Shown here piece by piece: positions 1 to 64,000 of a DNA stretch of 64,000 bases (position 1 is the first letter of the stretch; every line of letters starts with the position of its first letter). The notes beneath the pieces are model-generated. The model made no database searches. It was not told where the DNA came from and saw only the letters and a list, made by a program, of their open reading frames with translations. Where the stretch lies: NCBI GenBank assembly GCA_009192285.1, contig WBVU01000003.1, positions 3,007,973 through 3,071,972 on the forward strand, in the 5' to 3' direction. This DNA is from Morchella semilibera. Its lineage: Eukaryota > Ascomycota > Pezizomycetes > Pezizales > Morchellaceae. The translations under genes were made by a program, and so were the position numbers.

Positions 1-344
1 ACAGGAGGGCCGAAGCCAAAGTAATATATTGCTTAACAGAAAGAAGACGTTGCCTAGAGAGGCAGAAACATAGGAAAGAATACACACTATATATACAACT
101 TCCCCGTCACACCGCTGACTCATAACCATAGAATCCCATAGAATCTCCCCCACTCCCGTACCACCCATACTATTCCCAATACTCATACCTCTAGCCCGAT
201 ACTACCCCATCCTTCCTAGCGCTTACATTCTATCACCCGAGCTCCTTCCCAATCCATCATTCTTCTTCCGACATCGACCGATACTATCCAACAACCCTGT
301 TCCGGAGACGTCTTGGCGGAAGACGAGGTACAGGAGGCGGAGCC

Positions 345-740
345 GTGATATTACGTAATGGTCGCAAATGCTCTTTAAACCCTCGATCTCTTAAGCGACC
401 AGTTATTAGTCTCCTCTCCGATGAAGAAGACAACAGCAGCAATAGTCATTCTCCACCTCAACAAAACATCAAACGATTCCTACAAGATAAAGAAATCAAG
501 AAAGAGGAAGTAAATAAAGAAGGAGAGACCGAGGGAAAGAGAAAAAAATTTCTAAAGGAAATGAAATGCCATTTGGAGAGAAAAATGAGTTTCATCGACC
601 AGATTGAGATAGCTAAGTATGAACAGGAAACTATACGGGAGGAATACAAAAAACAGATTACCAGTTGTAAGAATCAGATTTCTAGAATAGATATGCTTGT
701 ATTGGAGCTTAATGAAGAGCTACTTAAGTTGGATCTATGA
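345..740 (+). CDS. small coiled-coil hypothetical protein, 5' end unresolved
   Basis: I do not recognise this protein. The frame is open from about 195 to the TGA at 738-740 but has no ATG until about residue 73 counted from 345 (which is a GTG), so the true start must lie in an upstream exon or the frame is degenerate. The stretch after 345 is protein-like: a basic start, an acidic serine-rich patch (SLLSDEEDNSSNS), then a Lys/Glu-rich half with heptad-like spacing that should form a coiled coil (IDQIEIAKYEQETIREEYKK and a leucine-rich end). The 3' flank has a TATAAATAAA-like element near 824-833 that could serve polyadenylation. It lies upstream of RFT1 on the same strand. It could be a real short gene, the last exon of a gene starting outside the window, or chance. 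Confidence 0.35.
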   Translation: MILRNGRKCSLNPRSLKRPVISLLSDEEDNSSNSHSPPQQNIKRFLQDKEIKKEEVNKEGETEGKRKKFLKEMKCHLERKMSFIDQIEIAKYEQETIREEYKKQITSCKNQISRIDMLVLELNEELLKLDL

Positions 741-1024
741 TAGTTTGGTCATGTAATTAATCAATAGTTCGCTCCTGGGCGTGACAGCATCGGCTCCCAG
801 CACCTGCGCGTCAACCCTAGTTAGTATAAATAAAGCTATGCTAAGGACCTTTCTTTATTTTCCGGCAAGTACTTAAAACCCAACCCATGACGTCGAGACC
901 CTTTGCGCCAAGCCACCCCTACCTGGTCCAAATTTGAGCCACAACACCTAAGGTCCGCAACACGTTTCCTCGGAGAACACCACCCGAACATAAGTTCCAA
1001 GGGCCCCATATCGACCCCTCAAAC

Positions 1025-2808
1025 ATGGCCGCAAAGGATCCAATACCCCCAAAACCCCCGGCAGATGCCGGCCGTCAATCCCTCCTCTCCGCATCTGCAG
1101 AGGGCGCCAAGTTCCTGATACTTTTACAGCTCTCCTCTCGCCTTTTGACCTTTATAGTCAACCAGGTTCTGCTCCGTTTCCTCTCCCCGGAGCTTCTGGG
1201 GATAAGTGTGCAGCTTGAGCTGCTCATGATCAGTGTCTTGTACTTTTCTCGGGAGTCTTTACGGACGGCGCTTCAACGACATGGGGGTGCCGGGCCAGAG
1301 AAGACCGGGAAGGGGACAAGGGGTAGTGGTTTACTAGAAGAGGGATCACCAGCTGCGCAGTCGCAGACGGTAGTCAACCTCTCCTTGCTCACTGTACCAA
1401 TGGGTGTTATTTTTGCGTCAGTGTTGGCCCTATTTTACTCGCGGAGCTCTGCTTCAACAGAGACGGCGGAGCAGCCATATTTTAGCGAGTCGATTGTCCT
1501 ATATGTTGTAGCGACATTGATAGAGCTTATTTCAGAGCCATGCTTTGCCCTAACGCAGCAGAAGCTCCTATATAAGCTCCGCGCTGGAGCTGAGTCGGCA
1601 GCTGCGTTTACCAGATGCGTGTTGACCTGTGGAGTGACCATTTACGCAGCCCGCGTTGCAAGGATTGAGGGCGGACTTGGTCCCCTACCTTTTGCATTAG
1701 GGCAGCTTGGGTACGCAATTGTGTTATTAGGCATCTACTGGCATCGCGTACTGCAGCTGTCTGCTACTGAAGGTTTCAGTATGGGATTGAAAGGAATTGA
1801 GTCCTCGTAAGTAGCCAGAGTGTCATCTTCATGGATTCTCACTCGGTGTTATATCTGCTAAGACTTGTTAGTTCCGGAGTAAATTACCATGTTTCTCTCT
1901 TCCATGCGCCTCTTCTTCGGCTCGCAACATCAATGTGGCTCCAGTCTGCGTTAAAACACGTCTTGACCCATTTTGATACTGTGCTCCTCTCCTCCCTCTC
2001 CTCAGCGCACTCACAGGGAACTTACGCCCTTGCTTCCAATTATGGATCTCTCATTGCCCGCATGCTCTTCCAACCAATAGAGGAGGCTTCTCGCAATCTT
2101 TTTGCGAAGCTTCTTTCTTCATCTTCTTCTAAGAAGCCATCAGCAGAGAGTGTAGCATCAGGAGCCAACATCCTAGCCATTATCATGAAGCTGTACTCTC
2201 TCCTCTCATTATTCTTCTTTTCTCTCGGCCCTCCGTTTGCACCTCTCGCGCTCAAGCTCGTTGCTGGCTCTCGATGGTCAGATGGCGAGGCAGGCGAAGT
2301 CCTAGCGAGCTACTGCTACTACATCCCCTTGCTGGCCATTAATGGTGTCACTGAGGCCTTCGTGCAGTCAGTTGCGACTGAGCGAGAGCTAGCGAAACAG
2401 AGTGGATGGATGTTTGGCTTCTCATTCATGTTTGCTGGTATCGGATGGCTCTTTTTATCTGCCCTAGGATGGGGGGCTAAAGGGCTCGTTGCAGCGAATG
2501 GGGTAAACATGGCGCTGAGAATTATATGGAGTCTAGTGTTTATTAGTGGCTATTTTGGCAGAAACGAGAGCGAGAAGGGGGGGGAGAAGTGGAATCTCGC
2601 TAGGGTTCTGCCAAGCGGGGTGTTGGTGGCAGCTTCGGTCGGAGTGGGTGCTATAGCCAGGGGCGTGGTGGCGAGTGAGGGTGGACTGATAAAAGAGATT
2701 GGTATGGGCGGTGCTTTGGGTGTAGGCCTAGCTGCGGTTTGCTTTGTGGCGGAGAGAGCATTTTTTGGGAAGTGTATTGAGATGTTTAGGTCCACACGCG
2801 CCAAGTAG
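1025..2808 (+). CDS. RFT1: RFT1, oligosaccharide translocation protein (ER glycolipid flippase factor)
   Basis: Rft1 is a polytopic ER membrane protein needed for translocation or handling of Man5GlcNAc2-PP-dolichol in N-glycosylation; it belongs to the MOP/MATE-like flippase superfamily. Model: exons 1025-1806 and 1872-2808, giving 572 aa, close to the 574 aa of yeast Rft1. The intron 1807-1871 (65 nt) has a GTAAGT donor, a CTAAG branch region and a TTAG acceptor. The family signature near the N-terminus is clear (LLQLSSRLLTFIVNQ, then LLRFLSPELLGI and YFSRESLRTALQR). The second exon opens with the conserved block MWLQSALKHVLTHFDTVLLS. Many hydrophobic segments follow. The start is the first ATG, followed by a Pro/Ala-rich tail before the first membrane helix. 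It is convergent with HFI1. Confidence 0.95.
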
Positions 2809-3909
2809 AGGGTGCTTTCGGGCCATAGACTTTTGTTTCCTGGTATTAGTTATCCCACAATGTTAGCCATTCAACTATGGACACTACCACCGTATATTTT
2901 TAGCACTCAATAGATCACTATACCATATCTCTGTATTCTAGTCACCTGAATCCCCGGGCCCTGCAAACATTCTTATCCCTCCGTTTGTCAATTGCCCCGT
3001 CTAGCCTTTCCAGTAGTAGTATGTGCAAAGCCTCCACTTCCACTAATTAGCCCTACCCGCTCTGCACCCCTGGGCCAGGGCGGGTCTGTTGGTGGCTGGC
3101 TGGCTGGCTGTAAGACTGGTGCGTTGTGTGTGTGTGTGTGGTGTGGTGTGGTGTGGTGTGGGTAGGGCCACGACCACGACTACCCCGTGCTGTGCTGTGC
3201 TGTGCGGTGCGGTGCGTGGGCTCGCGATATGATAGCATCACCTCCCGTCCGTCCCTCCGCTGGCTGGCGCACACGAAGTGGACTATAGCTAGAGAACATG
3301 TAGCCTTCCGGGAAGTATTTAGTCTTAGTCTTAGTCTACAGTGACAGCTGCCGTCTGCCGTCACTTGGCCTGCGGGCTCGGGGCTTGGGCCGTAGAGTGC
3401 GGCATCTATTGTAATATATACAACACTCACACACACTCTGGCAGCACGTGCCCCGATCATGACATATCACTCGTTACCCACACCGGGAGATCGGGTATGT
3501 AAGTACTTTATAGTATGTATTTATTGAATCTAAAAACTCTATTTCAAGACTCTTAGCGTGGTGAGTGGGGGAGCGTCCATCCAACTACTAACTACATGTA
3601 AGTAACCAACAGACCAGATTGGGAGGTAGGTAATAATGTAAATTTTTTTTATATAAAGAATAAAGAAGAAAAAAAAAAACTCCGATAATCCCCAAAGATA
3701 AGAAAAAAAGACCAAACAAACGCCAAGAGAAGGAGAAAAAAAGGTAAATATGATTTGGTGGAGGGTAGGGAAAAAAAACTATATACCATATCAATAGACC
3801 GACCGACCGACCGAAAGAATACACAAACTCCACATGAGAGGGGGGGGGGAAGAAAGAAAAAAAACCGAGGGAAAATAAAGTCCAGAGAGGGGGGGGGATT
3901 AGAGGAGGA
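2809..3909. other. convergent 3' spacer between RFT1 and HFI1
   Basis: About 1.1 kb with no recognisable gene. It holds the two 3' ends, GT-rich microsatellites at 3125-3217 and A-rich/T-rich stretches (3640-3690, 3840-3900). Open frames on both strands here are low-complexity His/Thr or Pro/Phe strings and do not look coding. Confidence 0.7.
3125..3217. repeat. GT, GGTGT and GTGCT microsatellites
   Basis: A (TG)n tract from about 3125 passes into about five GGTGT units (to about 3162). After a short unique stretch come GTGCT/GTGCG pentamers at 3187-3217. These are simple sequence repeats in the RFT1-HFI1 spacer. Confidence 0.85.
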
Positions 3910-5305
3910 CTACATGCCCACCGACAAGCAATCATCCAGCAGCCCCCTCAACTGCTTCTTATCATCCATGCCCGTGCCCTCCCACCCCTCGACATCCACC
4001 TGCCCGAGGTACTGCTCCTCGGCATCAACCTCATAGTCCCTCTCGAACCACCCGCCGGCCTGTATCTTCTTCATGCTCAGCGGCAGCTGCGCCAGCGAAT
4101 TGTGCCCCAGCCGCAGCGACAGCCGCATATCGTGCATGCTCAGGAGACGGCGCTCCGCCGGCGGCACCCACTTGCGCTTGGGCGCCAGCTTGCGGTACTT
4201 GTCCGTCTGCACGTAGTTTGGCCCGTTGGAGCGCACGCGCGAGATGATGGTCGACAGAATCTCCTTGACAAACATCTCGGCGGCGACGTTCATGAAGTTT
4301 GCGGCGTCGGCGGTGCAGCCGCCGGGGACGCCCTCCTCGTAGCAGATGGGGTTCATGCGTTGGCGGATATTCTCAATGTCGGGAAACTCGCCGGATTCGG
4401 AGGATAGGGGCATGGTGTAGCGGAGCTTGATCTCGGATTCCCAATCTGCGGCCATCAGCATCAAAACATGAATAGGCGGGGAGAGAAAAGGGAAAAGGGG
4501 GGGGGGGGTAATACTCGTCTTCGTAAGCCCTGCACTCATCGGTGGCAGCGCCTCCGGGATCTTGACCTGCTTCGCCAGGTGATATTCCTGCAGCATACTC
4601 CCCAACATATCCTCGACATCACCAAGCTTACCACAGCACCACCGTTAGCACCAGATAGCAAATATCAAAAAAACAACACTCACCTGCGAGGGCACCTCCT
4701 TGATCCTCCTCCTCTCCCTCGCCGAGATGGCCATCACCTCCTTCTTCAGCCTCTTCTCGTTCACATCGCCCGCCGGCATCTTCGCAACCGCGCTCGGCTT
4801 ATCGCTCGCCGACACCCACGCCGCCACGTCCGTCGGCGGCAGGTCGCGCATCGAGTTCCCGTACATGGCCACCAGCAGCTGGTTATGCATCCTGACGCTG
4901 GGCCCCTTGACGAACGGCCCAATGGCCCGCGTGAGCTCCTCCTGGTTCAGCCGTCCTACAAACATAATTCGGTCAGCACACCGCCACACAGGGGGGGAGG
5001 GGGGGAAGGACAAGAAACTAACCAGTGAGATACCCGCTCAGCGCCTCCTTATACACCGCCCACGCCTCCTTCCCCATCGCGCGCTTCAGCGCATCATACA
5101 TTGGCTCGAGATCGATCCTAGGCACCACAGGGGGGCCCGGAGGGGGCGGGGGCGGCGGCGCCTGAGCTCCTCCTGCCGCTGCTGCCGCTGCCGCCGCCGC
5201 CGCCGCTGCAGCTTTCGACGACGCCTGCTTGGTGGGGTGCTTTGTGCTCGCGGCGGAGCTGGACGACGGGCGGCTAGTCGGGGTTTGGGCCTCGATGTCG
5301 ACCAT
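3910..5305 (-). CDS. HFI1: HFI1/ADA1, SAGA complex core subunit (SAGA-Tad1 family)
   Basis: Hfi1/Ada1 (metazoan TADA1) is a histone-fold subunit of the SAGA coactivator core, acting in the nucleus at RNA polymerase II promoters. Model on the minus strand: exons 5305-5023, 4955-4684, 4626-4515 and 4445-3910, total 1203 nt, 400 aa. Introns are 67, 57 and 69 nt with GT-AG ends. The N-terminus has a poly-Ala run (about residues 32-44) and a poly-Pro run. The family core then begins at [17 protein letters not shown] and continues through [27 protein letters not shown] and [20 protein letters not shown]. The C-terminal half carries the histone-fold-like region ([19 protein letters not shown]) and [20 protein letters not shown]. 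The third intron has 12 C directly after the donor GTATTA. Convergent with RFT1. Confidence 0.92.
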
Positions 5306-5847
5306 TGTGACGTATGGTGTGTGTATGGGGGGGGGGGTGGTCGGGGGTGTGGTCGGGGGAGGGTGAGGCTGAGTGAGTGAGTGCTGATGATTGAAGTGAG
5401 TGAGTGAGTGCTGGTGATGGGAGAGAGCGAGTGGATGAGAGCTACGGGGGAGTTGTTGAGGTGAGGTCGGGATAAGCTTCGCGGGTTACCCGGCAGGGGA
5501 TGGACCGGCGGAGAAAGACTTTAAAAATGACCCGATCGGATGGAACGGACGGAGAACCAAACCTCCACGATCAATCATCAACAATCATCATCCACCACCA
5601 ACTCCCCCTTTAACAGGGAATCCTCCTGCTCAGTCAAGTCAAGTCCTCTCTCTGGAGGAAAATATTTGATATTCTGCCCTTTCCCTCACACATGCAGCCA
5701 GCTAAAAAAAAGCACAATATAAAAATAAAAATAAAAATAAAAAAAACCAATTCACAAATTACAATCCCCCCATATGAACTATTAAACCTAGCAATTACGT
5801 CAACATCACTATTCCCACATCCCCACCTTTCCCATCTCCCTACCAAT
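5306..5847. other. spacer: HFI1 promoter side and ArAE_2 gene 3' side
   Basis: About 540 nt between two minus-strand genes. Next to the HFI1 start it is G-rich on the plus strand (5326-5360). It then carries a GAGT-type imperfect tandem repeat (about 5366-5425) in which a block of about 27 nt is duplicated. An AAAAT-type A-rich run at 5700-5745 probably belongs to the 3' UTR of the upstream gene. No gene seen. Confidence 0.6.
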
Positions 5848-8800
5848 CTAAATCTCCAACATCTCCTCCTCCAACACACCATACAGCCTCTCCACCGTCT
5901 GGATGGCCTCCACTAGTCCCTCCGAGATCCTCCCTGTAACCAGCACTGTAAAAAACACACACACACGCACACATTAGCTTTCTACCTAAAATAAAAAGTG
6001 AGAAAACAAAAATAAAATACTCAAACTCACCATACGCATAAATGAGTGCAAAGTCCTCATCGCTCTCCCCCTCCGTCCCCCTCACCTGATCTCTATACGT
6101 AAACAGCTTCGCCAGCAACCGATCCCTCGCACGGTCTGTATTCGGCAGTCTCTCGGGCAGCGGGAACCCCAACCTGATCGAGCTGGCCAGCACGTAAAAC
6201 AGATGACTGATGCGCGCGCACAGGTCCACGCGCTCCTTTATCGTAAACTCCAGGATGTCGGCCTCGCGCCTGTTCGCCTTCGGGTCCTTCGTGATCATGA
6301 CGCTCATGCCGTGGAACGCATCCAGCATTGCCTGGTTCGCCGCGAGGATCTTCTGGTAATCTGCCGCGGGGAAGGGCCCCTTGAGGCGGAGCTCGTGGGG
6401 TGCCGCCGCCACAAGTGTGCCCAGGCGCAGGAGCGCCTTCTGTAGCTCGTGCTCCTCGTGGATGTTGTTGTACTTCTTGTCCGGCTCGCCCTCAATGAGG
6501 CAGTTGAGGGGATCGCGGCGCCAGATGAGTGCCATGCGCAGCCAGAGGACGCTGAGGCCGCGGCGGAGCTGGTGGCGCGCGCTGATGGGCCATACGGCAA
6601 CATTGACAAATACACCCCAGATGACGCCAACGGTGACGGCGACGAAGCGGTGGAGCACAATCTCGGTGATAACGGGGTCAACGCCGCCCTCGTCGTCATC
6701 GTCGTCAGCGTCGGCCATGGCGAGCGAGTATGCATAGAGCACGCTGAGGTTGTAGGTCAGCAGGATGAAGCGCCCAAAGGTCGCCTGCTTCCAGGTGAGG
6801 ATGATCCAGAAGCAGGGGATGGACACGAGCCAGCCAAAGACACTGAGGGTGTACGGGTTTGCCCCAAACGACTCCCAGGCGATGAGCGCGAGGATAGCAC
6901 CAACGATTGTACCGAGAACTCGGAGATTGCCAGAGTTGTTGGTCTGCCCGAGCGTCATGGACATGACGATCATGTATGAGACAAGCCCCCACTCGCCGCG
7001 CCAGTGGGAGTAGATCGGGCGAGTATACGGGATGAAAGCCGGGAGCGCATACACGGCGGCCCCAACACCGACCTTGATACTAAACTTGATCTCATCTCGA
7101 CGGAGCACACTCATGGCCTTCCACAGTTTATACGTAAACGGGATCTCCACCTCCGGCGCCATATTGGGTATCGTACTCCTCTGCTTCAACTTTGGCGCTC
7201 CAATCTCCTCATCGGCCCGCTGCCTCTTCGACGCCGACTTCTTCCAGAACTTCAGCCACTCCCATGTCCTGCCACCTTCCTTCTGCAGATGCTCCAGCTC
7301 CTCCAGCAGGCTCAGGAACCCGCCCATCTCCTCCGCAAAGTACAGGAGACAGATACTGAAATACCCGCAGCTGGCCGCAATCTCCTCCACGTCCGCCGCC
7401 TCGTCCATCGGCCGCTCCTTGGTCACGGCCTCGCTCTTGTACAGCGTGTTTAGCGCCTCGATGCGCGCCTCCGAGTACAACTCCACCGCCTTCTTGAGCG
7501 ACTCGCGGAACGCGGGGTTGACCTGGATGGTGTACGACGAGATTGGGTGCGAGGACGAGAACGGCAGCTCCTCGAGCATAAGATTAAGCGTGTACGCCAG
7601 CGACTTCATCGGCGGCCCCAGATGGTAAATAAACGTATCAAAGATCGTCAGTGGCGCCATGGTGTCCAAAGTATTGATACTCGCCGCATCGGAATCCGTC
7701 GCTGCGTCCGCCGACCACTGGAACGGCGGCTGCGCCGCCGGCTCTAGGAATGGCTCATGATCCGGCGGCGTGAACAGCTGAGGGCCCTCACTCGCCCTGG
7801 GCTGAGCGGCGGCGAAGGGAATGGTAGTAGCGGCAGTGGTGGCGGCGAGCTCCCGCGCCTGTGAGAGGAGGCTGAATTGTGTAGATGCGGCGCTGCGGAG
7901 ACCACCAATGTGCTGGGCGAGGCGCTGCATGCACTCGACAATCTTCTTCTCGAGGACGTATTCGCGCTCGGTGCCACGCACGTAGTGCTCGTATTTGGCT
8001 TCGCGCAGGTTCTTCATGAGGGGGACAAAGACGGTGCGGAGGCTGGTGGAGGCCTTGACGAATTCGGGCTCGAGAAGCTCTTCTTCGGTGCCGTTGAGGA
8101 AGGAACGGGTGATTATTGTTAGCTGGAGATTGATGTTAGCAACAGTGGTCCTCTTGCCCCTCGGGCTATTGGGGAGGGGGGGGGGGGCTTGCCATGTCGG
8201 AGAAGGAGTCTGTCGATTTGATCATTAGCTGCCGCAGCTCCGTGACCGCGCTTGTGGCCCAGACCGTAAAGGCCAAGAAGGAAGATATCGTGATGGCCAT
8301 TATAACAATTGTCGAGACCTGATAGATCTTTCCAAGGGTAAAGCCACCGCGTTGGACGTTCCCTGTAATGCCGTTAGGATACTTGGAATGGTAAGGTAAG
8401 CAAATATGGGGGGTGCGGTGCGACTGACCCTCTTTCGTCAAGATGGTGATGATCGCAATGGAGGCCAGCGAGCAGGCCACACTGACAGTAGGACTGGCCA
8501 TGGCCTGCTTGGTGTATCCAATAAGACCCAGGCCACCGGCACAGAAGATGACGAGGACGAGTGCATGGCCTGTAGAAATACCCAATCAGCACTTCAATCT
8601 GTAGATAGCTAAACGTCCAAAAATATATCTTTATATACCAAGCTCAATCATATCCCACTGCGCAAAGAGATTCGAGATCCCCATACTATATACACCCACA
8701 GTCAGTCCAGTCCCTCCGTTAACAAACACCACGCAAAAAGAGGGACACCACATACCTGCCGACGGAAACAACAGTGCTATACGCAAACGCGCATAAGGCA

Positions 8801-9566
8801 TAGAGTATAGCCTCAAACATACCTGTACCCGACTGTCAGCTTCATGTGGTAGCACTCGTTCGTCATGTACACACAAAACACACAGCGCAACACAGACGGA
8901 CGGACGGGTACCTACTGCCTGCAGACCGAGCTGTGGGGACGGAAAGATGTAGCGTTAGAAATTAATGTGAAATTAGTAGATTTATGGATCGGGTTTAGAG
9001 CCTAACCGGGATGAAAGTATACTATTATTAACATTACTAGTGTTAGCGTGCTACTATACTATAAAATAAGGGAAAAAAAAACTGGAAGGCCGATCATTGA
9101 GCTTACCTGCGCATGTCGCAACCTGTAGTGGTAGTGCAATTAAAGCGACAGACTGTTAGCCACACACGCCCACACCGAAGCCCTTCCCCCACAAAACTAC
9201 ATAACTAGTACAAAGCCCCGTTTACCAAGAACGGAGAGGATTGAATGGAATAGACAAACCATATGTTTCCCATCGTATTTCCCCAACATGGCCGCAATCG
9301 GGCTCACGAACCTACACCACGCCCACGCCGTATCAGCATCATATTCCTCCCCACCCATGTACGGGGATAAAAAAAAAACATGTACTAACGTAGCCAAGCT
9401 CCCAAGGAAATAGCCAAACGAGCACTTGAGCACCATGTGCCCCTTCTGGGTCCCGAAAAACTCCACCAAGCTGTCGAGAAACCCCCATAGCGCGCTCCGA
9501 CGGCGCCTCACGCCTCCACCGAGAAGCAGCGTCGTCTCATCCGCTGATGTTGTTGAGTTTGTGGCT
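5848..9566 (-). CDS. ArAE_2 / DUF2421 (BRE4-like) multi-pass membrane protein, N-terminal exon unresolved
   Basis: The family is the fungal aromatic-acid-exporter/FUSC-like group (ArAE_2_N plus the ArAE_2 or DUF2421 domain), with yeast Bre4 as a relative; substrate unknown. Minus-strand exons: 9566-9390, 9311-9260, 9122-9107 (16 nt), 8930-8916 (15 nt), 8822-8756, 8685-8639, 8569-8429, 8362-8193, 8122-6031, 5945-5848. All phases close and yield about 958 aa. The N-terminal half has a membrane bundle (WGFLDSLVEFFG, MVLKCSFGYFLGSLATFVSP, DGKHMVAT, ARSAGSMFEAILYALCAFAY). After a long soluble insert comes a second bundle (NNSGNLRVLGTIVGAILALI, LVSIPCFWIILTWKQATFG, VAVTVGVIWGVFVNVAVWP) and a helical C-terminus ending LEEEMLEI. 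The intron 8192-8123 is GC-AG. No in-frame ATG precedes 9566. An ATG at 9912 followed by a GTATGT donor at 9864 is a candidate first exon, but its phase does not fit the obvious acceptor at 9567. Confidence 0.85.
8123..8192 (-). other. GC-AG intron of the ArAE_2 gene
   Basis: The upstream exon ends SFSDM and the downstream exon begins LTIITRSFLNG; both are in frame, and the intervening 70 nt begin GCAAGC and end CAG. No GT donor is available nearby. A run of 12 C follows the GCAAG donor, and a GCTAAC branch-like site lies 19-24 nt before the acceptor end. Confidence 0.75.
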
Positions 9567-11582
9567 CTGTTTGGGAGATGCACGGGCCTTGATTAGCCAC
9601 AACATAACCTACTGGGGAAAGCGAGAGAGGCGGAGAAAGAGAGAGAGAGAGAGGGAAGGGAACAGACGTTCGGCCAAGTGTATAGTTCCGCGGTAGCTGG
9701 GTTGACGAACGGTGGATTCGCACACCAGTCGAGGGGATAATAACGGATGCCTTCCGCGCCTATTATGCGTTTGGGGACAACCTCACATATTAGTATTAGT
9801 TATCCCCGGCAAAGCCAGCGAGAGAGGGCGCGCGCGCGCGAGAGAGAGAGAGAGAGCGACATACGAGGAGATTCTTTGGACGGACGTGTTTCTTGCCCGT
9901 TGAGGACGACATTCTCCTTCTTCTTCCTTTTCTTGTTCTGGGTTGTGGTGTCGATGTCTAGTCGACCCAGGCAGAGGACGGGAGGAAAATATATATATCT
10001 ACATACAAGTACGCACTAACATATAGAATAGAATATATATTTCGATCGATCCCCCCCCCCCCCCCCTCCACCACCTCCCCCCAAGATCCGAGCAGGGGCG
10101 CGTTGCCAAGAGCGAACAACTTGCACTTTGGCGCTGCTGCGGTCTGGCCTGGCCTCGTGTGAGAGCAGATCTCCGGGGAAAGCATGGGCATGGCAGATGC
10201 GCCCCTCCTCAGTGCAGCGCAGCGCAGTGCAGTGACATTACATTAGTGCCAGTGCCAGTCGGAGTCGGTCCGGTCTTGAACAGATTCGGGGGTTGGCTGG
10301 CAGCAGCCGGGGGTGCATCTTGCGGGTGTTCTTCTACATGTGTGTGGTTCAATAGAGAGTCCCCAATTGTTTTGACTAGATATATGTAACTACAAGTAGT
10401 ACTACTGTGCTACCACTACAGGCTTTCCTGTCCTAACTAAAGCAATGAATGTGTTCTACTATTCGTGCCCTACTACCGGGGGGGGGGGGGGACGGCAATA
10501 TTGTGCATCTGAGAGATTTTAAACAAAAGACTGTTTTGTTTTTCCTTCCTCGCACTGAGGAGCCGTGACTGGTGGGGATGCGCGCGGTGGTACGGACATG
10601 GGCAGCTGGCTATTGGGCGCTGCGACGGGAGAGGCGCACACCCCGCATGCTAGAAACAGGTATGTAGATTAAATTAAGGAGCAATATACTTATGTATTCG
10701 GTTCGGGAGTTGTTTCTGAGTGAGGAGGAGGAGAGAGAGGGGGGGAGGTGGAGGTGAGGGGATATTATAATATGGCGCCGGATACCTTGGTGGTTAACTT
10801 CTAGACCCGACTACTGGAAATGGTTGTTGTTGCTTCATCGCGAGTGGTGGGCGCATGTCGCTTGGCGTTTTTAAGCTTTGGTCCGTGGTTACATCATGGA
10901 ATGAGCACGAGCTCTATCTCCACTCTATAATCTATAGGTCTATCTCTACTCTCTCCTCTATAATCTATAGGTCTATCTCTATCCAATATGGATGGCTTGC
11001 GCAACCAGAAAAACACACAGAGAGTTTCCCTCCATCTTCCCCCCTGGACACCCGAAAGGCTCTACAGGCCACCCTTAGGCCATATGTAGAAGTATGTATG
11101 TACATGTATCTACAAAGACCAAGCCCTGACCATGAAGGCGACGTGAATTGTGTCTTAAAAGGTCCCTTTACCTGCGTGAATTTCCCTTGCCGGGGTTATG
11201 ATACATGTATACACTTGGTCCTTGGGTGTGTTTCGCAGGTTGGGCAAATGAGTATATATTCAGCATGTTTAATTCCCTCACAATGTTTGAGATGTCAGTC
11301 AGTCAGTCAGTCGGCCAGTTGGTTTATCCGGGTCCGGTGTCAAACTTACGTGTGCATCTGTTTTATAAATGACGGTGATATCGCCGACCCCGTCCTCTTT
11401 CAGCAAATCCCCCGAATGTTGGAACCGAGTGATGGGCTATGAAGATTCGCAGCTGAAACCACAAACACAAACACACACTCATCTGCCGTATGTAGTTGAT
11501 ATCTACATACATTACACTACGTCGACACAAGAGAAAGAGAAAGAAACAAGAAAAGAGAGAAATAGAAATAAACAGGAGGTGT
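9567..11582. other. spacer between HIS7 3' end and ArAE_2 gene 5' region
   Basis: About 2 kb including the 5' region and probable first exon or leader of the ArAE_2 gene (CT-rich on its sense strand). It holds alternating GC then GA tracts at 9828-9857, a C16 run at 10051-10066, a G14 run at 10478-10491, a 26-nt direct repeat at 10923-10981 and two TACATGTA sites (11101, 11202). The open frame at 10855-11442 has no recognisable domain and spans the repeat; I do not call it. Confidence 0.6.
10923..10981. repeat. 26-nt direct repeat, two copies
   Basis: Two identical 26-nt copies, 10923-10948 and 10956-10981, separated by 7 nt. Each contains CTATAATCTATAGG and ends TATCTCTA. Confidence 0.9.
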
Positions 11583-13429
11583 CTAAAGATCATACTCCTC
11601 CACCTCCCTCACCAGCAGCTTCTTCTCTGCCAGAAACTCCTTCACCTGCTTGACCGTGTACTCCCGTCTATGGAACTGCAAGAGAGATTCCTGTCAGTAT
11701 ACCACTCCTCATCCCTATAACAATGATATCGAACTCACCATTCCAGCCCCCAACGCAGCATCCGTGGTCGTCTTCTCAAACACCTCCTCAAAGTGCCCCG
11801 GATTCCCCGCCCCGCTGCTGGCAATGACCGGGATCCTAACGGTCTGCTTGACCATCTGGATGAGCTCCAGATCGAACCCAGAGTTTGTTCCGTCCTTGTC
11901 GATACAGTTGAGCAGGATCTCTCCTGCGCCCATGGCCTCCACCGCGAGGACGAGCTGCTGAACGTCCATATCACGCCCCTCACGCCCGCCCTTGATGGTG
12001 CACTGGTACCAGCAGTACTCCTCCCCGTTCGGCCCCTTCTTCGCCGTCTTGATCGTGTTCCGCGCCGTGTCTGCCGGGGACGAAACGTACACCCTCCTTG
12101 GGTCCACCGACACCACGACGGCCTGACACCCATATGCCCCCGAGATGCTCTCGATTGCCGTGTCCCCCCTTAGCTCCTTCCCGCGCCTATAGTACTCCTC
12201 CGCCGCGGTGACCGCATCGCTGCCAATCGACACCTTGTCCGCGCCGCTCTTGAAATACATTGTCGCGACCTGCAGCGCGCTGACCTTTGTCCCATCCGTG
12301 TCCACCGTATCCCTGATGCCGCCCCCGATGGTCAAGGGCACAAACACCACTTCACTTGTCCTCCTCACCACCTCCAGCATCGGCAGATCCGCCAACGGGC
12401 AGTCCCTGAAGCTCGTGATGTTCAGGAACGTCACTTCGTCCGCCCCCTCGTCATAGTACCGCTTTGCCAGCTCCACCGGCTTCCCCAGATTCCTCACGTC
12501 CCCGCCGGCCGCCTTCTCGCGCACATCGTACTGGTCCCCCTTGGTCACCACCAGGTCCCCCTGATCGTTTGTGCGCACGTCCAAACACGCAATGACCCTC
12601 CTCGTCAGCCCCGTCACCTCCCTCGTCGCCAGGCCCTCCAGCGGCGCCAACCGCACACTCCCCAGGAACGCCTTCAGCACCCTGAGCCCCGCCACACCGC
12701 TCTTCTCCGGGTGGAACTGCGTCGCAAACAGATTCCCCTTTCCCACGGCGCCCACAAAGTCCTCGTCCCCGTACCGCGCCGCCGCAACGTCCCACCCCGC
12801 CGCCTGCAGCTCGCCCAGCGGCACCGCGTACGAGTGCACGTAGTAGTACTTTGAGTGCGGCCGCAGCCCATACAGGCTCTTTCCCGGGAACTCACGCGTC
12901 GCCGCGCTGTTCCACCCAATGTGCGGGACAGACTTGGCCGTCGCGTCGAAGCGCCTGAGCGTGCCCGGGATGACGCCGAGCCCGGGGGTCCCCGGGGACT
13001 CGGCGGAGGCGGCGAAGAGCGCCTGAAGACCCACGCAGATGCCCATGAAGGGCTTTCCGGAGGCGATGAAGGCTTTGAGGGGCTCGGTGAAGCCGGCGGC
13101 GGACAGGGTGTTCATGCAGTGGCCAAAATGGCCGACGCCGGGGAAGATTACTCGCTATGGGGTGGGTTAGTGGGGGTGTATGTGTATGTATGTATATAGA
13201 GGGGGGGGGGGTACTTCGGCGGTGAGAAGGTCGGCGGGGGTGCGGACCCAGTGGATCTCGAAGCCGAGGTGCTCAATTGCATTGACGAGGGAGCGGATGT
13301 TGCCTCTGGGAGTGGGGGGATAGATATGTTAACTACGGACTCCCTGTGGGGGGTTCTATAGGAATGGGGGGCTCACGCAACAGTATCTAGGAGATGGACA
13401 GTCGGTTTAGGAGGCGTTGAGGAGGCCAT
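11583..13429 (-). CDS. HIS7: HIS7, imidazole glycerol phosphate synthase (fused HisH-HisF)
   Basis: A bifunctional enzyme of histidine biosynthesis. The N-terminal glutaminase makes ammonia, which the C-terminal TIM barrel uses to convert PRFAR to imidazole glycerol phosphate and AICAR. Minus-strand exons: 13429-13377, 13305-13215, 13154-11739 and 11675-11583, total 1653 nt, 550 aa (yeast 552). Introns are 71, 60 and 63 nt. Glutaminase motifs: [15 protein letters not shown]; nucleophile Cys in GICVGLQ; catalytic His/Glu in QFHPEKSG. Cyclase motifs: [14 protein letters not shown] with the first catalytic Asp; GGIRDTV and KVSIGSDAV phosphate-binding segments; [13 protein letters not shown] with the second catalytic Asp; [11 protein letters not shown]. 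All key residues are present. Intron 2 has 11 C right after the donor GTA. A GCN4/CPC1-type site lies upstream. Confidence 0.97.
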
Positions 13430-13510
13430 TGCTTGGGGGTATGTATAGAGTAGAATTTAATGAATTGGAGAGGTTGTGAAAACAGGGCCAAGCTGACTTT
13501 ATAGTGATCT

Positions 13511-13548
13511 GGGGAGGGAGGGAGGGAGGGAGGGAGGGAGGGGAGGAG
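13511..13548. repeat. GGGA tandem repeat with G-quadruplex potential
   Basis: About nine consecutive GGGA units on the plus strand, the template strand of HIS7, about 80-120 nt upstream of its ATG. The HIS7 coding strand therefore carries a TCCC tract in the promoter or leader. Confidence 0.85.
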
Positions 13549-13553
13549 AGAGA

Positions 13554-13561
13554 AAGAGTCA
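13554..13561 (-). promoter_or_regulatory. candidate GCN4/CPC1 response element upstream of HIS7
   Basis: The minus strand reads TGACTCTT here, 125-132 nt upstream of the HIS7 ATG. Gcn4/CPC1 bZIP factors bind TGACTCA, and the TGACTCTT variant is known from the yeast HIS3 regulatory site. Position and target gene both fit general amino-acid control. One 8-mer alone can occur by chance. Confidence 0.5.
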
Positions 13562-14217
13562 CAGCCCAAGGAGTAAAAGGTAAAAGGTAACTAAAGTAAA
13601 GTAAATAGGATATGAGTCCCCCCCTCTCCCCCCCCCTCCCCTCCGCCCTCTCTCTTTCTCCCCTCCATCACCCATAAATTCCATCGAGGGGCAGAAAAGC
13701 GTTGCCCCACTCTTTGCCAAGCAAAAAAAAGAACTTTACCTGGAATGGTGTCATCGAGACTTTTTTAGTAAGGTGTTACGATATGGCCATGGGTGAGTAC
13801 ATACGCAGGTAGGCGTAGAGTAGAGTAGAATAGATTCAGGAGAATAGTACTTATGTCGGTGGGTGGCAGATCTTTATATATATTTCTTTTGTTTTCTCTT
13901 TTTCCCTTCCCTCTTTTTATGTATGTACATGTATGTATGTGGTTGGGTAGATACATGGGTCGTCTAGATTTAGAGAGGCAGGAAAAAAAAACTATACAAA
14001 AAGTCATTGATAGGGCGAGTGATAATTGGAGGACCCGTGCAATGCTATGCCACGAATGATCACTCATGATGCTCTCCCGTAATTTCACATACGGTGCCGA
14101 TCACTACCCTGTATGAACGATAGTAATAATAAAAAGCCTGAAATACCTACCTTTTTCATCATCATCATCATCAATGTCATGGGTCTCATTACTCCGAGGA
14201 GGTATCATATCTTCTAA

Positions 14218-15535
14218 CTAGCAGGCCTCACCCAGATAGACTAGTCCATCTCTCGGCTTCCCAAACGTCAGTACACCCCACCCAAAACCGCAGAAGCACT
14301 CACCGGTGAATACTGTCTCAGCAAGACCCCACCCTCCTCCAGCACGGCAGCCGTCTGCTTATCCATACTGTACCCCTGACTATAGACCACCTCCACCACA
14401 CCCACCTGCACAATCTTGATACTGCACGTCAAGCACGGGCACGTATCGCAGTACAGCACCGCGCCGCCGCCAATGCGCTCCCGCCCCGCCTCAAGCAGTG
14501 CGTTCTCCTCCGCGTGGATACACAGACAGGTATGGAGACTACCCTCGGCGGCGCTGTTGCAGCGCCCGCAGCCGCCCTCACTGCAGTTCTTGAGGTGGCG
14601 GGGGGTGCCATTGTAGCCAGTGCTGATGACACGGTACTCACGGACGAGGACGCAGCCGACGCGCCGCTTCATGCAGTTGGAGCGACGGGCAGCGAGGGAG
14701 GCCAGGTGCATGAAGTAGGCGTCCCAGGATGGGCGGAGGCGCTCGAGGTTGGTCAGATCTAGGGCGGTGAGAGTGTTTTGGAGGGTGGTGAGGGATGCAG
14801 TGGGGTTGAGGAGGGAAAGGGTTGCGTGGGTGGCTAGTGAGGAGAGGCCATGAGGGGAATAGAGGTGGGTGTCAGAGGCGGCGGCGAACTCGTCGAGTGG
14901 GATTGGGGTGAGGCCCTGGGATGCATTGCTGTATGGGGTTAGTGGTTTGAGGGGTGAATGGGGAGGTGGGGGGTGAGTACCGTGAATTGTAGCGATCCCA
15001 ACGGACGAGTAATGGGGCAGAGACATTGACAAGCATAAAGCAGGGACGCTTATGGAGAATGTCAAAGACGCGCTCGTCCCAGATGTCGGTGGTGACAAAG
15101 TGTTCGCGCCAGCGCTTTGTGACAAAGTCGAGGAGGGCATCGGCGCTGGGGAAAACGTGTTCGGGGAGAGTGGGCAGAGTGGATGTTGAGCGGATTGTAG
15201 TGGTATCTGTATGGGGAGAGGGGGGCACGATCTTGAGGGCCGTAAATGCGTAGGTACGAATTAAGTAGTGAGCAATTTCGTGTTTACCGGCGCAAATGCC
15301 TGGGAGGGGGAAGAAGTGTTAGTAGATATTTTGATAAAAGTAGTGATATATAGTTAACAGTAAAGATAGCAGTGATGATGTAGATTGCAGATATTTATGT
15401 AGGTAGAGATATAAATATGTAGTGGTATAAATGGTAAATTTGAGATACTGATTTTGAGAGAGGTAGCAGATACTGATGGTAAGAAAGATATACATGCATA
15501 TACATGTACTTACCACCACAGAGACCAATAAGCAT
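14218..15535 (-). CDS. DCD1: DCD1, deoxycytidylate (dCMP) deaminase
   Basis: Converts dCMP to dUMP, feeding thymidylate synthesis. Preferred minus-strand model: exons 15535-15514, 15299-14981, 14928-14304 and 14256-14218, total 1005 nt, 334 aa. The N-terminus has a P-loop-like segment (LIGLCGGICAGKHEIAHYL), a known feature of fungal dCMP deaminases. The C-terminal deaminase domain shows MKRRVGCVLVREYRVISTGYNG, a Cys-rich insert (CSEGGCGRCN), the HAEEN catalytic/zinc motif and the CPCLTC zinc motif. The last intron (14303-14257, 47 nt) has a GTGAGT donor and a CTGAC branch site and gives a C-terminus PRDGLVYLGEAC. Without that splice the frame ends at 14268 with a less protein-like tail. Intron 1 contains a TACATGTA. 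Confidence 0.93.
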
Positions 15536-18032
15536 TTTAGATGTGTTTTCCGGGTTTCGTTTATCGTTCGTTTATCGATGTTTACTTATCAATCCACTAG
15601 CCTATGGCAGGAGTGGTACCTTATCTACAGAAGATACTAGGATGGTGTAGAGAGGGTATGTAGTTTAGTGGTGGTGTAGTGAGTGAGTGTGGGGTATTTA
15701 ATGGTGGTGTTGGTGTTGGTGGTTGTAGACTTCATTGGTCATGGTCATGGTCGTGGGGAGCGGCTGAAAGACCCTGAAGATCGAGGTTCTATGTTGTAAG
15801 TAACCTACATACATGCACATATCATGTAGGTACAGACAGACAGATAGAGTAGAGTACATGATTGTACTTACAGAAGGTATTTTGAGCTCACCACCACTAC
15901 AGTACATCCCCATCCTGTCTACATCTACGTCTACATTCACATCTACCTAAAACTACATACACATCTGTCAGGTCCCGAATGATTCCCGGATACGCACCTA
16001 TGTACATGTATGTACCTACTCTACAGTACATACTCTACCACCACCCACCCTCATCTCTCCCGTCCTCATCCCCCCCCCCAACCCCTCCATCTCAAAATCT
16101 CACATGCCTCCCAGCGCACGTCTTTGATCAGCATTTTCAACCTTTCCACCAATCCACTCGATATGCTGTCTGTCTTACAGGCCAGGGAAGAAATCGATAC
16201 CGGGTGTAGTGCAGTGTAGTCAGATCCCATGCATCGGCGAGTGCCCAATCGTGCAGGGCCCAGTATCGATACCTACACGGTCTACCTATCTCGTGCTGTG
16301 CGGGTTCGGTACGTCCCCCCTCTAGAGTAGGTATGTAATATCTCTGCTCTTGATGGGTGTACCTACCTGCTGTCAGTAACTCAGAGTTAGATACCTGTCT
16401 CTCATCTTGTCCGCATACGTCTACTGTAGCCGATTATTAGAGGGCTGCATGGGTTAGGGTTTGGCTCTAGAGTAGGTAGGTGATATTATCATTACATGTA
16501 TTATTATTATTATTTACCATTGGGCAACCACTTTAGCTAAGGCCCCAGTTAATATGGGATTGGGCAATATAATCGGTAGAGTGGTAAAGTAGACCAGATC
16601 TATCCCGGTAGTCGCACATAGAGAGTGTAAGGGTCGATAGGGAGATTAGATTGGTAGCCATGAAATTTTAAAACTACATGTATTTCATATGTACCACCTA
16701 CCAGCTACATACTAACTCTAGCACCATCCGCGGAAACTCTCTACTCCACCATGATACTGCTGAGCTGGACTCGAGGCTTTTTGATACCTATCGTACTCGG
16801 AGGCAAAAAGGTCTTATAAAATGGGTACATACATATACGCTCAGCTCAGCTACTGAACGAAACACGGCGAGACCTTTCAGTCTGGTCAAAGGTTCGGGAA
16901 TTCCCTATGATAGGTTGGACGTATGTGCAGCTGTATGTGTATGTATGTAGGGCCCTTTTTTTTTTCCTTTCTTTTTTCCTTTCTTTTCTTGCAAGTGGCA
17001 CTGCTGCATACATGTGGCCTACTGTGGAGAATTCTGCCGGGCCAGCTTCCTTCGGTCTAGATATCGCCGGTAGAGTGCATTTATTTCGAGTGGGGGAAGG
17101 GTTCCCTAGTTCACCCACATAAGTATATGCTCCCATGTAAACTTTCAAGTGCCTACAGCCATACTCTAGAGTCGTGAACAGACCGCACTGTAGCCAAGCT
17201 TGACGGTTGCGAGGGGAGGGTTCCATCCCTATTAACATGTGGTACTTGCACAGAAAGGGAGGAATTAAGTAGGATAAGTGGTAGGAGGAGTAAGTAGGCA
17301 GGCAGAGGAGAAGTGATGTATGGGATCCCAACGCTTCCTCATGCATGGAGCACACATAAAGACATACATGTACCTACATACATGTACATACGCACATTCT
17401 CATGTACCTCTAGACTAGACACAAAAAGCTCCTTTTTTCTCCTATATCCACATCCGTCAAACACAACAAACCAACCATTTTCTCTCTCTCTCTTTACCTC
17501 GCCTGTTGCTGTTACTGGCACTGCTAGCGAACTTTCCCGAACTAAGGACTCTCCCCCAGCCTCGACCAACAGCAGCACATCACAGAATCCCTCTCTCTTT
17601 CTTTCTTTTCCCCAACTCTTCCTTCTCATCCACTCACCTTCCTACATCTTCACTATCCTATCATCTTTCTTCATCACTTCTCTTCTCTCTCCCCCCCCCT
17701 CAATATACTACTACCTCACAATTTGTTCTTCCCTCCTTTCTCCCCCCCCCCCCCTCCCCTCTTCTGCTCCCTCGCTGGCCTTGGGGGAGTTCGTTGCTTC
17801 TGCTAGTCTCCCCTTTTTGTCTGGTTACCTCTAGCCCACCAAACCACCACGACAACAACATCCTCCCAACCCCCCTTTTATGAACACTTAAGCCCAGTGT
17901 TCGAGCAAGAAAAAACCCCAATCTCTCCCTCTCACTTCTGAACAACGGTGTTTACCCCCTCCCCCCACTGTTGATAAACACTATCTTCTATCCCACCCCT
18001 CATTACCCAGCCGTTGAGTTTGATTCACCGCC
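15536..18032. other. divergent spacer between DCD1 and the coiled-coil gene
   Basis: About 2.5 kb with no recognisable gene. It is rich in TAC/GTA steps and contains six TACATGTA palindromes (16003, 16493, 16675, 17365, 17379, plus one just inside DCD1 intron 1 at 15501). The last 600 nt before 18033 are strongly pyrimidine-rich on the plus strand and look like a promoter or leader. They contain a C13 run at 17742-17754 and a minimal upstream frame (ATG at 17880, three codons then TAA). Confidence 0.65.
17880..17891 (+). promoter_or_regulatory. minimal upstream ORF (M-N-T-stop)
   Basis: It is the only ATG between 17405 and the coding start at 18033. It opens a three-codon frame closed by TAA, inside a pyrimidine-rich leader-like stretch. 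It would affect translation only if the mRNA starts upstream of 17880. Confidence 0.35.
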
Positions 18033-20186
18033 ATGGCCTCCTCACGGAAACCACCCCCGGCGAACCTTTCAAGTCCACTTAATCGTCGCTCCATGCCTCC
18101 CCCCGTAGCTTCATCCTCCGCCGGCTCAGCTCGAGGTTCATCACGTTCCCCGACCCCAACTGGCCCGGCCGCTCCTGCTGCTGCTGCCGCCGCCCGTCGC
18201 AACACTCTCCGTGATGGTGCCCCCTTGGCGCACCGGAATAGCATTTCCTCGCCCCTAAGCGCCCGCTCAGCCGCAAAGAGGTCCTCTGAAGTGCAGAGCG
18301 AGGCAGACTTGGAGAACGCCGCTATGTTGGAGGATCTGAGAAATAGACTTGCCCAGAGTGAGAGTGCGGCGGAGGCCGCCGCAGAGGAGTATGCGAAGCA
18401 GGTCAAGGCGCTCCAGAGTAGGTTAGAGGATGCGCTTGCCGAACAGCTCAAGATGGAGGAGGCGGTGCACCAGAAGGATGAGGTGGTTGAGGGCATGGAG
18501 CTCCAAGTCAAGGAGCTGACGAGGGCAAAGAGAGATCAGGAGAATATCTATGAGGCGGAGGTAAATTACCCTTTTCCTTTTCTTCTTCCTCGTTTATTGA
18601 GTGGCGTGACTAACGATTCGGACAGAGAACCGCAGCGCAGCAGGAGAAGGAGGAAATGCTAGATAGAGAAGAGGAGCTGAATACCATAATTCAGCGACTC
18701 AAGGATCAGCTTGCTCAGCGCGAAAAGTCGCCTGAGCCAGAGGTTGTGGAGAACCGTAAAACTTGTTTGTCTCACCCATTCTGAAGCTTCGTGAACGTCA
18801 CTAACGGTATTGTACAGCCGCCGATTCTTCTAATGATGAATCTCAGGGATTTGCGCCTTCTAATAACATGGCTGCACCTAACCGTACCAACACAAATAAC
18901 CTTGTGCTCCAAAAGGATAAGATCATTGAGTCTCTCCGTCTTGAACTCGCTGAAGCTCAGATCAGATTGGCTGAGGCAGACCACCAAGGTGGCACTAAGC
19001 TTCAACAGCTTGAGCAGCAGCTTTTGGAAACTCGTATGTCTAACGCCCGATTGATGGAGGATAACGAGAGCTTCCAACTTCTCCTTTCTTCCGCTGCTCT
19101 CAATGGTGACTTTCCGAGGGGTGATTACACCAATGCCTTCTCAGAGGTCGAGCCGGAGCCGGAGTCGCCTCACGTTATCAAGAAGGTCCAGGGTTCGCCA
19201 AGGAATTCAATTTCTCTTGCTTCAAACCTTGCCGAGGAGCTTGAAGAGGCCGCTCAAACCCTTGAGACCGAGAAGTGCCGCAAGCTTGAGAGCGAACTCA
19301 AGTCGTTGAAGGATCAAAATAAGGCGCAGTCGTTGTACATCAACAACATCATCGAGCGTATCCTTCAGCACAAAGATTCCGAGGCCATCCTCGACAAGAC
19401 CGCTCCCCTTGGTGATTCTGCGAAGACTGAGAAGGCGCTTCCTGCTCCTCCTAAGGAATCTGGTATGCTCTCAAGGACTTCGTCTCTTTCAAGTCGCAAA
19501 ACTTCCCCATCCATGAAGTCCCCTGCCCCCTCTATCAATGGCGACAAGCCATCCCTTTCAAGATCTCAATCAATGCGCAATGCACCCCGCTACACCCACA
19601 AGCGCTCCCACTCTGATGCTGTTTACTCCGGTGCCAGCGTTGTTAACAATCTCTATCGTGGAGAGGGAATGATTACCCCCCGTTCACAGACATTCTACGG
19701 CCCTGACCAGTTCAGCAACGGTAACTGTACCCAGCGCCCTCGCAACTCAGACCTTAGCCTCGACTCTACTCAGTCCGAAAGCGGGACAGCGTTTCGGGAA
19801 CGTCTATCCCTTTGCCATGGGACCGCCGCAGTATGCCGTCTCCTCCGCACCCCCCGCACCACGGTACTACCATGGGCCCAATTGCTGGAAACAAGCTTCG
19901 CCCATTGAGGTTGGTACAGGAGAATGTCAGCAACGGGATCGTTTCGCCTACCTCGAGCAGTGGTCGAAAGATCAGCGGAGATTACAAGGAGGGAGTTGAG
20001 GACGAGAAGAGCCGAAGACAGAGCAAGAGAACCAGCTGGTATGTTATTAGCCTCCCAGACAGAATTCGGAGCGAACGCTAATTTGACGCAAACAGGATTC
20101 CTTGGTTGAACCGAAACAAGGACGAAGACTTGCCCATAGTCACAAACCCTGAAAACGTTCTCTTCGAGAGGAGGGACGTTGAATAA
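18033..20186 (+). CDS. coiled-coil protein conserved in filamentous ascomycetes, one frame break
   Basis: Function unknown; it resembles proteins labelled 'M protein repeat protein' in other ascomycetes. Exons: 18033-18560, 18626-18755, 18818-20038, 20096-20186. Introns are 65, 62 and 57 nt. With one missing base restored near 19780-19782 the length is 1971 nt, 656 aa. The N-terminus is Ser/Pro/Ala-rich and basic. A long coiled coil follows (about residues 95-240: EDLRNRLAQSESAAEAAAEE, QVKALQSRLEDALAEQLK) and a second helical block (DKIIESLRLELAEAQIRLAE, AEELEEAAQTLETEKCRKLE). The C-terminal third is Ser-rich and disordered and ends in an acidic tail (LPIVTNPENVLFERRDVE). The frame break separates DSTQSE from the RDSVSGTS segment. 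Alternative: a cytoskeletal or septation scaffold, which cannot be tested here. Confidence 0.8.
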
Positions 20187-21701
20187 TGGAAGCGAAAATG
20201 TTTAAAAACGCAGGGGTTTACTTTTTCTTTCTTCGGTAGGGCTGGCATCCGGCAATTGGCATGATAAAATGAAACTTTCCGCGCGTGGTTTTTTGCTTTT
20301 GTTTTCCTGATATGAGTAGATGATGGATCATGACGGTTTTTTTTTTCTTTCTTCCCCTTCCTCTCTTCTCGTTATTAGTTAACTTTTTTATAACTTCTTC
20401 TTCCCACTCCCCTCCTCATTTCAATATAACTATACCGCTGCGTTTGGGTATGGCCGGAGAGGCGTGGTCTGTTTTATCTATACTTGTACACAGTCGTTTT
20501 TATTGCGTTGCGGCGGAGGAGGCGCTTTTATTACATGGTTGGGCGGGTTTGGCTTGTTAGTTTGATTGGCCTGGCTTGGTTTTGGTAGACGCTTGATACC
20601 TAACCTCATCACTACTGCTACTACTACTTGCTACTTTTATACCCGAATGCCTTCTGTCTTTCTGCTGTCTTCTCTGGCTTAGGCTTCGCGGTGGATCTGG
20701 AGGAGGGGGATCCGTTAATTCTTTATGGGGTATCTCCGCTCTGTTATGTTCTTGTTGGCCCTTTTTTTATAATGTCTTTTTGTATGCATGATGGTTATGA
20801 TTGATGAAATGGAAGTGTGTGGGGATGTAAGGTGTGTCAGTTTGTGTGTGTTTTTTGCAGTGTGATGTGTGATGTGTGATGTATTTGCTGTGATTTATTT
20901 GCGTATTTGTGTGATTGTGGATTGTGTGTGATTGTGGATTGTGTGTGATTGTGGATTGTGTGTGATTGTGGATTGTGTGTGATTGTGTGGCGGGCGGTAT
21001 ACTAAGCAGTGATGAACGGCGGGCATTATTAGTAGTGTAGTAAAAGAAAGATGAGCAAACCAAGAAATAAGGAATATAAATATGAAATTTGCATACCTAA
21101 GTAGATAATAAAAGCGGTGCCCATGTTTATAGATGAGTGAAGTGAGATAGCAAACAACCGGTCGAGCGCACTGATGGCAGGGAAGCTAGGGGCGAGGGTT
21201 AGTTGGTGGTCGAGTGATACCCCGTGACTGCACGGCGCAAAAAGACGTATGGTGCGTGTTGCCAGGAGGGATTTGCCTTTGTAGTTTGTAGTCATAAAGC
21301 TACATGTAGATGGTGGGGATGGGCGGCCCTTGGCTGGCTCTGTGTGTAGTCGGTTGTATACTGTTTTTCTGTTTTGATGTACTGTTGATGATGATGGCGA
21401 TGGCGATGGTAGTAGTGATTGGTAATGGATGGAAGAGGATGGAGATGGAGATATGCCGTCCCCGCACGGTATTGGCTGAGCAGGCATGCGAGTGATATGC
21501 TGTGATGGAGCACGACCCCAATCACCAAATCTCACCACCACCACCACATCTCACTCACCCACTCACGCTGCTCAAAAGTAGACCAGACCATATACCAGGT
21601 ATCAATACAAGTATCTAAATAAGGGAGATTCTAAGCTAATAGTATATACTAACACGGTTCATGATATCAATTCATTTTTTTTTCCTAGCCATCTATCCTA
21701 T
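20187..21701. other. convergent 3' spacer, coiled-coil gene / SUB1
   Basis: About 1.5 kb. The first 150 nt are T-rich 3' UTR-like sequence. A 17-nt tandem repeat lies at 20911-20990 and a TACATGTA at 21301. No gene seen; open frames on the minus strand at 20767-21547 are repeat-driven or His/Ser-rich. Confidence 0.6.
20911..20990. repeat. 17-nt tandem repeat, about 4.7 copies
   Basis: The unit GTGATTGTGGATTGTGT is repeated four times from 20911 to 20978, with a partial copy after. Confidence 0.9.
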
Positions 21702-22433
21702 CTATGGCTTACTTTTCCTCCCCCTCCTCTTCTTCTTTGGTTCCTCCTCCTCCTCCTCCTCCTCCTCCTCCTCAATAGCCGGCTCGTCCTGCACTTCCTC
21801 CTCTGCGGAGTCGTCCTCCTCTTCTCCATCCTCGGCAGGGGCAGCAGCAGGGACAGCTGCGCCGTACTCGGGTCTCTCGACGACGACACCCTTTCCCGCG
21901 AGTTGCTCCTCGATCTGCGGTAGGATGGAGACGAGGTTGTTGAGCTGCTCGACGCTCAATGAAATGCCCTATTTCCCCTCTGCATTAGCTACTATATATA
22001 CAGCAGAAATGGGGGGGGGGGATGATAGAAACCTTCTTCCCCGGCAACACCTTGCCGTCCTTCTCGTAGTACTCGCGGATTGAGACGAAGTGCTTCCCCT
22101 TAAACTCCGAGATGCCAACGCGACGGAGACGGCCACCAATCTGTAGTTTTATAATAATTCACGCATTTTTATTTAGCATCTAACCAGCACCACCTCAAAC
22201 CCAGCCAACCCCAGTGAGTAGCCCATATAATTACAAACAACCAAAGAAGAAAAAAAAAGGGGGGGGGAACAAACCTCCCAGAACGGATTACCATTATCGT
22301 CCTCCCCCTGTTCTCCAATCTCTGTTGAGGCTGTGGCTGCGGTAGCGGTGGCAGCGGTGGACTTTGCCCTCTTGAAGGCTGGGGCAGAAGTCGCTGTTGT
22401 AGTGGCAGAGGCGGCGGCACGGCGTTTAGGCAT
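21702..22433 (-). CDS. SUB1: SUB1/PC4, RNA polymerase II transcriptional coactivator
   Basis: Sub1/PC4 is a nuclear ssDNA-binding coactivator acting in initiation, elongation and DNA protection. Minus-strand exons: 22433-22275, 22140-22033, 21968-21702, total 534 nt, 177 aa. Introns are 134 and 64 nt. The basic N-terminus ([15 protein letters not shown]) precedes the PC4 fold: [36 protein letters not shown] and [20 protein letters not shown]. The C-terminus is a long Glu run followed by [11 protein letters not shown], an acidic-basic tail of a kind seen in fungal Sub1. Both introns have a C-run (9 and 11 C) close to the donor. Divergent from GCN1. Confidence 0.95.
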
Positions 22434-23085
22434 TGTTGCGGTGATGGGGGTGGTGATTGGGGTGGTGGTGAGAAGGGGAGGAAGAGGGGGGTGTTATGTA
22501 CCTGGACGACGCGCCTGGACAGGAGGAGCATGGGGAAGACGCGTTCGCTGGCTGAGTTTTTGGGTTTGGGGGCAGAACCTTTTTTTGCGTAGGTGCGTCA
22601 TTGGCATGGACGCCAAGATATGTGTGTGTGTGTGGCTAGTAGCTAGTAGTAAGTGGCTGGACTGGGGGTTTGGGTTTGGGTTTGGGTTATTGGACTGGGG
22701 CTGGCGGTGGGTGAATGATCGATAGACGGCGGGGGGAAGAAGGAACTCGAAGGTGATTGAACCTCACCTCAGTGCCTTTCTACGATACTGCTACTGTTAT
22801 AATATACCATTTGATATTTACTACACTACACTGCTGTAATTCATTGGTATCTTGAGTTTTCATGCAGAAACGCAGCAACTAAAGAGAAGTTGCATAAGTT
22901 AACCCTTAACCCCCCCACATTGGCTTACTGCTGCCCGCGTCAACGGACTACAACATCCTCATCTACAGACGTCAAACCTCATCCACATCCACCATCATCC
23001 ACCACCCACCATCCACAATCACAATCACATATAGAGATACGGATCTACAACACACAACACGCACTGCTCTCTCTTTACCACCACA
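22434..23085. promoter_or_regulatory. shared divergent promoter region of SUB1 and GCN1
   Basis: Only about 650 nt separate the two start codons, so the promoters must share this interval. A GGGTTT hexamer repeat lies at 22666-22688. CA-rich sequence forms the likely GCN1 leader (22960-23080). Confidence 0.6.
22666..22688. repeat. GGGTTT hexamer repeat
   Basis: Nearly four perfect GGGTTT units. It is similar to but distinct from TTAGGG telomere repeats, and it sits inside a gene promoter region, so it is a microsatellite. Confidence 0.75.
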
Positions 23086-26000
23086 ATGGCCGAAGACAGC
23101 GGCACCCCCGCAGCTGCTGCAAACGTGGAGGACCCGCTCGTTCTGGCCCTTACCAGCAGCTCTACGGCCCGACGCTGTGCAGAACTCTCCAGTCTCAACG
23201 ACCGAATACACAAGAATGGTATATATATAAAATATACTCTATATGAATATAATTATTAGCACACACACATACACATTGAACTCTCTTCCCATCCATCATC
23301 TATCCACTCTTACATCGGGAAAGAACCCAACCCAACTATAAGGAAAGAAAAAGAGAAAAAAGAAGAAAATAACATTGGTGATCGTGAAAAAAGAAATGAG
23401 AAAAAGCCCTCGATTCTAACCTGCGTTTTACTACTCTTACAGAACTTCCCACGGAACGTCTTCCCCTCGTATTCCGACTCCTCTTCCAGTCCCACCCTTA
23501 CTATATCGACCGTGCCTCTCGTGCCGCAGCCCGCCGCTGCTTCCAGTCCCTCCACGACTCCCCCATCCACTCTCCTGCATCCATCAAGGCTCTCATTGCC
23601 GCAATCAAAAACGAGTCCACCAAGCCAGGTATCGCCGCCTCAAACGCGTTCGTGCTCCTCGAGTGGGCATCGGACGTGCTCGCAACAATCTCAAAGACCC
23701 CCGAGGCCTTCGCCGCCCATGGCCCCCCCATCATCGAAGCGCAGGTCTCCCTCCTCGACATCTGCCTTGGCAACACGCACGCAAAGGCGTCCATCAAGAA
23801 GTCTGCCCTGACCGTCACCCGGCGCGGCCTCCGTGCAGCATTCTCGACAAAGAACGACTATGCAGCCCTCATAACGAGTATTGTGTCCAAGTTGACAGCC
23901 AAGATGCCCTCGCCGAACCCTAAGAACGCCCTGCTGCTCGGCGTGGTGGCGGGCGTGTGTGCAAGGGCCGAGAAGCCCAAGGAAGTGCTGCAGGGTCTCA
24001 GGAAGGACGTGTATGCGTTCTTTGTGCGGGAGATTGTGGGCTCGCGCACGGCGGTGCCACCGCACATATCTGGAGCGCTGCACGACTTTTTTGCGGCGTT
24101 CGCGACGACCGAGGATGTGCGGGGGGAGCTTGTGCCGGCGCTGGAGAGGGCACTGCTGAGGGCGCCGGAGGTGGTGCTGAATGATGTGGTCATGAGGGTG
24201 TTTGGGAGCCTGCCGGAGGAGATTGATCTGGCGGTGCCAATCGCCGATAGCCTTTTGAAGCAGTTTTTGTCGTGCGTCAAGAGCAGTAATGTGAATATCA
24301 GGAATGGCGCGGTGGAAGCGTTCAAGACGGGGATCACCCATACGGCGCATCCGGATGAAGCGGCGATTGTAAAGATTGCTGATGAACTTGTTGGGCCGCT
24401 GAAGGGTGGAAAGGTCACAGTAGCGGACCAGCGTATCTTGTATGCGGCCATGATCGAGGCGCTGCCGTGGTCTGAGAAACTGGTAAAGAAAGTCTCTGCG
24501 GGTCTGGCAGATATGGCATCCAAAGAGACGAACGAGATCGCAATCGCGACACTCACAACGGCAATATTCACACACCTATCACACGAGCTTGAGCTGGGGG
24601 TTGCACCTGAGAAGGCCGTCATCGATCCAGTCTCAAAGGGTCTCTCCGACAAGCGGCCAAACTTCCGACGCATCTGGGTCGCCCGCCTGGGAGATCTCGT
24701 ATGGGGACTCAGCGATGCGCCCACCGAAACAACACAGACATTCATCGCCTCCGTGCTGCCCAAGGTCATTGACGCCTGGAACGAAGTCGTCGCCAATCCC
24801 CTGCCGGCCGCGCAGAACGGCCTAGTCACAGCCGGATACGTCTACACGGCCATTGCGCTCTCGAAGCTCAGCAAGTGGACGGACCCGCGTATCCAGGCGC
24901 TGCTCAAGACCAAAGAGATCATTTCCCAATCGCTCGCTGTGGCGCCGAAGGCCTCCTTCCTGCTCAACCACAAGATCTACACAAAGCTACACCTGCCCGA
25001 GGATCACCGCTGGAACGTCCGTGCCCTCGCCGCAACCGCACCGCATATCGTCTACGATGAGTTTCACGCGGAGCAGTGGGCCCTCGCCTTCCTGTACACA
25101 CTCAGCGCGGCCTCCATACCAGCCTCTATCAAGCAGGAGTCGCTGACCGCACTGACCACCGCCCACCGCGCCTCCCCGCACACAATTGGCCGCACTATCC
25201 TCAATGGCGTCTGGCAGTGGCTCCGCCACCTCGAGGAATGCAAATCCGACTCCCCCTCCTCTGCGGCCAAGACCGGCGGCACGCACCTACACACGGCTAT
25301 CACGGCCATCGTCACCCCGCCATCCGACACCGTCCCCGCCGAAACCGTCAAGAGCACACTAATCAACCTCGCCGTCGTCGCCCACCACACGCTCATGCCA
25401 AACGTCGACTGGATTCGCCTCTGCCAGCGCGCCCACATCGACCCAGGCGCCCTCGCCACCGAGCGCGCCACACAGCTCATCGGTGAGATCAAGATGTACA
25501 CCGGCCTCTCTGGCCGCAGCCACCACATCCGGGACGCGGCGCTGCGCAGTGCCGCAACCCTCGCGTTCGTCGCGCCAGAGGCAATCACACCGCTCATAGT
25601 CAAGCTCATCACCGACGACCTGAACCCCCGCACAGCTGCGCGGCATCGGCGAGGTCGAGGCGGCCATCTGGAAGCACAGCGGCGACAGCCCATACGTCGA
25701 CATTCTCGGCCGCTCCGGGCCCGCGGCCGTCACAAAGGGCAAAGACACAGACACACTCAAGTGGGAGGCGGAGCTGCGTGCGCAGCTTGCGCAGAAGAAG
25801 GGCAGCGAGCGGAAGTTGACGGCGGACGAGAAGGCGCGGGTCGAGGAGCAGCTGGAGAAGGAGCGCGGGGTGCGGCGGCGCGTCGAGGAGGTGAACTTGA
25901 AGCTGACAAGGGGCATTGGGGTGATCAGGGCGCTGGCGGAGGGCCCACCCACCGCTGTGGAGATGTGGATGGGGCGGAGTGTGCGTGCGTTGTTGAAGGC

Positions 26001-29000
26001 GCTGGAGGCGGGGGCGGGACGTATTGTTGGTGGGAGCGGCGTCGCGGCGTTCTTGAGCTGCGCAGAGCATGTGGCGGCACGGTTGGGGGTTATGAGGATG
26101 TTTGTCGGGATCGATACATTGCGGCGCGCTAGGGATCACGGAGTTGGCACCGGAGCTACAGGAGGAGCCGTTGGGGGGTGCGTTCTTTTTTTTCCCCCCT
26201 TGGACCCCTCTCTCTTTTTTGTGTGTGGATTGATCATTGACATTTCTCATGTATAGCACTCACTACACGTATTTTGTACAGGTTACGATTCCATGGCCGA
26301 GCAGAGGCCGTTCGATACTACTTCATTGGTATATTTACTTCCATTCGTTGGGCTAATTCTAGAAAAGGGCGGCGTGGGCGTCAGCTCCACTGAAGAGATG
26401 GACGAGCAGGTGGTCCTGGCCATTGAGTTTCTCTCTTTCCATACAGAGGCTTGTATGTCTCCCCCTCTTATCCCCCTTCCTATGCCCCCGGAGTAATATC
26501 TATAGTTCTAACACCCCCTCAGGCGCAGATCCAAACCTCCCCCGCGGCGATACCCTCCAACTACTCATAAACTCCATGCAAAAATACCCTGCCCACTACA
26601 CCCTCATCAAAGACTGCTTCCTCGACCTCTGCCGCTGCATCGCCCCCACAATCACACAAACCGAAACCCAGATCCTCCTCCAGGGCGCAATCACTCCCGA
26701 GGTCAACGTCCGTACTGCAACCCTTCAGGCAATCGAGTCCGACATCGACTTGACCGACCTCGACTTCTCCTCCGAGCTCTGGCTCGCCTGCCACGACGAC
26801 GTCGACGAGAACGCCGACCTCGCAAAGACAATCTGGGAAGACAATGTCCTCGAGGTCCACGAGGCCGCTGCTGCAAAGATGATTCCGTTCCTCGACAGCG
26901 TGGACCGCCAGCTGCGGAGCGCGGCTGCCCGCTCCCTAAGAGAGTGCGTGCGCGCCTTCCCGGGGTGCTTCACGGAGACGCTGGAGACGCTGCGCGAGAA
27001 CTACATGGTCAAGGCGAAGCCGATCCTGCCCAGCTACGATGAGTTTGGGTTGCTCAAGAAGGTTGATAATCGCGACCCGTGGGAGTCACGCAGCGGCATT
27101 GCATTGGCGTTTAGAGAGCTCGCAGTGGTGTTTGATGATGGGCGGTTGGTCGAGTTTGCAAAGTGGTTGATTGAGGGCGGGCCGCTGGGGGATCGGAACC
27201 ATGCGGTTAGGGACGAGATGATTGATGCGGCGACGGCGATCATTGCTGCAAAGGGTGCGACGCATGTAGAGGAGCTCATGGGCGTGTTTGAGCAATCCCT
27301 TGAAGGACCAGACGACGGTTCAGAGCTCAAGGACCGCATCAATGAGGCGGTGATTATCCTTTACGGCGCTCTTGGCGACACTTGGGGAGCGGCGATGCGC
27401 GCATTCCGGGGGTTGTGGATAGGCTACTTGCGACGCTGAGTACGCCCTCGGAGACGGTCCAGTACGCCGTCGCCGAGTGCCTCCCACCTCTCATCAAGGC
27501 CTCCCGCGACAAGACTTCTGAGTACGTCCAGCGTCTCCTCGACCAGCTCTTCAGCGCAAAGCAATACGCCGCGCGCCGCGGCGCCGCCTACGGGCTCGCC
27601 GGCACCATCAAGGGCCGTGGAATCTCGGCCCTCAAGGACTTTCGCATCATGAGCACGCTCAGGTCCTCCATCGAGAATAAGAAGGACGCCAACATGCGGC
27701 AGGGCGCGCTCTTTGCCTTTGAGCTGTTCTCGCTCATCCTCGGCCGGCTGTTTGAGCCATACGTGATCCAGATCCTGCCGCTCCTCCTGCAAAGCTTCGG
27801 CGACAGCGTGATTGACGTGCGCGAGGCGTGCTCCGACGCGGCCAAGGTGTGCTTCTCCAGCCTGAGCAGCTACGGGCGTCAAGGTGATCCTGCCGGACCT
27901 ACTAGACGGGCTAGAGGAGAGCGCGTGGCGGAGCAAGAAGGGTGCGTGCGAGACGCTGGGGGCAATGGCGTATCTGGCGCCGCACCAGCTCGCAATCAGT
28001 CTGCCGGACATCATACCGCCGCTGACGACGGTGCTGAACGACTCACACAAGGAGGTGCGGCTGGCGGCGAACCGCTCGCTGAAGAAGTTTGGGGAGGTCA
28101 TTAGCAATCCGGAGGTGAAGGAGGTGGTGGATGTGTTGTTGAAGGCGCTGAGCGACCCGACAAAGTATACGGATGATGCGTTGGATGTGCTCATGAAGGT
28201 GTCTTTTGTGCATTATCTAGATGCGCCATCATTGGCTTTGGTGGGTTTTTCTTCTGTTCTGGGTGTGGGAGGGGTTTTATTGTGGGAGGAGTGCTGACCC
28301 GAATTTGATATATTGTAGATTGCTCGTATTCTGGAACGTGGGCTCGGCGATCGGTCAGCGACAAAGAGAAAGGCCTCGCAGATCATTGGCTCTCTCGCTC
28401 ACTTGACAGACCGCAAAGACATCATGGTTCACATCCCGATCCTCGTATCCGGACTCAAGCAAGCCATCGTAGACCCCGTCCCCGCCACTCGAGCCACCGC
28501 CTCCAAAGCTCTCGGCTCCCTCGTCGAGAAGCTCGGAGAAGAGTCCCTCCCAGATATCATCCCCGGTCTCATGGCCACCCTCAAGTCCGACACTGGCGCT
28601 GGCGACCGTCTTGGTTCCGCGCAGGCCCTCTCAGAGGTCCTCTCCGGGCTCGGTACCCAGCGCCTGGAGGAGACCCTGCCGACAATCCTGCAGAACGCAA
28701 ACAGCGCCAAACCAGCTGTTCGGGAGGGCTTCATGTCCTTGTTCATCTTCTTGCCCGCGTGCTTTGGAAACTCGTTCAGTGCGTATCTTAACAAGATTAT
28801 CCCGCCGATCCTATCGGGTCTGGCGGACGATGTAGAGTCGATCCGCGAGACGTCGCTGAGGGCCGGACGGCTGTTGGTGAAGAATTTCTCGACGAGGGCT
28901 ATCGATCTGCTGCTGCCGGAGCTGGAGCGTGGGCTGGCGGATAATAATCACCGCATCAGGCTTTCGTCCGTCGAGTTGGTTGGAGACCTGCTCTTCAATC

Positions 29001-32000
29001 TTACGGGTATCAGTGGCAAGGCGGAGCAAGATGATGATCTCGAGGCCACCGGTGAGGTCGGTAACTCGCTACTGGAGGTGCTCGGCCAGGAGAGGAGAGA
29101 CAAGGTCTTGTCCGCGCTGTACATTTGCCGCTGTGATACGTCCGGCCAGGTCAGACTTGCGGCCGTCGGTGTCTGGAAGGCGCTGGTTGCAAGCCCGAGA
29201 ACGCTCAAGGAGCTCGTGCCGACTCTCACACAACTCATCATCCGCCGTCTTGCGAGCTCCAATCCCGAGCAGAAGCAGATTGCCGGGCAGGCGCTCGGAG
29301 AGCTCATCAGGAAGGCGGGCGACGGCGTCCTGGCCACACTTCTCCCGACGCTCGAGGAGGGCCTGCGTACGGCGACAGACACGGACGCGAAGCAGGGTAT
29401 CTGCATTGCCCTCAAGGAGGTGGTCATGTCAACGTCCCCGAGGCGCTCGAGGACTACGAGGCAACGCTCGTCTCTGTTGTGCGGACCGCTCTTGTCGACG
29501 GCGATGCGGATGTTCGCGAGGCCGCTGCGGAGGCATTCGATGCCCTCCAGAAGGATATTGGAAAGCGGGCGGTGGATCAGGTGCTGCCGTACCTGCTCAA
29601 CCTGCTGAGATCGGACGAGGAGGCAGAGCATGCGCTCGCGGCGCTCCTGACGCTGCTTACGGAGCAGACAAGGTCAAACATCATCCTGCCCGCTCTGATC
29701 CCGACGCTGATCGCCCCGCCTATCACTCACTTCAACGCGCGCGCGCTGGCCTCACTGGCACAGGTTTCGGGCACCGCCCTCAACAGGCGTCTTCCAACTA
29801 TCATGAACGCACTCATCGACGGCATCGTGACCTGCAAAGACGACGATCTACGCACGGAGCTCAAGACCGCATTCGACACTGTGATCCTCTCCGCCGACGA
29901 GTACGATGGTCTCAACACGGTCATGAGCGAGCTGCTCAAGCTCGTCAAGCACGATGATCATCGCCGCCGCGCCGCCGCTCACGAACACTTTGCGAAGTTC
30001 TTTGCCGAGACGGACGTCGACTACTCGCGCTACACTCAGGACTGCATCCGGGTGCTCCTTATCTCGTTCGCCGATAGCGACGAGGTAGTGGTCAAGAACG
30101 CTTGGACCGCGCTCAACGAACTGACGAGGCGCCTCAAGAAGGAGGAGATGGAGACGCTCGTGACCTCCACCCGACAGGTACTGCAGCAGGTTGGCGTCGC
30201 CGGCCACAACCTCCCCGGCTTTGCGCTCCCCAAGGGCATCAACGCCATCCTCCCAATCTTCCTGCAGGGTCTCATGTACGGCTCCCCCGAGCAGCGGACC
30301 CAGGCCGCCCTCGCAATCTCGGACATTATCGACCGGACCAGCGGCGAGTCGCTACGGCCGTTCGTGACGCAGATCACGGGTCCGTTGATCCGTGTGGTCT
30401 CTGAGCGGTCCGTCGAGGTCAAGGCGGCCATCCTGCTGACGCTCAACGCGCTGCTGATCAAGATCCCGGCGTACCTGAAGCCGTTCCTGCCGCAGCTGCA
30501 GCGGACGTTTGCAAAGAGCCTTGCGGACACGGGGAGCGAGGTTCTGCGGACAAGGGCGGCGAAGGCGCTCGGGACGCTCATCACGCTCACGCCCAGAATC
30601 GACCCGCTCATCTCTGAGCTTGTGGCGGGCGCAAAGACGAGTGATCGTGGCGTCAAGGATGCAATGTTTAAGGCGCTGTATGAGGTTGTTGGAAAGGCGG
30701 GAGGGAACATGGGGGAGGCGTCTAAGGCGGCTATATTGGCGCTAATTGAGGATGAGGTTGATGAAGATGACGGTATGGCCCCCCCCCCCTTTTTTTCATG
30801 GGTTTTTGATCATTGGTCGTGTGGTTGTGGTTATTACGTAGCGGGACTGACTCCCTTGTGTGTGTGTGTGGACAGACCAGATGGCGATTGCCGGTGCAAA
30901 ACTTCTCGGCGTGTTGGTAACGAATCTGGGCCCTGACGATGCGGCAAGAGTGATTCGGTATGTTCTTTTTCCCCTCATTCTCTCCTCCTCCTTCTCGTCC
31001 TCTCGTCCTCTCATTCTCTCCTCTATACTCCCTCCCCCACATTCCCCCCCCCCCCCACCCCCACCCCACCCTCCTTCCTTCCCCTCACAACTCAAACCCG
31101 GGAAATGATATCGTTGTGCATATCCTGACGTCTGTCCGTTTGTGTCTCTAATTTTTTTTCTTTTTGTGCCCAAACAGAAGCCGTGCTCTGAACCCTGCAT
31201 TGACCAAAGCGTCCGTGCTTGGCCTCAACGCCGTTCTCCTCGAATCTCCAGAATCACTCATACAGCTCGATGCCGACGCCACGCCCGGCCTGATCGTCCA
31301 GGGGACTTCAAACAGGAACGTAAGTCAAGTCACTCCCCTCTCTCTCTCTCCCCCTCATCATCATCCTCCTCCTCCTTCCTCTCTCTCCCTCCAATCACAC
31401 ACCTCCATCCTCCTCATCCACTTCTTCCTCCTCCTCCTCGTGATGTTACACCCGCCCCAACCACCCAACAAACTAACCAACCAACCAACCAACCAACTAC
31501 CTAACTTAATGGACTGACTGATTGATTGACGGCTGGCTGACCCGTGAGCAAAACAGCCCTTCGTATCTGACAATTGCGTCCTCGCGGCCGGAAAGTACCT
31601 CCTCTCTGAGCACACACCAAAAGGCTACGAGACCACAAAGCATCTCCTAGAGGCCCTATCCTCCGCCATCAAGGCGCCCACCAGCGGCTCCATGGACACA
31701 AAGCGCCTCTCACTGGTAGTTCTACGCACACTTGCGCGCACACACTTTGATGTTTGTCCCCCCCACTCCCTGTCCCTGTCCCCTCTTCCCCCCCACATAC
31801 ACCCTTGTCCCACTACCCTAACCCTTATTAACACCTTCACACAGCTCATCCGCCCGCACCTACCCCTACTGGCACCCACAATTTTCGCCTGCGTGCGCGA
31901 CGTGGTGATCCCCGTGAAGCTATCGGCGGAACAGGCCTTTATCGCGCTGTTCCAAGTTGTGGCGCAGGGCGACGCCGTCTTTGAAAAGTACGCTGCGACC

Positions 32001-32189
32001 CTGGAGGGGCCGAGCAAGCGCTCCATGGGCGACTACTTTAAGCGTGTGGCCGTCAAACTGGCGGCCGCGGAGAAGGAGAGGAACGAGGCGGGCGGGGCGG
32101 GGCTGGGGCTGAATAGCGATGACGAGGACATGAGGGAGATTATGGCGATTGGGAAGGTGGAGCTTGATGGCGGGTGGGAGGCGGATTAG
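23086..32189 (+). CDS. GCN1: GCN1, ribosome-associated activator of the eIF2alpha kinase Gcn2
   Basis: Gcn1 is a giant HEAT-repeat protein that binds ribosomes (with Gcn20) and the RWD domain of Gcn2, and is required to sense uncharged tRNA. Exons: 23086-23218, 23443-26177, 26282-26452, 26523-28240, 28319-30772, 30876-30957, 31178-31319, 31557-31751, 31845-32189. Introns range from 70 to 237 nt. Five single-base frame breaks (about 25629, 26125, 27377, 27877, 29439) interrupt the frame. With them corrected the coding length is 7974 nt, 2657 aa (yeast 2672). Landmarks: [16 protein letters not shown]-type segment (here [19 protein letters not shown]), [15 protein letters not shown], an EF3-like HEAT region, [40 protein letters not shown] and the Gcn2-binding C-terminal third. 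It ends with an acidic helix and [10 protein letters not shown]. Confidence 0.95.
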
Positions 32190-32747
32190 ATTTTGGTGGA
32201 GAGGTAGGGTGGATAGATTTTGTTTTCTTGTTTTTTTTTTGTTTTGTCTTTCGTTTTTTTTTTGTACCTGGGGCAGCTAACTGAGGGTGGTATTCTCCTT
32301 TTTTTTTCTTTTTCTTTTACTTGCTACTATGCTACTGATACTACTACTACTGTTGGATGGTTCGGAGGCTGTGGGTTTTCTTTCAAAAGTTTGGATTCTT
32401 GATGTTTGGTTTCCTCCTCTTTTCTTAAAGTTCTTGGTTTAGTCTGTTTTAAAAAAAAAATTCTTTAGGTTGGGGGAGTGTAGGTAGGATAGATAAGTAC
32501 TACATATCTTCTTTTTCTTTTCTTTCTCCGCCCTTGGTAATGAAAAATATGCAACTTTAAAAGAAGGTTTATTCCGTTTTTAACCCCTGCCTGTCAATGA
32601 TCATTACTCTACTTTACAACCCCCCTTCTACAGAAATCACTAAGAAAAAGAAAGGGAAAGAGAGGGAAAAAACGCAATCTATCTATTATTCATTAATCCC
32701 CCCCAAGCTCAGGGGGGGGGAGACACAAAAGCAAGCCCGCCAACTAA
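32190..32747. other. convergent 3' spacer, GCN1 / BRCT gene
   Basis: About 560 nt, T-rich on the plus strand after the GCN1 stop, then A-rich. This is consistent with two facing 3' UTRs. No gene seen. Confidence 0.6.
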
Positions 32748-33686
32748 CTACTCCTCAGCAGCAGACGCCGCCGCCGCCGCCGTCCTCACCGCCTCCACCC
32801 CCCTCTGTCCCGCCGCCCTCCCCACCCCGCCAACCGCGTACCGCCCCTCCGGCAGCCGTCTCCCCGCCTTGATGCTATCGAGGGCCCTACAACAACCACA
32901 TCTATCAGCCCTTCCTCTCTCTCTCAGGGAGGAATAAACTACTCACCAAGCAACACCCACAAACCTAACGGTACCCTTCCTCCTTGCCACCTCCCTCTGC
33001 AACTTGCCCGCTGCGAGGGCGCCGCCCAGGACGACGTGCGTTGTTGTGCGCTGGGAGACGGTGGCGGCGATGCGGGCGCCGTGGGCGCAGAGGAGGCGCT
33101 TGAGCGTGTGGTCGGAGATGTGCGGCGTGGTGGGGCCCGAGATGTGGATTGTGAGCGGGGCGAATATCTGCGGTGGTGGTGGTGATTTGGTTGTTAGTGG
33201 TGGTAATTTGGTTGTTATTGGTGGTGGTGGTGGTGGGGCCTTGGTGGTCGGAGAGGCCCCAGTAGCGGCGATATTGGTACCAGCAGCGCTGACAATACCC
33301 AGGACCTTCTTCTCCGCTTCTCCTTCTTCTTCTTTGCGGCCTCTAGGTTCCAGAGGCCCAGCATTAGCTGCTGCTGCCGCCGTATCCTCTCCCGCTGCTG
33401 CCGCCACTGCCGCCTTCACAGCAACACCACCCTCCTTCTTCTTCTTCCCCTCCGCGCCGGCGGCCGCCGCTGCCTTCGCGCCCCCGAAATACTTCAACAG
33501 CGTCGTCTGCTGCTGCTCCCCCCGTTTCCTGCCACTGCCGCTGCCGCTGCCAAACTGCTCTTGCAGCCTTACGGCCCGCGCCTTGTGGTACGCGGCGGGC
33601 TTCGACACGCCGCTCCCGACCTGGTGGCCGGTCGAGGTCGAGTTGTAGATGGCTATGGCGCTGGGGGGCTTTCTCGTTGGTGCCAT
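32748..33686 (-). CDS. BRCT-domain protein with a PIP box (candidate PCNA-binding DNA repair factor)
   Basis: Minus-strand exons 33686-32947 and 32886-32748 (intron 60 nt), 879 nt, 292 aa. The conserved N-terminus (SAIAIYNSTSTGHQVGSGVS and YHKARAVRLQEQF) is followed by a PCNA-interacting motif, QTTLLKYF at residues 60-67, which fits Q-x-x-h-x-x-a-a. A low-complexity Ala/Lys/Pro linker leads to a single BRCT domain at about residues 174-262: FAPLTIHISGPTT, LKRLLCAHGARIAATVSQRT, THVVL, then VRFVGVAWALDSIKAGRRLP containing the conserved Trp. A short Ala/Glu tail follows. The combination suggests recruitment to PCNA in replication or repair. I cannot assign a yeast orthologue with confidence. Confidence 0.85.
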
Positions 33687-36600
33687 CGTGTGGTTGGTTG
33701 GTTGGTTGGTTACTGGGGAGTGAGTGAAATTACGGGTTTGTGTGTGAATGAAATGTCGCGTTTCAAGATACCACCATCACGTAGAGGGTAGCGTGTTCAC
33801 GTGAGAGACAGACAAGGAAAGGAATGCAGCACAGGCGCTTCACCGGGGGGGGTTGGTGGTGGTGGTGGTCGGGGGGCAGAATGGAGGGTTAGGGGTGTGT
33901 ATGTATGTAATGTATGTATGTAGTAATAATATGACATGCATAGCGTTTTGGTTGTGTGCAGCAGCAGCGCCCATGCCTCTGCCTCTGCCTCTGCCTCTGC
34001 TTCTGCTGCTGTTTCTGCTGCTTCACTTCCTCTCACTCACTCGCTCGCTCGGTGCGTAGGGCTGCATATTTCCTCATACGTGCATCCTCAGGGTTAGGTT
34101 TCTCTCCATCTCTCTTCATGTATCACAGCGAGCGATATATTATAGGGTAGAGCATAATAATTAAACCCCATAAATGTAGTTGTTTCGATCCCCCCACCCC
34201 CCCCCCCCAAATAGCGCCCATCAAACATCAGACAATTAACTTCGATCATCGTTCGGCATTCACATGCCATGCCCCCCCCCCCCATTGTCGCCGTCGGAGG
34301 CAGTTAGGGAGGAGGGGGATGGGGGAGGAGGATCTAGGAGGGAGGATCCTTGCGCCACGGTATTAAAGAGTACAATGTATCTATTGATCAAGAAATTGCG
34401 CCGGCCGGGCACATACCGACGGTGTGTCCCGGCACGGTCGTACGTCCTGCCTGTATTATGACTATGATACGTGCCACCAGACATGTTAAGCTCTATCCAC
34501 TTACTTGTATCTGCGCGGTTATCGTTGGAATGTATTGTCTTGTAACTGGCCTGGGCTGGGCTGGGGCTTAAACATGATCTGACCCTTTTTTTTTTTTATT
34601 CAAGTATGGGGGGGGGGGGGATTACCTAGGTAGACAGTTTGTGAATTCGGGGGGGGGGGGGTTTGTCATGATCAGATGCCGCCGATCAGGCTTCTAGCTA
34701 GCTGCAAACGTGCATTTCCTCTACACTACACTACGTACGGCAGATCTGATCTTCCTCCAGGAAGATCCAGGAGGGAAGGTACTTACATGTAGATAGCTAC
34801 ATACTTGTTAGCTAGCTAGAGGGTAGGTGATCGATTGATAGAGAAAGAGAGAGTCCCATGTGCAACGCAGGGGAAGAGAGTCTTGTACCTTCCAGGACGG
34901 GCCCCCCGTAACCCTAAAATCAAATAAAAAAAGATAAACAAATTTAAAAAAAAAAAAATCAAACGCAAATGAAATGAAACGTGTAACCCATACCCCCCCC
35001 CCCCCTTTCTCACCATATCACGATATTACTAGCTCCGATTCTATCTGCCCTACCACCACCACCACCATCATCACCTGGGTGGGGGAGGGGGAGAGAGAAA
35101 GGTTAACACGGACCTGCTTTTGGCCCCCCCCCCCCCTCGTACCGTCACGCACCAAGTACATACTTCCTAGATAGCCAGCTGAAGATACATCCCGCCGAGC
35201 ACAAGTCGATTCGATTGGTGCTGACAAGCTGTGACATGGAAGCAATCCAATCTAAATTACCTAGGTACCCTTATGAGTAGCAATTTCTTTCCCTTCTGGT
35301 GCTGCTCCGATGACGATAATGCCTTTCATTTTCTTTCCACCTCTCTCCATCCATCCATCCATCCCTATCTGCGCGCGCGCGCGCGTGGGGTGCACGATAC
35401 GATACGATAGTGCCACCGCCACCGGTATTGGTAGGAGGAAAAAAGGGTTGAAACAATTAAAAAAAGTAATACGTACGTACGTACGTGCACTGACAGCCCT
35501 TTTAAGAAAAAAGAACTAGTATCCCATATTGTTTTTATTATATTAGTAACGAATCTATTAAATTAATTAATTAAAAAGAAAAAAGGGAAACGGTGGGCCC
35601 GTTTGTGTGGTCTTGGGGGCTTAGGATTCGCGGGCTGCAGAAATTAGTTACGCACGTTGGTCCGCACTAGCTTGATACGTCCAACATTAACATTAACATT
35701 AGTTGAGGGGGCCGGAAGGGGGGGGGGGGGAGATGAGAGGAGAGGAGATCTAGAGGAGAGAGCAGGAAACGCTTTCATCTATCAGACTTCACCTCATGCC
35801 CAATCAATCAATCCAATCATTCCCCCCCTCACTTTTTTCACGGCCGTTTCCCTCCCACCGTCATTACCACCATATCACGATGATCCTCAGGCCAATTTAC
35901 AGATATTCGAAAACTGTAACACCTACCCTTTCCTTCTAGCTTTCCTCACCATTAACTCACCTAAGCCCACAATCACAAGCCTAGCCACCCAGATTTCCCC
36001 CCCACCCTCTACCTACAGCTCTAGATCTACCGTACGTACCCGTTCCTACCTACATGTATCCTCAAACCCCAAACCTCGCATCTAGAACCCCTCCAAACCA
36101 GGTCCATCCCAGTCCCTCCTTCTCCCTTGCAATTGCTACACCTCCCTTCCTCTCAAGCCACTTCCATTACTATCCTCTCCTCTCCTCCTCCTTTTACTAG
36201 CTATCTAGATACGTGGTACCAAGGGAAACCCCCCGCGGGGGGGGGGCCTTCAATCTCCGCCCATCTTGACACACATTTTTTTTTCATTCACCCCGTCTCA
36301 TCCCGTCTGTCCGTGACAAATAACCCCCTTCTCCTGAAAGGGGGAGGGGGGGGGCAATTGCGCCTGTGGACTTCTGCCGACACGCGGGAACGGACCGAGA
36401 TGTAGAGTAGAGTAGATGCGCGGCTAGCTTTTGGATTGGCATACTAGTTAGAGAGGTATGGGGGGGAAGGATGGGGGGATGGCATGTAGAGTCGGTGGAC
36501 CATACGGGATCCTCGGGATCCGATCACTCAGGGTTAAGTCAAGTCGTGGAAATACGTATGATGTATGTATGTATCAGATCTACGTATGTCCATGTCCAGA

Positions 36601-39600
36601 CTAGGCAGCCTTGCTGTTAGGCTACATGTAAGTACTTCCTACCTAGCGTGGGCATATGTCATGTACTACCTCCGTCTGAAGGTGAAAAAAAAAAGTGAAA
36701 AACACATCAATCGTGGTAATACATACATACAGAGGCTAAAAACTTGCCCGTACGTATACATTCCACGGCTCAATTCCTCATTCACCGAAGGATACTACAA
36801 ACCACCCCATCATCATCACCACCACCGTATATCCCGCCAACTGGAGCATGAGCTAGCTATGTAGCTAGCTCGACTGTAGAACGATCCATCATCACAATCC
36901 TGAAACCCTCATTAGGCCCCGCGACCTTTCAAAAGAGCTATCTGCACCTATCAAATAGTAGTCCTATGCCATGCACTCTTCCCCCAGATAGCTAATAGCT
37001 AGCTGCATGCGTATAAGCTAGAGCGTCGAATCTGCGTGACTGATCATGACTGAAAAAAAAAAATTAACCTCAGATCGGCCCCCCCTCCCCCTTAACTGCA
37101 AGCTCCATAATAAAATTCAAACGGGCAAATCGGGCCCCTACGGCTAGACCTCTCTAGGAGTTACGTTGTTCCGAATTTTTTAATACCCTCACCTATACCG
37201 CAGCGATCGATCACACGATATCACTCGGCCTCGCCGTACGTATGAGACACAACCTCTTTCATCATCTCAAAAAAGAGGACCGAGTTACACACATGATTAC
37301 AGCCCTCCCCCCCTCCCAAACCGAAAGAGATAGTGTAGAGAGGGGTGGAAAGCGTCCTTGTCATCATAATCACGTGCATGACCTATATAACACGTCAGGT
37401 TCAGGTTAAAAAAAGAGCGCGAGTGTAAAGAGAGGGCTCGGAAGAATATGCCCTTTTTAACCAGCTGGCCAGTGATCCGAGTCAACCAGCCGGTCAATGG
37501 TGTTTCGGATCCAGAGGAGGTAACGGTGGTCTTCCGACTGGTTGGTTGAATTACATGGGGAGGGTAAAATATGTGATGGGGAGATAAAGTGAGAGTGTGT
37601 GACGGAGAGAGAGAGCGAGCGAGTGAGTGAGTGAGTGTGAGTGAGTGGAAAGAGTGAAAAGACTCTAGTAGGGGCGGCATTTCCCAGTTTGGAGAGTGTG
37701 CAGAATAGGCTAACAGATACGTATGTACTTATCTAGGCAAAGTAGAAGAGGAGATGAAGTATGTATGTAGCATATATGTAAGTAGGTAGTGTAGTAGACT
37801 ATGAGTATCGAATGTATGCGCTCGGATTTTTTCTGGGGAAACAACCTTTTTCTCTAGCTTACGTAGCTACATACATACATTACATACACAGCTTCTTGAT
37901 CTTGAGCTTCACACACCATGTACTCTACCCACAAGTGTGTACGGTATGGAATGCTCTCTTTTCCCATTCCCTCACACCCTCACACCCTCACCAGCAGCAC
38001 CCGAGCAGATGGTGGAACTTACGCATGTAATGTGAGGTTAGAGACGAGACCTCGAACGAAGCTAAAGAAGAACTTGCAGTTTATGGTTTGCCTCGCTGCG
38101 ATGCTAGATTTCCTGCGTGCGTTGCATGGAGGTCCCGTAGGGCTGACCTTCCCACCCCCCCCCCCCCACCTCTCCACTTACAACCACCACAACCCAGATG
38201 ATGCAGGTAGCAGCTATCTATGTAAAGTACATGTTGCTGCTGTCATTGGGAAGGCTTGTTATCGAATCACTAAGTTAAGCTCCAAACCAAACCAAACCAA
38301 AACACCCTCCAGATCTCGGGGCGGCTGGGGGGGGGGGTGGTAGTGGTGGTGGTGGTGGTGGTATGTTTGACATATCCGCAATTTGTGCAGTTTTCCTGAC
38401 TACTTCTTTCTTTTTTTTCTATTTCTATTTCTATTTTATTTCTTTTTTTTCTTTTATTCCCTCCTTTCTTTTCTTTTCCGTACCCTATGATACCTTGTAT
38501 CCTGTAGGTTGTGGTTACCTTTTCCCTCAGTTCCCTCTCTCTTTTTTTTTTTTTACCAGGTCAAGTCCGCTGGCTGCTGCACCGTTGTCTCTAGACGAGG
38601 TTCGGGGTCAATCAGCATCAGCAGGGTAGGGGGTGGCTGCGGTGTGGTGTGTGTGTGTGAGAGTAGGTGAGACATGGACAAGGGCGCCATGCAAGCGCTG
38701 CCTGCTTTCTGCGATTGTTTGCATGCCATGCCTGCCTTGCCCTTTCGACAACCGAAGAACAATTGCAGCACAGCAATGCAGCCCTTTGAAGACCGTCTAG
38801 TAGCAGTAGTAGTAGTAGCAGTAGGCAGTAAGTAGTAGGCAGTAGTACTCTGAAGTAGTGAGTCCCAGTGAATTGGGGCCTTGCTTGCTTCATGGGGAAG
38901 GGACCACACATCGTATGCATTTTTTATTTTATTTTTTTTAACCTTTACCTTTTACTTACACTACCAGTGTAGACTAGACTTACGGGTAAGGTTATTCTGC
39001 ATATTGATCACGTCGTGACAGCAGAGGTGGAAGTGCAAACAAGATGCCTGTTACATTTTTTCCCTCCCCCCCCCCCCTAGCTATAGCTTGGGAGGTCACT
39101 CTCTAGAGGTATCATTTCCCGAGCCAGTTGCGGGATTTGCAGGGAAGGTCCCTTACCATGCCTGGCTACTCTGCAGGCTACTTGACTCGACATGGCTATT
39201 GATGGAGGAGACAAAGACCATATCGATTGATCAATCCTAGACTCAACCTCATCATGCGGGCTGGGACGACACAGCAACAACAACGATTTTAGATTTCATC
39301 CGTCCGTCCCCATCCGACACTTTGGGGCGGAGGTAAGGTAGGCAGTAGGTAGGCAGAGTCACTCTAAACTAAGAAATGGTTGCTTCTCGGTAGTTTCACA
39401 ATAACCGTGCGTGAGCAGGTAAAAAAAAAAAAAGAATAAACCTATCAAAAAAAACCATGGGGTGCATAGCATTGGTAAGATTGCCCATCATCATCATATC
39501 AAACATCGCGATCCTCGAAGCCCAGTGCAAAACAAAACAAAGCAAGAAAGTGAGATTCAGTCACGCCGCCCCAATCCCCCCTTGCTTTGCTTATACATAC

Positions 39601-41189
39601 CATCATCGCCATATCAATGACGGTGTTCGTCAGAAATGCTATCCCACCCTTTCTTTTTTTTTTTTTCTCTCGGCCCTCCTCCTCCACATCGTCGGCGTCC
39701 CCCCCTCCGCCCCCTCAGCTAGCTCATAGCTAGCAAGCTTTCTGCTGCATTTGGTGACTACTCCGGCAATTGGCGCGCTTGTTGATACATTGTTTAAGGG
39801 CTCGTATCAAAACCCCCTCCAAGAGCAATGTCGTCTCTAGCTCTCTATCTTACCCGTATATCTTTACCCCATTTGGCCGGTGAAGGCAAAGAAAGAAAAA
39901 AAAAAAGAAAAAACGTAAGGAGGGGCCAGGGGAGAGAGGGACGGCTTATTCATACGGGCTCGCTATCTTGTCCCGAGATGAAGGGTAATAATGATTGACT
40001 AGAGGGTAACTTGAAACGAGGGGAGACAGTTTAACCACCCTTACCAATCTAGCGCGCGCCGCACCGTTGCGCCTCAGCCATATTTAGAATAACCTGGGGT
40101 AAGATAGAGTAGCAGCAGCATCAGCGGCAGCAAGCAAGCAGCAGTGGTGGTGCAGTGGTGCAAAAAACAACAATGCTATGCTTGTCCTGGTCATCATGCC
40201 ATACAGATTATTATGATCTTCCGTGCTTTGCTTTGCTGGAGGGAGGGAGGGACAGGCATTGTTGGATCAGATCATTAATAGTTTATGCCACTTTTTAATA
40301 ATCAGCTGAAAGAAACCATCAATTGAGACGACAACACACCCACCTCCGATGTGAACCGCCGGCCGCCGCGGCGGCTCCCAAATGTTTCATAAAGGAGGGG
40401 GACGCCTTCAAACAAGTTTTTTTTGAGATACGGTACTGTCTGAGATGGAACAACAAGAGCTGTGGATAGGATCTATAATACGCAAATCGCAAGGGATAAT
40501 TGGGGGGAATTGGGGCGGAGAGGGGGGGGGGAGGAGAGTGTGACATGACGGGGGAGTCGACAACAGACACAACATTTTTTTTTTGTTGTATGCTTATCTT
40601 GACAACGGCTGCGGCAACGTCACACTGAAAATTGAAATGCCCTCATATGACCACCGTAACACCTTCTCCCTCCCCCCTCGTAGTAAGCAAGCAGTTTGCC
40701 GGCTGGGCTGAATTGGTTTTGGGTGTTGCCTTGAGGCTAGGCTGGTTCTAACTTCTAATTGTACAACAATAACAGCCGATCTATCTACTCTAGTGGTGTC
40801 CGGTTAGAAGTGGAGTGTATATACTTATATTGCTAGGATCACGATGCCAATGATTTGTATATACCCCCAGATAGAGAGATATTGTAAAGTGAAGGATTGT
40901 GAGAGAATGAATGATCAAAGAGAATATGAAATTGAAGGTTCATGATATCTCCATATGCCCTGGTAAGGACCGTGACGGTTATACTCATCCGACATAAACA
41001 ACAATTGTAGGACTAACTAGTCAATAGACTAGACAATGATTACGAAACCAGAAATGCAGTGTACCTCCCACGTTACGTTTCGGCTGTCCTTCTCCTTCGG
41101 CCCAGATCGGCCGGTCCGCCTCATACTCTACTCTCGGTACTCTACCTACCACAAACGTGACAGTAATAGGAGAGGGAGGGAGGGAAGGG

Positions 41190-41212
41190 AAAAAAAAAAA
41201 AAAAAAAAAAAA
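41190..41212. repeat. A23 homopolymer
   Basis: Twenty-three consecutive A, flanked by GGGA repeats upstream. No element body precedes it that would mark a retroposon tail. Confidence 0.9.
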
Positions 41213-44200
41213 GGGCAATCAAAAAATTTGGTTAGTTACCGATATAATTGTAATTATCACCGGGCATTTATGCGAACCTCTCTCTGGTCTCATTGTGGGG
41301 GCGCTCATCCATCGCAAACCTTCGTGGCGGTGTATGATTGGCCCCGCAGCCGTTGGGTTGGCCCATCCCATCCAAACCAGAACCAGATACCAGACAAAAA
41401 ATAATGTGAAACCTGTTTTTTCACCCCCCCCCCTTCCACACACCTCCGCTCCCTTCTCTTCCCCCCCACTGGCCCGGGACCAGTTGTTATCTTACTCTAT
41501 TCTAATTTGTTTGGGGTAAGGGGAGGACCGGAGAACTCCATAGAGTAGTTTGTAGAGGACCTGGGTAGCCTTTTTGGAAGAGGTAAGAGACGTGTTTAGC
41601 GTATTGAATTAGGAAAGGAATAGGAAGAGGTTATTGGGCTGGGTTGCGAGCGAGAAAAAGAGAGGAAGAGGAAGAGGAAGATGTGTGAAAAGAAGAAAGG
41701 TGGGATCTGATCATCTGCCCTTCGGTACACGCGCAAGTTGGATAGGACACGTTCAATTCGTCGTTATGAAAAAACTACATCTGGAGGGAAATGACACATA
41801 GTGCAGGTTCCCGTGTAGGTACATAGGTTTTGTTACTGTTTAACAGTTTGATGCACCTGAGCTTCTGCAAGGGGAATATATTGATGAAATTATTGATGTA
41901 TGTATCTACAGAGTAAACAGGCCCTAGACTCCTAGACCAAAAAAAAAAAAAGGCACGGCACATTGGCACATTGTGATCATGTTCTTTATGAAAAATAATA
42001 GTAATTGAATTCGGCTTCTCGGTAAAAAGGCCTAGACTTGTACTTCTAGATCCGGCCGATATGGGGAAGATCCAATTTCGCCTCGATGGCGTTGAATGAG
42101 TTCTAGACAACAGCCCCCCCCCGGGGGTTGGGTGTGTGGTTTGGGCGAGACCGTTTAAGAAGTCACCTCATCGATTTTCACTCGCTTTCTACAGCAAGAT
42201 TTCCTGATGGCCACCACTGCGGATTTTCGCGTGGCAAAGACACCCATTGTTCGCTTCACAAACGAGGGTTTCTTGGTGAACCAATGGGCGTTGCGGTGAG
42301 AGCGTTACCGTAATTCATATCCTGTCGGGAGCTCGGCCAAACCCAGATAGATGGACGACTTTACCAGCACCACGAGCGGAACGGAAGCCTGGGGGGGTGG
42401 AGGGTAGGCTTGTTTCAGGATCTTTACCTTTTGCCACTGATTGGCCGATAAACCCTCTCAGATCACCGTATGGCAGTTGATCCTCGTCATTTTTTTGTTG
42501 AGTGGGTGGGCAGGCCATAAAAATCGATGCGCTGGCAGACTTTGTGGTTTTGTCAACGTTCTTCTCTACGAATGCTCCAAATAGGGTAATATAATCATGG
42601 GTTCTAAGCGAGATAGGGAAGTGTGTGCTCTTTTTTTTTTTTTTTTTTACCTCTCTTTCATGGTTTGGTGGCCCCCCCAATTACCAGCTGTACAATTTGG
42701 CTATCTCGATCTGATTTTCCTTGAACCACACAAAACACAAGGATTGGGATTTTCGGTCAGCGGGCGGCGATGGATGGATGCTTCTGTCTGAATATTGGGG
42801 AAGCAAAGAGCCTGGGGAAGTTTTCCATGCCTACCGCTTTTCCTTTTTCCAGCTTTTACTTCCCTTCCCCAGTAGACCACCGCGGGCTCCCCGTCACGAT
42901 CGAGCCGTGCGACTTAGGCAGCTTATCGCCGTTCGTGTTACAGCCGAGAGAGAAAATAATCGTCGAAAGCAGGCAGGACAGGCTCCTCTACTAACGTCAA
43001 CAGACCTCAGTCACTCCTATTCAATACCCCAATCATACATATGTAGTTATCCCGTCGCGAGTATTCTCCCGGTTACTCAATTATCAAATGTATATCCTTT
43101 GTAGTAGTAGTAGTGTAAGTAGATACTCCAGCATAATTTAGTGGTGGTACATACCGTTTGACGACGGCGGCGGTTCCCTCTCCGTACCATTCTTATCAAA
43201 GTTATCGGTTATTGCCTCGGATCCAAGGAATGGCAAAATTGATACGTTTCATACCTGTACATATTCGTTCCTAGTCCTTCCAGGCTATGATATGACGATC
43301 GTGCATTCGAATCTCAGTACGAAAATACCTTCCTACACCCTCCCCCCCCCCCCAAACCGCACAGCAATGCAAGGGTCAGGGCTTTTATTTTCATAAGTAG
43401 CTGCACATATATGACCTGGCCCTTGGAGTTACTTGCACTGGTAACTGGTATCTCTAAAAAAAAAATTTAAATAATTAATTTCTTTGCTACTGTAAAAAGA
43501 TAACAATCCAATGATGATGGTGGTGTTACCCTGGTCCCGTCGAAGGTAGGGTCGCACCCACCGGAACTCCAGTGGCTTCCCGCAACCTTGCAGCTCTCTA
43601 GGTAGCCCAGACGTCGAGATCAGCGTGAATGCATGCATACACATATGCAAGTGGCTTTTACGCACAGCGGGCTTGCGTGCTGCAAACTGCAGCCCCGCTG
43701 CCTGCAGGGACCGTGCATAATACGTGTATCCAGTCGACACCAATAGATTTCGCAGGACACACCTATTTTTTTGGAGCAGCGATTTTTTGGCTAAGTGGGA
43801 AGCGTGAGATCGGGTAGTGTGGGGAGAGAGAGGGAGAGTGGTCGCGGTTGTCAAGTCTTTCCCTCCATGGGTTGATATTGATGTTGTGCAAACGGATTAA
43901 TTGTGCGCAGACGAGTGTTCTTCCGGGCACACCGCCAAGTTACATAGCGATGGTTGTTACACACACTGTTAGTTGTATTATGTAGATACTTACATGTAGT
44001 AGATACGGTATCGAAATGGGATCCAACCTTGCAATATGTACATACATATAGAGTACTAGTACATGGTATCTAAAGTACCCACATACATGTAATTATCGTG
44101 AGAGTAAGAAAAAAAAAAGTATAATTTTAAGGAAAAAGAATTGATTGCAAGGCATCAATTGATGGGTTTTCCTTGTCAAGCTAGCTAGCTCAAGGACTGT

Positions 44201-45148
44201 GGAACACAGCGGGAGGTTGCATGTCTTCTGTCACGCGTTTTTTTTCTTTTTCTTTTTCTTTTTTTCTTTTTTCTTATGAGCCGCGCCGAAAGAAAAAAAG
44301 GACCATTTTAGATCAGAAACGGCTCAACGCGGGGAAGTGGAAGGGGCGCAAAAAACAGATTATGGAAAAGATAGAAAAAATTGAAACGAGCCGGAAAAAA
44401 GATTTCAGGAGTCCAGGCACATTTGGTATCGGGAACGGATAGAATACCCCCAGCTGAGAGCGTTACCCTAATCGCCAATAAGGATCTACTCATGTTACAC
44501 GGCTGGGCGTGTGTATCTATGCCATAGATGTGAATATGGTGTGTGTGTGTGATGTTCCTCGCAACAACGTCCGCTGCAACCCCAAGAGAGAATCAACTCT
44601 GTTAGTATAATTCTCGCAGCTCGCCGCCGTTGTCCGCGGGGGCGGCAGAGAAATGGGAATAGATCAATAATAATAAAAATGTGGTGGAATCTATCTGCAG
44701 TGTTTAAATAACCCGCCTTCAAAAACGGAAAGGTATTGGTAGTCTTCCTTTGAAATACAGCTGCGAGTTTATACTGGCTCCGTTTACTCGAAGGTTACCG
44801 GTTACAATCATGATACATCACTCGCCATCGGTCACTGTCACTGTCACGTGTGGCTTGCACATACTTACACCCATACATCACCACCACCACAATACACCAT
44901 GGCCATACACACTTACACATAGCTCCTACATGTAACATAACTCACATCCTGCAGTGAATCTGTGCTTAGTGGCGGGAACTAAAAGGAAAATCGGCCACCG
45001 GAGATTTTCGGCTTACAGAGTAAACAAGGTTGCAGTACATGTTGCAGAGTGCTTTGACGAGAGACAATAAAAGAAGGTACGGAGAAGGGCTTACATGCTT
45101 CTCTTGCAGTCGTCCTCGGGAACGGAATAAAGGGTGGAAATAGAAGAA

Positions 45149-45174
45149 CACACACACACACACACACACACACA
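45149..45174. repeat. (CA)n microsatellite
   Basis: Thirteen CA/AC dinucleotides in the StuA desert. Confidence 0.9.
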
Positions 45175-47860
45175 TACTGTACAAGGCCGCCGACAGAGCA
45201 GAGTGAACGGGAAAATAACCAAGGAGGATGTGATAATCCGTTCCGTACCTAGTCAGGCAAGGCACATCGGCAGGATGAGTGCAACGTGACGGAACGGAAG
45301 CAAGGCCTTTGTTCAAGTTTCCGATTGACCAAATGGAGGAGGAGTATGTATGTAGATGTGGGTTGAGGATCCGGGAGAGCTACGCGAGTATGCGTTTGGC
45401 ATGAAATAGTAGTACATCCGCGTGCGTTTGTTGGAGTCCCGCGTGGATCGTGTTTCGTCTCTCTTCTTTGATTGTTACATCTCAAGAACAAGTACACGAG
45501 AAAATGTGACTTTCTTAGTGGACGGTATCTCTAGCTTGTCGTGGGCTTTTTTTTTTTTTTTCCCCTCACCCCCCCACCTCTTCTTCTTCAGCTCGAGCTC
45601 CTAGCTCGAATTTTCTGAAGGGAATAGCAATCAAAGAACTAGAGAAATCTCAACTAGGTGGAAGAACAAGAAAAGAGGGATATTCAAAGAGTATATAGAG
45701 GGTTAAATATGCCTACAGCCTCTATGCGTAGATGTAATACGAAAGCCACGAGTTGTATAGCAAGCAGTAGAGTGTTCTTCTGTCTGTCATCCTCTTGTTC
45801 CTCCTACATATCACTCACTAGCCACTACATACTATAGGGTGTTGAGTTCTTTCTTGACGACAGAAACTCTATCCCTAGCTAGCTGTCTCTCTCTCCCATT
45901 TGCGGTTGTGTTGTGCCTATCACATACGCAACACAAGCTCCACCGGCAGTAGCGAGAGAAGCACAGTGGCCCCCCCCTCACCCCCCCCCAACATCATTCT
46001 TACCCAAGCTCCTTGCTTTTTGCCGGCGCGTCCCCGATTTACTTTTTCCGTAAGTGAGTGTGTGTGATCCCTTCTTATTCCATCATACAGATTCATACTC
46101 AGGCTGGATTGAGAGCATGATGTTGCAGACTCAGAGATGGGAGACTTCGATACTGGTACACCCATCGCGCTAGATGTCAATTCCCATACTCTAGAACAGC
46201 TTTATCAGAGCTATGAATGGCTTCTGCTTCTACCAAAAAGAAATACCTTTTACTGATGATTTACATGCCAGCCAGCCCTTCATCTTCATCTTCACCATCA
46301 CCATCACCATCAAGTTAGGTAGCATCAATAGGAAGCAACGTTACCGGAAGGGCAGCATAGTCCGGAACGCTTACCAACCGTGACCGCCCTCAATATCTAT
46401 CTTAATCTTGCATCATCTGCCGTTGGCTCTGTCGTTATCCGCCCACCAAGTCCTATCCGGTATACCCAATCATTGACGCCTCCATTATTATCCGATCACT
46501 CCAGTCGTAAGTCTCGTGTCTCACGCTGAAGCAAGCAATTCGCTTGTAGGACAGATCGATTTTCTGGTCACGTCAATTCACATCGCAGCAGCCAGGGGTG
46601 CGCCAAAGACCCACACAGACTGCGAATCGGCAAGAACCACGCGATAGACCTCTGAACTAAAATCAGACTTATCCCTTCCGTCTGTCGCGTGTCGTCGTGT
46701 CTTTGATTTGGTGAAGTACCAATACAGGAAGTAGAGCTACAGCAGAGACCAACCATTTCATATTTCTAGACTTCGATTCTTATTTTATTTTTCCCGGCGC
46801 ATTTGTTCCTTACCGGCCATCTCCTGCTGCTGCTGCTCCTGCTGCTGCTCATTCTAGCTTATTCTAGATCTAATACTAGTAAGAGTAAGTAATAGTTACG
46901 CCCGCTTGACCGAGCAATTTCTGAGATTTTCAAAACTTCTTTTTGATTTTTATAACAGTCTATGTTGGCAATGGAACCTTCATTTTTCCCCACGTTCATA
47001 AGTTTTTCCTTGGGACGTGGCTCCTTCCTCTCCCCACGCTCTCACTTTTATGATCCTTTCCCAAAAAAAAAAAAAAACCCACCGCCAATGAGCGGAGTAA
47101 CATTGCTTCCATTTTTATACATAGCTCCTCCTTGCCAACGCACACTCCACCGGTCTAAGGCTCTAACCAAATTCGTCACGCTACCAGCCTTTCTACCCTA
47201 ACCCTGCATCAAATCCAAGATCCGTCAGGCTAACCAGATGCGTTGTAGCTGTCGCGCCTGCAGTCCCTTTCTGCGCCAATTCTCACTCGAACCCCTGCAC
47301 CCTTTTTGTTGCGGGTGCCGAGCCAACCAATAGCAAGAGACCCCAGCAGCCTCCCAGTCAACAACCCTTTCCTCCGCCTGGTTCGTTCAGACTGGAGGGT
47401 GGCCCTCGCTCTCCGCAGGACCACTCACGACTCACGAGGAGGAGGAGGGGTATCTGGGACTGGCGCTGCGCTGTGCTGGCCTGGGAAAGGAACCACCGAC
47501 ATTCTCGCTGAGAATTGATTGCCCTTATTTTTTTTCCCTTCTTTTCTTTTTCCTTCTTCCGAAGGGGGTTCATTATTATTATTACGATTATCATTTGTGT
47601 GTTAATTGCTTGCCCCTTCCTTGGCCAAGGAGAGACGGGAAAGAAAGAAAGGAGGTGAAAAGCAAGAGATCGAGGTAAGAAGAGTGAAATAACGAGAGAA
47701 AGTTGTTACGAAAAGGCTACATACTTAGAGTGAGAGAGAGAGTGATAGATCTCTATCCTAAAAAAAAAACGAGATATAGAGAGCGATTGAGAAAGCAACT
47801 AGGAATTCCATCAAACTGGTAAGTACCCACTTTAGTTCCCTGGATTGACCAATGGGAATG

Positions 47861-49616
47861 CACTGAGTGAGCAAGTTGGATTAACTGTCCCGTTGACGGC
47901 GAAAGCTCTCTTCTCTCACTCGATTGCGCCGTCCCAACCCCCCTCCCTCACACCCATATCCGTTCCCTTTCTCTTCCCCCGGCAAGTCCAAGTCGAAAGT
48001 CCCTCGCCAGAGTCTGAACGGTTTGACACCTCTCGCCGTAACCCCTGTTCGACCCGCCCAGCCTCCAATCCAGCCTCTCTATACCAGACTAGACGGCGGA
48101 GGCAGAAAAATAGAAACCATAGTAGAAAAAAAGAAGACAGAAAAACCAGTGTACGTACATACATACCTGCCTCCTCCTTTTCCCTCTTCGCACCACCTCC
48201 ATCCCATCAACTGTGCTGTGTGAGGGCAAGCAAGCAAGCAAAAAAAAAAAAAAAGACCTCCACTTGGACGGACCATCATTGCTTGCTGCTTGCGCTACTT
48301 CCCTGCAAGTCGCCTCGACCCGCATCGTAAATTCTACATTTGCTCTTCCTCTTCTCGACTCTCTTCATTCACTCTCTCTCTTCGAGCTTTCCCCAGCCTC
48401 TCGAAGAACACTTCCCCCCATCACTCTCTACTCCTCCACACACCCCCTACCCTACCCTACACCCTCTCCCACCCCCCCCCTCCCCTCGCTCAACCTCTCC
48501 TGCTCGGTTCGTCGCGCAATTCCTTCCCTTCCCTTATTCCTCTTCCCTTCTCCTCCTCGCGCCTACCATACACGCCCTGCGTTTCCTTTGCATCATTAAC
48601 GACCGGCCGATCTTGCAGCAAGGCGCAACTGGAGCTTCACGACATTTCATTTTAAGCCTCTCCCCCGATCCAAGACATTCTAGTCACAGTTGAAAAAAAC
48701 TGCTGCTGGAGTAAAAAGGATAAGGCTCAGTGCATCTCTTACGACCAACGAGAAATACGAACGAACGAAATTTACGAGGAGGCGCTATTCTGCAATTGCA
48801 ACGACTTTCAATAATCAAAACAAAAAATCAAACACGTAAAGATAATCACGCCCCCCCCCAAAAATAGTCATCCAGCATTTACGAATTTGAAACGAAGCAA
48901 ACGCCAAAAGTTTTACTCAAAAGTTGTTATCTTTTTCCCCACGAATATTCTTCCATCCAAAGCATTGCATTCCAACCCATCAGCGAGACAAAACTCTTCC
49001 CCTGGCATTCCCCAAGCCTAGAACTGTAGTATACGGCACTGTATAATACAGGCTATTCCAGCTTTCTTCATTCCCGGACACAGGCATTGTCTTGAACTGC
49101 ATTTGTGTTCCTCAGTATCAAAAAAGTTCTTCTCTCTCTCTTTGTCTTTCTGACGTTTTTCCTTGGCTGGTATTTTTTTGCCTCGTCCATTGATTCGTTT
49201 CTGCATCCATCTGCACTTTACCGAGCAACTTGTACTGCATCTCTGTGGTTGGTTGAGCATTCCCACCTGCATCCAAGCAACAGTCTCTCATCGTCGCGGC
49301 TACAGGACGAATCCCCATTACCTTTTGCTGCATCCACTGGGAGGATTAGCCGCTATACCAAATACTGGTGGAAGCCACACCGTTATTTTAACGGTTAATA
49401 AAGACATCGAGTCTGTTGGCTGAAATAAGCACAGAGCCCTCGTCTTTTGCTGTTTTTATATTCCTCGAAATTCCCTAAATCCGCCATCAAAAGGCAATCA
49501 CCGGTCCAACCAACAAGCTGGAGCTACCTTCTCTCTCCTCGGTCCAGACTAGACCTCTCGACGTCTTTGCTGCTTGGAACGGCGGCGGGTTTAACCATTC
49601 TCACTACAAGTCGAGC
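47861..49616 (+). promoter_or_regulatory. probable 1.7-kb ATG-free mRNA leader of StuA
   Basis: Reading every position from 47861 to the StuA start codon at 49617, there is no ATG on the plus strand; roughly 20-27 would be expected. The last upstream ATGs are at 47852 and 47858 (a four-codon frame ending TGA). The stretch is pyrimidine-rich, especially 47900-48600, as in many strong fungal leaders. Such loss of ATG over this length is best explained by selection on a scanned 5' UTR. In Aspergillus nidulans stuA also has a long leader, but that one carries upstream ORFs. Any leader introns could not be placed. Confidence 0.6.
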
Positions 49617-52307
49617 ATGTCCAACGATAAGCCACCATCAGCTCTATCTATTCCGCAATCTGTAACAAACTTGTCGAATAACTCCCCTCGCTCCTTGGGT
49701 ACATCTATTCTTAACGGTCCCAATTCCGCCAACGGTTCTTCATTAAGCAAGTTGAACACTCCTCCCGGAAATAACGGGCCACCTCAGCAACACGCTCTCC
49801 CGAACCCCAATATCCCTTCCCCACAACAACAACATCCCCAGTCGTACGCTCCTCACGGCTCTCAGTTCTCGTACGGAAACGACAACTCGGGATACATGCA
49901 GTCACAAAGTCAGCCACCATATATCGGCGTTGACTTCCACCAGCATCACCTTTCTCAGGGGCAACCTCCTACACCACAGACCGCTACATCCGGAAGCAAC
50001 ATGAACTTCCCTCCACAGCCTCCTGTACTTCAGCCGAACTACAGCCAACCCCATCATAATGGCTTCCCACCATTCCCATTCTCTGGTCCTAATGGAGTCT
50101 CATCTCCTGCTGGGCAGCCCGGTGTTTCGGGGCCGATGGTGCATCCTACTCAGCAGCTGTTGCCATTGCCACAAAACACCCAGCTAACACCCAGCCCATC
50201 ACCACTGACTGCGGTATCTGCGGGGGGCCCTCAGACACCTGCATCCGCTACTGCAGCTGGTGGGTTTGGTAACCAAACATTTGATACTACTGGTCAACAC
50301 GCACCTCCTGGAATGAAACCCAGGGTCACTGCGACACTATGGGAGGATGAGGGCAGTTTATGCTTCCAAGTAGAGGCAAAGGGTGTATGCGTGGCCAGGC
50401 GAGAAGGTTTGTACTTCGCGGCAACATCACTTTATCTAAAAGTTTTCCCCCGCTAACGATTATTCAAAACGACAAAAGATAATCATATGATAAATGGTAC
50501 AAAGTTATTAAATGTGGCTGGAATGACCCGAGGAAGACGTGATGGAATCCTTAAAAGCGAGAAGGTCCGCCATGTAGTAAAGATTGGGCCAATGCACCTC
50601 AAGGGAGTATGGTAAGTAGTTGTTGCATCTAATCATAGATTTATCAGATCTACGATTAGACCGGTGAGGTTCGTTTAGGCTAATTTTCCATGTCTGCAGG
50701 ATTCCATTTGACCGTGCATTGGACTTTGCGAACAAGGAGAAAATCACGGAATTGTTGTATCCCCTCTTTGTGCACAACATTGGTGCTCTTCTCTACCACC
50801 CAGCAAATACCCACAGAACCCATGCGGTGGTGGCTGCTGCTGAGCGCCGCAAGCAGGATAACTTGCAGAACCAGATGCAACAACAGAGAAGGGGCCCATC
50901 AGAACTCATCTCCTCACCACACCCCCCTCCATTGCATCATCATCATGGTATTCAGGGCAGTATGCAGCAGCCTCACCACCTCGCTCCCCATAACCTGGCT
51001 CAAGGGCCTCATCAGATCAATAGCCGGCCCGGCATCGAGAGAAGCCTTTCATTTCCTACACCCCCCTCAAGTGCATCAAGTGTAATGGGTGGTGTTAACC
51101 CTGATGGGTCATTTTGGAATGGGGGGAACATGGTTCAAGGAGGTCCCGGTAGTCAGCCATTGGCTATTGACACTGTTATGAACAGTCGTTCCATGCCAAC
51201 CACACCGGCGACAACGCCTCCCGGTGCTGCTCTACAACAATTACAGTCATACCCACCACCACAATCTACTCTGTATAACTCAAATGGTTCAGGGATGCCT
51301 CAGAACAACCCTATTGCACAGCAGAATATGCAGAGGTTTGGACAGCCATTGCCTCAGCCACCACAGTACATGAACCAGAACAGGGAAGCCAACAACATGG
51401 GACCGCCGCCTACAGCCCGTGGCCCTCCGGCATCGCTTTCTAGACCATCATCGAGGCAGAATAACGCAGAGGAGGTACACCCCAAGGAAGAGGGTGGTGA
51501 GGAACAAATGGGCTAGAACAGGGTGAACATGAGGACCAAAACCAGGGCGAGGAGGAGGCAGAACATGAAGCTGACCATGAGGAAGAATACACACACGATG
51601 CCAACTATCCTAGCGGACATCGTCCCGGGAACTACTACCCTCCGCTCAACGCGGATCATGCTCCTCACCTCTCCCCAGAGATCAACGGATCACCCAACCA
51701 CGGTGGGCAAGCACCATCAACTCCAGTTCGATCATATGGTACTGCCAGCGGTGGTGTTCCCCGAACAATCGATGGCGGTTCTGGTGCCACCCCACGTACC
51801 GCCCCCACAGCGTCTCAGCAACAATGGGTTCACAACCCAACCGGGTACTCAACCCCGCCTAGGACTGCCACTAACGGTGGACGCCAGGCACCGCAGAGGA
51901 ATGTGTATCAGTTGGTGAGTGGTGATGCCGCTGCCGACCAGCACAACGGATCAAACGGGGCCGGTGCTCCTGATAGTGGTTACCCGGGTCAAGGTCTAGG
52001 TGTTTCTATCCCTGCACAAACGCCTCAACAGCCGTATAGTGGGATGAATGGATCATCAACCCCCTCATCTAACAAGCGTATGCGAATGGAGGACGAGGAT
52101 GAAAATGGTTCCCGTCCTTCGAGTCGGGGACATGACGAAAGGCCTGGTGCGGATTCCGAGGGGGGGTTGAAGAGGCGTAAGACGATTCGTGAAGGCTCTA
52201 CACCTGTCATTGGCGGCGCAGGCTCTACATTCGACAGGAATCCTGATGGACGTCTTAACCGCACACGGTCGGCGGTGCAGCCGGCCCGGGCAGTGGGTAG
52301 GCGGTGA
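49617..52307 (+). CDS. stuA: StuA-type APSES transcription factor (Asm1/StuA), one frame break
   Basis: A developmental regulator of conidiation and fruiting in filamentous ascomycetes, acting in the nucleus. Exons 49617-50406, 50479-50611 and 50700-52307; introns are 72 and 88 nt and both interrupt the APSES domain. With one missing base restored at about 51511-51512 the CDS is 2532 nt, 843 aa. The N-terminal 235 residues are Pro/Gln/Ser/Asn-rich. The APSES DNA-binding domain runs over about residues 236-340: [59 protein letters not shown] and [20 protein letters not shown]. The C-terminal half is low-complexity with a bipartite-type nuclear signal near the end ([21 protein letters not shown]). 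Near-identity of the APSES core to StuA separates it from Swi6/Mbp1 types, and no ankyrin repeats are present. The upstream ATG-free leader and desert suggest complex regulation. Confidence 0.95.
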
Positions 52308-55223
52308 TTTCTCTATAGACTATTTTTTTTTGTTTTAGCTTGCCCCTCAAAATTCAGCAAGGATATATCAAATTTGGCATGCAGGAGTTGAGAGTCTATT
52401 CATTCGTGTTTGATTTTAGTTTTTTGATTTTTCCGGATTGATGGGATGGGTTGAATAATCCGGTGGGTCGGCTTTTGGTTTGGGGGTTCTTTCTGTTTTC
52501 CTTTGCAAAAAAAGATATGAAGTGACGCAGCGATCCTTTTTTGTTCTTACAATAACCACACATGTCTGCGACGTATTTTCTTTTGGGTCATTATTTTTGT
52601 GAATCATTCTTAAGCTATATTCTCTAGGGGTCTTAAGTCTGCTTCCATCTGTTCATTTTTTACTTTACTTTTTGTGGATGCTTCTGTCTTATACCTGTGT
52701 TGCTAGTCTGGTCTGGTTTTCCACGTTACATCCATGTTTTCTTTTTTTTCTTCCTTCGCCTTGAGTGTTCTCACGATTGTGCTTTTATCGTAACGGCCGT
52801 CACGAATTTTCTCCCTTTCTGGTTTGTGAATGGATGGGGTAAAACTTTTATAGTGGTGGAAAATCTTTTATCAAACTTTACCATACCTTTCCTCGTGTTT
52901 CTCATAGTTATTCTTTTTTTTTTTTCTTCATTCGGGATTTGATTTATTTGTGAGTAACTTTAGGCAGGGGAGTGTTGGAATCCAAAAAAATTTGGCGGTC
53001 TCTACAACGATATCCTACAAGGCAATTTTCTGCTGTCTATTGCTTTTTGTACCTATTATTATTTACTCGGATTGATAGCTATCTGGCCTTTGATCACTTC
53101 GCTATCGGCAAAACAGCCATTGAAGCCTGCGAGGCGCGCGGAGTTGCAAAACAAACAATCCATCCATGTACGTGTCTTTCACTCAGATATTGTGAAAATG
53201 GGATAAGAATTTGGTCACTTCCGTATTTTTAATCTTTGATCTTTTGTTTCTATACAGGAGGACTACCCAATGTGATGCAATCTTCCTTGATTGATCTTTC
53301 CTCCCCCTTACATCAGCTTTCAACTCTCTCTCTTCGTCTGCGTCCTGCATCTAGTAAACGGACCGTCCCTACGTACTGTAGGCGGCGGGCCCACCACCAC
53401 CAGCACCAGTTTTTCCTCCAGAAAGAGGGAGGAAAACACCAAAGCAAAGTGCGGGGAAGGTGAGGCAGGGGCTCATTGGCTGCCGCCATACGTGTGTTGG
53501 GTGATTACTCGGTTGGATTGGAACTTATGCGTGCATGAGTAGCGGTGCGGTGTCTCCGAGGTTCGTGCGTGCATACAAATGGGGGGGGGGGGGGTGGATA
53601 TTGGAGGATCGATCTCTCTCCCTGACTTGCTGTCCCCCCCCCTCCCTTCAGATCAATTGGAGGGACTGGACACCGCCACGCCGAGCGGAGGCACTGGCCA
53701 CATCATGTACTCTATATAGTGTGCGGCACGGGGGGGAGGAGGAGGAGGAGGAGGAGGAGGAGGAGGAGGAGGAGGAGGAGTATGTAGACAAAAATCATAG
53801 ATGGTACCTATCCTCCCCATCTTCGTCCACATATGCAAGCAATGTTGCTTATTTTTCAGTGCCTTTTCTCTCCCTCCAACCTTTTTTCGTTTGACTACCG
53901 CGCATAATGTAAGATCCGAGGGGCCGGGGGAAAGGTAGCAAGATGGCCGTGATAGTAAAGGTTATGGTGATCTCGTATGTGTCCCGTCCACCCCCCATGG
54001 TACCTAGGTCAATTGCAATTGCAGCCCCAGACTTTCAAACTCTCTAATCTGCTCACCGGAAATCCAATGGTGCATAAGATACCTGTCACGTCTATCACTG
54101 TCCATCGCGTTATGTACAACCAATGCCAATGTGGTGCTGCCAAAGAAATGGGCCATGTTTTATATCATGCACTCCTTTCTTTTTTAATTATTTTTGCCCT
54201 TCTCCTCGTGGGGCTTGCCTTGTCTTATTATTACAAAAATATCCACTAGAAAAAGAGAAGACTACTGGAAGTGGTATGTACAAACCATATTGAAGAAAAG
54301 AAAGAAAGAAAAGAAAAAACCCCCGTGGGGAGAAGAAGAAGAAAAAAAAAAAAAGGGAATGTGGTGTTCCAGGTCCCAGGTTATCACACATTTCGTTGGC
54401 GAATTTAACCCATTGAGGTCAGATTTACTTTGTGCGTTTATCAAGCCGTTGATGCAGCAGGAGCGACCTTAGTACAGATACTGGAAATTTCAGCGCAAAT
54501 ACTTGTTAAAAAACGGGAGGAATTATCTCGATACAATTCTGATCGATAGTAGCATTATTCCCGATACCATATTTCGCCTTGAAACCATCATAATACGCCC
54601 AAGCCCAACTCAGCCACCACTGGGGAGAGAAAAAGACGCGAATAGAAAAACCCTCGGAGCATCATGAAGTAGAAAAAAAAAATCCCCTGACGCATACCCC
54701 CATCCTATTCACATGAAGAAAGAAAGAGAAAATAAGGAATATTCCGTAACCCACACCCCACCGACATGTATGAACTGAACACTCCGTACTCGCAGTAATA
54801 ACAAAGACACAATTATCCACATCTATCCTAGGTTGCCCCACCCGTGTAAGTAGTTATGTGCAGTCCAGTGTCCACAACACCTATCCCTTTCGCCTTGCCA
54901 TCACGTGGCAGATTGGGCTCTAAATGAGAAAGAAATACGTAAAGAAAGGGAAGAAAAGAAATATGAGGAGTTAAAAAAGCAAAGTAAGTAGTAAAAATAT
55001 TCACACCAGCTTCCCAATGGTTAAGGAAACTAAGACGGAAAAAAAAGAAGAAAAAAACATACAGGCCAACCACACACCCTTCGCCAACATCCTCAGGTAA
55101 TATGTTCAAGAAACACAACGGGGATAATAAAAACAGACAAACGCCATAAATATGATACCAAAGATAGCCACCCAGTAACAAAGGAACCCTTCCTCAAACC
55201 AACCCCATAAAACATCACTTAAC
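52308..55223. other. convergent 3' spacer, StuA / MIT-domain gene
   Basis: About 2.9 kb. The first 650 nt are T-rich and likely StuA 3' UTR; 54500-55220 is A-rich and likely the 3' UTR of the minus-strand gene. Between them are a G14 run (53581-53594) and a GGA repeat (53735-53780). No gene seen. Confidence 0.6.
53735..53780. repeat. GGA trinucleotide repeat
   Basis: About fifteen GGA units. They create a poly-Glu or poly-Pro open frame on either strand with no other coding support. Confidence 0.9.
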
Positions 55224-58200
55224 CTAAGGAGCAGAGACCCATTCAGTCCCGCGCTTGACGAACTTGTCTAACAGCAATGTGACATCGGCGAGGACGAAGC
55301 GGCAGATATAGAAACCGAAAAATTCCGCGGCGTGACGTTGACTTAATTCCAGACCGACCTTAACGGTCATGGGTATCTTCTTTTCAGAATTGTTGTCGTC
55401 ATCTAGAACATTTAATCGGTCTATCATAGCGGTCAGAAAAACATGCACGTATATTACAGGGATCACGTTGGTCAAGCCCGGGAATGAACTATCATATTAA
55501 AAAGTAACATACCCAATATCTGAGCAGCATCGAAAAGCTTCGCCAGAGCGCCGATATAAGCTGCATGAGGTCCCCCAAATGTTACACCCTCTAAGTTCCT
55601 CACAGGCTGAGCTGCAATATCATTCCCAGCCTTCGGTAGCCCTTTCGCAGCATAATTAAAGTCCCCCGCCAAATTGCTGGAACTCCCAAAAGAACTGAGA
55701 GCTGTGTTGGAGTTCTTTGTCCTCAGCTTCCTCAACGAAAATAGCTTTTCCCGCCACTGATACCAGTGTTCTTGGTTATCATGTCTGAGTTCCCATTCTC
55801 TGGAATGGACCCGTCAGTGCCATACATAGCACGTGCACCAGATGACCCAACATCGTTGCCGAGTTTTTTGGAGAGAATAGCCTGGACACGGTCAAGGACA
55901 CCTTCAAGAGATTGCATCTCTTCATAGATGGCGTTAACATTATCCTGATTTACAGTTGCAAGTTTCCCCAATGCAGCGCTGACAAGGTCGCAGCAAGAGA
56001 TCTTGTCGTCTATAGCCTTGATCTTGACTCCCTTGATGAACCAGACCTCACGTGGCACAAAAACCCTCGCAGAAATGTATCCGCCTCTCGGATGCGCTAC
56101 AGTTTGGTAAAGGCATCTCATCAACCAATACGGTTTGCTTAAAGCCTCCCCCGGACATGGTTCAAGTGGGACGGGCTGGCCCAGTGCTAAGTGATCCGCG
56201 CTGCTCGGGGTAGCAGGCGAGTAAAGTTTGCCTTCAAACAGATGCATTCCCCCAGCCATTCCAGCAGTGGGTGGAAGTCCCATCGGCGTTCCTGGTACAA
56301 TACTTGGAGTAGCTGGGGTAGCACTCCTGGGAAACGCTTTCCGAAGATTTGAGGTACTACTGGACGAGAATAACCCACCCCCAGAGTTTACAGGCGAGGA
56401 TTCCTGATCTGGAGACGCTAAGGTGCGACTCTTCAAGCTCGCCGATGATTGGATTTGCCTAAGTGCACCTGGGAGGCCAGGGATCCTTGCTGTAAACCTG
56501 GATGGAGAAGCTGAACCTTCGTCGTCAGAAACAGTTTTACTTATAAGTAACAGTGGAAGTGATTCCAGAGATAATCTTACCAGGAGCCTCTAAATTCGAG
56601 GGAGTTGGAGAGTGAAGGTTTCTTCCAGTATAGTTTCCGGCTGTTGCTGGTGTCGGTATTGGCCCATCCCTTAGTTCTGAAGAGGTACTCGGCCGTGAAG
56701 GAATAGCTGCACCTGCGGTTTTGGGAGGGATATTTAAAGGTGGAGTGAGCGGGGGCGGTAATGACGAGTAATCCGTAGAAAGCTCTGAATCCACATTTGG
56801 TACAGACGGGGAAGGCCCACGGACTATAGTTGTGGGGATAGCACCATAAATTGATGAACCGTTTCCGGACGGCGATGTCTCGATTTTCAGAGGTTCTGAT
56901 AATGCCGAGAGGCGGCGGGACCTAACACTAGAAGACTTTGAAACGGATAGACTAGGAATTGAAGCAATGTTAGGAATGGGAAGGTTGGGAACTGGTTCCG
57001 TTATTTCCCTCTTAGATGAAAAGGAGAGGGGAGCTGGAGCCAGTGGAAGATGTTCTACTGGTATAGATGTAGGATATCTAGCCTTTGGCGATGATGGGCT
57101 TTGATGTTGGAGCATAGATTGCAATGGTGGTGTAGAGGGTGCCTCATCAACTGTAGATAGTGGAGTAGGAGCGTTAAGCATCTGTGCAGATCCAATAGAA
57201 CTAGCCCATGTTGTTCCTGAATATCCACTGCTACCTGATTCTCGCACAGGAAGCGTTGAATCAGAATATGAAGCCCCCGATCCTCTGGGGAACGCTGTCC
57301 TTGAGTCCAAGTTGAATTCAAAATCATCCAGAGTGTACCCCCTCGTCACTTCCTCCAACATGCGCTCATCCTCCGAGTCATCGTCATCATCATCCCCATC
57401 GTCGAAGAAGTCTAACTCTGAGTGAGGCCGTCGCTCAACCAATCCCAACCGCTCTCTTTCCAACTTCCGTTCCTTCTCCCTAGCTATCTCCAATTCCATT
57501 TCCCGATCAACTTCTACATTTAGCCGCGGGCTCTTCATCATTAGCATTCCCTCATCCCGATCGTAGGTTGAATCTCGATCGTAGGCATAATCCACTTCGT
57601 AACCATCATAGGCAGCCTCTACGGCAGCGTCTAGCTGCGTATCAAAATCATCTTCAAACTCCCGCATCTGCCGCTCCCGCTCCCGCTCTAACCGCATCTC
57701 CCTCTCACTCTGCCGTCGCGGCTTCCTTCTCGTCCAACCTGGTGATGACTCTCCGGATACTGATCCTCCGGATTCATCGATTGTGTTCAACCAACTTGTC
57801 GAAACCTCACTTCCTTGCCGTGAATGCGTAGTATTTGACAAATTGCTCATATTTGACTGCCGGTGCGAAGAACGTCTCGACGAAATTGAGGAAGCATCAG
57901 AACCCGATCTCCGAATTCCATAATCCCGCTCCTTCTGCGGTGAAAATCTTGGTGAGAGTGCAGCAGCGCCAAATGTAAACGACTCCCGGTTGTTATGCTC
58001 TATATATGATCTTGTCATCACATCGCTATCACCCTCCATAAAATCTTCTCTCCTGGGTGATATTGGTGCGTATATCACTGGTGATAATTGCGGGGGAGGT
58101 ATAAATTCGGCAGAGTGTCTATTGGGCATGGATATTTGTTGCGGCGATACCGTCTCGTGAGGCATTGGTGGCATCAAGTTTTCTGGACCTAGATATAATG

Positions 58201-59743
58201 AATCCGTCCTTGGGGGTACAGGGGTATTATTGTGCGGCACACCATTCCCATAATATCCTTTACCTAGGACAGGCGTCGCTGAAGCAGTAGAAATTATTAT
58301 TGTTGACTCGCCATCGTCATCAATCGTGAAGAGACTTTCACGATCTGTATAGTCCTCTGTGAGCGGGCGCGCGGGGAGCTGTTTCTGTGTAGCTACGTTC
58401 CGTGGGGCGAGAGCTCTCAGTTCTTCGATACGTTGGGTATATGTTTGTTGCTACTCACACCTAAATTAGCTCCGTTTCAACACACCTCCCTAGTACCTGG
58501 CAACTAATGTTTCATGCAAGGCAAAAAGAACAAGGTTTATAATAAACATCAAAAATATCGCGGGGTTCAGGAACAGAGTCATCATAGCTGCTGCTGTGCG
58601 GCGGGGTGGGAGGCTTACTATAGCCTGCAATTTTCTCCTATCTTCCTCCCCTTCAGCTCTCCTCATCACCTGTTCCAGCAACACACAAGCATCCCCGTAT
58701 GCCACCATTGCGCCCTCGTAATTCTCTGCATTGTCAAGAGTGACCGCCGTGTTGGCCTTCTGCAGAGCGGATGATAACATCGCCTTCTGACTAGGCGACC
58801 GGTGCTCTCTTGTTTTGGCCCTCGGCGACCCCCTTGTCCTTACAGAATCAGTTGGTGAAAATGTCGAGTTCTTCTGTGGTTCCTGCGCGAATGCGGGGAG
58901 AAGCGATGGACCCTCGCTACTGCTGCTATGTTGCGCGCGAGTATTGTTGATCCCGTAGTAAGGAGCGGGGGACGAGGTAGCGATGGATAATTGCGCAGCG
59001 GGATTCGTGCGTCGAGGCCGCGGGGGCGACGATTTCCAGAACTGAGACCCTTCGGATGTTCCAGTCGATGGCGTAGTTATGGAAGAATTCGTTCCGGAAT
59101 AGCTTAATGGAAAGGGGTTTGTTGCAGCAATAACAGTGGCAGGGCCGGGAAGACGTCTTGCTGGAGAAAGCTGAGAAACCGCGTCGTTTGTGTGGGAGTG
59201 CAATTTTAATGCAGGGCGGAACCTAGATATCGGCGACGAATTGGATTGGGGAGCTGTGGGTGTGGACGAGGTTGAAGGTGTGTTATTAGTGGTGGTGGTG
59301 GTATTGGTAGTAGTGCTTGTGGTGGTAGGAGATGTCGCAATAAGATTTGCCTCGTTATCAAAGCTCCCGGAGATGCCAAAAAGATCAATGCTACGGCCCC
59401 TAATAGTACGCCCACTATCCGAGCCCTCTTCCTGAGCTGCTGAAGGTCTTTTCTCTCTTTCTGGCCTTGTAAAGTCAGGCGATAACACTGCGTGCAATGG
59501 AGCCGCTGTAGCGGACACCCCCTTCCCAGAGGATGTTGACGATATTGATGCCGATGAGGTAGACCTATGGTGAGGAGGATGTGGGTGGTTAGGGTGGTTA
59601 TTTTGAGCCGATGGCGGACGTTGGTATCCAACGCGAGATGCGGTAATAGCAGAAGCAGCAGCAGTAGTACTGGCAACGGCACCAGTGCGAGCTGGTGACG
59701 GTGACGGTGATGCTACTGCTGATGTCCCACTTGACCGCACCAT
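55224..59743 (-). CDS. MIT-domain protein of filamentous ascomycetes, one frame break
   Basis: Minus-strand exons 59743-58619, 58450-56581, 56510-55513, 55402-55224; introns are 168, 70 and 110 nt. With one T restored in a T4 run (plus-strand A4, 55738-55741) the CDS is 4173 nt, 1390 aa. The N-terminal 310 residues are Ser/Thr/Pro-rich and disordered. A MIT (microtubule-interacting and transport) helical bundle follows at about 325-390: KAMLSSALQKANTAVTLDNA, ENYEGAMVAYGDACVLLEQV, then TYTQRIEELRAL after the first intron. A long disordered middle has acidic and Arg/Glu-rich segments. The C-terminal third is conserved and folded: KPYWLMRCLYQTVAHPRGGY, ISARVFVPREVWFIKGVKIK, then helices up to LADVTLLLDKFVKRGTEWVS. 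MIT domains usually bind ESCRT-III tails, so an endosomal or septation role is plausible but inferred. Confidence 0.88.
58451..58618 (-). other. MIT-gene intron 1 with in-frame hydrophobic readthrough
   Basis: The donor is GTAAGC after LQAI and the acceptor is GAGTAG before QQTYTQRIEEL. At 168 nt it is the longest intron of the gene. If retained, the frame stays open for about 40 codons, encodes a hydrophobic stretch (LFLNPAIFLMFIINLVLFAL) and stops near 58490. Confidence 0.7.
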
Positions 59744-62700
59744 CCCACCCAGCGGATTGTAAGTTGCTTTTTCTTAATTTTAGAGAAGGGAGGGGTAGGA
59801 AACCTCCGCTTTAGGGTGGTTGGAAGATATTTGGGGGAGGTTAGGCTGGCTGGTTGGCTGGGATGCAGTCTAACTCAACTTCGCACTTGTTTCCAGCAAA
59901 TGAGGTGCTACTTTGAATTTGATAGGGAATTGTTGATTCAGAATATGGGAGAAACAAAAAAAAATGTGGATAATCTAGGCAGGACCAGGCACGAGGTGTC
60001 CAGTTGGGGAGAGGGTTGCCCCTGAAGGTAGGTAAGGTTAGCAACGAGGGATTGATTCGGCGGGTACGTACGGGGGAGGGATACTCACTTTGGGTTTTTT
60101 TTTCTCCCTTCCCTTTGAGTGTAGGATTTTCCTGTTTTCCTTTTGTATGTCTGATGGATGTCTCTCTCTTATCCTTTTTTCTTTTTCTTCCACTGCTAAT
60201 AGAGCCCTTGAACTGTAAACCAGCCAGCCAGCGGGCTGTTGGAAGAGGGAGAAGGTCTCCCTCTTTCCTGCTATTACTCGGTACGTCCTAGTACTGATTG
60301 ATTCAATCAACAATGACCTCTTTCAACTATCTTTGGGGTTTACAACCTCTTCAGCAGGAGAGATACAATGAAACGCTGAAGGGCGAAGGAATTCAGGATG
60401 CTCTATTAGTTAGCTTATGCTAGTCCAGCAGTGATGAGTGACCAATCAGTATGTGAGTGAACAAAGCAGGTTTTCTTTTCTGTCGAGTGAAGGATCAACA
60501 CACGATATCGATTGGAGAAGGAAATCGAGGGTTTACGACACGGTAATGCGTATGTAATGGGTAAGGTATGGGTCAAGGTTTAAGCATAGGAGAAATTGAC
60601 TTGTTAAGAGGAGGGGGAAAAAGTCCTACCCTGGTCACTCAAACTTGTGTGACGCTCAAGTAAATACATGTACCCAGAGAATGCGTGAGAGAAGAGAGGA
60701 AGGATACTCTCACTAGGTGGCTGCGGCTAAGAAAGAAACAATGGATAAGGTTTAGAAAAAAATTTCTAGTAATCTTGCTCCTGATATGGAAAAATATAGG
60801 TTATAGGACAAGCACATGTAGACATACATGTAACTACATACATATACATGTAGGGATAGAGAATCAACGGAAGACGCGGGGCCCTCTGCATTTCCTCTTA
60901 CGATGTTTTCTTAATTGTTCTCCTCCTGCTTGTCGTTTGCGAATAATACATATGATATCTGACGGAATACACTTACGCTTACATGTACTTAGCGCTTATG
61001 AAGATGCAGGTACGTGCGTGTACTTGTTGTTTGCACATACATGGTACATAGAATGTACGTACTAAGGAGTAAGTTCATGTACTCTAAAGTACTTACAGCT
61101 GTTTCCATGCCCAGTCCCCTTCTCCCTGGCACTCTCACTGGCTTGTTACCCCTGAACCGCTCTCCAACGACGATGATCTGAGCCACCGTTCTTTGACGGG
61201 AGATCAGGCATCTTGTTTATGATCCTAGACCTCCCGCTGCATGTTGTACTTTTTTTCTGCCGCCAGAACTGGCACCCTTCGGCAGCTTCTAGCGCTCCAA
61301 TGACAATATAGAGCCATGGCGACATGGTGCGCATTCACTTACCTATATGTGCATAAGTATAGATAATGTTTTTGATGAACCAACCTTGGAGGAACGCGAA
61401 TAGCAACGAGGACGGAATAAGAACATTGAAGCATCTGTTGTCGCGCAAGCAGCTACCCGCGAATAATAAACCCACTACCAGCTACTCTAAGCAAGGGTCA
61501 GTTTCGGTATTAACCCCTAGATAAGTATCCTAGTTCGATATCTAAAGCGCCATGCTACAGCAAGTACCAATATCATGTATATCTTATTTATTGTCCCCGC
61601 ATTATCTAAAAAAAATACCGAGCAATGATGCCGAGAACAAATTAAAGTATAAAATCATTCATCAAGTCAACGAACCATCACGAACAAGGTCCAGGGCATA
61701 TGCTGACAAGAAAATAAAAGTGGCCGATTCGGAAAGGCTAGCTGCTTAGGGTTGTAGTGGGTAGTTGGTCTGTTCATTATTCATGTCTCGCCGAAATAGA
61801 CGAGCCCACGGAAGGTTCGGCACATACCCCATTTCTTCAAGAAACCGAGGTAAAGTATATGTACATACCCAAAAAATGTGGTTAATGTCGGATAGGTCTT
61901 TTGGCTTGTGGTAAACACGAGGGGGTTGATTATATTCCTGGTTGGCCTAGGAGGTTGAATCTTGACGTACTTAGGTGAGTACTTCTACATGTGAACCAAC
62001 GCCTTCCAACCCACTGGGTTCAAACAATCCGCAAAATGACGTGCGTGGAATCTACCTACTTCAGCCTCAAGATTTAAATCAACATTCCCAAGACCGATAA
62101 AATTCTTTGGGCAAACAGAAGACACCACAGGGGAAAAAGAAAAAAGGGGTAAAATACATGTACGTGTATGCAATAAGTATCCCTCCGACAAGCGACGTCA
62201 CAGGTTTAGCGCCACAATTGTTTTCACACGATGCTTTCAGGTTCTTGAGATTTTGATTCACAGGCATCACTACTTTTACACATATACTCTACCTACCCGT
62301 GGTTGGGAGACTCTTAGCACCTGGTTTAGATACATGTATGTTTAAGTCAGCTATGTTGCACCGCATATCATTTTAGGGAGGGTAGGTGACCCACCTACAT
62401 GTATGTAGGTACACCTGCGCCGAGCCAATGCATGCAGGTGCATTAGCACTAAAATTTATGCATTTGTCGTCAAGGAATTATTCATGCCAAGAACTCGTGG
62501 ATGATTGCGCATCATGAGGTATCATTCGGTCATGTGGATTCACGTGGGCTACACAACACCCCAAACCATCTACAAAAATAGTAGATTATGAAGATTTGAA
62601 GACATGATTGCATGATCGATTCCACGCGCGCAATTATAGAGGCCAAGTATGAAGGTGGGAGGGCGCCAGCCTACCCGCCGGCGCAAGAATGCTAGAGAAA

Positions 62701-63166
62701 GTATCAAGAGAAGATAATTTCGCATTCCTGTGATCCTTTTGATTATTCCGCGTTTTTCATGACTCTGATCACCAGGGTGTTTAACTAAGGAAGGCAAAAT
62801 GCGTGGACACAAACGAACGACGGATTAACTGTGTAGAGATAGGCACGGCGCTGGATACAGCTAAAGGGATAGCTCGACACCTGTAGCTTGTTTGGCGATA
62901 ACACCTAACAAAATGATTGGCTCGTGATATGAGGGGGTTTCCAGCTCATTTTAAGGCCTTGGTGATAGTGTGGGATTCATCGAGTGAGATATTATGAATA
63001 AATATTAGCCCAGGGCTAGGGCTATCAGGACTCTGATTCAAGAGCCTCACTGCCAAGCACAACATGGTCCGTGCACCATAAATTTTCAACTTCAAAAAAA
63101 AAAAAAAAAGCTATTGCACGACTCGCGACGACACTTCCCCACCCTACGTTCACCAGCGACAAAACA
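59744..63166. other. divergent spacer between MIT-domain gene and DBP3
   Basis: About 3.4 kb with no recognisable gene. It carries seven TACATGTA palindromes (60665, 60825, 60845, 60980, 62155, 62331, 62396), the densest cluster in the window. Sequence next to 59744-60300 is the likely leader or promoter of the MIT gene. Confidence 0.6.

Positions 63167-64000
<834 letters not shown>

Follow-up and report, generated by a model that had tools for sequence, protein, structure and literature searches.

The plus strand directly upstream of the StuA gene of Morchella semilibera is free of ATG over 1,756 nt (positions 47861-49616 of the 64,000-nt stretch of DNA analysed here, which we call the window), and this absence is exact and is not a matter of chance. 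We think it probable that the StuA mRNA has this interval as its 5' leader, from which selection keeps upstream AUGs out. Long leaders tend to gather upstream AUGs. The ATGs flanking the interval on this strand are those at 47238, 47852, 47858 and then 49617, the last being the first ATG of the StuA frame, so the initial annotation was right both about the missing triplet and about the gap ending at the initiation codon. Its estimate of about 20 expected ATGs is near the 18.9 obtained from mononucleotide shuffles of the interval (A437 C570 G287 T462; 3,000 shuffles, minimum 5), and the comparison with shuffled sequence that it had suggested gives, with dinucleotides preserved, zero found against 14.0 ± 3.1 expected (5,000 shuffles, minimum 3).

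This gap is the largest of the window on either strand (1,759 nt), the runners-up being 697 nt on the plus strand and 963 nt when both strands are taken, the latter within a coding frame; 60 dinucleotide shuffles of the whole window gave a longest plus-strand gap of 672 nt. A genome sample of 20 other 10-kb stretches, picked by coordinate alone (base 500,001 of C1-C19 and base 1,500,001 of C1), held 6,468 ATG gaps, counting both strands, none of them longer than 813 nt. One stretch of the sample, L012, nearly duplicates L011, and without it 380 kb of strand contained a single gap of 700 nt or more. We also looked at the frames opened by the ATGs that close such gaps. The idea that gaps of 400-700 nt are closed by ATGs opening long frames was rejected, since for 29 such gaps, in two classes, the share whose closing ATG opened 100 codons or more was 5.3% in one class and 0% in the other. 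For gaps above 700 nt the median frame at the closing ATG was 187.5 codons, a figure that comes from four gaps of which three lie in this window. A long gap in another triplet occurs elsewhere in the window: plus-strand frames at 23400-30936 match GCN1 (Gcn1_N E 3.3e-111, HEAT_GCN1), and the first of them encloses a 2,592-nt gap without TTA (23498-26090).

The loss of ATG is specific to the coding strand. Its reverse complement CAT, which marks ATGs of the opposite strand, is not depleted in 47861-49616 (41 against 26.8 expected), and ATG has the lowest ratio of observed to expected of all trinucleotides in the interval. Since pure base composition should not make ATG loss differ between strands, we read the deficit as selection acting on a transcript, and what is selected is likely the lack of upstream AUGs in an mRNA leader. 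The deficit is also confined in position. Across 17 bins of 500 nt between 38001 and 46500 the observed-to-expected ratio varied from 0.71 to 1.76; the three bins of 48001-49500 gave 0/2.3, 0/3.8 and 0/6.9; and within the gene ATG was back at expectation, with 11/9.4 and 11/12.0 in the two bins of 50001-51000. The best-supported part of the putative leader is 48601-49616, with no ATG against 10.8 expected and 26 CAT against 18.6, and the signal of 47861-48600 taken by itself is weak, as only 3.4 ATGs are expected there. The whole of 47861-49616 may be transcribed as mRNA leader, of which the strand-specific loss of ATG is an indirect sign.

The gene that follows encodes an APSES transcription factor. 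From the first ATG, which has A at -3, coding exon 1 runs from 49617 to 50406, exon 2 with part of the APSES domain from 50479 to 50611 and exon 3 from 50700 to the stop of its frame at 51516, all on the plus strand and with exon borders judged by eye. The domain, which is interrupted by introns, was joined across them and then matched Pfam KilA-N (E 1.1e-10, 41.8 bits for a cut-off of 23.8) and Mbp1 structures (best E 3.8e-5), so that the protein carries the APSES / KilA-N DNA-binding domain typical of the StuA/Efg1 group; within that family we take it to be StuA from its sequence features. A PF04383 profile search of the organism's own genome matched only a gene on C20 and missed the StuA locus. 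Upstream of 49617 the StuA frame meets a stop at 49476 with no in-frame ATG in between. At the other end, coding may continue in 51501-52307, an overlapping frame of 268 open codons. The exon 3 frame would be joined to it by a GT...AG segment of 47 nt at 51475-51521, and the change of frame there is possibly a short intron or an assembly indel.

Depletion of ATG resumes upstream of the interval. The segment 47239-47818 holds no ATG against about 6.2 expected (CAT 5 against 4.6) and may be a further leader exon, and 46266-46961 holds none against 7.9. Altogether 46266-49616 contains seven ATGs where 31.6 are expected: five in 46962-47238, which form an island (46962-47240) between the ATG-free 46266-46961 and 47239-47851, and the two at 47852 and 47858. 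These last two belong to the tiny frame pointed out in the initial annotation, and it is real: four codons, ATG GGA ATG CAC TGA, at 47852-47866. Both lie in an 87-nt intron-like segment, 47819-47905, found by a stringent rule (GTAAGT, then YTRAY, then the first AG, no longer than 150 nt), and they are the only ATGs of 47239-49616. Between 47000 and 49700 this rule gives a single start, 47819, with two possible ends, 47867 and 47905, and both ATGs are inside either form. Segments of this kind make up 1.1% of the sampled strand and contain 100 of its 8,272 ATGs. A second intron-like segment of 364 nt, 46885-47248, came from a listing of donors and branch-acceptor pairs (GTAAGT at 46885) and would enclose the ATGs at 46962, 46971, 47050, 47088 and 47238; for the alternative ends of this donor, 47187 and 47219, ATG 47238 falls outside.

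These putative introns are conjectural. A rule of GTAAGT, a branch-like site and AG was not enriched over shuffles, either within 100 nt (13 against 15, 16 and 15) or within 450 nt (72 against 77, 75 and 84), and GT donors found partners barely more often than control hexamers did (11.5-20.9% against 7.7-14.9%, over all 19 hexamers with GTCCTA and GTTCCA counted as controls). The initial annotation had offered a transcription start or a leader intron at the last two ATGs. The return of the depletion at 47239-47818, together with the position of both ATGs inside 47819-47905, favours a candidate intron over a start site at 47852/47858, and the two ATGs may be spliced out.

StuA is the extreme of a pattern that is seen in milder form at some other regulators of the same genome. 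Regulator loci came from five family searches and a KilA-N search, and twelve were taken: TEA, WOPR1, WOPR2, STE12, velvet, FKH1, FKH3, velvet2, velvet3, FKH2, FKH4 and the C20 KilA-N gene. A C23 velvet match with stops, a weak C14 velvet match and the C13 copy of WOPR2 were left out, this copy serving for comparison with C12 only. Sense ATG gaps of at least 700 nt, from 704 to 1065 nt, were present at four of the twelve: WOPR1 (840 and 780), WOPR2 (774), STE12 (1065) and velvet (791 and 704); on the antisense strand none of the twelve loci had such a gap. The 780-nt gap of WOPR1 and the 774-nt gap of WOPR2 extend right up to the earliest ATG of the domain frame. The ATG closing the STE12 gap opens a frame of 106 codons upstream of the STE domain frame, presumably coding exon 1, a reading helped by the N-termini of Ste12 proteins. 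The two velvet gaps close at short frames upstream of the guessed start. A further velvet locus has a sense gap of 685 nt, and at the remaining seven of the twelve nothing above 600 nt occurs among the gaps listed (TEA 535, FKH1 464, FKH3 285, velvet2 329, FKH2 565, FKH4 406 and the C20 gene 449).

Pooling of starts places the depletion close to the coding sequence. Eight starts were pooled, those of TEA, WOPR1, WOPR2, STE12, velvet, FKH1 and FKH3 and that of an MIT-domain gene of the window, leaving aside StuA, velvet2, velvet3, FKH2, FKH4 and the C20 gene; the TEA and velvet starts are guessed. In successive 500-nt bins going upstream, observed and expected ATGs were 10/33.5, 27/50.1, 67/66.8, 61/63.4 and 88/69.6, and CAT stayed near expectation in the same bins (83/72.8, 83/80.0, 62/63.5, 66/63.3 and 65/69.5). 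The first bin was scarcely depleted at FKH1 (4/5.2) and FKH3 (4/6.8). As the pooled depletion is mostly gone by 1 kb, StuA lies beyond it. The purge of upstream AUGs proposed in the initial annotation agrees with a loss that is limited to one strand, stops where StuA has its first in-frame ATG and recurs more mildly at several regulators. Two of these loci have features of their own. The WOPR gene of L024, in reverse orientation, has a five-ATG island (4294-4453) between its gaps of 840 and 780 nt; this island lies just before what looks like a strong 3' splice site (TTAAC...TAG, ending at 4506) and is possibly a second case of upstream ATGs kept in a leader intron. The MIT-domain gene, on the minus strand, has this domain in its first long frame (58490-59773), and 844 ATG-free nt (59746-60584) lie there between the ATG at 60587 and the first in-frame ATG at 59743.

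Relatives and alleles of the locus were also looked for. In a search for the StuA domain none of 598 pattern matches in genome_contigs and 11 in viral_contigs encoded a relative, and these two collections gave no fungal homologue. The genome had no match to the leader DNA other than the leader itself, so that no second allele was found there. Stretches of C9/C10 and C12/C13 (L011/L012, L014/L015 and L025/L035) aligned with 0 mismatches and with 5, 30 and 25 gap openings, respectively, and the pair C17/C18 gave no match. This suggests that the near-identical contigs are duplicated contigs with indel noise and not diverged haplotypes.

The putative leader was further examined for structure and motifs. 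Its folding is weak (-18.0 kcal/mol per 120 nt, where coding exon 3 has -30.4) and equals that of shuffles (z -0.2), so RNA structure was rejected as a special feature of the leader. No RNA family reached its gathering score in 46000-53000; a match 3' of the gene, at 52496-52651, scored 26.9 for a gathering score of 60 bits (E 0.31) and was taken as chance. Repeats in the leader are short and of low identity. CATTCY, which we take to be the AbaA motif, occurs 6 times against 1.9 expected, and the motifs that we likewise assume for BrlA and StuA are near or below expectation in the leader in both orientations. TGCAT occurs 8 times (1.1-1.2 expected with a first-order model, 3.4 with a second-order one) and CNYTCNYT 16 times (6.8 expected, first-order); as RNA, UGCAU is linked to Whi3 in the passage available from PMC3875557 and CNYUCNYU is the Ssd1 motif in that from PMC8934651. 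For each of the two motifs, 0.95% of 2,220 genome windows had a count as high, some of these windows being the leader itself, and six other long ATG-poor stretches had 2 TGCAT against 3.3 expected and CNYTCNYT in all six. Five copies of CTGCAT fall within 237 nt (49097-49333), where about 0.4 would be expected in the whole 1,711-nt stretch (first-order). ACG (26 against 16.0) and ATA (21 against 13.0) are over-represented in 47906-49616, and the excess of ATA, CTG and TTG arises in part because ATG is absent. We regard these motifs and the trinucleotide excesses as leads only.

If 47861-49616 is the StuA leader, at least one form of the transcript would include most of it and, with 47239-47818 added, the spliced leader could reach about 2.3 kb. 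Ribosomes loaded at the cap would then scan through a sequence from which selection has removed upstream AUGs and start at 49617. Against so long a leader stand the weak signal of 47861-48600, the end of the depletion at about 1 kb at other genes, the seven of twelve regulators whose listed sense gaps do not exceed 600 nt and a CT-rich block at about 48330-48560, which could be a promoter. An alternative is proximal or nested promoters, the main start lying at about 48560-48620, just after the CT-rich block, and being followed by a purged leader of about 1 kb, with the DNA further upstream serving as promoter or belonging to a minor longer form, in the manner of stuA alpha and beta of A. nidulans. 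CT-rich blocks are known to precede fungal start sites, and such a block is seen here. Most of the ATG deficit falls in 48601-49616, the depletion at other genes extends over roughly 1 kb, and the available passages on A. nidulans stuA describe two start sites (PMC3596290, PMC5996154). Against a proximal start stands the renewed depletion of the same strand at 47239-47818, and we give such a start a real but clearly minor chance of being correct.

Two other explanations have less in their favour. The stretch might be untranscribed and lack ATG by chance or because promoter DNA is poor in G, which makes up only 16% of it, and developmental genes may have long promoters; dinucleotide shuffles that never reached zero in 5,000 trials and a CAT count above expectation make this quite improbable. 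Part of the stretch might instead be coding, translation starting at a near-cognate CTG at 49518 (A at -3, G at +4) to give an N-terminally extended StuA. The frame is indeed open from 49479 to 49616 with this CTG inside, but such an extension covers at most 138 of the 1,756 nt, and we hold it to be very improbable indeed as the cause. The long StuA leader remains the reading that we prefer, and the absence of ATG likely comes from ordinary selection to keep upstream AUGs out, here unusually complete and extending unusually far. It can be taken further into one joint scenario that is unlikely to be right in all its parts together: the leader would measure up to about 2.9 kb in three AUG-free exons, with all seven ATGs of 46266-49616 in two leader introns; retention of the small intron would restore the four-codon uORF and act as a splicing-controlled translational switch, replacing the permanent mini-ORFs of A. 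nidulans; and in this fungus upstream AUGs would have been cleared over kilobases from a set of developmental regulators.

Should the 1.76 kb be transcribed, nature would have provided a test of the distance that scanning ribosomes can cover, and of the reasons why one regulator is controlled by mini-ORFs in one fungus and by a leader free of AUGs in another. Two WOPR genes, a Ste12-type gene and a velvet gene show the pattern in milder form, which suggests that some developmental regulators follow a rule. Among fungi at large AUG-free leaders are not the rule, as the transcript leaders of Neurospora and Cryptococcus are long and AUG-rich in the passages seen of PMC7049704, whereas several regulators studied here have long upstream stretches that are AUG-poor to AUG-free. 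In the literature searched we found no paper on an AUG-free StuA leader, and the available part of an article on the Histoplasma orthologue STU1 (PMC12505909) treats it in ways without bearing on leaders. For A. nidulans stuA, partial texts describe two start sites and alternative splicing for the transcripts alpha and beta, as well as mini-ORFs in long leaders (PMC3596290, PMC5996154), one passage placing mini-ORFs in the long leaders of both (PMC5996154). That passage bears out the contrast with A. nidulans drawn in the initial annotation: no mini-ORF occurs in 47861-49616, the 1.76 kb next to StuA being without ATG, and the four-codon frame 47852-47866 lies just upstream. The nearest parallel is EFG1 of Candida albicans, the StuA orthologue, as it appears in the excerpts available from PMC6034079. 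The large EFG1 transcript starts near -1100; its leader, about 1.1 kb long, lacks an AUG uORF in SC5314 and has a four-codon uORF in another strain, and a 218-nt element of this leader was shown to be necessary for translation. Both are APSES genes, and that of Morchella has, as a leader of the EFG1 type would require, more than 1 kb of DNA without ATG directly upstream of the start; the EFG1 leader measures about 1.1 kb, whereas the ATG-free DNA of Morchella extends over 1.76 kb. A long leader without upstream AUG is a known kind of arrangement, of which the StuA case would be extreme in degree and probably ordinary in mechanism.

Follow-up and report, generated by a model that had tools for sequence, protein, structure and literature searches.

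An ATG-depleted zone before the APSES regulator gene stuA of Morchella semilibera suggests a very long, probably spliced 5' leader

The window analyzed here, a 64,000-nt stretch of Morchella semilibera contig WBVU01000003.1, encodes on its forward strand a StuA/Efg1-type APSES protein, as indicated by a PF04383-bearing homologue at 92% identity. Spliced reading and comparison with homologues resolve its coding region into three exons: exon 1 (49617–50406), which opens with the conserved start codon preceded by an A at -3; exon 2 (50479–50611), which holds the APSES region and yielded a stretch matched at 96% identity; and exon 3 (50700–51516), which runs to an in-frame stop. The best homologue, whose match spans the whole query, is a protein of Morchella sextelata, and the next ones come from Tuber, Rhizina, Geopyxis and other Pezizomycetes. 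The individual exon pieces, when given alone to Pfam, returned no match. The APSES stretch occurs at one place in the genome (23 contigs totaling 56.76 Mb were searched). Towards the C-terminus, between 51470 and 51530, the stuA frame shifts when compared with its Morchella sextelata and Tuber counterparts, with the stop falling at 51516 and the conserved C-terminus continuing in another frame to about 52310; the cause is either a mistake in the assembly or a genuine truncation. Upstream of the gene, neither strand of the roughly 14 kb from 33687 to 47844 carries an ORF that reaches 150 codons, and this part could be a large regulatory region.

The N-terminus of the protein fixes the point from which the upstream DNA has to be read. 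All nine homologues compared (by eye and unaligned; nine of at least 120) begin with M[SP][STN][DE][KR], i.e., at the equivalent methionine, and hence the ATG at 49617 is very probably the true start codon. The same agreement bears on whether the DNA before it might be coding, as an extended N-terminus or a further exon upstream, translated from a non-ATG start. A 161-codon frame opening with TTG at 47845–48330 would be a candidate for such a segment, but the stuA frame itself runs into stops less than 300 nt upstream, and the near-cognate codons in 47861–49616 are not depleted (CTG, TTG and ACG exceed expectation; GTG is close to it). We thus consider upstream coding of this type highly unlikely.

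Directly upstream of stuA, the last forward-strand ATGs lie at 47852 and 47858, and the next is the start codon itself at 49617, leaving 47861–49616 (1,756 nt) entirely free of ATG. The first-pass annotation of this DNA had reported this gap, and its end at the StuA start codon, with exact coordinates. The composition of the stretch (A 25, C 32, G 16 and T 26%) would by itself predict 18.8 ATGs, while 20,000 dinucleotide-preserving shuffles contain 14.0 on average (sd 3.1) and never fewer than 3. The expectation of about 20 offered by that annotation was therefore somewhat high, but the comparison with shuffled sequence that it had proposed bears out the depletion. When all 64 trinucleotides are ranked in this stretch, ATG has the lowest z-score (-3.7). 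CAT, in contrast, occurs 41 times against 26.7 expected, a count reached by 3 of the 20,000 shuffles. This excess alone proves little, since 34000–42899 is also CAT-rich (170 versus 147.8 expected, reached by 4 of 500 shuffles); however, the confinement of the depletion to one word on one strand points to RNA rather than DNA as the level at which it arose.

Measured from start to start, the gap before stuA (1,759 nt) is the longest between ATGs on either strand of the whole window, the runners-up being 963 nt on the reverse and 697 nt on the forward strand. Among the 6,556 ATG gaps in 20 sampled 10-kb stretches of the same genome not one is as long as 1,200 nt, the maximum being 927 nt; these stretches were taken at fixed coordinates, are apparently gene-poor and amount to 18 distinct ones, with two pairs being 100% identical over more than 9.9 kb. 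Gaps of 600–960 nt, found elsewhere in both the window and the sample, might suggest that the one before stuA is merely a random extreme. Against this stand the absence of any ATG-free sequence among the 20,000 shuffles, a Poisson probability of about 8e-7 for no ATGs with 14 expected, and the arrangement of the three longest forward-strand gaps, which adjoin one another and end at a real start codon. A chance origin is accordingly very improbable.

These three consecutive gaps (697, 614 and 1,759 nt) delineate a wider ATG-depleted zone on the forward strand, 46268–49616 (3,349 nt), with 7 ATGs where 31.3 are expected; none of 4,000 dinucleotide shuffles is as low, the minimum being 17. Its left edge was defined after the ATGs had been seen, from the one at 46265. 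CAT is again frequent in the zone (69 versus 53.2 expected). Both flanks are normal: 42900–46267 has 58 ATGs versus 55.4 expected and, beyond the gene, 52312–55600 has 52 versus 52.5. Thus, the 1.76 kb given in the first-pass annotation as the extent of the leader falls short of the depleted zone, which spans 3.35 kb, reaches about 1.6 kb further upstream and is interrupted by a second ATG cluster. In a scan for ATG-depleted segments across the window and 25 stretches (23 of them distinct), 47239–49895, which extends slightly into the coding region, ranks first with a score of 14.2, and the upstream segment 46266–46961 ranks fifth. The second rank (14.1) is held by the reverse-strand leader and coding start of a neighboring gene for an MIT-domain protein. 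Two TAG-poor segments outscore the stuA segment in the same scan (16.9 and 15.9 against 14.2), and are presumably open coding frames.

For comparison, the ATG-free distance before 29 coding-like ORFs has a median of 101 nt and a maximum of 599 nt, though this is a weak control in that many members of the set may be internal exons; the set was defined by a coding-score cut-off of 6, which left out stuA (5.5) and the MIT-domain gene (3.4). Velvet-family loci, the start codons of which were not fixable, were left out as comparison leaders. A search of the genome for copies of the leader returned only the leader itself, and scans of prokaryotic and viral contigs yielded no relative. Rfam gave two weak matches over 44–53 kb, neither at the gathering score, and a scan for bacterial-type promoters, a model type not applicable to this fungal DNA, stayed at chance level. 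Folding values per 150 nt are -29.8, -23.7 and -24.3 for the predicted leader exon 1, intron B and exon 3 (defined below), respectively, against a window mean of -35.7 (sd 12.9). Weak folding was dropped as a feature of the leader, given that the predicted exon 2 (-36.8) is not weakly folded.

The above contrasts also bear on a simpler account, namely that transcription starts near 49617, the leader is short, and the lack of ATG follows from base composition or from promoter sites bound by proteins. The stretch is indeed G-poor (16%) and C-rich, as such an account would have it. Nevertheless, composition is already built into the dinucleotide shuffles, not one of which fell below three ATGs; DNA bound by proteins is not expected to produce an effect restricted to ATG and to one strand; and the upstream flank lacks the depletion. 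A short leader is hence improbable, and the depletion would instead place the transcript start more than 1 kb upstream of stuA.

The distribution of the few ATGs within the zone suggests an internal structure. They fall into two clusters, five at 46962–47238 and two at 47852 and 47858, and each cluster lies behind a perfect GTAAGT donor, at 46885 and 47819, respectively. This word occurs 134 times in 289.6 kb with both strands counted, or about once per 4.3 kb of strand. The zone can accordingly be parsed into three predicted exons and two predicted introns. The stretch 46268–46884 is the first predicted leader exon, or marks how far upstream that exon could reach (0 ATGs versus 7.4 expected; one of 4,000 shuffles had none); as this border was taken from the ATG at 46265, transcription may really begin at a more internal position. 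Predicted intron A (46885–47248) combines the donor with a CTAAC branch at 47230 and a TTGTAG acceptor, and contains 5 ATGs versus 2.9 expected. Predicted exon 2 (47249–47818) has none against 6.1, with none of 4,000 shuffles as low. Predicted intron B (47819–48618), with a TTAAC branch and a TTGCAG acceptor, contains the ATGs at 47852 and 47858 (2 versus 4.4 expected; 576 of 4,000 shuffles are as low) and is not significantly depleted. Predicted exon 3 (48619–49616), which leads up to the start codon, has none against 10.6, and not one of the 4,000 shuffles went below 2. A third forward-strand GTAAGT, at 46507 inside the predicted exon 1, is matched to no predicted intron.

Taken together, the predicted exons contain no ATGs where 24.0 are expected, whereas the predicted introns contain 7 against 7.3, and no ATG is created at the predicted junctions. 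When the ATGs are circularly shifted across the zone, all seven fall within the predicted introns in 44 of 3,349 shifts. An alternative acceptor for intron A at 47187 would leave six of the seven within introns (matched by 133 of 3,349 shifts) and would keep one AUG, at 47238, in the leader as a 31-codon uORF. On a scale with hand-set weights, the acceptors score 11.1 (47187) and 10.9 (47248) for intron A and 9.6 (48618) for intron B; the two coding introns of stuA, at 8.7 and 10.7, fall in a similar range. The best acceptor score of region A was, however, reached in 37 of 300 shuffles of 46885–47818 and 29 of 300 of 46885–47260, and that of region B in 276 of 300 (47819–49616) and 208 of 300 (47819–48630). 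With acceptors scoring no better than in shuffled sequence, the case for the predicted introns comes from the pair of donors and the placement of the ATGs, and their splicing is weakly supported. The TTAAC branch of the predicted intron B differs from the CTAAC and CTAAT used by the coding introns. A shorter intron B, ending at 47905 or 48061, is also possible, and 47861–48618, a part of the ATG-free gap as reported, may itself be intronic. A leader intron had already been suggested by the first-pass annotation from the two ATGs at the upstream border of the gap; a GTAAGT donor 33 nt before the ATG at 47852 favors it, but the acceptors are at chance level. Two other attempts at a splice model were abandoned: a motif count in the genome sample, which gave little contrast of CTRAY against other words, and a small search for introns in coding frames, which produced few believable introns among 31.

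We propose that the DNA before stuA is transcribed as a 5' leader which is very long and probably spliced, and that selection for scanning has purged this leader of AUGs; we give this reading a probability of roughly 0.65. Briefly, removal of the predicted introns at 46885–47248 and 47819–48618 would take out all seven ATGs and leave at most 2,185 nt of mature leader, counted from 46268, without an AUG, or 2,898 nt if the second intron stops at 47905. A ribosome scanning from the cap would then meet StuA's own AUG first. Selection against AUG in the scanned RNA, with none acting in the introns that are removed, would account for the exon–intron contrast, the strand specificity and the edges of the depletion. 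The length of the leader probably serves RNA-level control of stuA as a developmental regulator, comparable to that of Candida albicans EFG1. The earlier reading of the 1,756-nt gap as a scanned leader is upheld to the extent that it agrees with a depletion which is confined to ATG and to one strand and stops at a conserved start codon. More speculatively, splicing might act as a gate: full splicing would yield the AUG-free leader of about 2.2 kb and allow StuA to be made, while retention of an intron or use of the acceptor at 47187 would leave blocking uORFs (such as those of 79, 31 or 4 codons), thereby providing a developmental on/off switch. We regard such a switch as rather doubtful.

A variant of the long-leader explanation, rather than its opposite, posits several promoters with starts scattered over about 46.3–48.6 kb, all giving AUG-free leaders, with intron B or its retention varying between transcripts, much as the alpha and beta transcripts of Aspergillus nidulans stuA differ. 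Pyrimidine-rich blocks are a mark of fungal core promoters, and direct reading of the sequence reveals blocks resembling them near 47520–47560 and 48340–48550. Scattered starts would also account for the ATG-free 47861–48618 even with intron B ending at 48618. A second start is, however, not needed for this, as the predicted intron B is not significantly depleted. We hold this variant as a tentative possibility.

AUG-poor leaders may be common in this fungus, with that of stuA being the longest seen, because two other loci also show ATG-poor upstream stretches. The first is the convergent MIT-domain neighbor on the reverse strand, which has its start at 59743, an ATG-free stretch at 59744–60584 and the previous ATG at 60587 (844 nt start to start); a 67-nt leader intron with a CTAAC branch and a TTCAG acceptor is predicted at 60088–60022. 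The second lies in one of the sampled stretches (L023, positions 7783–9307, reverse strand), where a 234-codon ORF that matches nothing in Pfam is preceded by 1,525 nt with 1 ATG against 10.9 expected. The sampling also touched on the state of the assembly. The contig pairs C12/C13 (sampled as L015/L016) and C9/C10 (L012/L013) are each of near-equal length, and the 10-kb stretches taken from them match at 100% identity over 9,963 and 9,952 nt, respectively; in addition, a GATA gene lies at an almost equal coordinate in C12 and C13. Part of the assembly thus seems to be present twice.

Against this backdrop, the morel gene can be placed alongside leaders already described in other fungi. In Aspergillus nidulans, the stuA gene has a long leader with short uORFs that act in translation, and gives rise to two transcript classes, alpha and beta. 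The morel gene is its ortholog, but its predicted leader exons hold no ATG with the acceptor at 47248 and one with that at 47187, both acceptors scoring at chance level. A long purged leader in the morel beside a uORF-bearing ortholog and EFG1 raises the question of whether length has been kept for RNA-level control while AUGs were selected out. Should the splicing prove true, the difference in ATG content between the exons and introns of a leader would be an inexpensive way of recognizing such leaders from sequence, with no need for RNA data. Among the matches listed in a search of the literature on StuA and APSES leaders, Morchella went unmentioned.

More generally, the long leaders of Cryptococcus and Neurospora are described as AUG-rich, with the short, AUG-poor leaders typified by Saccharomyces cerevisiae being the exception (PMC7049704). 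This makes one ask how a regulator whose leader runs to 1–2 kb comes to be translated at all. The predicted leader of morel stuA departs from both of these patterns, as given in the available portion of that source, in being at once long and AUG-free. In Candida albicans, long leaders are enriched among regulators of filamentation (PMC2926782). One of the regulators of this yeast, the APSES protein EFG1, has its main start sites experimentally mapped to about -1100 to -1170, and its 1.1-kb leader is required for efficient translation (PMC6034079). The available text of the same study names one AUG uORF in this leader, which is of four codons, found in one strain, absent in SC5314 and dispensable (PMC6034079); from this we infer that the EFG1 leader is also nearly AUG-free. 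Like EFG1, the morel gene encodes an APSES developmental regulator and is depleted of AUG before its start codon (0 versus 14.0 in the gap and 7 versus 31.3 in the zone). In comparison with EFG1, as far as the accessible part of that paper describes it, the morel zone would measure at most about double the length, carries its ATGs in two predicted introns and is known from sequence alone. Hence, a long AUG-poor leader of an APSES regulator is of a kind already known from EFG1, and the one predicted for morel stuA is a variant of it.
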